A stretch of 64,000 nucleotides of DNA from positions 39,065,979 to 39,129,978 of the forward strand of contig NC_088872.1 of NCBI RefSeq assembly GCF_032884065.1, written 5' to 3'. Each line of letters opens with the position of its first letter. Within the stretch, counting starts at the first letter, position 1. Source of the DNA: Artemia franciscana (taxonomy: Eukaryota > Arthropoda > Branchiopoda > Anostraca > Artemiidae). Both the position numbers and the translations under genes were made by a program. The notes below the pieces were generated by a model. The model made no database searches, had not been told where the DNA came from, and worked only from the letters and a program-made list of their open reading frames with translations. Positions 1 to 64,000 of the stretch are shown here, piece by piece.

Positions 1-1602
1 ATATTGCCAGGACCATTATTTGTGGACAATTTAGTATAAGTGGCTGTACCGTCTTCAAACTGATTAAGTTTCTACCCTATATTACTTGCTAATAGTAAAA
101 ATTCTTAGCTGAGAAAAGAATCGTGCGACATTATGTAAAAGGTACCTGAAGCTACCCTACTAATTGAGTGTCTTAATTTTATGCTAGCTTTTTTTTATGC
201 CTGTATTCGGACAGACTTTGGTGCTCGTGTTTATATATTACAACTTACATTATTTATATACACAGAAAAGTGTAAGGCCTAATATTCTGCATTAGTCATT
301 TTGATTAAGTGTGGGCACTGTTTAGTTTTTCTGAAGAAACAGAAAAAAGTAAACATGGCTTGAATGAAACAGAACAGAACAGGCCAATAAAAAATAGAAG
401 ACTTGTTTCTGTTTCCGTTCAGTTCTTTGATTCAAACAGAAAGCAGTTGTATTTGTTCAAAACAGCTACTTGCCAACGCTATATCATTTTTTCATCAAAT
501 TGATGTGAATAAATTATCTTTAATAAATTATCTTTAATAAATTATCTTTAATAAATTATCTTTAATAAATTATCTTTAATAAATTATCTTTAATAAATTA
601 TCTTTAATTAAAAACAGCTACTTGAACAACTGTTTTTTGAACAACTAAACACTAAAGAAAAAATTCTAAATGATAAGTTTTGGCTTATTATCGTAAAGTT
701 AATTGTTACACTAGTTATTCAAGCCTTAAAGCTTATCATTTAAAAATTGTGCTTTTCCCCTTATTTGGAAATTGTCCGGGCATACTACTTTCGCACGAAA
801 TATTCTGCAATCAAAAATGCATGTTCGCTTGACACACTAGTAGTAGTACACTATGAGGCTTTAGAGCAGTTTCTGGCAGCTCTGGAAAAATCCCTTGGTT
901 TGGGTCCACAAAATGAGTGGGTCTCCAATATGAAAACATTAGTCTTTTAATCTCTCATTAACTACTCGTCAGGATTGCCACTTGCCACGTTTAGTGCTTT
1001 TCTCTGGCGATAAACAATTTTGAGAAAACCTAGTACAATTGCAGCATTTTTGCCGAAAAAAGCACATTTTTTAATAAAGGGGCGAAGGTTGTCTGTGCAC
1101 ACAAATATCACCATCATTTTTTTCTTTATGGTTATTTTCTTCCATTTTCCCGTTCCAATAATATACTTTTATGTTTATAAAGAATCTACTGAAATTTCCC
1201 GCAAATGCATGCTAGTTATTTGAGACATTTCGAAAAGAAAATAATTTTCACCCTGAAACGAGTCCTTTGTCTCCACATAAACAATTTGAATAATGTTGTA
1301 CCTTTGTTCCTGCATGGTTTGTATGGACTATATTCCCTTCCTTGAGACAAGTGGGACTTACCAAACGTTTTGGTTAGCCATGAAGTCTTGAAAATTTCAT
1401 CCAATGTGTGGCCGCTGTGTCGACTGGGGCACAAAGGCCATTAAAAGGGCAATGCAACTGATAATTTATGATCGATTCAGCCCACTCTAAGATTCTTGTG
1501 GATATTTGATTTATAATATAGTGAAGGAAAAAATAATTTTTGGATTAAATTTTTAGAAAATTTCCCTTTAAAACACACACGCACAAAAAAAAAACATACA
1601 CC
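1..1602. other. AT-rich non-coding stretch
   Basis: No gene is recognised. Open frames here are at most about 70 codons, have no motif and match the AT-rich background. The stretch holds the 14-bp tandem repeat listed separately and otherwise shows no repeat family that I can match elsewhere in the window. A small palindrome, AGAGAGGTAACCTCTCT, lies near 1611-1627, just before the first R1 copy. Confidence 0.6.
508..607. repeat. 14-bp tandem repeat, about 7 copies
   Basis: The unit AAATTATCTTTAAT is repeated head to tail about seven times with essentially no divergence. It is flanked on both sides by the short direct repeat AAAACAGCTACTTG (near 462 and 612), which suggests replication slippage or a small duplication around it. 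There is no coding content. Confidence 0.9.
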
Positions 1603-3323
1603 GGAGCCAACAGAGAGGTAACCTCTCTATGAGAGGTGTCACAAACGAACAGAAATTACTTCGTATATGAAAGGGGCTGCTTCCTCATCAACATCCCTCT
1701 CTTTACGCTAATGTTTTACCCTTTCTCTCAACTCTTCTTTTTAAAACAGTAAAAACTTTAGCGTAAAGAGCGGGACATTGATGAAGAAGGAGCCCCTTTC
1801 ATATTCGAAGTAATTTCTGTTCTTTTTAAGTTTTAATGTCGCTCTTTACTTTCAGTTAAAAAATTGTCTTTTATTTAATTTCTGAACGTTTTTGAATCAA
1901 TGCATGTTTCGATTTTGGTTCTCCACAGATGAATAATTAAAACGAAATTTGCATATTTCTTTTTTTTTTGGCTAAATGGCTTTCTTATAGTTTTGATCGA
2001 ATGATTTTGAGAAAAAAGGGAGCGGGGGAAGAAGCCTAGTTGCCCTCCTATTTTTTTGGTTACTTAAAAAGGCAACTAGAACTTTTTACTAATAATTGTT
2101 TTATTGTTTACTAATGTTTTTATTAGTAAAAGATATACATAACTTATAAATTAGCTTACGTAACGAACTTTTGTATTCTCATATTTTTATTACATATATG
2201 AGGGGGTTCACCCCCTCGTCAGTACCTCGCTCTTTACACTAAAGCTTAAATTTTGTCCGAATTCATTAAGAATGACCCTGAATCACAAAAGCCGTAGATT
2301 AAATAGCTGAAATTACTAAAAATACTTTAGCGTAAAGAGCGAGGTATTAGGAGGAGTTGAACCCCTCATATGCGTAATAATTTCTGTTCGTTTTGAGTTT
2401 TAATGCTCCTCCTTACTTCCAGTTGAAAAAACATTTTCATATTTATTTTTTCATTGTTTTTCTTTTAAATAATGCTAGAAAATCCTCCGCTCCCTTCATG
2501 AAAATTTTCTTCCCCCATGACAAATTCCTCGATGGAAAGTTCCCCCAACATATCTCCCTCTTCTCAACCCCTCCTCCAACCAAAATATCCGCCTGAAAAC
2601 GTCTGTACACTTCCCAATAACCATTACTATATGTAAGCACTGGTCAATGTTTGTGACTTGTAGCCCCTCCCACGGGCACTGTGGGGGAGTAAGTCGTCCC
2701 CAAAGACATAGTTATAAGGTTTTTCGACTACGCTGAATAAAATGGCTATCTCAAAATTTTGATCCGTTGACTTTGGGAAAATAATTAGCATGGAAGGGGG
2801 CCTAGGTGCCCTCGGATTTTGTTTTTGTCGCTTAAAAAGGGCACTAGAACTTTTCATTTTCGTTAGAATGAGCCCTCTCGCAACAATCTAGAACCACTGG
2901 GTCGATAAGATCACAGATTGGAAAATTTACAACCAAAAAACAAACAAACAAATAAACACGCATCCATGATCTGCCTTCAGGCAAAAAATACAAAATTCCA
3001 CATTTTTGTAGATAGGAGATTGAAAATTCTACAATAGGGTTCTCTGATACGCTAAATCTGATGATGTGTTTTCGTTAAGATTCTATGACTTTTAAGGGGT
3101 GTTTCACCCTATTTTCTAAATAAGGTAAGTTTTCTCAAGCTTTTAACTTTTGATATGTAAGACTAAACTTGATGAAACTTATATGTTTAAAATCAGCATT
3201 AAAATGCGATTCTTTTGATGTAGCTATTGGTACGAAAATACCATTTTTTAGAGTTTTGGTTACTATTGAGCCGGGTCGCTCCTTACTACAGTTCGATACC
3301 ACGAACTGTTTGATTTATAAGGT
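1603..3323 (+). repeat. R1 composite interspersed repeat, near full length
   Basis: This is a copy of the dominant non-coding repeat of the window, called R1 here. Order of landmarks: foldback module, an internal block ending in a second inverted pair (GCTCTTTACACTAAAGC near 2230 and CTTTAGCGTAAAGAGCGAGG near 2325), a block starting at the hairpin exit TTCATGAAAATTTTC, the block TCCCAATAACCATTACTATATG, the block AAAAAGGGCACTAGAACTTTT, and the conserved right end GCTCCTTACTACAG followed by CGAACTGTTTGA. No open frame is shared between copies, so it is non-autonomous. The orientation is arbitrary and is defined by the right end. Confidence 0.85.
1641..1862. repeat. R1 foldback (inverted-repeat) module
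   Basis: The left arm runs from ACAAACGAACAGAAATTAC to CTCTTTACGCTAA. The right arm runs from TTTAGCGTAAAGAGCGGG to the end TGTCGCTCTTTACTTTCAG. The arms are reverse complements over roughly 100 bases around a spacer of about 40 bases. Both arms share variants seen in no other copy, such as CATCAACATCC on the left matching GGACATTGATG on the right. Confidence 0.8.
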
Positions 3324-4084
<761 letters not shown>

Positions 4085-4915
4085 TTCATTTAAAACAATT
4101 CGTAGTAGCGAACCGCAGATAAGGAGCGAAGTAGCTCAATAGTAACCAAAACTCTACAAAACAGAATTTTGATATCCATATATACATCAAAAGAATCGAA
4201 TTATGGTGCTAATTCCAATGCATAAAATGCTGATTCCAAATACATTAAATTCACGTGTTTTGCTTACCGAAAGCTACGAGCCTGAGAAAATTTGTCTGAT
4301 TTTTAAAAAAAGGGAGAAATACTCTCCAAAGCTTAATAAACGCTAATGAAAATCATACCGTCAAATTCAGCGCATAAAAGAACACTTTTGTAGAGGTTTC
4401 AAGCTCTCATCTTCAAAAATGTGGAATATTGCATTTTTTTGCCAAAAGAAAGATGACGGATGCGTGTTTATTAATGTTTTCTTGGTTTTTTGTTGTTGTT
4501 TTTTTCTTCCCGAGGTGATCCTATTGAACCAGTAGACTTAAATATCGGGAGTGGGCTAATTTGAACGGAAATTAAAAGTTTTGTTGCCTTTTTAAGTGAA
4601 CAAAACTATTGGAGGGTATCTAGCTCCTCTCCCATGCCCTTTTTTTCGCCGAAATATTTTGGTCAAAATTTTGAAATAGCCATGACCCGCCACAGCCGCT
4701 GGGATAAGGTCTTTAAGCTATGAAACTTGCCTATTGTTTATGGATAGTATTTCTTACAGGGGAAGTATACATACGTTTCTCAGGTGGGGGAGGGTGAATT
4801 TTCTGCTGGGGGATTTTCACGGGGATAATTGTCCATGGGGAATGACGTTTCTGGGGAATGAACTTGTCTTGTGAAATTTTGCACTGGGGAATTAGCCATA
4901 ATTCCTTTATGAAAT
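4085..4915 (-). repeat. R1 copy, minus orientation, right-end part
   Basis: It begins with a degraded terminal hairpin (CGTAGTAGCGAACCGCAGATAAGGAGCG) and CTCAATAGTAACCAAAACTC, which is the reverse complement of the R1 right end. It continues through the block with CTCTTTTTAAGTG and GGGAAGTATACATACG to about 4915. The foldback module is missing. It is more diverged than the copies at 18.8 and 53.6 kb. Confidence 0.7.
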
Positions 4916-4989
4916 AATTTTTATTTGTCTTACTTTCTTTTTACTAACTCAATTTTACATATGCAGATGTTAATGATTATTTTCTAAGG

Positions 4990-5640
4990 TAAATACTCAC
5001 CGAGACTGAATTGTTGCCCCCTCCTCAGTACCTTGGTCTTTAATCTAAAGTTTGACTTTTTGTTTCAGTTCTTTGACAACAACTCTTGAAAAGCAAGGGT
5101 CGATTAATTAGAACAATAAGAAGCTGAGGTACTTGTGTCTTATAGCCACCACACTCAAGTTTTGTCGAGAAGTGAAGTTTGATTAATACTAATGGAATAA
5201 AAAATATGACAAAAATATAACACTTTATCAGCAAAACTATGCAAACTAAAACAAAGAATTATGGGAGGGGGGCCACCCAGACCACATTATACTAAGTACA
5301 TAAGCTAACTTAACCAAAATACCAGCCAAATATTTAAAAAAAAATAAAGCTACAATGAAGATTCCCACCAAAGCTGCGGCTAATATTGTCTGGTATAAAG
5401 ATCATGAAAACCAGTTATTGTCTCATGTTCACGGAACAAGATCTTGATTGTGGTGGCTATGAGACAAAAGTACTGAAGCTTTTTAGAAGCAATAAAAAAC
5501 TTTAGCGTCAAGAGCAAGGTATTGAGGGGGCAACCCCCCTCATATACGTAATAATTTCTGCTCGTTTTAAGTTTTACTGTTGCTCCTTAATTTCTGTTGA
5601 AAAAACTTGCTTTTTTAAAATACTAACTAAAAGAGTCCTA
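4990..5640 (+). repeat. R1 fragment, plus orientation, foldback region
   Basis: The pair CTCAGTACCTTGGTCTTTAATC (near 5020) and CAAGAGCAAGGTATTGAGG (near 5507) is inverted, and is followed by CTCATATACGTAATAATTTC and TGCTCCTTAATTTCTG. This is a diverged R1 foldback module. Inserted or unrelated sequence separates the two arms by about 450 bases. Confidence 0.6.
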
Positions 5641-6945
5641 GGCATAGTCAGTGACCTTGATCTAAACTGTAAGTTACCACAAATTGCCATAAATTAATCT
5701 TTTCAATTTATAATACTGAAAAGTAAGGATAGTGAACGCAGGGCAAGTGCAATAAGGCTTATCCTTTGAAGGGAGGGGTATGCTTTTGAGCGAGACAAAC
5801 TAATTAAAAAAATAAGAAAAGTTCATGAAAAGCATAGGAAACAATTGCTAAATTTGCTAAAATTTTGGGATTTTAGGGTTGTACTAGCCTGCGCTTTGTT
5901 CTTTTATCTTGTACCACTGATCTGCTATAACTTTCATGGTAAATTATTGGTATTACTTTACGTAATCGCCTTTTATTTTACTGCATATAATATGTTTAGC
6001 ACTATAATTTTGTTCGGTTTAAAAGTTCTATAGTCTAACCATGATCTAACCCGTGCATTCTTGATCATTGTCTCGTCGGAGCAAATCCTGTAGCATTTTC
6101 GTATTAGTGTTTCAGAGCTGGTCTTGGGTCTATTTCTATTGAAATTTGTCGATTAGACTAAACTAGTATAAGCTTTCTAGTCCTTTCCAGAATTGTGATT
6201 CCAAACTTGCAATACTGCTTTTATTATTGACATGGATAAAAACTGATGATTAATTTTTGCCAAAAGTACCATAGCCCATGGCAACAATGACCCCAACCAG
6301 TGGGCGGTCCTGAAGTAACTATTATCACTGAGCTTCCTCCAGTTTGGATATACTGCCTGAGACACTGCTTAGGTACTCACCCACGCAGATTCTGTGACGT
6401 TGAAGAGGCTACTGAGGATTCTGTTAGAAATCCCTGCGGCAGAAAGCAATTGGACAAAGATTTGAGCACAGTGATTATATCAAAAGGTCAGTTACAATTG
6501 AGTATTACAAGTTCATATCCTTATAGCATGAGTTTTGAATTCATCTAAATAGACTGACTGTGTTTTAAATGTATAAGGAAAGGTAAGTGTTTTTGTAAAC
6601 AATTTTACGTAGTTTTATTAGTTGTTTTTGCTCCAGAATTTTTTTCTAGTATGTCATTTAAGTATGTCATCTAGTATCATCTGAAAAACTTTAGTTTACT
6701 ACTGATGCTACTTATTTAATATACTACTTCCCAGTATTCAAGCAAATGCGACCAAGGACTGAAAGCTATTCAGTGAACGTAGAGCCTCTCGTCTCCAAAG
6801 AGATGGAACCCCTCATTTGTACCCCTTTACCTTCAAAAAATGGTTGTGTTTGATCTTGAGATGTCCTTTATCCCTTCCTAGTAGGGCATAACTTATTCCT
6901 GGTTGTGGCAATGCAATTGCGTATTAATCGATCTTTCTATAAATA
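5641..6945. other. Non-coding stretch, nothing recognised
   Basis: I see no domain-bearing frame. An 82-codon open frame at 6300-6548 has more even amino-acid composition than its neighbours. It lacks any motif I recognise and has no clear splice context, so it is not called as a gene. Confidence 0.5.
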
Positions 6946-7208
6946 CAGGGGTGTAATTTCGTAGAGATCCTGGCGAGCAAAGGTGGACCAAATTTTCCCA
7001 AATCAAGTGAAAATGACAATGAAAAATTAGCCATTTAATACATAACTGCAAAGAAATACTGAAGAAAACTGACCCGTTTCTCTGAATTGCGCAGGCTTAT
7101 CTTAATTTTGACAAATTTCTTGAAGAAACTAAATTTCAGCTAGAGGGTGGGGGCACTGGGGTCTAGAAGAGGCAGTTGCCCACTTGCCCCATATAAAATT
7201 AGCCCCTG
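6946..7208. mobile_element. hAT-like MITE, 263 bp
   Basis: The ends are imperfect terminal inverted repeats: left CAGGGGTGTAATTTCGT and right AAATTAGCCCCTG (reverse complement CAGGGGCTAATTT). CAGGGG termini are typical of hAT superfamily MITEs. The flanks TATAAATA and GATAAATG match at 6 of 8 positions and fit an old 8-bp target duplication. The interior, with TCCCAAATCAAGTGAAAATGAC and GCAGGCTTATCTTA, recurs at about 22250-22500 and, inverted, at 33945-34262. It has no coding capacity. Confidence 0.75.
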
Positions 7209-9017
7209 GATAAATGGCGACGTATTTTTGATCCTAGTCCATTCTAGCCATGTCTAACGTAGCCTGAATAGACTGAGTCAGTCATAATCTGTAGCAACAA
7301 GCTAGAATTGCTTTTTGGAATTCAAAAGTATGTCAACTAAATTCTAGGTTAAATTTCCATTTTTTTTTACCGGTGGGCAAGTTCTTAGATCTTCAAGTTA
7401 GCATACGATTTTCTTATTTCCTGATATTACGTCAAATATAGTTTAAGGATAGGTAAACACAACCGAAATCTTTAAGTGAATTGAACAATCTTTTTTGGGG
7501 ATAGAGTTGAATCTTTTTCTATTTGGACTTTCCGTTGTAAACATTCCCAGGAGATGGCTCCCGGGACAGACCTTTAAGGGATATTCATACCTTGTGCACA
7601 TGCAGATTTATATATCTAATTACTTATAGCCCTTATTGCTTTCTAAACAAGAAGGAAAGAAGGGCTATTACTTCCATAAAGCAGAAAGACCAGTGGTAAA
7701 GCAAGGGGTATTCGCCGAGTATACGCTATATAGGGAGGTCGGTTTTATAACCGTAGTTCTATTTTATAAACTTGAGGTATCCTAGTGTCTTCCAATTAAG
7801 GCATATTTGCACTACAACGTTCTCCTTGCTCTGTTGTTTCCATTTTTTCCTCACATATTTTTCTTAAAATAAGTTGCAATTTCATATTGTTTTAGGTCTC
7901 TACTGATTAAAAGTGACTTTTTTCGTAGTTCATCAATCAATATGCTAATAAACAAAACATAAGTCTATCATGTAGGTCGTAACTTATGAGTCAGTTAAAT
8001 TTTGCAACGTTTAAAGTAAGGGGTTGTCAATTCAAGTACGCACACGAAGTTTACTTTGAAACCATACATTTTGCAACTAGATGCGTCAAAACCGCAAAAT
8101 ATATGCCAAGTATATGGAAACTGTGGATATCCTAAAATAACTAGATGCCCGAGATAGAATGGCTAAGACTGACACCCTTCCCCACTCATATACGTGCCCA
8201 TGTCAGTGCGACAGGCATACAGTGCGATCACGTGAACCTTCATTACGCTATTAGGGGCGGGGGAATGGGTGGTTGCATTTTTTCACATTTTGTACTAATT
8301 TTTTTTTGTAGTAAGACATTTTAATTACAAATATCTCGATAAAATTTTCTGGTAGGTTATTGGCTCTTAAAAAAGCCTAAAGTCATTCAAGCAAGTAAAA
8401 TAAGAAGTAATATATATGATGTCAAAAATTACAACTTATATACATCAAAGTAGAAATCTATATTAAGAACTAAAATTTTATTTAAAAACTCTTAGGGAAA
8501 AACAGTAATCAAAAATACCTTTTTGGCTGTTTACCTTTTACCTTATTGGATTGGAACAGGAGTTTGCGTGTAATGCTAAAGCTGGGTACGCAAATTGCGT
8601 TTCATGCAGTAAGCAGAATTTCTTTGGTGTTTTGGTCAGATTTTATTTGTTTTCCCTTGAAATTGCATATGTCCGGACTGTTCAAGAGTTGTGTTTAAAT
8701 ATTTCAACTGAGCAGTTAGAAATACGTTCATTATAGAAATAGATAGAATCTACTGAATCCGTTACTCCAAGTTCTACAGTTTTTCACTTTAATTTTTGCG
8801 TTTTAGCTTCGCGTTTTAGCAGAAAAATAAACATAGTTGCGTGAATCGATGGTTACACTACGGTATTATTTCTTAACATATTAGATGCTATTATCCCCAA
8901 GACAAATAAAGAAATGAGAAAGTTACCTCAGACGACTTTATAGAAAATAATTTTAGCCTTATTATTTCTTCTGTCAATAGAGCGTACTAAACTCAGTTGT
9001 TCACCAAATAAAAAAAA
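7209..9017. other. Non-coding stretch, nothing recognised
   Basis: I see AT-rich sequence without recognisable coding or repeat structure. A 61-codon frame at 8551-8736 has two CxxC-like pairs (around ACNAKAGYANCVSC). It is short, isolated and unsupported by splice sites, so I do not call it. Confidence 0.5.
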
Positions 9018-9741
9018 GCTTATTTTTAACTGCAAGTAAGGAGCGACATTAAAACTTAAAACGAACAGAAATTATTCCGTATATAAAAGGGGTTGACCCC
9101 TCGTCAACGCCTGGCTCTTTGCGCTAAAGTTTGACTCTTTCTCACAACTATACTTTTTAGAACAATAAAAAACTTTAACATAAAGAGCGAGGTGTTGAGG
9201 AGGGGTCAAGCCCTTAAAAAGTCACTTAAAAAGTGACCAATTTTTTGGTCACTTAAAAAGGACACTAGAACTTTTAATTTCCGTTAGAATTAGCCTTCTA
9301 ACGACATTCTAGGACAACTGTGTTGATACAATCATCCCTTGAGAAAAAAAACAACAAAAAAACAAAAAACAAACAAATAAACGCACATCTATGATCTGTC
9401 TTCTGGCAAAAAATTCAAAATTCCAAATTTTTGTAGATACGAGATTGGAAAATTTACAGTAGGGTTTTCTGATGCGCTAAATCGTATGATGTGATTTTCA
9501 TTAAGATTCTATGACTTGTAGGGGATGTTTTCCCCTATTTTCTAAAATAAGGCAAATCTTCTCAGGCTCGTAACTTTTGATAGGTAAGACTAAACTTAAC
9601 AAAACCTATACATTTAAAATCAGGATAAAAATGCAATTCTTTTGATGTAACTCTTGGTATCAAAATTCTATTTTTTAAGGTTTCGGTTGCTATTGAGCCG
9701 GGTCGCTCCTTACTACAATTCGTTACCACGAACTGTTTGAC
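9018..9741 (+). repeat. R1 copy with internal deletion
   Basis: It starts with the module left end CTGCAAGTAAGGAGCGACAT and a foldback at 9018-9215. It then jumps to the GTCACTTAAAAAGGACACTAG block, skipping the middle of R1. It ends in ACCACGAACTGTTTGA at about 9741. The stretch GTCACTTAAAAAGTGACC near 9222-9240 is a local palindrome at the deletion junction. Confidence 0.85.
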
Positions 9742-10200
9742 ATAGACATAGACATAGACATTTTTTATTTTCATCCAAAACATATAAATTAAACAAAGAA
9801 TTTACCAAATTCTTTGTAACAATTGGACGTACAATTTACAATGTATGAAAATTTTAGTGAAACGCTAGTACATTAAGTAATAAAGTTCAGATGTGTGAAA
9901 ACCAGCCAATATCTGTCTACATTGTCTACTTAGGAAACACAGATTCCTTAGAAACATGAGGCCGACCAATGAGGGCAAGAAGACAGCACCCTTCACCTTT
10001 AAAACATTTGTTAAATTTATTTCCAAAACTAAAAATTCTTTGAAAGATATAAAGCTTTTATCAAAAATGAGCGGCATTTTCTTGGAACATTCAAAAGGAC
10101 ATGTATACAGTTGTTCCTGCAAATTGTTGACGCAAGAAGAATTAAAAAAACAGGAATTAAAGAATTTAATAGTAATTCTAAATTTAATTCTTTAGTTTAA
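9741..10200 (-). mobile_element. Probable LINE 3' end with (TCTATG)n tail
   Basis: Read on the minus strand, the sequence ends GGATGAAAATAAAAAATG followed by about three TCTATG units, a microsatellite tail of the type seen at 3' ends of CR1/L2-like LINEs. It abuts the R1 right end directly. No reverse-transcriptase motif is visible upstream on the minus strand, so only 3' untranslated sequence may be present. The inner boundary is a guess. Confidence 0.45.
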
Positions 10201-12167
10201 TTCTTAAATTAGAGAATTTAAAAAAAAGGAAGAATTAAAATTTAATAAGGTAGATTTTAATGAAACTAATGCTGGGTACAACTTTTACGCCGTATTTACC
10301 TATAGCTATTCGTGCAACAAAGAGGTCATTTGAGAGACTTCTTCCTCAAATGCTACCTCAAAGAACACAGAAAAATTAAATAAATAGTGAAATTCGTCAG
10401 TTTCGGAGGGGTAAAATTATTTGATTTGAATGTACATAGACATCCATATAAATCTCTTGAGAGGGGGCGACTTAAAAAAATTGCTGGGGAGCGGTCAAAA
10501 AAAGAGGTTATTCTAATAATTATTAGGCTTTTCAGAATGTCACAAAATATAGTACTTTTATTAAATATTTCGTCTTCCAGGAGACAGGGGATACTTGCCA
10601 TAAATCTTACCTCTAGTGCGTGTGCGGATTTCTAATTAAATTTATGAAAAAACTGAGGTTTGGAAGTTTTAGTTGGATAGTAACAAAAACGAAAAAAAAA
10701 TATTGGGGGAACTAAAGCTATTTCCTGTCGTCCTAACTCCTCAAAATACTTCAGCGCTTTCATAACCATATGTAGTGAAGACTTTAGAAAGAATTAACAT
10801 GTTGAGTCATATTTTAGACTTGAAAACATATGCAAATACCACCAATAGGCCTAGATAACTACGGCCATTAATTTAATATTCATTGTTGTTGCATAGCTAA
10901 GACTTGTGAACTATGTAGCTATGGATTATAAATAGGCTTTTGCATCTTTCTTACATTTCGTTTTTGATCATATCCTTTTTCGACAAGTCCATCAAAATAA
11001 GGACATTTTTATGTTTTATAATTTGATTTTTATGGGATTGGAACCCAATCACTTTGAATTCATTGAGGATGATCTTCATGATGGACATTACTCAGAAATT
11101 CTTGCATATTATCTTCATGATTAAAATTTGACATTGGTACTCTATAATAGCTGTCTGATCTAAACTGACAATTCTTTTAGCAACAGCTCATCAAATGCAA
11201 GATTTGAGGGGGCTAACACAGAACATTAGATATATTAGGGCACAAACAAATCGTTTTCTAGATCTCGCTGCCCTTCTATTGAAAAAAAAGGTAAAAAGGA
11301 AAAAAACATTTGAAATTATACAAAAATGGGTAAAATTTTTAATAAAGAAAGTTTACAATTATATAAATGCAGTTCAAATGTTTGATTTTAAATCGAGAAG
11401 TCCTTTCAACGGGAAGCCAAAATACAAAAAAGTAAAAGTAAAGAAAACCAAAGAAAAAAGAAAAATAATAAAACAAAGTTATCTGAGCAAATTTTCGTCC
11501 AACAAGAATTTTTACTAAGAATAAGTTGAATAAACTTCTTGCTGTAGATGATTTGTTAAGGTTCGTTTTTTTTGTCCTTTTTTCTAATTTATTCATTTTT
11601 TGCCGAGTTTATTTGAAGAAAAAATTATCTCTTTTTTTCAATTTTATTTGGGACTGAGGAAGAGCTTCGAATATGAATTCGAAAGTTTTTGGTGATAATT
11701 ACTTTTATTGAAGATTTATCGAAAGTCTTATCCATTTAAATTTTATATGTTCATTTGTCTTTCTCACTGAGGGTTCGGGAGCTTTTTTATATCCCATCAA
11801 TAGCCATAAACGAAAATTATGCAAGGATTTAAAATGTTGAAATTCTTTTGGGGGGGGAGGGGGAACTGAAAAGGTTAGTACACTGAAACGGGATAAAACG
11901 GGAAAATAACTCCTAAAGTACTAATAATAGGTTGTTACAGGCTTTTCACAGCATTAATTCTCCTGAACCTGATGCACTGGTGAACGTTCCTTCTCCATCC
12001 CAGTCTGTCTGTTGCTTTTGCTTTGGTTATATCCAAAGAAATCTAAAGCTTTGTATTATTCTGTATTCTATTTTCGCCTAATCTGAGGATGAAAGCCTTT
12101 CTCCCAACCACAGTCAGTGGGCACATCAAAAATATTCCACAGACATAATCTTTGTCTCTTTCGACCT
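10201..12167. other. AT-rich non-coding stretch
   Basis: No gene is recognised. The largest frame, 107 codons at 11195-11518, is lysine-rich simple-composition sequence over A-rich DNA and has no domain. An uninterrupted G-rich run occurs near 11850. Confidence 0.5.
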
Positions 12168-12178
12168 TCTACCCAAAT

Positions 12179-12584
12179 ATAGCGACGAAGACCACACTAC
12201 CTTTCCATAACAAACAAATACAAAGTAGAGATAATAGGGAAAATCTTTTCGAGACAGTAAAAATTATTTCTGTAGATATTTCGGCCCTATGTCCAAGGGC
12301 CGTCTTCAGCACAATACAAGAATAAGAGAGAAACTATATATATATATATAAATGAACTTACATCAAGTTGTGAGGATAAAAACTGAATAATTAAAAACAC
12401 TTTAAAACTTTTTTTAATTAAATAGCCATAGCGTCCTTACTTCAACGAAGTTCAATCAGGACTCTATTGTGTATTGTGCTTATTCTTGTATTGTGCTGAA
12501 GACGGCCCTTGGACATAGGGCCGAAATATCTACAGAAATAATTTCCACTGTCTTGAAATGATTTCCCCTATTACTTTGTATTTG
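12179..12584. mobile_element. Penelope-like-derived element with inverted arms and 11-bp target duplication
   Basis: Two arms of about 110 bases (12213-12326 and 12475-12584) are near-perfect reverse complements. The spacer ends in a block (TCCTTACTTCAACGAAGTTC, near 12434) that recurs near 47342-47362 just before a Penelope-like reading frame. The arm also recurs there (near 47231-47260). The 11-mer TCTACCCAAAT flanks the unit at 12168-12178 and 12585-12595, consistent with a target-site duplication from target-primed insertion. Each arm contains CTGAAGA, a 7-bp G/C stem and AAA, resembling a hammerhead ribozyme core. It has no coding capacity. Confidence 0.65.
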
Positions 12585-12595
12585 TCTACCCAAAT

Positions 12596-14737
12596 CACCT
12601 AATCTGCACTTTTATGATACGCGTAAAGTGGGCTCGATCCACTTTGCTGAATGGAGAGCTGAGCTTGACACCTAAAATGTGACCTCTACTCCTAAAACAA
12701 ACTGTAAGCAATTTCTCGGAAAAATGTATAGGATGTCTTCCTTTTCTTCCCTTAATGATCAAGGTTGCGCACCGTATACGGTACGCTTATTACTGCCTTA
12801 TTAAGTACCTCAGTATTTTTATCTTAGTGTTGTATCACCTTTAGTACTACCTTACAATATTCACATGATAAACATATACGCACCATTACTTTTCCATTCT
12901 GTGCCTAAATTTCTACACCAAGCCCCAGCTTAACTCTGTTTTAAGAGAACAGGCGGAGACACTGCACCAGACTCGTGAGCAGGTATTTTGTATTGTGCTC
13001 GGTCGGGAGTAACTGGAGAAATTATAAGATTGGCATGGTTAAGAGAGGCATTTGAAAATACTTCACCCTTCAAACGTGGCTTTACTTCATTGAGCATGCG
13101 GAAAAGGTCATATTCTTAAATCCAAGCTGTCACAACTCACAAGATGAGACATTGCCAGTTACTGTGCAAGGGGCAAGACAGATGTAGTGGCATTTTAGAA
13201 GAAATCAAAAACGCTACGTCTGTCTTGGTGTAGTAGAACAGTGATGTAGTCTTGGGGGGAAAATTTTTGGAATATTTTGGAAAAGTCAATTGGATATCAA
13301 CATTGAAAATGTAACCGTTTTAGGAAATTGCTGCGATAAGTGTAAACGACCGTGAATTTTGGATCTGACCGCTTTTGTTAAAGTTGGGATTTTAATAAAC
13401 ATTTCCCTCGTTTGTCAGTGGTCATGACTCTCGTTCTTTAAAACATTAGTATTTAAAAGTCTAATAAGCATAGAACTTCTTACAAACATATTTTCAAATC
13501 TTGTTGCAAAAGCTCATATAAACTTTCGAATGTCGGCTCAACAATTCTTAGAGGCATAGCGATTAAATAACACCCCTCTAACAGATAAGAAAAGTCATTG
13601 CCATATCTACACTACATTTAATTATGTAATAGCTAAATTTGTCTATTGGGCCGAAACAATTTCTTCGAACTGAAAGTATTTAGGGTATTTTAACCTGTAA
13701 TTACGGAATGGTCAAACTTTTCAGGCCCATGGATTCTTAAACGAGGGAGAACCCAGCATGTTTATAGTGTTTTATGATCCCGAGTATTTTCGGATTCATC
13801 TTGGTTTCCCACGGTTTCACCATACAGATCATCACTAAATTAATGGCAGTATATTCGACAAATCACTCTCTCTTATTTAGATTCATATGAATAACCCCTT
13901 GGTTAACCTTTAAATAGTTCTGACTAATGGTTGATCCTATAATTATAGTTTTGCTGATGCTAAACGAGTATAAATGTTTTAATTTTGTATATTCGTTTGC
14001 AAAATGTTAAAATGCGAACCTTCAGCCCAAACGAATGGGAAGGGATAGGTAGGGTATGCAAAAGAATGCGATTTAAAATGTGATTCGGAGATATTATGAG
14101 AGCGAGGTGGGGGTGAACTGATGGAAACGAGCGCACTCTTTTGGGCAGCAAAAAGGAAGGGGGGAGGGAGGAATGATTTAACAGAGTTCTTGCAGCGTCA
14201 AATTTAAATTTTGTATAAATATTTTTCTGCAGTATTGAATGCATTTGAGAAAAAATCAGGGAGCTGGAAGTACCTTCTTGTGCTAATGCCTATTTGAGTA
14301 TTCCTTAAATGTTTCAAAATAACTAAAAGTAAAGGGTAATAATAATAAAACGTCAACTGGACAAGTATTTAGAAGGAAACGCTAATGACCATTTTCATCC
14401 GAATAAAATCACTGTTTTCTTACGCAAATAATATTTTTTACATTTAGTCTCTATTTCTGATAAAATAAACAAAAATATATTCTTGATAAAACTAAAAAAT
14501 ATCCACTATTTTATGTAAATTCAGTAAATCTACACCTTAAACTAAATATTTATCCTTAAATAGAATGTAACTTGGTATTCACACTCGACTAGTTGTTTGT
14601 TCCCCCCCCCTTTTTTTTACGTGACGACTGAAAAAATAATGTATTTTGTGGCAATAATACGATGAATCAATGAGGAATAAAGAACGCTTATAACACCAAT
14701 GAAAGAGGGACAAGGAACACATTTGCAGTTGGTACTG
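12596..14737. other. Non-coding stretch, nothing recognised
   Basis: No gene, RNA or named repeat is recognised. A 94-codon minus frame at 13960-14244 is serine/leucine/proline-rich with no motif. A C-run and T-run lie near 14602-14619. Confidence 0.5.
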
Positions 14738-15195
14738 CAAGCAAGGTTGCCACCACGGTCAGTTCCTGAAGTGCTAAAATTGCCCAAATTTGTTTGCTAC
14801 ACAGTGATTTTCGGTGCTAAAAAGGGCCCTGTCCAGGATTTCCGTTCGGCGGGGGGGGGAAGAAGAGTTGCAATTTTTTTTTGGGGGGGGGGGTACAGTA
14901 AAAACTTAAAAAAACGTATAATTTTTTTTATATTCACATTTGTTACGTTTTTACGAGTTGGACAAACATATAGGGGGGGGGGGGGTTCAACCCCCCCCCC
15001 CCCAGGGGAGGGGGTTCACACCCTCTAGATATGGCCTTAGTGCTACAGTCAAAAAATTGACTGTAATAGTGCTAAAACAGCACTTTCATGGTACAAGTGG
15101 CAACCGTGAGCGCCTGTTATAGTGCTACACATAATAGAATTGTGCTAAAATAATATTTTCGTCCTACAGGTGATAACCCTGGCTGCAAGTCTGTG
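14738..15195. mobile_element. MITE-like unit with homopolymer-rich insert
   Basis: The outer ends are loosely inverted: CTGCAAGCAAGGTTGCCACC on the left and, as reverse complement of the right, TTGCAGCCAGGGTTATCACC. Inside lies a segment of about 190 bases (14825-15015) rich in long G and C runs, with G(12) and C(15) facing each other across TTCAA near 14977-15003 so that they can pair as a hairpin. The short block TTTTCGGTGCTAAAA with TGCTACACAGTGA (near 14795-14822) recurs inverted near 26883-26905. No flanking duplication was established. Confidence 0.45.
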
Positions 15196-16649
15196 AAAAT
15201 TACTGTAAGTAAACGCCCAAGGAAGCAGAATAATATACAAATTCGAACTCTCTGTGCTTCGTTATGAGTTGTAAACAATAGTAAATTGTACTTTCTTTTC
15301 TAAATCCCGACTGAACAAATATTAGCGAGAGTAGGGTGAGCTCTGGATCCAAACATGAACTTTAAGTAAATGCCCAATAAACAATTATTTGTCTAGTCTT
15401 AAAGAATAGTGCCTTCCAGCCAAACCTCCAAGAACCGCACTTTCCATGAATATTTCTGTAAGAAAATATTTTGGCTTTTTGTTGCAAATCTATCCCGCTA
15501 AAAACGCTCCCCGCCTTTACCCCACCTTTGACATGAATAAAAAAGTTGACTATTAGATAAATTAAAAGAAACTTAGTCTTCAGACATAACAAACTGAAAA
15601 AACGTGAACTATAGGATAATTGTTGGCCATCACTGAAAAAATATAGTAAAAATCATGAACCTTCAGAGGAGAGTCGACATACCCCGAGCCCCCTCCCTTC
15701 GTATGTACATGCCTGCTCCCTATATCAAGACAAACAAATACGACATATTAACTTTGGAAATTAAGAGCGTTACATAACAAAGAGATAAGGGCAGACAAAT
15801 AACAATTTATGAGAATGTAGATAAGAAAAGAAAATTATCTGGGATTCGGCTTTTCCAAACGATTGATAAGAAAGTTTCAAAAGTATCTATGATAAATAAT
15901 GTGTAGTACCTGAGCTTAGATAATATAACCGACCCTAAAGTAGATGGCAAAAAAAAGAAAAAAATACCTTCGAATCTGAAATGTCGGGTCAGACCTTACC
16001 CGATCATAATTTTTTCACCTTTATTGACTTCCTTTACTTCACTTTGCTTTTTACTTAACTTTTTGTGCCTTACCTCAATTAAGCTGCCTTGAGGATTTGC
16101 TGCTGCGTATAGATCAACTTTATAGTTTATAATGTCATGTGAATTTTTGTGAGCCCCCTATGTAGTGCTACAGCTTTAACTTTCCACAAAGTTACAGAAC
16201 TTGCCCATAATATTTTTTTTACCTAGAAAAGTGGCTATATATAATTAAATTTCACTAATGATTCGGACCGTATGCAATGCGGTCAAGAGCCAAAAATACA
16301 AGGTTAAGAATTAAGGTGGATGAGATATTTTTTTGGCGTTTTTGAAGTGCCGATACCACGAACATACAGTGAATTAATTAAATCAGCTCCAATTCAAGGA
16401 TGGGCTAAGATATTTTGCCCAGGAATAAATGCAGGAATATGCTTGGAGGAGAGGACATCATTTCAAGTACTCAGCAAATTAGTAACACAAAAACATGCAT
16501 ACTGTACAAAAAACATAGAAAATCGTAAGATAAATCATGAACATCTCGCTGGGATCAGGTGGGAGGTTTTTGGTATATATTACATTTTAGAAGTTATTGA
16601 AGGGCTTTAAATTTCTCCGGTTCCGTTCCATATAAAAGATAACGACTAA

Positions 16650-16684
<35 letters not shown>

Positions 16685-17657
16685 AGCAAAAGTTTCATGA
16701 AAAATTTATTGTACTGTTCATAAAATTTAACTTACAAGGTTTAGATGTGTTTCAAACACGTTTTTTCACATTTTTTCAAATAATAATAAGTCCATTTGAA
16801 AAAGTCCATATTTTTTTATTGTGCTTCATCATTTATAATTAATTTTAGGTTTAATAGGTTTTTTTTTCATCGGTGGATATGGGCACTTGGTCCGAATATC
16901 ATTTTTTGCTACTACTTTATGTTAACAAATAAATATTAATGGTTTGAACTTATTTGGGATATGTGAAGGATTAATTGACACTCTATTTGATTTGCACTTT
17001 AAGCTTTTTTTTTTTCTTTTTTAAGGTAGGCCGTATAGATTACGGGCGCGATGTAAAGTATCGTAGATATTATGCGTAGGGTAATCTAATTTCTAAGACT
17101 ACTGTGTGAACCGTAGACTAATAACAAGACTTGGGATTTGGTAAATTCTACACCAATAAATTGTTCTGCAACTTAGAGTCTTTCGAAACAATAGTTTGAT
17201 AAAACTAGGCTGTTTTACACAGGAAATAGTTTTTTAGTTGTACAAGTTTTACAATTCTTATACAAGAAATAGCTTTGCTCAAGACAAAAACCTCTCAAAT
17301 TACTTCCTGCTTCCATTTGAGAAAGAGTTTCCCATACAAGCTTATTATTAACGTCAAGTTTTCTATTCTGTTCAAGACTTCTTTGGATAGATAAGTTTCT
17401 GTTGAGAATAGTGGTTTTTTTTCTAAGTGTTTCAAGTCCATAATGTTAAGTCAATACATTATAACATAGGTCTTCAATAAGTAATATTTTCCAGAATATA
17501 GGTAGCACTGTTCTCTTTTCCATATTTATTGATTTTAGTAGCCACAAGATGTTGTCAAGTCAGCTACTTTAGTTTTAGATTTGTGAGATGAGGTATATCT
17601 TAGATTCTGTTTATGCATCATATCAAAATGAAACTACCAAGAAAAACAAAAACTCTA
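15196..17657. other. Non-coding stretch, one unsupported 96-codon frame
   Basis: No gene is recognised. The frame at 16320-16610 (plus strand, starting MRYFFGVFEVPIP) is the most protein-like here and is not part of any repeat I recognise. It has no domain, and the T-rich DNA around it offers many spurious splice sites. A run of about 30 T lies at 16653-16682. Confidence 0.5.
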
Positions 17658-17931
17658 AAGGAGGCCCTAGACATTCAATCATTTTGATCAAGAGCTTCCG
17701 TCAATCGATTGACTCAAGCATGATTGACCCGTCTAGGAGCCTGTTTGACACTTGAGTCAAGCTTTGATGGTGATTAATGGAACATTTGGATGACTCAATC
17801 ATTTTGACCAAAAGCAGTGTGTTAGATTAGCTTTGGTCGAGACTGAGGGTCAATTAAAGGTTGATTGAAGCAAAGGTCAGTCGATTGACGGAAGTTTGTG
17901 ATCAAAATGATTGACCGTCTAGGGCCCCCTT
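17658..17931. mobile_element. MITE with about 58-bp terminal inverted repeats
   Basis: The left end starts AAGGAGGCCCTAGAC and continues through CAATCATTTTGATCA and TTCCGTCAATCGATTGAC. The right end is the reverse complement with few differences (AAGGGGGCCCTAGAC at the tip). The interior also carries diverged direct and inverted copies of the arm sequence (TGACTCAATCATTTTGACCA near 17790). There is no coding capacity. The superfamily is unassigned, since I cannot define a clear target duplication. Confidence 0.8.
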
Positions 17932-18049
17932 AAAAACAGAATGCTGTTGGCTCCTTAAATTTGACAACTTTGAATTCATGTACGTAAAATATATTGGATT
18001 GAAATTTGCCCATTAGAAGCTTTAGGATAAATGGAAAGATCGTCCACCC

Positions 18050-18787
18050 TTAATGACCTCTTACCTCGAGCCCCCAGTAAAAAATCCCTAATAACAAATA
18101 CTATATGTGAAGAATGGGCAAAATTCATAGCTCTCAGTCATTTCCCCAGGGTCTGTGTGTTTGTGTGGGGGGGAGGGTAAGTCATCCTCAAAGACATTGT
18201 TATTAGATTTTTCGACTATGCTGAACAAAATGACTATTTCAAAATTTTAATCGGGCAACTTTGGGGAGAAAATGAACGTGGGAGGAGGGCTAGTTGCCTC
18301 ACCCCCAAATTTTTTGTCACTTAAAAAGGGCACTAGAACTTCTGATTTCTGATCAATGAGCCCTCATCCGACTTTCTGCGATCACTGGTTTGATATGATC
18401 ATGCCTGGAAAAAAAGCAAAAAAAACAAACAAAAAACAAACACATCGTTCTTCCAGCAAAAAATGCAAATTCAACATTTTTCCACGTAGGAGCTTGAAAA
18501 CTCCACCGTAGGGTTTTCTGGTATACTAAATCTGATGGAGTGATTTTCATTAAAATCAAATGATTTTTAGGGTGTTTCCCCCTCTTCTGAAAATTGGGCA
18601 AATTTTCTCAGGCTTTTAACTTTTGATGGGTACCATTAAATTTGATGAATTTTCCATATTTTGAACAAGTATCAAATTTGATTCTTTTGATATATCTATT
18701 GTTATCAAGACCGTTTCTAGGAATTTCGATTACTATTGAGCGGTGTTGCTCCTTACTTACTGTTTCTTGCCACGAACTTTTTGATTC
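18050..18787 (+). repeat. R1 fragment, right-hand half
   Basis: It covers the R1 blocks from the CCCAGTAAAAAATCCC region through CTTAAAAAGGGCACTAGAAC and GTTTTCTGGTATACTAAATC to the right end (GCTCCTTACTTACTG, CCACGAACTTTTTGA). It lies directly upstream of another R1 copy in the same orientation, so the two form a tandem pair separated by about 50 bases. Confidence 0.8.
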
Positions 18788-18835
18788 GAACCTGAGTTTA
18801 CACGGCCACAGTCAAGTGATTAAATATAAAAACAA

Positions 18836-20446
18836 GTTTTCTTAACTGCAAGTAAGGAGCGACATTGAGCGACAAGTTTTTTTTATTGTTTGAGAAGGTA
18901 GAGTTGTGACCGAGTCAAACTTTAGTGTAAAGAGCGAAGCGTTGCGGAGGAGACAAGCCCTTTCATATACGGAGTAATTTTTGTTCGTTTTAAGTTTTAA
19001 TGTCGCTCCTTACTTGCAGTTAAAAAAAAACTTGTTTTTATTTATTTAATTTCTGAACGTTTTTGAATTAATACATGTTCTGATTTTGGCGTACCGCGCA
19101 TGAATACTTAAAAACGGAATTTGTATATTATTTTTTTTTTGCTAAATGGCCTTTTCATAGTTTTGATCGGATGATTTTGATACAAAAGGGGTGGGGGAGG
19201 AGGCCTATTTGCCCTCCAATTTTTGGCTACTTAAAAATGCAACTTGATTTTTAATTTTTTGCACGAACGTTTTTGTTAGTAATAAACATACATACCTTAC
19301 GAATTAACTTACGTAACGAATTTCTATATTTGTGCATTTTTATTACGTATATGAGGGGGTTTGCCCCCTCGTCAATACCTTGCTCTTTACATTAAAGCTT
19401 GAATTTTATTCCAAATCTTTACGAATGTCCCCTAAATAACAAAGGCCGTAGAATAATTAGTTGAAATTGCTAAAAATACTTTAGCGTAAAGAGCAAGGTA
19501 TTGTGGAAAAGACGAATCCCCTTATAAACATAATATTTTGTGTTCGTTCTAAGTTTTAATGCTACTCATTACTTCCAGGAGAAATAAAAATTATTTAGTT
19601 TCTCATTTTTTTAAATAATGCTAGAAAATCTTCATGGGAATTCTCTTCTCACGTAATAAATTCATCTATGGAAAGATCCTCCCACATAACCCCCTCCCCC
19701 GACCCACTCCTGCCCCAACGCGAAAAAGTCCCCCTGAAAACGTCTGTACACTTCATAATAACCATTACTATATGTAAACAATGGTCAAAGTTTGTAACTT
19801 ACAGACCCTCCCTCGGGGACTGTAGGGGATTAAGTTGCCCCAAAGACAAAATTATTAGGTTTTCGACTAAGTTGAACAGAAAGGCTATTTCAAAATTTTG
19901 ATCCGGTGCTTCGGGAAAAAACTTGCGTTGGAGGGGGCCTAGGTGCCCTCCAATTTTTTGGTCACTTAAAAAAGCACTAGAAACTTTTAATTTCCGTTAG
20001 AATGAGCCTTCTCGCAACATTCTAGGACGACTGGACTGATACGATCACCCCTAGGGAAAAAAACAAAACAAAAAACAAATAAACACGCATCCGTGATCTG
20101 GCTTCTGGCAAAATTTTTTTTACAAAATTCCACATTTTTGGAGATAGGAGCTTGAAACTTTAACAGTAGAGTTCTCTGATACGCTGAATCTGATGGTGTG
20201 ATTTTCGTTAAGATTATATGACTTTTAGGGTGTCTTTCCCCTTATTTTCTAAAATAAGGCAAATTTTCTCAGGTTCGTAACTTTTGATGGGTAAGACTAA
20301 CCTTGATGAAATTTATATATTTAAAATCAGCATTAAAATGGGATTCTTTTGATGTAGCTATTGGAATCAAAACTCCGTTTTTTAGAGTTTCGGTTACTAT
20401 TGAGCCGGGTTGCTCCTTACTACAGTTCGGTACCACGAACTGTTTG
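18836..20446 (+). repeat. R1 composite repeat, near full length
   Basis: It starts with CTTAACTGCAAGTAAGGAGC and a shortened foldback module (18836-19025), in which the left arm is truncated just after GGAGCGACATTGAGCGACAA. It then contains every R1 block in order and ends CCACGAACTGTTTGA. It is about 1.6 kb long. No frame is conserved with the copies at 1.6 or 53.6 kb. Confidence 0.85.
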
Positions 20447-22249
20447 ATCCTACGGCTGCAATATCAAGTATCTAATAATAAGCTACTTTTTGCTGTGGCC
20501 AATCAACCGTTTATATCGCTTCATTTATTCAAGGGGAGTAAAGGGGTGGTGGTTATATTGTATTATTGCAATGTCATCGGAGGTGCGTATACTGATTGAG
20601 TTTGGAATTAATTGAATTTTCAGAAGCGGTCAAAACACAGGTTGTAAATTTAACCAATTTACGTCACAAAAATTCAAAAAGTTATGTAAAATAAATACAA
20701 GTCGATGAGTTCAGGAAAACGAGTGAATAATACAAAAAAAGGCCTGATACTGATGCTTTGTTTTTTGTTTCCTTGTGGGAACATGCATACAAACTTAGCA
20801 TATGTTTTTAACTACTTGAATAAAAGGCTATTGTCAATAAATACGAATTCCCATGAATTTGCTCTACTCAAAATATTTATCAAATTCAGAAGGCTTGAGC
20901 TATAGGTATTTTCAATGTGGGAATGGTAATGCAATAAAAATAAGCACCTCATTCATTCAAATGAAGTGACCAAAATTCAAGCTTTGAGTTCAATAAAGAG
21001 ACACCCCAAGTAGCAAAAATTGACCGACGCAGGCATAGCCATGACGAATAGTTATATAGTCGACAAGAATTTTTCCCACACTGGATAGTGTATTGCTCCT
21101 TATGCGGCTAACTTGTCAAAGTTCTTGATGCAACAGTTTAATAGGCAATATTTACTTTTATGAGCCCTTATGTTTTATTGGGGGTAAAATGTATCACCAA
21201 TCCATAAACCGGATGGTTTTGCGTAGGGACAAACATTTAACATGTAGTTTCCTTTTGGTTAACCTCAATCGTTTTGCAAACCTCAGTGTGATTACTTCGG
21301 TTAAACAATTTGCTACGAACAGGAATTTTGGATACTTTGCATTTACTTAAGGTAAACCGAATACGTTTTCGGTTCAGGATTAACGGGATTTGGCTCGCCA
21401 ATATCTTTCTGACTGAAAGGAAATTAGTTCGTTTTAGCAATACTAAAAAGTTTGATGTTATTATTGGCATTAATCAGATTTTTTCAACCAAGTCTGAAGG
21501 CTAGGATTAAATCCCAAAGGGCTCAAGCACGAAAAAAAGCAAAAAATGTGCGGGTTTGATGAAAAATACAGTAGAATACAGGAAATTTTATATAATATTG
21601 AGGTGGGAGGGCATATCCTAATCCTTCTTTAGCACAATACACAGCATTTTGGCTTTATGTATCCCATAATACTTTCACTTGGGACTGCAAACCGTATTGT
21701 TTACCTTATGTGAGTTTATCAATCTAGTATTGTAGGCCCTATTAAATTTAAAACAGTATTCTGTTCTTTGAAAAAAATGAGGCTTCGAAATTAAAAGATA
21801 TTGAAGGAAATAACAGTTTGTTATCTTCTTATTCAGGAATAAACACATAAATAAAAGTAGACACTTTCGTAGCACGTCTGATGATAAATACTTTTTGATC
21901 GCTTTTTTTTATCGTAGTAAAATAATTACTTAAGTGTTGCTACTGTTTTCTAGTTTACCCATCTTGGTTCTACATTTTGCATCAACTTTTTTTGTACTTG
22001 CATGATAAACCCCCTACCGCTCAAGTTGATCATTTATTGACGCTTTGCCGAACCGGTTTTTTGTTTGTTTCTTTCAGCTTAGTGTGAGACAAGACAAAGA
22101 GAAGTGACAGAATATATGAAAAATATTTAATTTGGGCTATATATTTGCACATTATAGGGTGGGGAGCGGTGGTAAAGCATTGGGCAGTGTGAGGTTAGAA
22201 AACAATTTTTACAACATAATATGCAAAATTATTCTACCTAACACATTAT
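20447..22249. other. Non-coding stretch, nothing recognised
   Basis: No gene or repeat family is recognised. The frames are short and without motifs. The last 100 bases lead into a repeat shared with 33.9 kb. Confidence 0.5.
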
Positions 22250-22500
22250 TTTTCCCAAATCAAGTGAAAATGACAGTGAAAAATGAAAAATGATCCAAGT
22301 GCTACCATAAAGAGTAAGATTTACTACAAAAACTGACCCGTTTCTGTAAGTGCTTGAATTATGCAGGCTTATCTTAGTTTTGACAAGATTTTTGAAGAAA
22401 CAAAATTTCAGCCGGAGGATCAACTGGAATCGGTGGGGACGGGGGACAGATGTCTGGGAGGGACAGCTGCCCGCAGCAAATGATGCCCCAGCATATAAAT
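22250..22500 (+). repeat. Short interspersed repeat related to the 6.9-kb hAT MITE
   Basis: It shares TTCCCAAATCAAGTGAAAATG, ACTGACCCGTTTCT, GCAGGCTTATCTTAG and TTTTGAAGAAAC with 6946-7208, and shares the end CAAATGATGCMCCAG (M = A or C) with the inverted copy at 33945-34262. The short frames over it on both strands are repeat-derived. Confidence 0.65.
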
Positions 22501-23110
22501 TGTTTTTATTACTTAAAAGCTCTGTTGTTTTTTGTTGTTTTTTTTTACTCTTTTTGCACATTCAATCGGCCAAAGATGCTTTGTAGGGCTGTTAATTGCT
22601 GCGTGTTTAACCCATATTTAGTTTTAGATTTTGTTTTCTGTTTTCTTTTTATTCTTTTTTCTGTTTCTTTGGCTTATTTTTATTTTATTTTGTTTTTTCT
22701 TCTTTCTCTCTAGTTTTTCCCAGTCGCTAAATTGTTGCAATGCAAACTTTACTTTAGTATTCTAAAATCAAAAAGGGGTACTTTTAACACTCGAAACTTA
22801 GCTTTTTTAAGAAATACGTACAACACCTAAAAACTATTTAGTTATAAATTCAGAAATTCTCAAGTTCTTCTTTCTTTATTTTAAAATATTAAATAGAATC
22901 TTCCGCGAAATTGTCCCACCAACGTATTGTAACGCGGTTTTCCACATAAACAACTAATAAGTTTATAAATTAATGAAAAAACTTAAACCGACATAAATAT
23001 TTATTTTTGGAACATAGAGCTCTTATGTACAGCCCTGTCAAAATTTACCTTCTTTGTTCAAGCTTAGAATCGAGCATAAACAGATTTGTAAGAAAAGCTG
23101 TTCTTTTCAG
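22501..23110. other. Region upstream of the drm coding exon
   Basis: T-rich and A-rich sequence without a recognised gene. The last bases, CTGTTCTTTTCAG (ending 23110), read as a 3' splice acceptor with a polypyrimidine tract. This makes the preceding DNA likely intron, although a transcription start in this interval cannot be excluded. Confidence 0.5.
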
Positions 23111-23347
23111 ACAAACAAAGATGTTCGCTGTTATGCCATGGGACACTGAAGATAGAACCTCCGCCTACCGACGAAGGGTGGCTGGAGTGACTCCAAGAGC
23201 AGACTATGTCTGTAAGTACTGCCAGCGAAGGTTTACCAAGTCTTATAATTTAATGATTCATGAAAGGAGTCACAGAGAGGAGGTTAACTATTCATGTGAT
23301 GTCTGTGGGAAAACTTTTAAAAGGCAGGAGAACCTCCGACAACACAG
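23111..23347 (+). CDS. drm: drumstick-like odd-skipped family zinc-finger protein, first coding exon
   Basis: Coding starts at ATG 23121 (context CAAAGATG), 10 bases after an acceptor, and gives 75 codons plus two bases before the donor CAG|GTGAGA at 23348. Finger 1 is C31-x2-C34-x12-H47-x3-H51, with the family signature [19 protein letters not shown]. Finger 2 is C59-x2-C62-x12-H75, with [17 protein letters not shown], and its last ligand is encoded downstream of the intron. The odd-skipped family (odd, bowl, sob, drm) shares these fingers; the very short N-terminus beginning MFAVM, the CQRRF in finger 1 and LRQH in finger 2 match what I recall of Drosophila drm, which is about 81 residues with two fingers. 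In Drosophila, Drm is nuclear and binds Lines, relieving repression of Bowl in gut, leg and epidermal patterning. The in-frame codons upstream of 23121 are intronic or untranslated. If the intron is retained, TGA stops translation at residue 76. Confidence 0.85.
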
Positions 23348-23528
23348 GTGAGACACTATTTTGTATAAAAAAAAGGCGAAACTGTGTTATACAAAGAGCA
23401 TGGGAGACTGATGAGAGTAAAAAGAAAGCTAATTATAAACCTTTGAAAAAAAAAACAACGGTTGCATATTATTTATTTATGTCTTTTTTTTATTTTGATT
23501 TGCATTAGACCGAAGATAAAAGATTCAG
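23348..23528 (+). other. Candidate drm intron (181 bp)
   Basis: It starts GTGAGA and ends TTCAG if the acceptor at 23528 is used. A stronger-looking acceptor, with a T-rich tract then GCATTAG, ends at 23509. Using it would put the next codons out of frame with the finger and lose the expected zinc ligand. The true acceptor is unresolved. Confidence 0.35.
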
Positions 23529-23613
23529 GTGTGCCAAATGCAAAAAAAAGCATGTTTGCCCCCTTTTGACTTTTGCTTTATTGTTAAACTTATTTTTTTT
23601 GCTTTTATTTTAA
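23529..23613 (+). CDS. drm: Candidate second drm exon completing zinc finger 2
   Basis: Joining AG (23346-23347) to G at 23529 gives Arg-Cys-Ala-Lys-Cys directly after H75. That supplies a Cys ligand (H-x4-C) in the place where Drosophila drm, as I recall it, has Cys-Ser-Gln-Cys close to its C-terminus. The frame continues as Lys-rich and then Leu/Phe-rich codons to TAA at 23611-23613, giving a protein of about 103 residues. The hydrophobic tail over T-rich DNA is not convincing, and the fly protein ends soon after this Cys pair. The match of the Cys pair and splice phase supports the exon; the weak pyrimidine tract before its acceptor argues against it. Confidence 0.35.
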
Positions 23614-24439
23614 TTTTTTACAATCCTAAAGTTAATAAATTAAATTTCATTTACGGATGTTTTGAATTTTTTTTTTTAGCCCTGCTGGGCAGCACTGAAC
23701 TGTCAGTGGCACAAGTTTTTCTTTCAAATTCACACTAAGCCCATGTTAAAACCTCTATGCCCCTTTTCTATTGAGTTTCTTATTTTGTGATCATGTATTT
23801 GAACTTGTATATATTAGACATAGCTGGTATTGAATAACATGAAACTACATTAATTTTGCCTTCGCATGCTGGTGATGGCACTGTATTTTTCTGTACCTTA
23901 GTGACAGCTTATTATCTGTGGAAGCTACGCTGCTATTTTACTAATGGTTAAAATGAAGCTAAATTGAGCATAAAAACAAATTCACAAAATTAAAAAAAAA
24001 GTTTGAACTGAAGACTATTGATTAAGAGTTAATAAGAGTTTTGAAGTTTATTTTGTGAGTTCTGCAGATGTTGCTCGTTAGAAAGTTTCCAGATATTCCA
24101 GAACGTTGAGAATTTTGTTTCCTGTGAAACATAAGATTTTGTGACACCTACAACTATAACTTGAATTAAAAGGACAAAATACTTATATTAAAAAATTTCC
24201 GAGTTTCAGATCCGTCCACTCACCAAACCAGAACGATGTTCCCTGTAATTTTTCTTATAGAATTATCTAAACTTGTTTAAAAAGAAACTGTGAAGTCTGA
24301 CATTATTTCTGATCTGTTTGCACTTAAACAGTGATAATTGAACACAGATGGGGTAATTTAAAATTTTGTTGAGCCCAGCTAAATAATGCCAGATATCGAA
24401 GCCATTTGATTAGTTTTTTTGTCGATAGCTTGGTATGAT
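23614..24439. other. Region downstream of drm
   Basis: Nothing gene-like is recognised. It may contain the drm 3' untranslated region. Several AATAAA-like strings occur, but the DNA is too AT-rich for these to be informative. Confidence 0.4.
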
Positions 24440-25165
24440 ATAGCTCAATCTTAGTTAAGTTCTAGTGCCTTTTTTTAATGACAAAAAATTGGAGGGCATC
24501 TAGACCCCCTCCCACGTTCATTTTTTCCCGTAGTCACGTGATCAAAATTTTGAGACAGCCATTTTGTTAAACATAGTCGAAAATCTAATAAATATGTCTT
24601 TGGGGATGTCTGAATCATCCAGAGTCCCCAGGGGAAGAGCTGCAAGTTGTGAACTTTCCCCCTTGTTTACATATAGTATTGATTATTGGGAAGTATAAAG
24701 ATGTTTTTTTGGGGATTCTTTCGGGGGGCGGGAGGAACCTACGTGGGAGGATGTTTTCATGGAGGAATTTTTCATGGTCGAAAGGAATTTTTCATGAAGT
24801 ATGCGCCGTATTTTTCCCGTATTATTTAAAAAACGATCAGAAATTAAATAAAAAAATTCTTTTTTAACTGAAATTAAAAAGCAGCATTAAAACTGAAAAC
24901 GAACAGAAATTATTGCGTATGTGAGGGGGTTCGCCCCCTCGTCAATGCCTCGTTCTTTACGCTAAAGTATTTTTAGTACTTCCATAAAAACTATCTATTC
25001 TTATTAAACCCTTTGTGATTCAGGGGTCATTCTTAAAGAATTGGAACAAAATTTGAACTTCAGCGAGAAGAGCGAGGTATTTAGGAGGGGGCAAGACCCC
25101 TAATATACGTAATAATTTCTGTTCGTTTTATGTTTTAATGTTGCTCCTTACTTTCAGTTGGAAAC
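24440..25165 (-). repeat. R1 copy, minus orientation, with foldback module
   Basis: The sequence AGTTCTAGTGCCTTTTTTTA, the GGGAAGTATAAAGATG block, and a module at 24868-25160 bounded by AACTGAAATTAAAAAGCAGC and TTGCTCCTTACTTTCAG give R1 order on the minus strand. The right-end hairpin is missing. The module arms share GAGGGGGTTCGCCCCCTCG-type and GCGAGGTATTTAGGAGGGGG-type segments only partly. Confidence 0.75.
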
Positions 25166-26640
25166 CTTTTTTTCTATTTAATCATTTTTGAAGGTGACTA
25201 TAAACTAAAGAATTCCACGTATATGAATATATACGATATATATGAAATATGAAAATATGGAATATGAAAATATATATGATATATATGAAATATGAATATG
25301 AAAAATAAAATTTTTATGAATATATTGTAATCTAATTTCTATTTTTAGAGGCTGGATTTCTATTGATAAAGGTGGTCACGTTCTTGCCACTCATAAATAT
25401 GAACGTTTAGATAGTCCGTGGTTAAATGAGACGAATTGGCTTATAGAAAGCAGAAAACCTCAAAATGTAAAAAGTAGACTTAGCCAGATTGGTTTCTGGA
25501 AGGCTTATGGTTTTTTTCTGGTTATTAAGGGGCTTAGATGAAAACATTAGCTTTCAAAGGAGCCATTAGCCATTCCTTTACGATTTCCACTCGCCTGTTA
25601 GCCCTGGTAGAAAAGAAAAAAAAGTAATCTTTGTATTTCAGTGCTGCCCAGGGTAATGTGTGATTTTTTCGAATTTTTAAGATAGAGCCCAGAAAAATTC
25701 TAAAGAAAAGTTTTTGGACATGGAAATTTTAATCGTAGACTTTTGTTTCGATTCATCACCGTTTGCAATGTATTCCAAGCTCCTCTTTGAATTTCCCTAA
25801 AGTTTGTTTAATTCATTACTTTTAGTTTTAAGTTGATATTAGTTACCGTTCCTTAATTTGTGTCTAATGGCAAATCTTTAGGTTTGAAAATTTATTCAAA
25901 AATACATTTTTTGAATTTTGATAAAGGAGCAGGCTTCGCTCTTTAATAAGTTAGCACTGCCGTGCAAACGTGCCGTGCCGTGCCGTGCCGTGCTAACGCA
26001 CGGCAGTTAGCACTGCCGTGATAAAATCGCATCCATATTCTCTAAAGAACCAGCATTTACCAACTAAATTTATTTACATCAAACGCTTGATAATATTTCA
26101 AGAAGACAATCCGTCTAAGTACATTTTGAAATGTACTTTCAGTAGATGTCCCGTGCCCAGGACAACAGCCTAATATAAAAAATGAATTATTTTGCACCAG
26201 GCGCTATGGGAGCAGGTAAATAGAAGGTTTATTTAAAAAACGTTGCGACAAAAGAATTTTTTGCTTTTTTGCTTGCTTAAAATTTCATACAAAAGAACCA
26301 GTCTGGTTTTACATTCTTTTTACGGACTCAAAAACTTCATATAGCAATAACAGATAAATACAACAACTGCTAAAAAGAGGAGGGGTCATTTGGCTGCTTT
26401 TTCTGATATACGCTTAAGAAATAATGCGATTGGCAGAAGGGAAACATGACGATTAACGTCAAAGACAAACGAATGGAATAAAAGAGTACTTTTGATACGC
26501 TCTCTTTGGTTCGGACATAAAAATTCAATCAGGAAGGAATTTTCCCCACGTACTTTGCTTCACTGACTTGATTAGATTGTCACCTGAACAGTTCAAATTT
26601 CACTTAGCTTAGTCTACAAAAAGTTTGCTTTATTTAGGAT
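25166..26640. other. Non-coding stretch with short tandem repeats
   Basis: No gene is recognised. At 25215-25325 there is a diverged repeat of GAATATGAAAATAT-type units with ATATATGA. At 25955-26022 there is a run of GTGCC units inside an inverted pair: GTTAGCACTGCCGTG occurs twice, and GCCGTGCTAACGCACGGC is a hairpin. Confidence 0.55.
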
Positions 26641-27150
26641 CATGGGCGCACGGAGGAGGGGGGGGGGGGTAGGATGCCAGCTGCCCCCCTAAAACTGCAA
26701 ATTTACACTAGATATGGCTGAAAAAGCAGATGGTTGAAAAAGCAGTTGAAAAAAGGTAGATAACTAAAAAAGCAGTTGATAAAAGGTAGATGGTTGAAAA
26801 GGCTGGGAATAAACAGTAATGTTCGAATATCGATCTCGATATTGATATCGCATCGTGATACGCGCGAAATTTGTTTATAGTGTAGCACCGAAAATCACTG
26901 CCTAGCACGCAAAACTTTTAAAAACTTTTACACCATCTACCAAAGGCAATTTTACTACTTTAAAAACTAACCGTTGTGGCAACCCTGTACACATTAATAC
27001 CTCGTTTTATATCAAATAAATTTGATGAAAAGAAGCAGCATAATTGTTTAACAAGTTTGACGGTGTTTTCTAATCAATGGATATCCGGAATTTTTCAGAA
27101 GGGTAAGTACGGCTGCCCCCCCCCTAGACAAGAAGCTACGTGTGCTCATG
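26641..27150. mobile_element. hAT-type non-autonomous element, 510 bp, exact 8-bp target duplication
   Basis: The tips are CATGGGCGCACGGAG on the left and, as reverse complement of the right, CATGAGCACACGTAG. The flanks TTTAGGAT at 26633-26640 and 27151-27158 are identical, the length expected for hAT transposition. G-run and C-run blocks sit just inside each tip. The interior has a degenerate tandem of AAAAAGCAGTTGAAAAAAGG-type units (26715-26805). It has no transposase frame. Confidence 0.8.
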
Positions 27151-27158
27151 TTTAGGAT

Positions 27159-29129
27159 TAGTTTTATTTAATCATACTATTTTAAAAAAGGTTACAATAT
27201 GCCATATATCTGCAACTGTATTTCTTTAGTTGGCCCACTAATCATTTATTATGGAAAGGGTTAGCTAATCATTCTTGTCTCTTGTGCAGTCTAACTATCT
27301 GTACGGTCGGTAATTATTTATTATGAAAAAGGTTAGCTACACAATGAATGACCAGAATCTATGATGCTCTATTTAAAAACATATCATAAAAAGAAACGTT
27401 TATACTTAAATTTATATCGTTGAGATATTAGCCGATAATTCATTGCAAACACCAAAGAGAATTACTTATGAAAACATGTATGTGCAGGGTGAGAAAGCTA
27501 ACCAAGAATGGCTGTACTATACATTGTTGAGAACAGTTTAATAACCTGTTAACTTCTTAATAGCAGTTGTATTACAATTATAGCCTTCTAAAAACCACCG
27601 AGTTTTCTCTAATATATTACTTTCTTCTTTTTCTTTTTTGTCCAAGAATCTTCCAACTTCATTGACTATCGCTTCCATTTTCGGTCTTACAATCACTTGC
27701 GTCAAAATTGACGATTTCGCTTTTTCATCTCTCTTTTAAACAATACTAATTTGGCAAAACATTTGAAAAGTTTTTCTGTTTCAGACATTACTAACCTATG
27801 GTGGTCTCGTTTCTTGGCTGTCTTTCCAACATTTTACGTGGTATGTTTCAATCTTTTCTTATATTCGGTTTTCTTTTAATCTAATCAGTTTCAAATATGA
27901 CAAGGCACCTGACATAGCTGAAATAATATTTAATCATTTATTTTTCATTTAAACAATCGCCTTGCATATTTGATAATATTTACATTATAAAAAGATAGAT
28001 TGTATCCTTTGAGATTTATAGCACTTTATAAATTCTGGTTTTTATTTCCATCGGGGGGAAAAAACCTAGGAATTTGAGCTATTTGGTTTTGCTATGTTTT
28101 ATTATGTTATAATAAGGAATATTAGAATTATTAAGTAGAAGTCTATGCTTTTTACTTATAGTATTGTATATTGTAAGATATGTTTGAATATTCGGGTATT
28201 AACTTGATAGCACTAAAAGGTATGTTAGTAATGCTGAGCATTTTAACATTTTATTTTACTTGCTTTGAGGACTAACTGGGAACACTGCCATATATTGCAT
28301 TTGGACAATGAAAACCCTATATCTGCATTTATGAAAAAAGTATCTTCCAAGCATATCCGTATAGCTGGCTTTGACGTACATTCCGTCGCTGTCACGATGG
28401 CATATTTACAATTCAGAGATAATTGCTGAAAACCGTTCGCTAAGCTGCTCTCAAAAGGTCATCAGAGCAGCGTCGATCAGGGAGATCAAAGTATGATGAA
28501 AAATACATTGCTCATCTGATTCTCCCTTTGACAGCAACTTATAAAATTGTTTTTGAAAATTATCTAAGAAGTTTTAAGTGTCGGATAAAACCCTTAGGCT
28601 CAACAACAACGAGATATAGGTCCAAACTTGTTGGTCCTTGAACACCTGAATGTTCTGAATGTTCAAATTTCATTTTTGAAGTTTTACTTCTGGACGTGCT
28701 AGGAACCGTACTGGATTCGCTCTCTTTGGGGGAGTTGGGGGGAGGGGTTCAGTGATTTGGCGAGTTTGGTGCTTCTGAACGTGCTAGGACGATGAAAATT
28801 GGTAGGCGTGTCAGGGAGCTGTACAAATTGACTTGATAAAGTCGTTTTCCCGATTCGACCATCTGGGGGCTGAAGGGAGAGACAAAATTAGAAAAAATGA
28901 GGTATATAACTTACGAGTGGGTGATCAGATCTTATTGAATTTTGATATTTAGAAGGACCTCGTGACTCAGAGCTCTTATTTTAAATCCCAACCGGCATTA
29001 AGCCACTGATTTTCCTTTTAAATCAATCTATTGATTCTAAGAATTTTGCTAGAGCTCATACTGTATGAGCTCTTTGCTCTTCCGGCCTCGTCACAAGTGC
29101 CATATGAGCTCTTAGCTCTTGTTAAATAA
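27159..29129. other. Non-coding stretch with GAGCTC-rich block
   Basis: No gene is recognised. From about 28690 to 29125 the composition changes to higher GC and the block carries repeated GAGCTCTTA and GAGCTC words. It includes a perfect 10-bp palindromic pair, AGAGCTCATA and TATGAGCTCT, separated by CTG (29051-29073). This block is probably an interspersed repeat that I cannot name. Confidence 0.45.
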
Positions 29130-30275
29130 GTAAATAAAAGTTTGACTCTTTCCCACAAATCTACTTTTTAACTTTTTTTATTTAATTTTTGATTATTTTG
29201 AATTATTGCAGGTTTTGATTTTGGCTCGCCGCACATGACGAATTGAAATATCGTCAATACCTAGCTCTTTACATTAAAGTTCGAGTTTTGTTCCAATTCT
29301 TTAAAAATGACTTTTAAATCACAAAGTGTTTAATTAGAATAAATAGCTCTTATGAAAGTACTAAAAAAACTTGGCGTAAAGAGCGAGGTGTTGACGAGGG
29401 GGCCAACCCCCTCATATACGTAATAATTTTTGTTTGTTTCAAGTTTTAATGTTACTCCTTACTTTCAGTTGGAAAAACTTGTTTTTTTTTATTTAAGTTC
29501 TGATTGTTTTTAAATAATGCGGAGAAATCCGACACCCCCTTCACGGGAAATTCCCTTCTCCCTTGAAAAATTCCTAAATGAAAAGATCCCCCCATGTATC
29601 GTTCTCCGCCCGATCTCCCCACCAGAAATTATCCCCCCTGAAAATGTATGTATACTTTCCCAATAGCCAATACCCTATGTAAACATTGGCCAGAATTCAC
29701 AACTTGCTGCTCTTCCCCCTAGGACTGTGGAGGATTAAGTCATCCTCAAAGACAAAGTTAGATCGCTCGACTATGCTGAACCAAATGGCTATCTCAAAAT
29801 TTTGATCAGGTGACTTTGGGAAAAAATTAGCGTGGGAGGGGCATAGTTGCTCTCTAATTTTTGGTCACTTAAAGAGGGCGCTTGAACTTTTAATTTCTCT
29901 TCGGATGAACTATCTCGAGATTTTCTAGGACCCTTGGGTAAACGATCATCCCCGGGAAAAAACACAAATAAACACGCAACCGTGATCTCCTGGCAAAAAA
30001 TACAAAATTCCACATTTTTGTAGATAGAAGCATGAAACCTCTAAAATAGGGTTCTCTGAGATTCTGATAGTGTGATTTTCATTAAGATTCTTTTTTGAAA
30101 ATAAGGAAAGTATTCTGAGGCTCGTAACTTTTGATATGTAAAACTAAACTTGATGAGGTCAGGATAAAAAACTGATTCTTTTGATGTGTCTATTGATATC
30201 GAAATTCCATTTTTAGATTTTTCGTAACTATTGAGCCGGGTCGCTCCTTACTTACAGTTCATTAAAAAGAACTGT
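29130..30275 (+). repeat. R1 copy lacking the foldback left arm
   Basis: It starts in the foldback spacer (AAAGTTTGACTCTTTCCCAC), keeps the second inverted pair (29270 and 29360-29400), and all later blocks. It ends GCTCCTTACTTACAGTTC with a degraded terminal hairpin at about 30270. The block between the CACCATCAG-type region and the end is shortened. Confidence 0.75.
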
Positions 30276-31104
30276 TTATTTTATTTATTATTACATATAT
30301 GAGGGGATTCGCCCCTCTTCAGTATCTTGCCCTTTACGCTAAAGTTCAAATTTTGTTCCAATTCTTAAAGAATGACCCCTGAATCACAAAGGCTGTTCAA
30401 TTAGAATAAATTTGAAATTACTAAAAAAAACCTTTAGCGTAAAGAGCGAGGAATTGACGAGGAGGCAAACCCCTTCATATATGTAATAGTTTTTGTTCGT
30501 TTTAAGCTTTAATGTAGCCCCTTACTTTCAGATGAAAAAACTTGTTTTTTAATTTAATTTCTGGTCGTTTTTTATGCATGGAAATCTGGCATTATTTCTT
30601 CCCCGATTAAGAAAAATTGTCTTCCCCAATAAAAAATTCCTCCATGAAAAGATCCTCCCACGTAACTTCCTTCCCCAACCACACGAAAAAAATCCCCCGT
30701 GAAAGTGTCTGTATATTTCCCAATAACCAATACTATATGTAAACAATGGGCGAAGTTCATAATTGGCCTCTCTTCCCCCGGGGACTGTGGAGGATTAAGT
30801 CATCCTCAAAGAAACTGTGCTGAACAAAATACTATGCTGAACAAAATGGCTATGTCAAAATTTTTATCCGATTGCTTTGGGAAAATAATGAGCGTGGGAG
30901 GGGGACTAGTTGCCCTCCAATTTTTGGTCACTTAAAAATGGCGCTATAGCTTTTAATTTCTGTTCAATTGAGCCCTCTTGCAATATTTTAGGACCACTGG
31001 GTCGATATGATCACCCCTTGGGAAAAAAACAACAAATAAACACACATCCGTGATCTTTCTTCTGGTAAAAAAAAAAAAAAAAAAATACTAAATTCCGCAT
31101 TTTC
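30276..31104 (+). repeat. R1 copy, middle part, plus orientation
   Basis: From GAGGGGATTCGCCCCTC, through CAATAACCAATACTATATG and CTTAAAAATGGCGCTATAGC, it breaks off in the poly-A tract at about 31068-31085. It meets the next R1 copy head to head, in opposite orientation, at about 31104. Confidence 0.8.
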
Positions 31105-32469
31105 AAACAGTTCATGTTAACAAACTGTAGTAAGGAGCGACTCGGCTCAATAGTAACCGAAACTCTAAACAACAGAATGCTGGTACCAATAGTTACATCA
31201 AAAGAATCGCAATTTAACTCTGATTTTAATTGTACAAGTTTCATCAAATTCAGTCTTACCCATCAAAAATTACAAGCCTGTGAAAATTTCCCTTATTTTA
31301 GAAAATATGACAAAACACCCCTTAAAAGTCATAGAATCTTAACGAAAATCACACCATCAGATTTAGCGTATCAGAGAACGCTACAGTAGATGTTTCAAGC
31401 TCCTATCTGCAAAAATGTGGAATTTTGTATAATTTGCCGCAAGACAGATCATGGATGCGTGTTTATTTGTTTGTTTTTTTGTTTTTTTTTCCAAGGGGTG
31501 ATCATATCAACCCAGTGGCCCTAGAATGTCACTAGAGGGATCATTATAACGGAAATTAAAAGTTCTAGTGCCCTTTTTAAGTGACCAAAAAAATTGGAGG
31601 GCACCTAGGCCCCCTCCCACGCTCTTTTTTTTCCATAGTCACTGGATCAAAATTCCGAGATAGCCGTTGTATTCAGCAGAGTCAAAAACCTTAATAACTA
31701 TATCTTTGGGGACGACTTACTCTCGCACAGTCCCCTTGGGAGGGGCTGCAACTTAAAAACTTTGACAAGTGTTTACACATAGTAATGGTTATCGGGAAGT
31801 GTACAGACACTTTTAGGGGGATTTTTTTGGTTGGGGGTGAGGAGAGGGGCTATGCGGGGAACTTTTCATGGAGAAATTTGTCATGGGGGAATAGAATTTC
31901 CATGACGGGGGTGCGGGATTTTTAGCATGTTTTTAAAGGGCAATGAAAAAATAAGAATAAAAAGTTTCTTAAACTGAAAGTAAGGAGCATCATTAAAAAC
32001 TTAAAACGAACAGAAATTATTACGCATATGAGGGGTCCACCTCCTCCTAATACCTTGCTCTTTACGCTAAAGTAATTTTATTAATTTCAACTATTTATTC
32101 TACAAACACAATTCAAGCTTTAGTGTAAAGAGCGAGGTATTGACGAGGGGTGAACCCCCTCATATACGTAATAAAAAAATACGAATTTAAAAGTTCGTTA
32201 CGTAAGTTAATTCGTAAGTTATGTATATTTTCACTAGTAAAAACATCGGTAAAATTAAAAGTTCTAGTTGTCTTTTTAAGTAACCAAAACATTGGAGGGT
32301 AACTAGGCCTACTCCCCTGCTCCTTTTTTTCTCAAAATCGTCCGATCAAACTGTGAGAAAGCCATTTAGCCAAAGAAAAATAAATTAATATACAAATTCC
32401 GTTTTAATTATTCATGTGCAGAGAGCCAAAAATCAAAAATGTTCAGAAATGAAATACAAAAAACAAGTT
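31105..32469 (-). repeat. R1 copy, minus orientation
   Basis: It begins TCAAACAGTTCATG and AAGGAGCGACTCGGCTC, which is the reverse of the R1 right end, and runs through every block in reverse order to ACTTACGTAA and GTATATTTTCACTAG near 32230. The small fragments of open frame over it correspond to the same sequence in other copies and are not genes. Confidence 0.85.
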
Positions 32470-32735
32470 TTTTAACTGAAAGTAAGGAGCAACATAAAAA
32501 CTTCAAACGAACAGAAATTACTCCGTATATAGAAGGGGTTGTTCCCTCCTCAACACTCCGTCTTCACGCTAAAGTTTTTTTTACTGTTTTAAAAAGTAGA
32601 GTTGATAGAAAGAGTCAAACTTTAGCATAAAGAGCGGGGCGTTGAGGAGGGAACAGCCCCTTCATATACTGAGTAATTTCTGTTCGTTTTAAGTTTTAAT
32701 GTTGCTCCTTACTTTCAGTTAAAAAAGCTTTTTTT
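32470..32735. repeat. R1 foldback module
   Basis: The arms start TTTTTTAACTGAAAGTAAGG and end CCTTACTTTCAGTTAAAAAA. Each is about 105 bases and is separated by a spacer near 32575-32610. Both arms share GGGTTGTTCCCTCCTCAAC and its complement GTTGAGGAGGGAACAGCCCC. R1 sequence leaves it in both directions, minus on the left and plus on the right. Confidence 0.85.
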
Positions 32736-33050
32736 ATTTTAATTGTAGATATGAGCTTGAAGCCTCTACAATAGGATTCTCTGATACGCTAAATATGATG
32801 GTGTGATTTTCATTAAGGTTCTATAACTTTTAGGGGGTGTTTCCCCGTTTTTCCGAAAATAAGGCGAATTTCGTCAGGCCATAAAATATGATGGGTAAAA
32901 CTAAAATGGACGAGACTTATATATTTGAAATCAACATAAAAATTCAATTCCTTTGATGTATCTATTGGTGTCAAAATGTTTTTAGAGTTTCGGTTACTAT
33001 GGAGCCGGGCTGCTCCATACTTACAGTTGGTTACCTCGAACTATTTGAAC
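32736..33050 (+). repeat. R1 right end, plus orientation
   Basis: A short R1 terminal segment follows the module directly: GAGCTTGAAGCCTCTACAAT to GCTCCATACTTACAGTTGG and CTCGAACTATTTGAAC. The middle of R1 is deleted. Confidence 0.75.
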
Positions 33051-33944
33051 AATTGACATGCTAAGCAATCCTCCACTTTAACTTGTCTGAAACGGTATTT
33101 TGGCAGTGAAAAAATGGAAGCAAAGGCAAAGAAAGTTTTCTACCGGGAATTTATTAAGAAACAGAACTTAACCATCTTAAACTCATAGTTCCTAAAGTGA
33201 ATGGCATCATACCCAAATAATGCCTATCAAACCTTCACAGATCACGAATACTTATGATCGTCTATAGACTATTCAATGCCAATTTGATCAATTCAACTGA
33301 CAAACAGAATGAAATTATCCTATTATAAATAATACTATTATCCACCTATTATCCTCCATAACATTCAGTAGTTCTGAGTTGCCTATAGCGTTCTTTTCCA
33401 TGACCAGCAACAAGATACAGTTTTCCACTTTTCAATATCCTTATTTAAATGCCAAAAAGCTTTACGGAGTAGGAATGTTCTAATTCAAGCAAAATACTTG
33501 AATATAAATTCTTAATTATTTGGTTTTTATTGTCGCCATAGCTTTTATTATTTGCTATCCGGAGTATTTTTATATATTGCTACAAATATATTCAATAGTT
33601 TCAATTTTTTCTTTCAAGTTCCTCCTTTGGAACCTTCATTTTGAAAGGTTTCCGATAACTTCCTACGTTTTCCAAGCCTTAGATACCTCGCGAATTATTT
33701 TCCTTTACGTGTTTCTTCATTTTTGATTCCAACATTAAGTGAGTATTTGAAGTCCAACGTTAATTCAGGATAAATTAAAGTGATCCAAAATAATTCCAGT
33801 TGAAAAGTACGTAATTAAAAACAAAAACGAACCTGTACAAGTAATTTAAACTTTGAAAGTTCAATCCTATTTCAGGGTTTGTATGCTCGAAAATATAGTT
33901 AATGGTTTTCTGAACCTTCTAGTTTAGAAGTTAAGTAATACCTG
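33051..33944. other. Non-coding stretch, nothing recognised
   Basis: No gene is recognised. A 68-codon frame at 33520-33726 is hydrophobic (MVFIVAIAFIICYPEYF at its start) over T-rich DNA; such frames are expected by chance here. Confidence 0.5.
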
Positions 33945-34262
33945 GTGCATCATTTGATATTGGGCAGGGGGCAACTGCTCCTCCTGGAAGTCATGTCCCT
34001 CCCCCCACACCCAATTTTACCCTCTTCCCAGCTGAAATTTAGGCTCTTCAAAAATCTTGTCGAAACTAAGATAAGCCTGCATAATTCAAGCCCCATAGTA
34101 CCTTTACAATGTACCTTTAGTACATAATTCAAGCCGCTTATAGTACGTTTTTGGTACCAAATGGCTCTTTTTTCAGTTTTTTCCTGCCATTTTCACTTGA
34201 TTTGGGAAAATTGGCTCCAACTTTGCCCCTCCCAAGGATTTTGACAAAATTACGCCACTGAG
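33945..34262 (-). repeat. Short interspersed repeat, inverted copy
   Basis: On the minus strand it starts CAGTGGCGTAATTTTGTC, contains CAAATCAAGTGAAAATGGC, GCAGGCTTATCTTAGTTTCG and CAGCTGGGAAGAGGG, and ends CAAATGATGCACCAGG. It is the same family as 22250-22500 and a relative of 6946-7208. The CAGTGGCG tip resembles hAT MITE ends. Confidence 0.65.
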
Positions 34263-35421
34263 TAGTACACCAATTAAGTTTGCTTAATGGGATCTTAAAA
34301 CAAACCCCTTGGATAGTTCATTTTTTCTACAGTTAAAATTGGCATGGCAATTTATATTGCGAAATTATTATAATACAATTACGCGCCAAAAACTTGGTTG
34401 TAAAGTAATGTCTGACAAATTTAGGAGGTTGCCTAAAGGAAAAACAGCATATAGGTCTTACTTCAACGATATTTAAAAAATTTATTTTGATTGCTTTTCT
34501 TTTGTCATTTTTTGTCAGTATGATCTCTGTTTTGCTATTTTTTCTATTGCTCTAGTTTATTTTTTCTCTGATAAAAAAAATAAATCTAAAATGTATGCGG
34601 AACTCCAAGTTTCTTCTTTATATTGAATCAATTTCTAGAACAAACAAATTTTGTCCCCATTTAAATCATCAGCCACTGCAGGGAAAGTGTCTTTTTATTT
34701 GTTTTTACTTTTTTTTTTGAATAACGAAAGGTGCACACAGCCATATGAATTTGTACCTTTGAATAGCTGATTGTTAGTATTTTATAAGAACCATTTCTTA
34801 GATTTACTTATTAATTAATTTTTTTCTTTATTTTCAGACTAGTTCATGGAACTGCCTATAAGACTGCCAGCTACTCGATTCCAGCTATGTAAATACTTTT
34901 GTACAGTGTTTCGCTATGTGTTATTTCGACTGTGTCTATTGTAAGTCGCCTGGATGCGATTCACCATTAGACGAGAATTCTAGTGCCTGAAACTCTCTTT
35001 TATCGTATTTATCTATATAAAAAAAAACTTACTTCTTACCTGCTTATGATGCTTTATATTAGTTTTTTATATATATTGTTGCGTTATTTTTATCTCTTAA
35101 TGAGTCCGTCCGTTCGCTCTAACTTTGTGCTTTGTGCTATTTTCTTTTTGGTTCTTCACTTCATTTCCGCCAATAAATTTTAAGAGACAAGAAAACCAGT
35201 GATTTTTATTTGATATGTTTTGAATATTGTGATTCTTTTTCTGCGGATTTGTGATTGTTAATAGCTTGAAAATATTAAAATTGTTTATATCGCTTTAGCT
35301 CTTAGTCTTCTTTGTATATTATATTTGACCACGTCTTTATACTATTCAGTAGGCTATGTTTATGTTATGATATCTGTTTTATTGAATCCAACCATATTGC
35401 GTTTCTATATGTTTGCCACAT
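34263..35421. other. Non-coding stretch, nothing recognised
   Basis: T-rich sequence with no recognised gene or repeat. It ends at the (TCAA)n tail of the LINE that follows. Confidence 0.5.
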
Positions 35422-36190
35422 TCAATCAATCAATCAATCAGTTTATTCCTGACCCGGCAACAAAACAAAAGAGGGTTTGTAGCCGTAGTGACGGAGTAAG
35501 ACAAAAAATATAAAGAGAAAATAAACATCAGCGATAAGAGAGATTACAATCAACAAACACAAACATAACTACATACTATACGAAGAGAGAAGACCACTGG
35601 TTGTTGAAGTTTCTAGCGGAGAAATTTGCAATCTTCCACTCTTTTATCACTCACTGCAGTAACAAGCTGCCTGAAGTCAACACAACTACGTATTCTCCTC
35701 CTCCATCCTTCTCTATTCAAACCTCCCTCTTTATACCTTCCCAAGAAGTTCTCCTTTACCTTAAATCTTTCCTTACGAAATCCACATTTGGGGATGACCT
35801 GCTTTTCGTTTGACCCTAGACGGTTGGCCGACAAGGACGATCTTTGACAATCTGTCATCCTTCATCTGCAGAACGTGTGCTAGTCATCTCAACCTTTCTC
35901 TCACTATAGCCCTAGAGTCGGATTGAACCATATTTTTCGCAGAGCTTACTGTCTGAGATACGGTCAGCCAGTTGGGCGGCACAAAAACAATCCGTTGGCA
36001 ATTTCTGGAAACCATCTAGCAAATTCTCCGTTTTTTCTGAGCGATATGATAGTTATATCTATACCAGCAAGGATAGATGACCCAGGATGCATGATGAGTT
36101 CTGTGATCTGGCGTTCTTGGGAAACTTATCCCACTAACAACCGTGAAAAACTAATAACTTGCGTGCGTGCTGACGTGGGGGCATAGGGCA
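35422..36190 (-). mobile_element. LINE 3' fragment with (TTGA)n tail
   Basis: On the minus strand the fragment ends CAGGAATAAACTGATTGATTG, that is, an AATAAA-like signal followed by about five TGAT units (35422-35440). Upstream, in shifting frames, are pieces typical of the C-terminus of RTE/jockey-type ORF2: DRISDSKLCEKYGSIRL (about 35890-35960), RERLRWLAHVLQMKDDRL (35840-35905), GQPSRVKRKAGHPQ, and LNREGWRRRIRSCV (35660-35720). At least two frameshifts and a TAG are needed to join these, so this is a dead 5'-truncated copy. The inner boundary beyond about 36000 is uncertain. Confidence 0.75.
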
Positions 36191-38365
36191 AGGGGCACAT
36201 ATGACACATAGTTTTCTGTTTTTAAATAATTTCCAGTAGTTTTCAGACCATTTGCATAGCTTTGGCTGTTTCAACCGATATACTCCACCTCTCACCTATA
36301 GTTAAATTGTCGATTTTGTCCTACATTCTATCCGAGTAATTATTTTTTTTTTCGATGGTTGGCACGATTTGCTTGGGATTTTGAGCTTAAATTGTGCCCC
36401 GGGAGTGCTTTTTAAAGTATTTACCCAAACCCCTATTCTGCTCCAAAGTCTAATAACCTTTGATGATGCAAGACAAACTTTGTATCACAAAATTGATTTT
36501 TTAAAGATGGATCTGTAACACAAATGAAGCCCAACGAAACGGTTTTTAGCCCCATATATTTACCAAATCCCGATTCATAACTTTTAACGATTTTTTGTTA
36601 AGAAGTGTCTTAAATTTGAAAGATCGTTAATATGGCCTTAAATTCTATCCAAATCGTTAGGATTATTTTTATAAAATCGCCTGTCTTCTGTGCAGTCATT
36701 GGAGTTTTAAGAATTTGTTATGATTACCAATAGGGACTTAAAAATACATTCTAAGAGTATAATGTGGCCTTAAGATACACTCCAGAAAGTTTCATCAGCC
36801 AAACTCAACTACACGCCAAAAAAACATAGAGCAAATCATCTTGAATTTTACCACCATCATGTTATTATGACTGTTGAATAGTCACTCCACGGGGCTCTTG
36901 GATGGAAAAGAAATACCACTCGCGTAACATTGATCCAATAATACAAAGGCAATTACTTATCTGAAACAATTGTAGTAGACGGTGAGTATCATCAAAATGC
37001 TCACCAGCAAAAGGTGAGCAATATGATTTGTAGGCCTTGAGTGGACTCGAGGAGTCACTTGACCTCAACTGACCAAAATCTCTTATAGAAAAGTAATGCG
37101 GCAAATAAAAATAATTGCAAATTTAACAAAGTACATCACAATAGATTACGGTGGGTGAAAAACACTGATAGGTAAGAGCAGGATTTACTGTTCCATGTCT
37201 TTTTTTTTCCAAGAATGGCGGTGATAGATAAATCCGTTCTTATGTGTTTCCAGAATGAACTTGAAATAAAATTCTTAGGAATATCCTTCAGGTTTTTTTT
37301 TTCCAAAACTGATATTAAATTATATTTGCTCTGAAAATTGTTTGACGCAGATGCTATTTTACAATTTGCCACTGGGTCTCAATTTCCTTTAATTTTCATG
37401 AAAATATGAGAAACACCGGTTCTATAAAAAAATGCCTCTATTACATTTGATAAAACCAGAAGCTTTATCACGGCACAAAGTAACAAACATATTGCGAATT
37501 ATCATAATTTAATCGCTTTATAAACAAACTTCATCTTTTTACAGCAAGACTCAAAAAGTAGAATGATAACGAATCCAGAGTCAAATATTTTTTTTTTTTT
37601 TTTTGATTGTCGGCAAATGGCTTGGTTTTAACGCGCTAAAATTTCTTGAATCTTTTGTAAATAAAGCAAAGAAAATGGTAATTTTTAGGCATTGACTTTA
37701 TTACATAACTACAATTCAATAATCCAAATGGTGTTTCTTGCACGGAGGGTGTTCAGGAGAGTGAAAAATTGAAAAATATTTCGAATATGTTCAAATGTTT
37801 TCAAGCCGAAAAATTCTTCGGTTGTGGTAATTAGGAAGACTAACATAGAGTTTACAGTGTAATAAAAACAGTTTATTTCTTCTCTTTCTTTTTCGAATGG
37901 GGGAGGTGTCTCACTGCTATTAATGGACAGCTGTTCTTAAAAAGAGTTTTTATTCGGAGCGAAAATTTTGAAATTAAAATCTCTAAGTTCCAACTATTCT
38001 TTCATTTTAGAAAGAGAGACTCAACGACTTCTGGAAGAAGTACAATCCTCTAGCTTAAGCGAAAAGGAAAAGAGAAATGGGTAAACGGTTTGAACCAATC
38101 GATTCCATACATCATGTTAATTAGGTGAGTCATAAGTATCACTTTGGAAAAGTGCAACATACCACCTCTCAAATAACCACAGTCGACTTGAAGATTGACG
38201 GGGAAATAATTTACAAGTTTGAGAGTCGTCAGTCCTAAGGCCCAAATCTTTTTTCCAGAAAAGATTATCAAAAATTACAAACATTGTAGCTAAAATTGTA
38301 TTTTTATTAACGTTGCAAAAATATCCGCTCAATGGAACACCAGTTTTCACAATTGACGTTCTACT
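36191..38365. other. Non-coding stretch, nothing recognised
   Basis: No gene or known repeat is recognised. The frames are under 80 codons. The right part (38050-38350) has two overlapping minus frames of 73 and 77 codons with no motif. Confidence 0.5.
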
Positions 38366-40430
38366 TATAAGATAAGATAAGATTTATTCATCACGAAACA
38401 CACATACAATATTAAATTTTACTATTTCCCCAAAGGCTCTTTGGCCTGTAAAAAAGGGGAAAATGAACGAGCCACTTACTCAGAGAAGAAAAAAAAATAT
38501 AATCACTTACTCACAGAGAGAAGAGCAAAAAGGAGAAGAAAGGAAAATATAAATAAAATAAAAAACTATAGAAAACAAAACTAAATAGACTAATAGATTG
38601 AATAGACTAAATTAATTATGTAGATCTGTAGATAAAATAGACTCCAATGAAATAATAAGGAAATATATATACATAGACTACATACACGCATATACACATA
38701 CAAAAATAGATAAAATAAATTCTAAGAAGTCAATGAATTTTTAATATTTTTTTGAACAAACCGAATGAGTGGCACCTTCGAGCTGATTCGGGCAACTTAT
38801 TCCATACAATATAACTCGCAATTAAAGGATTAAAGTCTGACCTTACACAAGGAGTAAAAGGAACTTGAATATGATTTTCGGTGTTGCGAAGCTTATAATT
38901 ATTCTGATCAGAGGTGAAAGATGGCTGAACACTTAGGGGACGGGGGAGGTCACCATGAAGCTGAGAAAAATTAAAACATGCACACGAAAGAATATACAGT
39001 GACTCGAGATCAAGTAATGGGATAACTCTTGAACGGTTAGTTTCCTTAATGAGGTTTCTAGCTTTATTATAAACCTTAGAAAGTGGTTTTAACAGTGAAG
39101 GAAAGGTTGAAATCCATACTATTGGACAGTAGGAAACGTAAGATCGGATCAAGGAGTGAAAAACGATTTCCAAAATTGATCCAGGGAAAATATGTTTGAG
39201 TTTCCTTAAAATACCGAGACTCCTGCATATCTTCATTTTAATCAAATCAATGTGACGCTTGAAAGACAAGTTTTCATCAACAAGAATGCCCAAAAAACGA
39301 ACATATCGATCTTTAGATCTGTGAATTATCCCATTTGGCTGATAAATTTCTGATAACTTGGGATAAATCTGAGAAACATGCGAAAATATCAAAAAATTGG
39401 ATTTTCAATAATTTAGGGTAAGAAAATTAGCATCAAGCCATGAAATTACTCTCTCAAACAAGTATTCCAAGTTTAATCGAAGCTCGGATTCACAGTTCCC
39501 CGAAGTGCCGAGTGTGGTATCATCAGCAAAACAAACAAGGACATCAGAAGATGGCGAACTATAGCTGGCACTATGGGCAAGGGAAGGTTTAGGATGACAG
39601 AGTCTACAGCAATGAATAGGCTTCTGCTTTTTTACTGCGTAAAAAAGATCATTTATATAAATCAAAAATAGCACTGGCCCTAAAACTGATCCCTGAGGGA
39701 CGCCAAAATTCACTTGTGATTGACAGAAATTAAATTGTGGATTGACAGAAATTAACCTATCATTCAAATAAGATTGAAACCAAGAAAATACATTACCCCT
39801 AATGCCAAAATGAGACATCTTCGATAGAAGAATTTCATGGGTTAAGGAATCGAATGCCTTGCGAATATCCAGGAATATAGCAGCCGGAATTAATCCCGAA
39901 TCCAATTCAGAATGTATAAAATTCAAAAGGGTCATACATGCATGCTCAGTGGAGTGCTTCATTCGGAAACCAAATTGAAAATCATGAAGAAACTCTTTAG
40001 ATTTTAGAAATTTAAGCAGACGAGAAAGCATAGCCTTTTCGAAGATTTTACTAAATACTGATAAAATTGAAATTGGTCGATAATTTGCTGGATCATTTCT
40101 TGGTCCACCTTTATACAGAACAATAATCCGAGCACGCTTGAGAGGATCTGGAAAAACCCCATATTTAAATGAAAGATTAACAAGTTTTGTAAGAGGCACA
40201 ACTATTGAAGGAAGAATAGATTTAACTACCTTAGTAGGAATAGAATCTGGCCCAGGTGAAGATGAGTCTTTCAAGCCATTAACAATTTTAGTGATTTCAA
40301 TTTCTGTTACTGGCTCTAGAAACATAGACTTAACACAAGACGGCCCGAGGTAAGATCTAAAGTCCGACTTAGACCGAGATAAAGTAGCTGTGGAAGTGGA
40401 AGCGATATTATTACCAATACAATATTGTCA
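38366..40430 (-). mobile_element. CR1/jockey-type LINE, 5'-truncated
   Basis: It is read on the minus strand. The 3' end is a TTATC microsatellite tail (38366-38384) preceded by about 340 bases of untranslated sequence. The coding part is the C-terminal two-thirds of ORF2. The endonuclease region is absent, and the reading frame begins near 40428 just after a TGA. A second truncated copy of its 5' part lies at 42041-42301 (see the duplication). Confidence 0.85.
38730..40427 (-). pseudogene. LINE ORF2 reverse transcriptase remnant
   Basis: A single frame runs on the minus strand with one in-frame TGA at 39405-39407. The first part (306 codons from 40325, open from 40427) contains SSPGPDSIPTKVV, NYRPISILSVFSKIFEK, FGFRMKHSTEHA, the catalytic FLDIRKAFDSLTHEIL, FGVPQGSVLGPVLFLIYIND and the FADD box. 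The second part (38730-39392) begins after the stop in the YLGI-type region (RFLGILVDENLSFKRHI) and carries the LINE C-terminal thumb region (VFHSLIRSYVSYCPIVW) and the end NKLPESARRCHSFGLFKK. All catalytic aspartates are intact, so only the TGA separates the two parts of the product. The enzyme would reverse-transcribe the element's own RNA at a nicked target, but no endonuclease is encoded here. Confidence 0.9.
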
Positions 40431-40586
40431 CTGATATTGTATCAGCTCCTTGTGCAAAGATTTTTTTTCAATTTTTTGCACATCAAAAGCTCCAATTTTG
40501 AACTCGATATTTGTGCCGGTGAAAAGAAGAACATGCAACGCATTAAATAAAAGAGAAATTATAAGGTATCTTAATAGAAAATTCGG

Positions 40587-40802
40587 ATGAAAGACAGACG
40601 ATCGAGCTTAGTGACTCAACTTGGTCTAAGTGATGAAAGACTGGAGAGCCTAATTAGAGTAAAGCCAAAAGAGACTGTCTCTGTGGGAGGAAAAGCCGGC
40701 ATAACTTTTACAGGGTTGTATAAAAATAATTATTTTCAATTTTTGATGTTAGTTTATCATCCAAGGGGAAAAGTAAAGCAGATAGTCATAGAGTATGGGT
40801 AA
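40587..40802 (+). CDS. Hypothetical 71-residue frame in the duplicated segment, copy A
   Basis: The frame starts ATGAAAGACAGACG and ends at TAA after Tyr-Gly. Its composition is more protein-like than its surroundings (for example TQLGLSDERLESLIRVKPKE, then GGKAGITFTGLYKNN). I recognise no family. It lies between the 5' break of the LINE and the R1 foldback. An identical frame is present in copy B, but that only reflects the recent duplication, not selection. There is no clear splice context. It could be an exon fragment of an unknown element or chance. Confidence 0.25.
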   Translation: MKDRRSSLVTQLGLSDERLESLIRVKPKETVSVGGKAGITFTGLYKNNYFQFLMLVYHPRGKVKQIVIEYG

Positions 40803-40834
40803 TTTCTGGCTCTAACCAGATTAAATAATTTTTT

Positions 40835-41387
40835 TTTAACTGAAAGTAAGGAGCGACATTAAAACCTAAAATGAACAGAGATTGCTCCATATATGAAAGG
40901 GACTGTTCCCTCCTCAACGCCTTGCTCTTTATGCTAAAGTTTGACTCTTTCTCTCAAGTCTACTTTTTCAAACAGAAAAAAACTTTAGCGTAAAAAGCGG
41001 GATGTTGAGAAGGGAACAGCCCCTTTCATTTACGGAGTAATCTCTGTTCGTCTTAAGTTTTAATGTCACTCCTTACTTTTAGTTAAAAAACTTATTTTTT
41101 TTTATTTAATCTCTGAACGTTTTTGAATTAATGCATGTTTTGATTTTGGCTCTCCGCACATGAATAACTAGAACGAAATTTGCATATTAATTTATTTTTT
41201 TGACTAAATGGCTTTCTCAGAGTTTTGATCGGACGATTTTGAGAAAAACAGGAGCGGGGGAGGAGGCCTAGTTGCCTTCCAATTCTTTGGTTACTTAAAA
41301 AGGTAACTAGAACTTTTAATTTTTTTATGAACATTTTTATTAGTAAAAATATACATAAGTTACGAATTAACTTACGTAACCAACTTA
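40835..41387 (+). repeat. R1 left part with foldback module (copy A)
   Basis: The module (40835-41085) has arms sharing private variants: GAACAGAGATTGCTCC on the left with GGAGTAATCTCTGTTCG on the right. It is followed by the R1 block to CTTACGTAACCAACTT, where it is cut off by the minisatellite. Confidence 0.85.
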
Positions 41388-41830
41388 CAATGTGTGTCAT
41401 TGAACAAGTTTTGACACACAAAAAACTAACTTGTAACAAGATTCAGAAAAAAATGAACATAAAAAAGTTTCTGGACAAAAACAAAAATTTACAAAGCATC
41501 ATCATAAAATAAGATATGCGAAGAAAAAAATTACATACAAAAAGTTTCACAAAGAAAATCCGCATGTGACAATTTTCATATATAAGAAACCAAGATGCAA
41601 CATGTTGCACGAAGGAAGAATAAACATAAAACAAGTTTCAAGAGAAACAAATCAACATACAATAGGTATCTTGAAGAAAAAATCAACATGAGACATGTTT
41701 CACGAAGAAAAAAAAAAACATATACAACAAGTTTCAAGAAGATACAAATATAAACATACAGTAAGTTTAAAAATCACCAAACAAGAAGGTTCACGAAGAA
41801 AAATCACTGTCTGTTTGTGTATGCTTTTTG
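41388..41830 (-). repeat. Degenerate minisatellite, about 31-bp unit, minus orientation
   Basis: Units of the type AACATACAACAAGTTTCACG plus AAGAAAAAATC recur about a dozen times with many substitutions and length changes. The reverse complement is the unit seen at 62779-64000. The following segment (41830-41965), with CCTGTATGTCTC, TTGCCTGTCTCTTGGCCTG and CTGAGTGCAATGGTGGTGTG, is the reverse complement of the sequence flanking the second array near 62030-62130. The array and its flank are therefore one repeat family. Confidence 0.8.
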
Positions 41831-42040
41831 TGTCTCTCTCACCTTGCCTGTATGTCTCAAAGTATGATTTGCCTGTCTCTTGGCCTGTATTTGTGTGTTT
41901 TTGTGTCTTACGCTATCTAGCCACTGAGTGCAATGGTGGTGTGAATTGCCTTGGACTATCACTTTAAATTAATGAAATGGTATATTCCCGCCATTCCAAT
42001 AAAAAATAATAATCGGGATATTCTAACATCAGAAACATCA
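41831..42040. other. Minisatellite flank and junction between duplicated segments
   Basis: It holds the flank of the minisatellite family (to about 41965) and then about 75 bases of AT-rich sequence running to the start of copy B at 42041. There is no gene. Confidence 0.6.
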
Positions 42041-43257
42041 ATGAAAGATTAACAAGTTTTGTAAGAGGCACAACTATTGAAGGAAGAATAGATTTAACTA
42101 CCTTAGTAGGAATAGAATCTGGCCCAGGTGAAGATGAGTCTTTCAATCCATTAACAATTTTAGTAATTTCAATTTCTGTTACTGGCTCTATAAACATAGA
42201 CTTAACACAAAACGGCCCGAGGTAAGATCTAAAGTCCGACTTAGACCGAGATAAAGTAGCTGTGGAAGTGGAAGCGATATTATTACCAATACAATATTGT
42301 CACTGATATTGTATCAGCTCCTTGTGCAAAGATTTTTTTTCAATTTTTTGCACATCAAAAGCTCCAATTTTGAACTCGATATTTGTGCCGGTGAAAAGAA
42401 GAACATGCAACGCATTAAATAAAAGAGAAATTATAAGGTATCTTAATAGAAAATTCGGATGAAAGACAGACGATCGAGCTTAGTGACTCAACTTGGTCTA
42501 AGTGATGAAAGACTGGAGAGCCTAATTAGAGTAAAGCCAAAAGAGACTGTCTCTGTGGGAGGAAAAGCCGGCATAACTTTTACAGGGTTGTATAAAAATA
42601 ATTATTTTCAATTTTTGATGTTAGTTTATCATCCAAGGGGAAAAGTAAAGCAGATAGTCATAGAGTATGGGTAATTTCTGGCTCTAACCAGATTAAATAA
42701 TTTTTTTTTAACTGAAAGTAAGGAGCAACATTAAAACATAAAATGAACAGAGATTGCTCCATATATGAAAGGGACTGTTCCCTCCTCAACGCCTTGGTCT
42801 TTATGCTAAAGTTTGACTCTTTCTCTCAAGTCTACTTTTTCAAACAGAAAAAAACTTTAGCGTAAAAAGCGGGATGTTGAGAAGGGAACAGCCCCTTTCA
42901 TTTACGGAGTAATCTCTGTTCGTCTTAAGTTTTAATGTCACTCCTTACTTTTAGTTAAAAAACTTGTTTTTTTTTATTTAATCTCTGAACGTTTTTGAAT
43001 TAATGATTGTTTTGATTTTGGCTCCGCACATGAATAACTAGAACGAAATCTGCATATTAATTTATTTTTTTGACTAAATGGCTTTCTCAGAGTTTTGATC
43101 GGACGATTTTGAGAAAAACAGGAGCGGGGGAGGAGGCCTAGTTACCTTCCAATTCTTTGGTTACTTAAAAAGGTAACTAGAACTTTTAATTTTTTTATGA
43201 ACATTTTTATTAGTAAAAATATACATAAGTTACGAATTAACTTACGTAACCAACTTC
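42041..43257 (+). repeat. Direct duplication, copy B (about 1.2 kb)
   Basis: This is a near-identical copy of 40168-41387. Visible differences include GAGCAACATT for GAGCGACATT, CTTGGTC for CTTGCTC, and a two-base loss in GGCTCCGCAC. The minus-strand LINE remnant in it spans 42041-42301, and the frame from 42197 encodes only the segment around SSPGPDSIPTKVV before running into unrelated DNA. Confidence 0.9.
42459..42674 (+). CDS. Hypothetical 71-residue frame in the duplicated segment, copy B
   Basis: The translation is identical to the frame at 40587-40802. It has the same neighbours: a LINE fragment on the left and an R1 foldback on the right. No function can be assigned. Confidence 0.25.
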   Translation: MKDRRSSLVTQLGLSDERLESLIRVKPKETVSVGGKAGITFTGLYKNNYFQFLMLVYHPRGKVKQIVIEYG

Positions 43258-43282
43258 TATATTGGTATGTTTTTATTACGTA
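42707..43282 (+). repeat. R1 left part (copy B), interrupted by a Helitron
   Basis: The foldback module (42707-42957) and the following R1 block end at TTTTTATTACGTA (43282). The expected continuation, TATGAGGGGGTTCGCC, resumes at 45431. The two pieces were one R1 element before the Helitron landed. Confidence 0.9.
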
Positions 43283-43287
43283 CTAGC

Positions 43288-43316
43288 TGTTGGGGTGGCG
43301 CTTCGCCACCCCAACA
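43288..43316 (-). terminator. Helitron 3' subterminal hairpin
   Basis: TGTTGGGGTGGCG and CGCCACCCCAACA pair perfectly around a 3-base loop, two bases from the terminal CTAG. Such hairpins mark the end of Helitron rolling-circle transfer. Confidence 0.93.
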
Positions 43317-43424
43317 CCTAGTTGGTGGGGGCACTTCGCCCCCCCTAAGCCCCCCCGCGCGCGTAAGTCGTTACGCGCCATATTAGTTACGCGCCATTGT
43401 AGTTGTGTCCCTATGTCCCACCTG

Positions 43425-43604
<180 letters not shown>

Positions 43605-43605
43605 T

Positions 43606-43800
43606 TTAACTACGTAAAACTTGCGAATATACAACATTCTTTGCTTTCCCATTGTCTGTGCATATAAATAGATTGTCAGGTTTACCGACTCTTGAACATG
43701 CAACATATGATGGTCCATGGGAAAACAATCCGTATTCAGATCTATACCTTATGATTCTAATGATTGCCCTTGAGCTTTGTTGATGGTGATTGCTAATTGA
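43606..43800 (-). pseudogene. Helitron helicase C-terminal fragment
   Basis: On the minus strand, AITINKAQGQSLES is followed by TAA and a frame change, then [19 protein letters not shown], then [20 protein letters not shown] and a stop at 43606-43608. These are the last Pif1-type helicase motifs of the Rep-helicase protein that drives Helitron rolling-circle transposition. Only about 60 of more than 1,000 expected residues remain, so this element depends on another copy. Confidence 0.9.
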
Positions 43801-44806
43801 CTATTCCCTGTGTCGCCGTCGTCATTTATATATCCCCCTGTGCCCCCCGGCGTCCCCGTTGTAGTTGTGTCCCTGTGTCCCGGTCGTCATTTATATTCCC
43901 TGTGTCCCGGTCGTCATTTGTGTCCCGGTGTCCCAGTCTGTGATTTCTCTTTGAGTGTCCTGGGCGTCATGTATATTCCTTGTGTCCCGGTCGTCATTTG
44001 TGTCCCGGTGTCCCGGTCTGTATATACATTCGTTTTTGAATTGGTCTTTTTTTAGTTTTTAGTTTTTTACCTTTTTTTTAGTTTTTTTTAGTTATACCTC
44101 ATGATTCTAATGATTGCCCTTGAGCTTTGTTGATGGTGATTGTTAATCGAACACTCCCTGTGTCCCCGTCGTCATTTATATATCCCCCTTTGCCCCCCGG
44201 CGTCCCCTTTGTAGTTGTGTCCCTGTGTCCTGGTCGTCATTTATATTCCCTGTGTCCCGGTCGTCACTTGTATCCCGGTGTCCCGGTCTGTATATAAATT
44301 CGTCTTCGAAATGGTATATGATGAAATAAATTTTTGTATTTTTCCCCTTTTTGTCTCTTTAGTTTTTTTTATTTTTATTTTTTTTAGTTTTGTTTTTCTG
44401 CTTTATTTTTCATTTTTTTCTTTTTTTTATTTTTTTTCTTTTTTAGTTTTTTTAGTTTTTTAGCTTTTTTAGTTTTTTTTATTAGTTTTTATTTTTTTTT
44501 CTTTTTAGTTTTTTTGTAGTTTTTACCTTTTTTTTAGTTTTTTTAGTTTTTTTTTACTTATGTCCTGGTCGTCATTTATACTCCCTGTGTCCCGGTCGTC
44601 ATTTGTGTCCCAGTGCTTTGTTGATGGTGATTGCTAATCGAACATTCCTTGTGTCCCGGTCGCTTTCTCTTTGAGTGTCCCGGTCGTAATTTATATTCCC
44701 TATGTGCCGGTGTCCCGGTCGTCATTTGTGTCCCGATGTCCCGGTCTGTAATTTCGTCAGTCGAAAACATGACGTCAGTCGACACACAAACATGACGTCA
44801 CTCGAC

Positions 44807-45409
<603 letters not shown>

Positions 45410-45430
45410 ACTTATTTTTATATATATAGA

Positions 45431-46436
45431 TATGAGGGGGTTCGCCCCCTCGTCAATACCTCAATCTTTACAATAAAGCTTAAATTTTGTGCCAATTCCT
45501 TAAGAATGAACTTAAAATCACAAAGGCGTAGAATAAATAGTTGAAATTACTAAAAATACTTTAGCATAAAGAGCGAGGTATTAGGAGGAGAAAAACTCCT
45601 CTTTTTTTAATGCTAGAAAATATTGCGCCCCCTTCATGGAAATTCTCCACCCCCATGACAAATTTCTCCATATAAAGTTCCCCCCATGTAACCCCCTCCC
45701 TTCAACCCCTCAACCCAACCCAAAAAATCCCCCTGAAAACTTCTGTACACTTCCCAATAATCATTACTATATGTAAACACTGGTCACAGTTCGTAGCTTG
45801 CAGCCCTTTCTACGGGGACTGTGGGGAAATAAGTCGAACCTAAAGACATAGTTATTAGATTTTTCGACTATGTTGAATAAAATGACTATCTCAGAATTTT
45901 GATCCGATGACTTTGGGAAAAAATGAGCATGGGATGGGGCCTAGGTGCCCTCCAATTTCTTTGGTCACTTAAAAAGGGCACTAGAACTTTTAATTTCTGT
46001 TAAAATGAGCCCTCTTGCGGCATTCTAGGACCACTGGGTCGATACGATCACCCCTGGGGGAAAAAAACAAATAAACACGCATCCGTGATCTGTCTTGTGG
46101 CAATAAAAACAAAATTCCACATTTTTGTGAATAGGAGCTTGAAACTTTTACTGTAAGGTTCTCTAATGCGTTGAATCTGATGGTGTGATTCTCGTTACGA
46201 TTCTATGACTTTTAAGGGGTGTTTACCCCTACTTTCTAAAATAAAGTAAATTTTCTCAGGCTTGTAACTTTAGACAGGTAAGAATAAACTTGGTAAAACT
46301 TATATATTTAGAATCAGCATTAAAATGCGATTCTTTTGGTGTAATTATTGCTATCAAAACTCCATTTCTTAGAGTTTGGGTTACTATTGAGCCGGGTCGC
46401 TCCTTACTACAGTTATTTACCACAAACTGTTTGATG
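45431..46436 (+). repeat. R1 right part, continuation after the Helitron
   Basis: It resumes at TATGAGGGGGTTCGCC, contains the second inverted pair and all later R1 blocks, and ends GCTCCTTACTACAGTTATT, CCACAAACTGTTTGA. Together with 42707-43282 it makes an R1 copy of about 1.58 kb. Confidence 0.88.
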
Positions 46437-47164
46437 ATCGAGCGTCCAACCACTAAAGTGGGTGGACGTTAAGCATCGGTTGGATACAAGATATGAAACC
46501 TCTGCTGAATTATTGTAGCCAAAATTGTGGTACTTGTACAAACCACCGGTAGTTTTAAGCCGTTTAAGAAAGACGCGTTGACAAATGTTTAACCACATCG
46601 GTATCCAAAGTTCATCATTTGACTTTCGTACCGGTGTTGAAGCAACGGCAACCCTAGCATTTCAAATACGTTTTAGTTGGATACCCCGGTAGACCAAAAT
46701 AGGCGACAATACTCACTTCTATAGGTTATCGACTCAAGCTCCCGGAAGAGATGTTCTGTTGTTAGTGCCGAAGGCACCCAAGTCTTTGGCGTCAGCTGCT
46801 TCTGTTTTTTCTTATTAATTTATTCAGCAAGATTTCAATAGAAAAACAAACGGAAATTGAAATAAAAATAACATTCTGGAATATAAGTTAAAATTAAAAA
46901 TAAAAATTAGAATGAAGTTAGTAATTAAAACAAACAAAAATTCCGGTATTAAGAGGGGCCAATACCTTTGTAACAGTAATGAATTGAGGGGTGGTGGCGA
47001 CCTTCTTGCCTTGCTTACGGCTTTCAGTTACGTTTCTTCCCGGCCTTTCCATTCCAGAAAAGGCACCCAAAGGCACCCTTTTTGGGTGGCATTTTTTGGA
47101 TGCCCCATGATACATTATGACGGCCTTTTCAATTCGATCTTATAAACATGAATTAGGTATAGAA
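46437..47164. other. Non-coding stretch, nothing recognised
   Basis: No gene is recognised. It includes a GGCACCC-rich spot (47060-47085) and a small GTTAGTGCCGAAGGCACC hairpin near 46757. Confidence 0.45.
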
Positions 47165-47350
47165 AGTCCAAAACCAAGAAGAACAATAGGGAATTTTTTT
47201 AGACAGTGGGAAACGAATTAGAATGAATATTTTGACCTTATGTCCATGGGCCGTCCTCAGCAATACAAATAATAAAAAACAACTTAGACGAGGATAAAAT
47301 CAATAAAACTAAAATGAACAGTTTTTTCAAAACAGTCCCAGCATCCTTAA
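47165..47350 (+). mobile_element. Penelope-like element, 5' non-coding part
   Basis: It is collinear with 12222-12450: GACAGTGGGAAACGAATTAG, ATGTCCATGGGCCGTCCTCAG, a GAGGATAAAA block, then CATCCTTAACTCAGCGAAG. On the minus strand 47231-47260 reads CTGAGGACGGCCCATGG and so on to GGTCAAA, the hammerhead-like motif of the 12-kb element. It leads straight into the frame at 47351. Confidence 0.55.
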
Positions 47351-47674
47351 CTCAGCGAAGTTCAGCCAGGAATTCGTCGTTATTTACGTCTCGCTTATGA
47401 GGAGCAGTTGACCAATGATATATTTTACTTCATTAGTTTAGGCAAAAAACACGCTAATATTATTAACCAACAAAAATTCTTGGAATCTTGCAAATTTGAA
47501 AATCTTATTCCCAAGTCTTTAAGATTCAGATTACACTTAAATACCCGAAAAGAAGAGCGATTTGCTCATACATTACAATTCAAAACATTAATACACATTA
47601 TTAAAGATAAAAAACAAAAAGATACATTATTTCCTCTGAAAAGAAATCTCTATAAAAAAAAGAGTCCTGGTTGA
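47351..47674 (+). pseudogene. Penelope-like element, N-terminal ORF fragment
   Basis: The frame opens after TAA at 47348 and runs to TGA at 47674. The segment ISLGKKHANIINQQKFLESC, then FENLIPKSLRFRLHL, has the pattern seen near the N-terminus of Penelope-like polyproteins (a Cys, then IPK-[FS]LR-[FI] before the reverse transcriptase). No RT motif follows. A 45-bp exact tandem duplication (47659-47748) overlaps its end and breaks the frame. The matching C-terminal fragment, same strand, is at 50440-50468 plus 51416-51605. Confidence 0.45.
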
Positions 47675-47748
47675 AGGTTTGAGGCTGTAAATTCTATATA
47701 CAGAAAGAGTCCTGGTTGAAGGTTTGAGGCTGTAAATTCTATATACAG
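47659..47748. repeat. 45-bp tandem duplication, two identical units
   Basis: Unit 1 is 47659-47703 and unit 2 is 47704-47748, both starting AAAGAGTCCTGGTTGAAGG and ending TATATACAG. There is no difference between them, so the event is recent. Confidence 0.95.
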
Positions 47749-48286
47749 GGTTTTCGACAACGGCGATTTCAAGAGTCCAATGGTACAATCCTCATTTCGA
47801 TTCAACACCATTTTAGAGGGGTTTCAGGCTCTTTTTTAATATTCCTGTAAATTTGTTTTCAAGGTAAGATTTTAATAATAAGATTAACCAAAACAATAAT
47901 TACCATTCCTGAAGCAGCTAAAAATAAGATTTTTAGGTTGTGGCTAGGCATTTTATTTTAAACGTATTTTCAGAGGTTTGGAAACTATGGGTCATTATTC
48001 GCTATTTACTAGCTTGCAGATATTGCTTCAACCATGATTAGTTTATCTTTGTTATTAGTTTGATAATGCTCTTTATCTTTTTGTTGAATTTCTGTTTGTA
48101 CTTTGATAGACCTAGTCTATGTATGCATTATTCAGTAGCAATTTGGGTTTTTAGTTGTGTCAATAGCAAAATATTGAGTTAATTAATATTGGTAGCATGG
48201 TAGCCGTTGTTTTGGTAGAAATTGTTGTTCAGGGAATAGTCATGGTACGAGCAGCGTTACAAGGGATAGCTTTGGCAGTACCAGAG

Positions 48287-48342
<56 letters not shown>

Positions 48343-49593
48343 TTGTATCTTAATTAGACGGGATATGGGGCATCCTTTAAACGCTGATTACTAAAAATTG
48401 AAATTTTATGTATGCGTTAGTCCTAATTATAGTATTATGACTCATTGCAAATAGTCTGATATGAGCCACTGTGAAGAGACATATCAATCGTTTAATTGTG
48501 AAAAATGTTTCCGCTGAAGCATTGCGGCCTTTTCAGAAGCCATCAACTCAAAGATTTTGAATTTGATTACACATCAAAAAACGAATACCCTCCCACCAAT
48601 TGGATTGACATGCTCAACCATATCGGTATGCACAGTGCGTGACTGTATCCTGATACGGCACGACTTTTTTTTTTTAGTTTGATTCAACATTCTTTAAAAG
48701 ACATGCAAAAGGCTTATGATGCCGACGATGATATGAACAGATTTTAAATTCTTTGCATAATGTCACCAAGTCTACTAAAACTAATGATTGGATCAGAATT
48801 ATTAATGTTTCTTCACAGTTCGCTTAATCTCTGTAATCCTATAATAGATTCATAATTTCAAAGAATTTTAGACAATTTTAACGATGAATTTGGCTGAGGT
48901 AATTTAGAAACCGCTATTTACAACTTAAATCAATATTTATTTAAATTCAACCCTATGAATCCACCTATATAACAAAGAACCACCCCCATTTAAAACAGCA
49001 AAGTTAATGGACTGGTTCAGTCTGTTTTATCTTTTTTTTTCTTTTAATAGCTTGTGTCTCCTTTTCTCACTCACAGGAATAGTTCGAAATAGGAGCTTTG
49101 AATATAAGTTAGGTTTTTGTTATATCTTTGATGCATATAAACAACCTTCCTTGTACAAATGGCTGGTTCCTAATAACAGTAAAAAACCAAAAACGCATAT
49201 ATCAGGTTTTTCGCCCTTGTCAAATATCTGTCGTGCAGCATATTTTGAATTACCGCGTTAAAATTTTTATCGTAATAAACCACTAAGGTCGTATTTTCTA
49301 ATAGATATATATTGATGGCGGGTTGTCTGAGTGTACACGCTTCTTCCGAAACCTGGAAATTCTGCTTGTGAACCAACAGTTCTCTTCTTTTTTTATTCCT
49401 TTTTTTATTGGATTTTTTGTAGGTAGAACCTTTTATTTTGAACATTAGTTAACGTTGAAGTTACGTGTCCATTTATATAATAAAATAGGAAATAATCATT
49501 TAATACAGGTCTTGACAGAACGGAGTCTCTGGCATGCCATGTTTGGCCCTTCCTTTTCCTATCTTAAAATGGTATTATCTTAATTTTAATGTT
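47749..49593. other. Stretch with decayed coding-like segments and a (TA)n
   Basis: A (TA)n tract lies at 48290-48341. From about 48540 to 49260 there are in-frame peptide-like stretches interrupted by stops: DFEFDYTSKNEYPPTNWIDM, then EQILNSLHNVTKSTKTNDW, then ILDNFNDEFG-stop-GNLETAIYNLN, and an 84-codon frame at 49007-49261 (ending SGFSPLSNICRAAYFELPR). They read like a dead gene, possibly the centre of the Penelope-like element or another insertion. I recognise no family. Confidence 0.4.
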
Positions 49594-50440
49594 CTAACAG
49601 TTCGTGGTAACGAACTGTAAGTAAGGAGCGACCCGGCTCAATAGTAACCGAAACTCTAAAAACTGAATTTAAGACCAATATATATATGTATCAAAAGAAT
49701 CAGTTTATTGTACTGATTCCAAACAAGTTTCATTGAGTTTAGTTTTACCGATCAAAGGCAACAAGCCTGAGAAAATTTGATTGATTTTCGGAAAAAAGGG
49801 GGAAACATGCGCTATAAGTCATATAATCGTAATGGAAATCACACCATCAGATTCAGCGTATCAGAGAAAGCTTCTGTAGATATTTCAAGCTCCAATTTGC
49901 AAACGTGGAATTTTTTATTTTTTTGTCAAAAGAAAGATCATGGATGCGTGTTTATTTGTTGTTGTTTTTTTTTGTCTTTCCCAGGGCTGATCGTATCGAC
50001 CCAGCAGTCCTAGAATGTATTGAGAGGTCTCATTTAAACGGAAATTAAAAGTTCTAGTTCCGTTTTTAAGTGACTAAATAATTTAGAGGGCGACTAAGCC
50101 CCCTCCAACGCCCCTTTTTCTCAAAATTGTCCGATCACAATTTTGAGATAGCCATTTTATTCAGCATAGTTGAAAAGCCGAATAACTATGTCTTTGGAGA
50201 CAACTTGAACCCCCCCACTGCTCCTGAAGAAAGGTCTTTAACTTTTAAAATTTGCCCAGTGTTTATGTGTGTTATTTGTTACTGGGAGGTATGCATATAT
50301 TTTTCGAGGGGGATTCTCCATGGGAAAACTTTCCATTGGGAGGGAAGTTTTTAGAGGAAGAATTTTTCTGAGGAAATTTTACGCTGGGGAAATTTGCCAG
50401 AATTTCTATACAAAATTCTTCTTATGCCTTACTTTCTTTA
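49594..50440 (-). repeat. R1 copy, minus orientation, right half
   Basis: It starts AACAGTTCGTGGTAACGAACTG (terminal hairpin intact) and GTAAGGAGCGACCCGGCTC, and runs through the R1 blocks in reverse to the CTTTCCATTGGGAGGGAAG region and an A-run at 50440-50457. It separates the two halves of the Penelope-like sequence. Confidence 0.85.
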
Positions 50441-50961
50441 AAAAAAAAAAAAAAAACATGTTTGCTAATCTATATATATATAAATAAGTTGTCTGTGTGT
50501 GTGTGTGTGTGTCGAGTGACGTCATGAAGTTGTTTGTCGACTGACGTCATGTTTGTCAACAGATGAAATTACATACCGGGACACTGGGACACAAATTACG
50601 ACCGGGACACAGGGAATATAAATGACGACCGGGAACCTCAAAGAGAAATTACAGACTGGGACACCCGGACACAAATCACGACCAGGACACAGGGAATATA
50701 AATGACGACCGGGACATAGGGACACAACTACAACGGGGAAGCCGGGGGCACAGGCGGGATATATAAATGACGACCGGGACACAGGGATTGTTCGAATAGA
50801 AATTACAGACCAGGACACAAATGAAGACCGGGACACCGGGACACAGGGAATATAAATGACGACCGGGACACTCAAAGAGAAATTACAAACTGGGATACCG
50901 GGACACAAATGACGACCGGGACACAGGGAATATAAATGACGACCGGGACACAGGGGCACAT

Positions 50962-51119
50962 CATTAGAATAATGAGGTATAGATCTGAATACGGATTGTT
51001 TTTCCCATGGACAATTATATGTTGCATGTTCAAGAGTCAGTAAACCTGACAATCTATTTATATGCACAGACAATGGGACAGCGAACAATGTTGTATATTC
51101 GCATGTTTTACGTAGTTAA
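50962..51119 (+). pseudogene. Helitron helicase C-terminal fragment
   Basis: [19 protein letters not shown], then [19 protein letters not shown] and TAA at 51117-51119. Upstream, TCATTAGAATAATGAGG is a broken form of the GQSLES motif seen in the other Helitron. It is only the last 45 or so residues of the Rep-helicase. Confidence 0.88.
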
Positions 51120-51120
51120 A

Positions 51121-51268
<148 letters not shown>

Positions 51269-51415
51269 CAGGTGGGACACAGGGACACAACTACAATGGC
51301 GCGTAACTAATATGGCGCGTAACGACTTACGCGCGCGGGGGGGCTTGGGGGGGGGGCGCGAAGTGCCCCACCAACTAGGTGTTGGGGTGGCGCGAAGTGC
51401 CACCCCAACAGCTAG

Positions 51416-51605
51416 TCTTTCAATAAATAGAGACACAGGGAATTTAAATATTGACCCAATTTATGATTGTCTTTTGAAAAACGACCCAATAGTCAATAAG
51501 GGAAATAAAATTTTACATAATCACCAGGGGACAAAACTACCCACTGGACCAAAAATAGTTACTTCAATATTAGCTAAAAAGAGCATTATTTCGCAAAAGA
51601 ATAGT
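51416..51605 (+). pseudogene. Penelope-like element, C-terminal fragment
   Basis: The frame reads (with 50456-50468 before the Helitron) [21 protein letters not shown], then about 40 residues to TAA. The INRD-x-G-x5-P-x-Y-x2-LL pattern is the end of the GIY-YIG endonuclease region of Penelope-like elements, which nicks the target for priming. The GIY-YIG core itself is missing on the 5' side, where an R1 copy lies. Together with 47351-47674, it is probably one broken element on the plus strand. Confidence 0.5.
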
Positions 51606-51860
51606 TAACTTTGTTTCAATTTTCATCATTTTTCCTCAGCTGCTTTGATATTTTCATTGAAGTAACTCTAATAGCTTCTTTTCACTATATGGATTAGTAG
51701 CGGCAATTGTATTTATTATTAATGGTGGTGGTTTTATTTGTTTTTAGTTAGTATTTTTTCTTTTTATCTTGCGCTGAGGACGCCTAGTTTAGATACAGTC
51801 AAAATATCCGCTTTATTTTAGTCTTTCATTTTTTTTTTCTCTCTACTGGCCGCAGTCTCG
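51606..51860 (+). mobile_element. Penelope-like element, 3' non-coding part
   Basis: It follows the C-terminal fragment. At 51774-51804 there is CTGAGGACGCCTAG, then CAGTCAAAATATCC, the decayed form of the hammerhead-like motif found in both arms of the 12-kb element and, inverted, near 47231. The end is not defined. Confidence 0.45.
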
Positions 51861-53570
51861 CTTGAGGTTTTTTTTTGTGAGTTTTATCTCTCTTTGTTGT
51901 TTGGTAAATAGATTAATGACTAAGAAGTTAGTACGTTTGTTTATTGTTTATTTATATCATTTTGACCTTAACTGCGTGTCAATTTGGTAAAACCTGTAGA
52001 AAAACAATTTTACACTGCCTTCGAAAGCCGTTGTGCCACGTGAATAATACATCACTTTTTATGACGGATCTTTAGCTCGAACTAGTATCAGGAGAAGACG
52101 TTTTCAAGCTTTTACTCCCGCTCTCCCTCCCCATACATAAAAGAAGAGAACTTTTAGAAACGAAAATAAAGCCAATCTAATTTGTCTAGGAAGGACAGTT
52201 CAAACTTTCATCTCCACCCCGTGTTTACTTTTGCCGCTTGAAGCAATCTATGAAAATAGTTCCCAACTCTAAGAATAAGATACAATTTGACCTAGGACCG
52301 GGGTCAAATCCTCCCAAATGATTTGTTACGGCTGACAGTTAAAGAAAAGTATACTTTATCAAAGTTAACATGCCCAAAGGACTTGTATTCATAGAGTCTT
52401 CAAGCATTGCGAGCATGGTAGGGTGACGGTAGGAGCCTTAAAATACTGCTCTTAATTTGAATCCAACAACTAAGAATTTGAATCATGCTTCTCAACAAGT
52501 TTCCTATTTAGATAAACCTTGGCTTCAATAATTCGGTCTTAAACTTAATCACATCTTTTAAACTTGATCAAAACATATACTCGGCACAGCCATCTCAAGC
52601 GTTTTCTGCTCATAAAAATATATTCAGTCACCTTAGTTGTAGCTTAGGGGTAGCGTTTGCCTCTTTCTACAGCTCTTACATAAATAGCCAGTATGGCTTA
52701 TATTATTTTAAATTCTCTGCGTTGATTTTTTTGCATATTGAAGTCAACAATTTTCCCAACAGTTGTCGTTGGCTAGTATAATTTTCATATCATCTTTGTT
52801 TGATTTGTCACGACACATGCACGCGCCAAAGTCTTATCTTCAATCGTCAAACAGTCATTTAAAAAAACATTTTTTTCCTCCCAAGATGGATGTTTTAATG
52901 ATGGTAGAGTTCTTTTCAAGGAATTTAAAAGCGGCGATTTGTATCTTAAAGGAAGGCAATCACAAAGACTTAAATCGCAAAACTCTTCCCACTTAAGAAC
53001 TGTTTTTTTCACGACGAGTCTCCGCTTGACATAATCTCTTATTTCATGGGTGGCCTCTATTGTGGTAGTGAGATATACACACTTGGGATGGGTTGTGTTA
53101 ATTTCATTGCCGTTTACGTTTCCAGTAACAGGACATTAGTAGATATAATTTATTGACTAGTTTCATTCAGTGGAGTGTTGATTTACATGTCAAATAAAAG
53201 GAAAGTGAGATAAAATTCAACCGCAGAAAATAATGTTGTCTTTCATCACATGGCAGATCGTTGCGAACCTAAAGAGGACGAACTGCTTACGTATACCGGA
53301 AAGTGTCCATACGTATACGTATACGGGACGGGCGGCTTACGTATAGGTATAATAAGATCAAGTTCAATTCAATGGAGCAATGTGCAATATGAAACCTCGG
53401 CAGCGTGGAAAATAGAGATAGATTTTTTTGCCGTACCCTCCAGCTATTCAAGTCATTTGCTATCATATTTCAATGGGTTTGCTGCTTTTTGCTTTAGTAT
53501 GATAATTTCCTTCACTTCCCTGTCGAATCTGTCTAATTTGGAACGTTGCACCTTAGCCTTGTTTTTGAAT
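51861..53570. other. Non-coding stretch, nothing recognised
   Basis: No gene or repeat family is recognised. A 107-codon frame at 53250-53573 begins plausibly (MADRCEPKEDELLTYTG) over a GTATACG-rich spot near 53293-53350, but has no motif. Confidence 0.45.
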
Positions 53571-53866
53571 TAAATAAAAAAAACTAATTTTTTTTAGCTG
53601 AAAGTAAGGAGCGACATTAAAACTTAAAACGAACAGAAATTACCCCGTATATGAAATGATTTGTCCCCTCCGCAATCCCTCGCTCTTTACGCTAAAACTT
53701 TTAATTGTTTTAAAAAGTAGAATTGTGGCAAAGAGTCAAACTTTAGCGTAAAGAGCGAGGGATTGCGGAGGGGACAAATCATTTCATATACGGAGTAATT
53801 TCTGTTCGTTTTAAGTTTTAATGTCGCTCCTTACTTTCAGCTAAAAAAATTAGTTTTTTTTATTTA
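53571..53866. repeat. R1 foldback module, near-perfect 130-bp arms
   Basis: The arms 53571-53700 and 53740-53866 are reverse complements with very few mismatches around a spacer of about 39 bases. Variants unique to this copy are present in both arms: AAATGATTTGTCCCCTCCGC on the left and GCGGAGGGGACAAATCATTT on the right. The transcript would form a long, almost fully paired hairpin. Confidence 0.92.
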
Positions 53867-55325
53867 ATTTCTGAACGTTTTTGAATTAATGCATGTTTGG
53901 TTTTGGCTCTCCGCACATAAATTAATAAAAATGAAATTTGTATATTAATTCTTTTTTTGGCTAAATGGCTTTCTCTTAGATTTGATCAGACTATTTTGAG
54001 AAATAAGGGGTGGAGAAGGAGGCCTAGTTGCCCTCCAATTTTTCGGTTACTTAAAAAGGTAACTAGAACTTTTAATTTTTAACGAACGTTTTTATTAGTA
54101 AGAAATATAGGTAACTTGAGAATTAACTTACGTAACAAACTTTCATAACCTTATTTATTTATTATGTATACGAGTGGGTTTGTACCCTCGTTAATACCTC
54201 GCTCTTTACACTAAATCGTAAGTTTTGTCCCAATTCTTTAAGAATGACCCCTGAATCAGAAAGGCCGTAGAATAAATAGTTGAAATTACTAAAAATACTT
54301 TAGCATAAAGAGTAAGGTATTTATCTCCTCCTAAATACCTCGCTCTTTATGCTAAAGTAGTTTTAGAATCCCTCATATGCGTAATAATCTCTGTTCGTTT
54401 TAAGTTTCAATGCTACTTCTTCCTTTCATTTGAAAAAAAAACGTTTTCATGTTTATTTTTCATTGTTTTCTTATAGTAATGCTAGAGAATCCTGCGCCTT
54501 TGTCATTTAATTTTTCTTCCCCCATGACAGATTCCTCCAAGGAAAGATCCTCCAAAATAGCCCCCTCTCCTCAGCCCCACCCCTAAACAAAATAAAATCC
54601 CCCTGAAAACGTCTGTACACTTCCCAATAACCATTACTATATGTAAACACTGGTCAAAGTTTGTAACTTGTAGCCCCTCCCCCAGCAATTGTGGGGGAGT
54701 AAGTCATCCCCAAAGACATAGTTATTATATTTTTCGACTATGTTGAACAAAATGGCAATCTCAAAATTTTGATCCGTTGACTTTGGGAAACAAATGAGCG
54801 TGGGAGGGGGCCTAGATGCCCTCCAATTTTTTTGGTCACTTAAAAAGGGCACTAGAACTTTTCATTTACGTTAAAATGAGCCCTCTTGCGAGATTCTAGG
54901 ACCATTTGGTCGATACGATTACCCCTGGGAAAAAAAACAAAAACAAAAAAAAAAAAAAACAAATAAACACGCACCCGTGATTTGTCTTCTGGCAAAAAAT
55001 GCAAAATTCCACATTTTTGTAGATAGGAGCTTGAAACTTCTACAGTAGGGTTCTCTGATACGCTGAATCTGATGGTGTCATTTACGTTAAGATCCTACGA
55101 CTTTTAGGGGGTGTTTCCCCCTATTTTCCTAAATAAGTCAAATTTTCTCAGGCTCGTAACTTTTGATGGGTAAGACGAAACTTGATGAAACTTATATATT
55201 TAAAATCAGCATTAAAATGCGATTCTTTTGATGTAGCTTTTGATATCAAAATTCAATTTTTTAGAGTTTTGGTTACTATTGAGCCGGGTCGCTCCTTACT
55301 ACAGTTCGTTACCACGAACTGTTTG
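53571..55325 (+). repeat. R1 composite repeat, best full-length copy (1.75 kb)
   Basis: All blocks are in order: foldback module 53571-53866; CTGAACGTTTTTGAATTAATG block; GGTTACTTAAAAAGGTAACTAG (an internal palindrome); ATTAACTTACGTAAC; second inverted pair 54197 and 54303; CAATAACCATTACTATATG; GGTCACTTAAAAAGGGCAC; an A-rich tract near 54930-54965; GTTCTCTGATACGCTGAATC; and the right end at 55275-55323, where CAGTTCGT and ACGAACTG form a hairpin. The left tip carries GTAAGGAGCGAC and the right end GTCGCTCCTTAC, so the whole element also has a 12-bp inverted pair at its ends. It is non-coding. Confidence 0.9.
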
Positions 55326-56185
55326 ATAGCTTTGATTCATCAATGGCCTTCTGTTTTTTTTATGTAATCATTCAAGCCAATACTGACAATTTTCGTGCTT
55401 AATTTTATTTCAGACTGATTAAAAGGCAACGAAACAATGACATTTACTTCTTTCTGTAATCAATTAAAGAAAAAAAAATCCAAAAATGAAGTTTTTCAAA
55501 GAAAAGTAAAGAGCCATATTATACTTAAGACCACCAGAAATAAATCTCTATATTAATTAAAACTCGAAACTACAAGAAATTGCTATTAAAGAATAAATGA
55601 AACCCCAAACGAACAGAAATTGAAACAAACAATTGTAAAACACATAAAGATAACAGTTACAAATACCGACGAATAAATAAGTATTAAAACCATTAAAAAT
55701 TAGATTAGATATTCAAGTAAAATATAAAACAAACAAAAATTACTACAAATAGGAGATTGTCTGCTGTCCCTTTCCTCTTTCCCTAACCATAAAAGTCTAA
55801 AGCCTGTTGCGTCCTTTGTGTTTTTTTTTTTAAAACTATATATATAATATGTAAACTATACATAACAGAGTACTCTTGTTTTTGAAAACATCGATGACAC
55901 ATAAAAAACAAATCACAGCCACGAAATGGCTGTATTACAATTCTGACCAGACGTCTTTGGGGGTGAGGGCAGCTAAAAACGATACAGGAGAGGGGCTGGA
56001 TGCCCTTCGATCACTTTTCAACTTACCCTGAACGTTTCAACTCAAAACGCTGCAAGTCAGCCGTTCTTAGATATTGTTGATACGCCTTTTTGAAAACCTG
56101 GATTCACACAGTATGGTTTGATTTTGATTTAATTTAGCTGCTCCTCAATATTCCTCAAAGTTTCATATTCATACTCTTAACTTTA

Positions 56186-56187
<2 letters not shown>

Positions 56188-56247
<60 letters not shown>

Positions 56248-56272
56248 GGAGTAGTAGTAGTAGTAGAAGTAG
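56188..56272. repeat. (AGT)n trinucleotide repeat
   Basis: About 28 AGT units with a few single-base interruptions (TATTAG, GGAG, GAAG). Confidence 0.95.
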
Positions 56273-56439
56273 GAGGCTAGCCGTCCTGTGATTGCACACA
56301 CCCTTTTTGTTTAACTTCCCCATATTCCTCCAGGTACCCATTTAAGGGTATATCTACAAGTAGTGGGGGGATAGTGGTTTTAAAAGGACAGGTAGAAGGT
56401 ATACTATTGAAGCTAATACCCCCTCAAGGCATTATTACG

Positions 56440-56780
56440 CACACATGGGTCTTGCGCAATACTATAGTAAACCTGCATGTTATGTAACCGTACACCTGAT
56501 TGTTATGGTACAGTACACCTGTGTATTGCGTAATATAAAAGTACACCTGTGTGTTATGTAATGGTATAAGAAATGTTTACCTATGTGGAGAATGACATAA
56601 TTTTGCGTGACTTGTTAGATTTATTGAGAATTACATATTCTTGCATGACTTGTTAGAGTTTAAGGACCCATAGGGACCCACCCCCTCATTATGTAACACG
56701 TGGGTGTTACATAATGGCAGCGAACACGTGACTGTTACGTAATGACAGTGCAAACGTGGGATAATACGTAATATTTTAAG
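56440..56780. repeat. Degenerate tandem repeat around TACACCTGNNTGTTATGTAAT
   Basis: Units such as GTACACCTGTGTGTTATGTA, GTACACCTGATTGTTATGG, CACGTGGGTGTTACATAATG and CACGTGACTGTTACGTAATG recur every 35-45 bases with heavy divergence. Two units contain the palindrome TACGTAA or CACGTG. It is non-coding. Confidence 0.6.
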
Positions 56781-57225
56781 AGATGTATTCTTTTTTCTGA
56801 TTTCGTTTTCTTCAAGGTATCTTTTTCTTCATGATTCCTTTTTTCTTCAAGATTTTTTGTTTTAGTAATAGGGTCTTTTACTCTATTGAAACTTGAATGC
56901 ACTATCAGACGTGAAATGAAACCAAGAGTATCCCTAGGAATAAAATATGGTACATCTTCATATAGGTCAAAAGTCTACACATAATTTTACAGCTATATTA
57001 CACAACCTTGAATGAGCATACCTATTTACATAGGTTAAAAGATACACAAATGACATTAGTGAAATATATTGAACTATCGTCCTAGAACAAGTAATCTAAA
57101 GGACAAAGACTTTTTATAGTACATGCAAGTTTCATTGATAAACGAATTTACAAACATTATCAAATCACATTATTAGAGCACTGAAATCAATATTATACAG
57201 GTGGAAAAGATATATTTTCAGCTAA

Positions 57226-58406
57226 ATTAGCCATTCAGTCAAGGATTATCAAGATAATCCATGTCTCAGATGTAAGAAAAACGTTACAAGAGCTCAAGGC
57301 GGAATTCAATGCCGTACCTGCAGGAATTGGTTACATTTCTCCTGTGCATCCGTCACCTACAGCAAAGAAGCTACTGAAAAATTATTGGGTAAGTGGCAAT
57401 GTTATCGATGCAAAGAAGTAACTAACACACCAAAAGTCACGACAGTCGGAACTCCGAACAGCCAAAGACAGCACAATCAAGGCTTCATTACTGTATCTAC
57501 TTCTTCAAAGCAGTCTTTAGACAACAATGAACCCTCGATCATCGGTGAAAGTCCTTTGGTTCACGAAACCCCTACCATACAATCTCGTAGCGAACCTTGC
57601 AGTTATTGCCACACCCAGACTGAAGCCAGCACATCATTCCGCTGTTTCTTCTGTAGTGAGTGGGAACATGCCTCCTGCCGTGGAAGAAACCCTGATATTG
57701 TCCTCTCGATGAAACTTCATTACCCAAAATCAATCTTGTTTCGATACGAGTGTTCATCCTGCTCCAAGCGGAATGTAGGCCATCTGCAGCTACAAGTTAG
57801 GACAATGGCAGATCGCAAGAAAACCGTGAATCCAAATGAACAGGGACGATCAACTCTAAATTCCGGCGATCAAGCACTGTATTCCCATGTGGCTCAAAAT
57901 GGAGCAGCCGGTTTTGGTGCAAGTATACCAACTGTAGCCTACGCGACCAACCCAATCGAAACGCTTCTATTAGCTGAAAAGGAGAAGCGATTGCAGGAAG
58001 AGAAACGACATAACTTAGTCATAGCGGGAATTCCTGAGTCTGATAATCTTAATGGAATAGAGTCACAAGTAATCATTGAACTTTGCCGAAAGAACAGCTT
58101 AGGAGCCACCTTAGAAATCGAGGACTTTATTGAGACGAGGCGACTAGGAAGAACAAGAGAAAATGACAACCAAGAAAGCTCCTTGTAAAGCTCCAAGATG
58201 ACGCTTCAACTTTGGCAAAACGAAATAGCATTCTGAAAAACGCCAGAAATTTGCGAAATTCTACAGATCCCCAGACCCGCTGTGCGATCTACATAGGGCC
58301 TGATTTTACACGACTCCAGTTAGAGACTCAAGCAGAAAGAAGGAATCTCAAAAGAATTGAAAATGCCATCCATGAGCGAGTAGCAACAGATCAAACACAA
58401 CAATAG
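57226..58406 (+). pseudogene. LINE ORF1: two PHD-type zinc fingers plus RNA-binding segment
   Basis: The frame is open from 57226, with no ATG before 57385. Finger 1 (57250-57420) is C-x2-C-x12-C-x2-C-x4-H-x2-C-x18-C-x2-C. Finger 2 (57595-57765) is C-x2-C-x11-C-x2-C-x4-H-x2-C, then C-x2-C. A coiled, charged segment (AEKEKRLQEEKRHNLVIAGI) leads into the RRM-like part found in L1/CR1 ORF1 proteins. The first frame stops at 58188; the protein sense continues one base off (LVKLQDDASTLAKRN, then CAIYIGPDFTRLQLETQAER) to TAG at 58406, so there is a single frameshift near 58165-58185. ORF1 proteins bind the element RNA and assist reverse transcription. The PHD-like fingers may contact chromatin; that is inference from the fold family. 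Confidence 0.85.
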
Positions 58407-58885
58407 CAACAAAGAACCATAGACAAAACAGTGAATAATATGTTACTTGACTACCACCGCCTGACACCCCCACCATCAACTCTACAAATAATAACTATGA
58501 CAAGGCCAGGAATCCGTAACCCACCGTTATCTGAGCTGTCGCCTTCTTGGTGCCAATTCTACAGAAACATACCTCCACCATCTAATCTGCCAAATGGGGA
58601 GCAAGACCAACAAAGCTCCAGCCCAGCGTTCTGCAACTTGAGGAACCCATCTCACAATCGCCACGACGATCTGCAAAATGGGGGGAAAACAGGTAAATCC
58701 CAAACCAAATCGACTCTGTAAAATAACCTACCCGCAAAAGGACTCCCCTGGCCACAGCAAATCAAAACAAATCCAAAATGTATCATCACCACCTCCACCT
58801 CAATAAATAATCGAGGTCAAAGTCTAAAGACTCCTGATTCTTCTTCCTGCAATCTGGAAAGAGGGAAAAAGAAAACAGTTTTAAT
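58407..58885 (+). other. Linker between LINE ORF1 and ORF2
   Basis: About 480 bases with a 96-codon frame (58431-58721), proline/asparagine-rich and without a domain. It may be a degraded tail of ORF1 or simply spacer. ORF2 begins after TTTTAATATG at 58886. Confidence 0.5.
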
Positions 58886-61555
58886 ATGAAGCCAACCCAA
58901 ACTTACCGCTTTCCAACAATAGCCCTGTCGAATGTTCGCTCTCTCAACAACAAGACAGAAGATATGGAAGTTTTCTTAAGGAAACGCGACATTGACGTCA
59001 TGTGCATGACAGAAACATGGACTTTGTCTTCTGCTTTGGCCATTATCGACGGGTACTCCTGTTACGTTTCCTCACGCTGCAGCGCATCAGGTGAGCCTAT
59101 GACGCACGGTGGCGGTGTCGGTTTCTACTGCAAAGAAAACATACCTCACAGGATCCTGGATGTCTCAGTGCCAAAGACCCATGACATCGAAGTTTCATGG
59201 CTTTGGGCACGACCAAAAGGACTACCTCGTCAAGTGTCGTCACTGATATATGCCACGGTATATTTCCCTCCAAGAGGACCATACCGGCGACAACTAGTGG
59301 AATATCTCCAACAAAGTTGCGACCTCATCATAACTAAATACCCATATGCTGGAATCTTTCCTTGCGGGGACTTCAACGACCTGAAGCCGAACTGGATCGA
59401 AAGCTCTACAGCCTTTCGTCAAATAGTTAATGTAAAAACAAGAGGAGAAAACACCCTCGATTTGATCTTCACTACACTTGGTGATTTCTACTTAGATCCC
59501 TTGGCGGAAGCACCACTCTCAACCAGCGACCATACAACTGTTCTATTGCGACCAAAGTCAACAGTGGAACCTAGTAAACCAACCCAATTCACTTACCGTC
59601 CGCTCACAGAGGAAGGCATAATCGGCTACAGAGATTGGCTCAACTCGGTATGCTGGTTCCGCCTTTTCAAAGACGAAAATGCAAACAGCATGACCGAACT
59701 CTTCTATGAGAAAACAACTCGAGAGTACGAACGATTCTTCCCAGAGAAACGAGTTACAATTAAGCCACAGAGCAAACCATGGGTTAACCCGAACATAAAA
59801 GCTGCCATGAGAGAGCGAGACATGCTTTACAAGACAAAGCCCCACTGTGATGAATATAAACGGAAGAGAAATATAGTAGTGAGACTACTAAAGCAAGCTA
59901 GGTGTCTGTATGGACACCAAATATTCGCTAGGTTGTCAGCCAGTGATCCAAGGAAGTTCCACAAAACTGTACGGAAGTTAATGGGACAGCAGAAGTCAAA
60001 ATCCATTCTGAGGGACGAGAACGGAAAGAATTTAACCGCAGAAATAATTAATGCCCACTTCTCAAATATTTGCCGCCAAGAGCCTCCCCTCAATACTTTA
60101 CCACAGAATGGTCCGATTGGAACCATCCCTGTCATCACAGTTTCCCAGGTCCAAGAAAAACTCGAACACCTAGATATTAGGAAAGCCTTTTACCCCGGCG
60201 AAATTCCTATAAGGCTGATACACGCATGCTCCTCCTTCCTGGCCACGCCACTGGCTATGATATATAACCAGTGTCTACTGGAAGGCGTTTTTCCAGATAA
60301 GTTTAAAAAGGCATTTATCACACCTATTCCGAAGAAAACATCACCGACCTCACTGTCAGACCTTAGGCCGATTTCGAAGACGCCCATCATCTCGAAAGTC
60401 TTTGAAGACTTTATTCTACAGTGGCTACTAGCAGAAGTAGAACATAAAATCGACCCTATGCAGTTCGGTTTTCGTCGAGGGCACAGCACGACACATAATC
60501 TGGTCATATTACTTCATGATCTACTAGAGCACCTAGAAATTTCGGAGGCCCTTGCTGATATAATAATTTCTGATTTCGTGAAAGCTTTCGATCTCCTTGA
60601 CCACGAGACTGTTATCAATGAAGCCCATGCCCTGTAGGTCTCGCAGTTTCTGCTCTGCATCATCGCAAGTTTCCTTTCTGGTCGTCAACAGTGCGTACAA
60701 CTTGAAAACGGGGAAGTATCCAACTTCCAAGACATCACATGTGGAGCAGCCCAAGGAAGCAAGCTAGGTCCCATCTTATTTGTCATTGTAATCAACCGAC
60801 TGATGAGACAACATAAACAAAGGTACAAGTTCGCAGATGACTGTTCAATAAGTCTACTATGATTCCTTTCACAAACACACGACCAACTCGAGCCCCTGGT
60901 TGCAGAGCTTCGGGATCAAGCTGATCAACTGAAGCTCCAGCTAAGTCTCGAGAAAAGCTGTGTGTTGCGTGTCAACTTCCTAAAGAAGAAGAGCATTGAC
61001 GAACCTGTACCTCACCAAACAAAGAGATCAGTCAAAATACACATCAACCAGATCACAGCAAAAGCAGCTGGTCTTCTAAAATCCTTTGCAAATCTCAAAA
61101 GGTTTGGAATGACAGAACAACTCCTTCTTTCGTGCTACAAAACTTATGTAATGCCCATAGTCATGTACGGCTATCCTGTCTGGCACCAATCACTCACAGA
61201 GAAAGACAGAAGTCAGCTTGAAACAATTCAGACAAGAGCCTGCAAAATAATTCTTGGATCAAATTACAAAAAATACGAAGAAAGCTTGAGCGAACTCAGG
61301 CTCCCATCCCTGGATGAAAGGAGGCACGAAACGCTGATGAAGTTTGGAGCTGACATCCTAAAGTCCCCAACGCATCGAGATATCCTGCCTCAGTTTACTT
61401 CAGTGACTCACGCACACAAGACGAGGGTGGCAACTTTTAAAGAGGGAAAAGAACTGTTAGAATGCCCGCCTACACACTCAACGACAAGATTTTTAAACTC
61501 CTTCGTTCCATACTACGTGAAGCACTACAACGACAATATCCGCAAGTCGAAGTGA
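58886..61555 (+). pseudogene. LINE ORF2: endonuclease-reverse transcriptase, two stops
   Basis: The N-terminal apurinic-type endonuclease has N16 (SNVRSLNNK), E43 (MTETW), HGGGVGF near 74, YFPPRGP near 126, D162/N164 (GDFND), TLDLIFT near 190 and SDH at 214-216, so every catalytic residue is present. The reverse transcriptase has LRPISKTPIISKVFE, FGFRRGHSTTHNLV, catalytic D563 in SDFVKAFDLLDH, then after TAG 60635-60637 GAAQGSKLGPILFVIVINRL and KFADDCS. After a TGA at about 60860, it resumes with a C-terminal region typical of the family (YGYPVWHQSLTEKDRSQLE, TIQTRACKIILGSN) to TGA at 61553-61555. All pieces are in the same frame. The SPGPDxIP motif is altered to FYPGEIP, and the LGV-type segment after FADD is shortened, so more than the stops is damaged. 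Confidence 0.93.
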
Positions 61556-61665
61556 TAGCTCATCATGTGTGTTCTGTATGTTGCGTCTTTTTGCGTTTTT
61601 CTATTATTTTTTTTGACGATACCCATGTTATTGCATTATAATAAAGGAAAAGAATAAAGATTATT

Positions 61666-62029
61666 ATTAATATAAATGCTGAGAAATTCACCTTAAGCAT
61701 ATCCACAACATCAAAAATATAATACTGCAAGGAAAGCTTTACTTTTAAGCAATAAACCTAGATCCATTGAGGGGAAGGGGTGATTTATTAGAGGTAAATT
61801 TAACGGGGCACAAGACATGTCACTTAATTCCATACTTTGATCAATCTTTGTTAGTACTATTGACTCTCAATTCCTGACCTGTGGCAAACTATGGCTGGCA
61901 TACGGCACCCTCTGACATGTATCATGACACCTAAAACATTTTCAGACATTTTCCAACAAAATAAGTGTTTAAACTAGAATCGATCATTTAAAGGAAAATT
62001 CACAATAACGTTCCTTCTGATGACTCCTA
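61666..62029. other. Non-coding stretch, nothing recognised
   Basis: About 360 bases between the LINE tail and the minisatellite-associated repeat. I see no structure. Confidence 0.5.
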
Positions 62030-62750
<721 letters not shown>

Positions 62751-62778
62751 TAATTTTCTTAAGATCTAGTTTTATCAA

Positions 62779-64000
62779 TAAACTTAACTAACGTGTTGAT
62801 TTTTTTCTTTGTGAAACTTGTTGTAAGCTGATTTTTCCTCTTCGTAAAACTGGTTGTATGTTTATTTTTTGTTCGTAAAACTAAATGTATTTTGATTTTT
62901 ATTCTTCGTGAAAACCGATCCCTGTCGAGTTTTTGTTCGTGAAACTTGTTACATACTGATTCTTTGTTCGTGAAACACAATGTATATTGGTTTTTTTTCT
63001 CCATGAAACTTATTATATGTAGATTTTTTCTTATTGAAACTTGTTTTATGTTAATTTTTCCTTTGCAAAACTTGTTCTATTATATTCTATCTTCATGAAA
63101 ATTGTTTTATGTTGATTTTTTCGTGAAGTTTTTTGCATGTTGATTTTCTTTGTGAAACATTGTACGTTAATTTTTTTATCTTCGTGAAACTGGTTTTATG
63201 TTGATGTTTTGTTCATGAAACTTGTTGTATGTTGATTGTTTCTTCGTGAAACTTGTTGCATGGTAATTTTTCGTAGAAGTTGTTGTGCGCTGATCCTTTG
63301 TTCATGAAATTTGCTGATTGTTGATTATTTCTCTTCACAAGCCTTGTTGTATGTTGAATTTTCTTCGTGAAAAATGTTGCAAGTGGGTATTTACTTGGTG
63401 AAAATCGTTGAGCTTTGAATCATCTTCGTGAAACTTGTTGTATGTTGATTTCTTTTCTTCAAGAAATTTTTTGTATTTTGTTTTTCTTTATAAAATCTGT
63501 TATATTTTATTTTTTTGTGAAACTTGTTACATGTTGCCTTGTTTTGGTGAAACTTGTGGTGTTTTTATTTTTTCTTCGTGAAACTTGCTGTATGGTGATT
63601 TAGAAGCTTATTACATATTGATATTTTTTCTTTTTGAATCTTGTTGTATGCTAAATTTTCTTTTTGTGAAACTTGGCTCGTATTGACTTTTCTTCGTGAA
63701 GCTTCTAGTATGTTGATTTTTTCCTCTTGAAACTTGTTTTATGTTTTTTTTTCGTGAAACATGTTGCACGTTGATTTTTTTATACACTATTTTGTATATA
63801 CATACAATTTTTTGTATGTTAATTATTTTTGATCGCGAAATTTAATGTATGGTAATTTTTGTGTATATTTGTTTTTTTTCCTGAACATTTTTGATGATGA
63901 CTTTTTTCTTCAAGAAACTTGTCACACGTTAATTTTTTTTGTACAGCAAAACTTGTTGTGTTTTATTTCTCTTCGTAAAATTTCTTTTATATTGATTTTT
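62779..64000 (+). repeat. Degenerate minisatellite, about 31-bp unit, runs off window end
   Basis: About 38 units of the type TTCTTCGTGAAACTTGTTG plus TATGTTGATTTTT, with frequent indels and substitutions. The core GTGAAACTTGTTG is the most conserved part. It is the same family as 41388-41830 in opposite orientation. Frames over it are short and have no meaning. The array continues past 64000. Confidence 0.9.

Follow-up and report, generated by a model that had tools for sequence, protein, structure and literature searches.

The hairpin module R1 is the 5'-terminal foldback, about 300 bp long, of a non-coding interspersed element of about 1.76 kb that is abundant in the genome of Artemia franciscana. 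Substitutions that define the subfamilies of this element stand in both arms of the hairpin, whereas changes seen in a single copy are almost always confined to one arm. This points to arm-to-arm correction, or selection for pairing, as a process of the transposing lineage that had little or no effect on resident copies. Dispersed copies of the element record arm changes from before and after transposition and thus provide a natural experiment on the timing of inverted-repeat correction. The contrast between both-arm subfamily changes and one-arm single-copy changes links the matching of arms with the element's cycle of copying, or with selection acting on the element, rather than with slow chromosomal repair. 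In those parts of the literature that were available to us we found no account of the R1 family, nor of arms being corrected solely in a transposing lineage.

The window, by which we mean the whole 64,000-nt stretch analysed (contig NC_088872.1, positions 39,065,979 to 39,129,978, forward strand), is eukaryotic. GC content is mostly 0.31-0.45, long two-base repeats are present and frames at 38.7-40.3 kb and 57.4-61.5 kb are reverse-transcriptase-like from the reading of their translations. In the window Rfam returned 0 matches at gathering score and a tRNA scan found nothing; exact-pattern scans of viral contigs and genome contigs gave no match. An AC array of 605 bases (44805-45409) adjoins the start of an R2-type element at 45411.

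Both full and truncated copies of the R1 element are found in the window (Table 1). Of the 24 copies read at both ends, 17 allowed the termini to be placed by pattern; in these the element starts with ATTAAATAAA (one variant) and finishes with TTTGA. The full window copy runs from ATTAAATAAA... to ...GAACTGTTTGA(T). The 17 copies carry no target-site duplication, the mean junction duplication being 1.65 nt compared to 1.64 nt for re-paired flanks. When the same copies were examined for the TT insertion site of Helentron/HINE elements, a T preceded the element in 9/17 and followed it in 12/17. Two R1 element copies were found inserted in further copies of the same family, one (L047) to within about 1 base of a clean insertion and the other (L029) noisier.

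Table 1. Features of the R1 element and its relatives in the window (window coordinates)
Feature	Positions	Strand	Remarks
Full ~1.76-kb non-coding element copy, subfamily Ls	53569..55327	+	Ends set from 17 copies with both flanks; 3' ends common to window copies
R1 left arm	53569..53696	+	Starts at the 5' terminus of the element
R1 loop	53697..53741	+	Orientation opposite to most F, A and C subfamily copies
R1 right arm	53742..53868	-	Mirrors the 5' terminus down to ATTTAAT
13-nt motif AGTAAGGAGCGAC	53603..53615	+	34 nt from 5' end; mirrored in right arm at 53823-53835; hand count
Inverted copy of 13-nt motif, GTCGCTCCTTACT	55288..55300	-	Near 3' end; hand count
3' terminal hairpin, 8-bp stem ACAGTTCG..CGAACTGT	55301..55322	+	4-5 nt from end; hand count
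R2 hairpin module of the 53.6-kb copy	54159..54455	+	Outside the 12 of the R2 control
Nested fold-back in R2	54289..54366	+	Inverted duplicate of right-arm start, ~35-nt arms, 8-nt loop; hand count
R1 copy A, subfamily A	1643..1881	+	Left arm 5'-truncated; element extends to 3314
R2 module of copy A	2186..2445	+	In R2 control
R1 copy B	9006..9215	+	Right arm truncated (internal deletion of element); outside the 102
R1 copy C	18819..19046	+	Left arm partly deleted, loop inverted relative to relatives; outside the 102
R1 copy I, subfamily F	32450..32741	-	Element on minus strand, 32744-31103
R1 copy J, subfamily F	40828..41108	+	88-90% to scored relatives other than K
R1 copy K	42700..42980	+	Segmental duplicate of J; outside the 102

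A preliminary description of the window had reported five R1 hairpins (at 1.6, 32.5, 40.8, 42.7 and 53.6 kb) whose arms resemble each other more than the same arm of another copy. Hairpins are indeed present at all five places. At 53.6 kb two arms of 130 nt (53567-53696 and 53742-53871), spaced by 45 nt, are 93% complementary without gaps and 98.4% over 126 nt with gaps, and the strand folded as DNA gives z = -32.9 against shuffles. The closer likeness of arms within a copy is true of two hairpins in the window, at 53.6 kb (within-copy identity 0.977 against 0.843 for the best other copy) and 1.6 kb (0.893 against 0.863), but not at 32.5 kb (0.871 against 0.886), nor at 40.8 kb (0.825 against 0.886) and 42.7 kb (0.807 against 0.886) when the duplicate is left out. 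The last two sit in one segmental duplication (40168-41386 and 42040-43256, 98.9% over 1.2 kb), so the five modules are really four. Three motif pairs had been quoted as mirrored between arms: AATGATTTGTCCCCTCCGC and its exact complement both occur in the 53.6-kb copy, while the exact complements of AGAGATTGCTCC (40.8 and 42.7 kb) and CATCAACATCC (1.6 kb) are absent from the window, the opposite arms being one and two bases off respectively. Mirrored variants had also been taken as private to each copy; in fact they are subfamily alleles common to many copies. A search with the 53.6-kb hairpin returned itself and 39 others among the 40 scored of 809 candidates, all 97-99% identical over nearly all of its 296 bp. 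First-look candidates ranged from 809 to 8,122 by query, which is no copy number.

Copies were collected as best matches to window copies L, I, J, A and C, together with 20 systematic 10-kb stretches (200 kb) which contributed 6 usable modules, so the sample consists mostly of best matches to the window copies. Three modules were dropped first (a window copy fetched twice, K as a duplicate of J, and one R2 module), leaving 114; 5 of these were without two usable arms, window copies B and C included, and removal of 7 duplicates from the remaining 109 gave 102 copies. Among the modules dropped were L110, L116 and L118 of the C set, which had no assigned body side. Arms were compared over a 101-column core. 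The copies fall into four subfamilies, F (39 copies), Ls (27), A (25) and C (11), which differ at 15 of the 101 columns; the C consensus used for assignment was composed by us from that of the C set.

When left and right arms were assigned separately they fell into the same subfamily in 102/102 copies, compared to 29.3 under random pairing (maximum 45 in 2000), in agreement with the earlier claim that independent mutation could not produce the mirrored variants. Left and right consensus sequences are identical over the 101 columns in query sets L (27 modules), I (20), J (20) and A (20), and differ at 2 positions in the small mixed C set (12 modules). At the 15 diagnostic columns the arms of a copy agree at 0.919 against 0.571 for random pairing; agreement at the other columns is 0.941. 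Non-CpG variants present in at least 9 copies gave 387 mirrored and 118 one-armed cases, while those in 2-8 copies gave 35 mirrored and 308 one-armed, so that the contrast between mirrored and one-armed variants rests on the commonest ones. We attribute the one-armed excess among variants in 2-8 copies to mutations that recurred, C-to-T or G-to-A in many cases. Mirroring extends to variants within subfamilies, such as Ls columns 64 (6/6) and 2 (3/3) and F columns 3 (4/4) and 20 (7/8), with others mixed (8 mirrored against 4 one-arm at Ls column 65, and 6 against 8 at F column 75). At a threshold of at least 4 copies two variants are limited to one arm, in 5 copies each and both at column 87: a G>T in the left arm of subfamily A (5/25 copies), apparently transmitted unmirrored, and a G>A at a CpG in the right arm of subfamily F. 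Matching is thus not enforced at every cycle.

Among copies of known body side, read with the body to the right, the loop is inverted in 26/27 Ls, 1/38 F, 1/25 A and 0/10 C copies. It is also inverted in window copy C, which lies outside the 102 as its left arm is deleted. The two lone inverted-loop copies with both arms comprise one with ordinary arms (0.921) and one with very similar arms (0.980). Matches to the nested fold-back of R2 lie at 11 loci (L001-L009, L015 and L025, L001 being the window copy), all of which carry an Ls-type R1. Both the inverted loops and the nested fold-back look like products of template switching. In L008 one variant of the nested fold-back is present in both of its arms, and in L001 its arms differ.

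The second hairpin of the element, R2, served as a control. In three copies of the window its loops measure 81-88 nt; among R1 modules with complete arms, most have loops of 36-46 nt. Arm matching was absent from the 12 of 29 R2 matches with both arms readable: within-copy identity was 0.757, and between copies it was 0.755 for left-right, 0.809 for left-left and 0.750 for right-right comparisons. The control is a modest one because the comparison covered about 57 nt of arm and R2 arms show greater divergence throughout; it also lost carriers of the nested fold-back (the modules of L001, L002, L004-L008 and the 53.6-kb copy).

The explanation that accounts best for these results, and to which we give moderate credence, is that R1 belongs to an element of probably rolling-circle type in whose source lineage arm matching was restored by arm-to-arm copying of DNA at replication or transposition. 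Restoration would have occurred again and again, through template switching or through correction within single-stranded DNA that had folded into the hairpin. The short loop of R1 would favour copying between arms and the longer loop of R2 would not, and events of the same kind could give rise to both the loop inversions and the nested fold-back. No parent-daughter events of the element were observed, and an identical consensus pattern would also result from selection for pairing in the source. A more tentative extension of this explanation is that R1 acts as a self-proofreading end: at every single-stranded stage of transposition its arms could fold and have their mismatches removed by copying. 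Matching would then be kept up in the transmitted lineage only, and the concerted evolution of arms, being coupled to transposition, would end with insertion.

Selection for pairing is the main rival to copying, and both may act. As the sole cause we regard it as rather unlikely: mobility would need a paired hairpin, recognised as folded DNA or acting as double-stranded RNA, and only sources with compensated arms would spread. Selection for a paired RNA in the source lineage is possible. Consistent with such selection, consensus arms are identical in the larger subfamilies, and the outer arm with its 13-nt motif is nearly constant between subfamilies (2 of the 15 diagnostic columns lie in columns 1-49). 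Diagnostic changes are concentrated in columns 50-85 (13/15, compared to 265/591 one-arm differences; p = 0.0013), which could mean either that the outer arm is constrained or that a loop-proximal tract is involved. Stepwise compensation, however, predicts more intermediates than the two arm-confined variants at column 87. The loop inversions and nested fold-back require a copying or recombination event, and the arms of R2 are unmatched. One-arm changes show no G.U strand bias either (187 vs 195, p = 0.72; 203 transversions), though these bear on resident copies only.

The preliminary description had favoured arm-to-arm correction. Gene conversion of this kind acting continuously in resident copies we consider improbable. 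With 102 copies, 77/79 single-copy deviations lie in one arm and 2/79 in both (95% CI 0.3-8.8%). A first sample of 58 copies had given 8 mirrored and 109 one-arm single-copy changes, a result more favourable to conversion, but the larger sample turned most of these mirrored changes into shared variants. Duplicated copies tell the same story. Eight pairs with common 5' flanks differ by 4 (J/K), 1, 3 and 3 substitutions, and by zero in four pairs; none of the 11 arm differences is mirrored. Five belong to pairs whose 5' flanks are identical, and the other 6 to L039/L041 and L059/L066, which are less certain duplicates with flanks 0.94 and 0.92 alike; as the poly-A part of L059/L066 aligns badly, its substitutions were taken from the first pair count. 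Ongoing correction in resident copies is thus not supported as the main process. In each subfamily, nevertheless, mirrored deviations outnumber those of a null matched for load and spectrum (21 against 12.6 in Ls, 47 against 12.1 in F, 21 against 5.0 in A and 18 against 9.4 in C), and left and right arms resemble each other 1-2% more closely when they belong to one copy than when they come from two copies of a subfamily. We read this excess and closeness as finer subfamilies, though resident correction at a low rate may contribute. Separately, flank and hairpin are near-identical in L032, L033, L035 and L040 (C4 and C5), which represent a duplicated segment that includes the element.

A tree of the 204 arms (FastTree, 101 columns, support values unused) needs 4 subfamily changes and 66 changes of arm side, against 64-76 (mean 70.7) when labels are swapped within copies. 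The preliminary description had proposed to test whether the arms of one copy are sisters. This is so in 19/102 copies, above the mean of 4.4 (maximum 11) obtained by re-pairing within subfamilies and to that extent in favour of resident conversion. It had also allowed that its reading would fall if left arms clustered apart from right arms, or if the shared variants were common ancestral alleles; left arms form no clade apart from right arms, whereas the variants are indeed alleles common to many copies.

Least probable, by a hair, is snap-back copying that rebuilds the right arm from the left at each transposition: the right arm does mirror the 5' terminus of the element and Ls arms are near-identical (0.9824 within copies), but the arm-confined variants at column 87, in 5 copies each, speak against it and loop inversion is not predicted by it.

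With respect to classification, canonical Helitrons start with TC and end with CTRR, and the R1 element, with ATTAAAT at its 5' end and TTTGA at its 3' end, is not one of them. Foldback elements and MITEs have terminal inverted repeats at both ends and a target-site duplication; the R1 element has a palindrome at one end only and no such duplication. It resembles the non-autonomous Helentron elements HINE and DINE-1, which also have no long open frame, a 13-nt inverted motif near both ends, a short 3' hairpin and no target-site duplication (PMC4067079). The 8-bp stem of the R1 element lies 4-5 nt from the end, nearer than the 8-35 nt given for the 3' palindrome of HINEs (PMC4067079). In contrast to HINE and DINE-1, the R1 element has a 300-bp terminal hairpin, and its motif stands 34 nt inward of the 5' terminus and some 27 nt inward of the 3' terminus. 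The inverted subterminal repeats of mite HINEs, 12-15 bp long, are placed at distances of 2-4 nt (5') and 38-60 nt (3') from the termini (PMC4067079). Since the published 5' spacing does not hold and no autonomous partner was found in the loci read, we do not file the element under Helentron.

Other inverted repeats share parts of this behaviour. Tetris foldback elements have long inverted repeats, and homogenisation was suggested for the internal repeats of 2/3 complete copies (PMC4079207), but both arms of R1 are at one end of the element, which carries no target-site duplication. Long inverted repeats of Caenorhabditis are likewise more conserved in structure than in sequence, and active maintenance was inferred (PMC1803023); those described are gene pairs and intergenic sequences, whereas R1 consists of mobile-element copies. 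A further parallel is with template switching, where identical arms, inverted loops and fold-backs arise from one copying event (PMC8604942, PMC8794818). In yeast genes it homogenises arms and inverts spacers, mostly as separate events, homogenisation accompanying 1/10 spacer inversions (2-5 substitutions; PMC8604942). Template switching was proposed to create and maintain RNA hairpins, and in RNA genes compensatory change together with loop inversion was not above chance (PMC8794818). R1 displays both arm homogenisation and loop inversion at the subfamily level, possibly as separate events. It differs from these systems in its arms of about 130 nt and loops of about 40 nt, in belonging to a dispersed element, and in that matching is found in transmitted variants and hardly in resident changes.

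Neither the 13-nt motif nor the ends of the R1 element occur in four 3.5-kb loci (L145-L148) and two 2.5-kb flanks of a fifth, Helitron-type places where an autonomous partner (Rep/helicase and endonuclease, with the same ends) was sought. Matches to Helitron_like_N (150 of 7436 candidate places scored) fall within open frames that reach 2,091 codons, and many have equal scores, which suggests recent Helitron activity in the genome. Tandem arrays of the CCGGGACAC type occur at 43.8-44.8 kb and 50.5-51.0 kb of the window, and similar words are present in L150, the flank of a Helitron-type frame.
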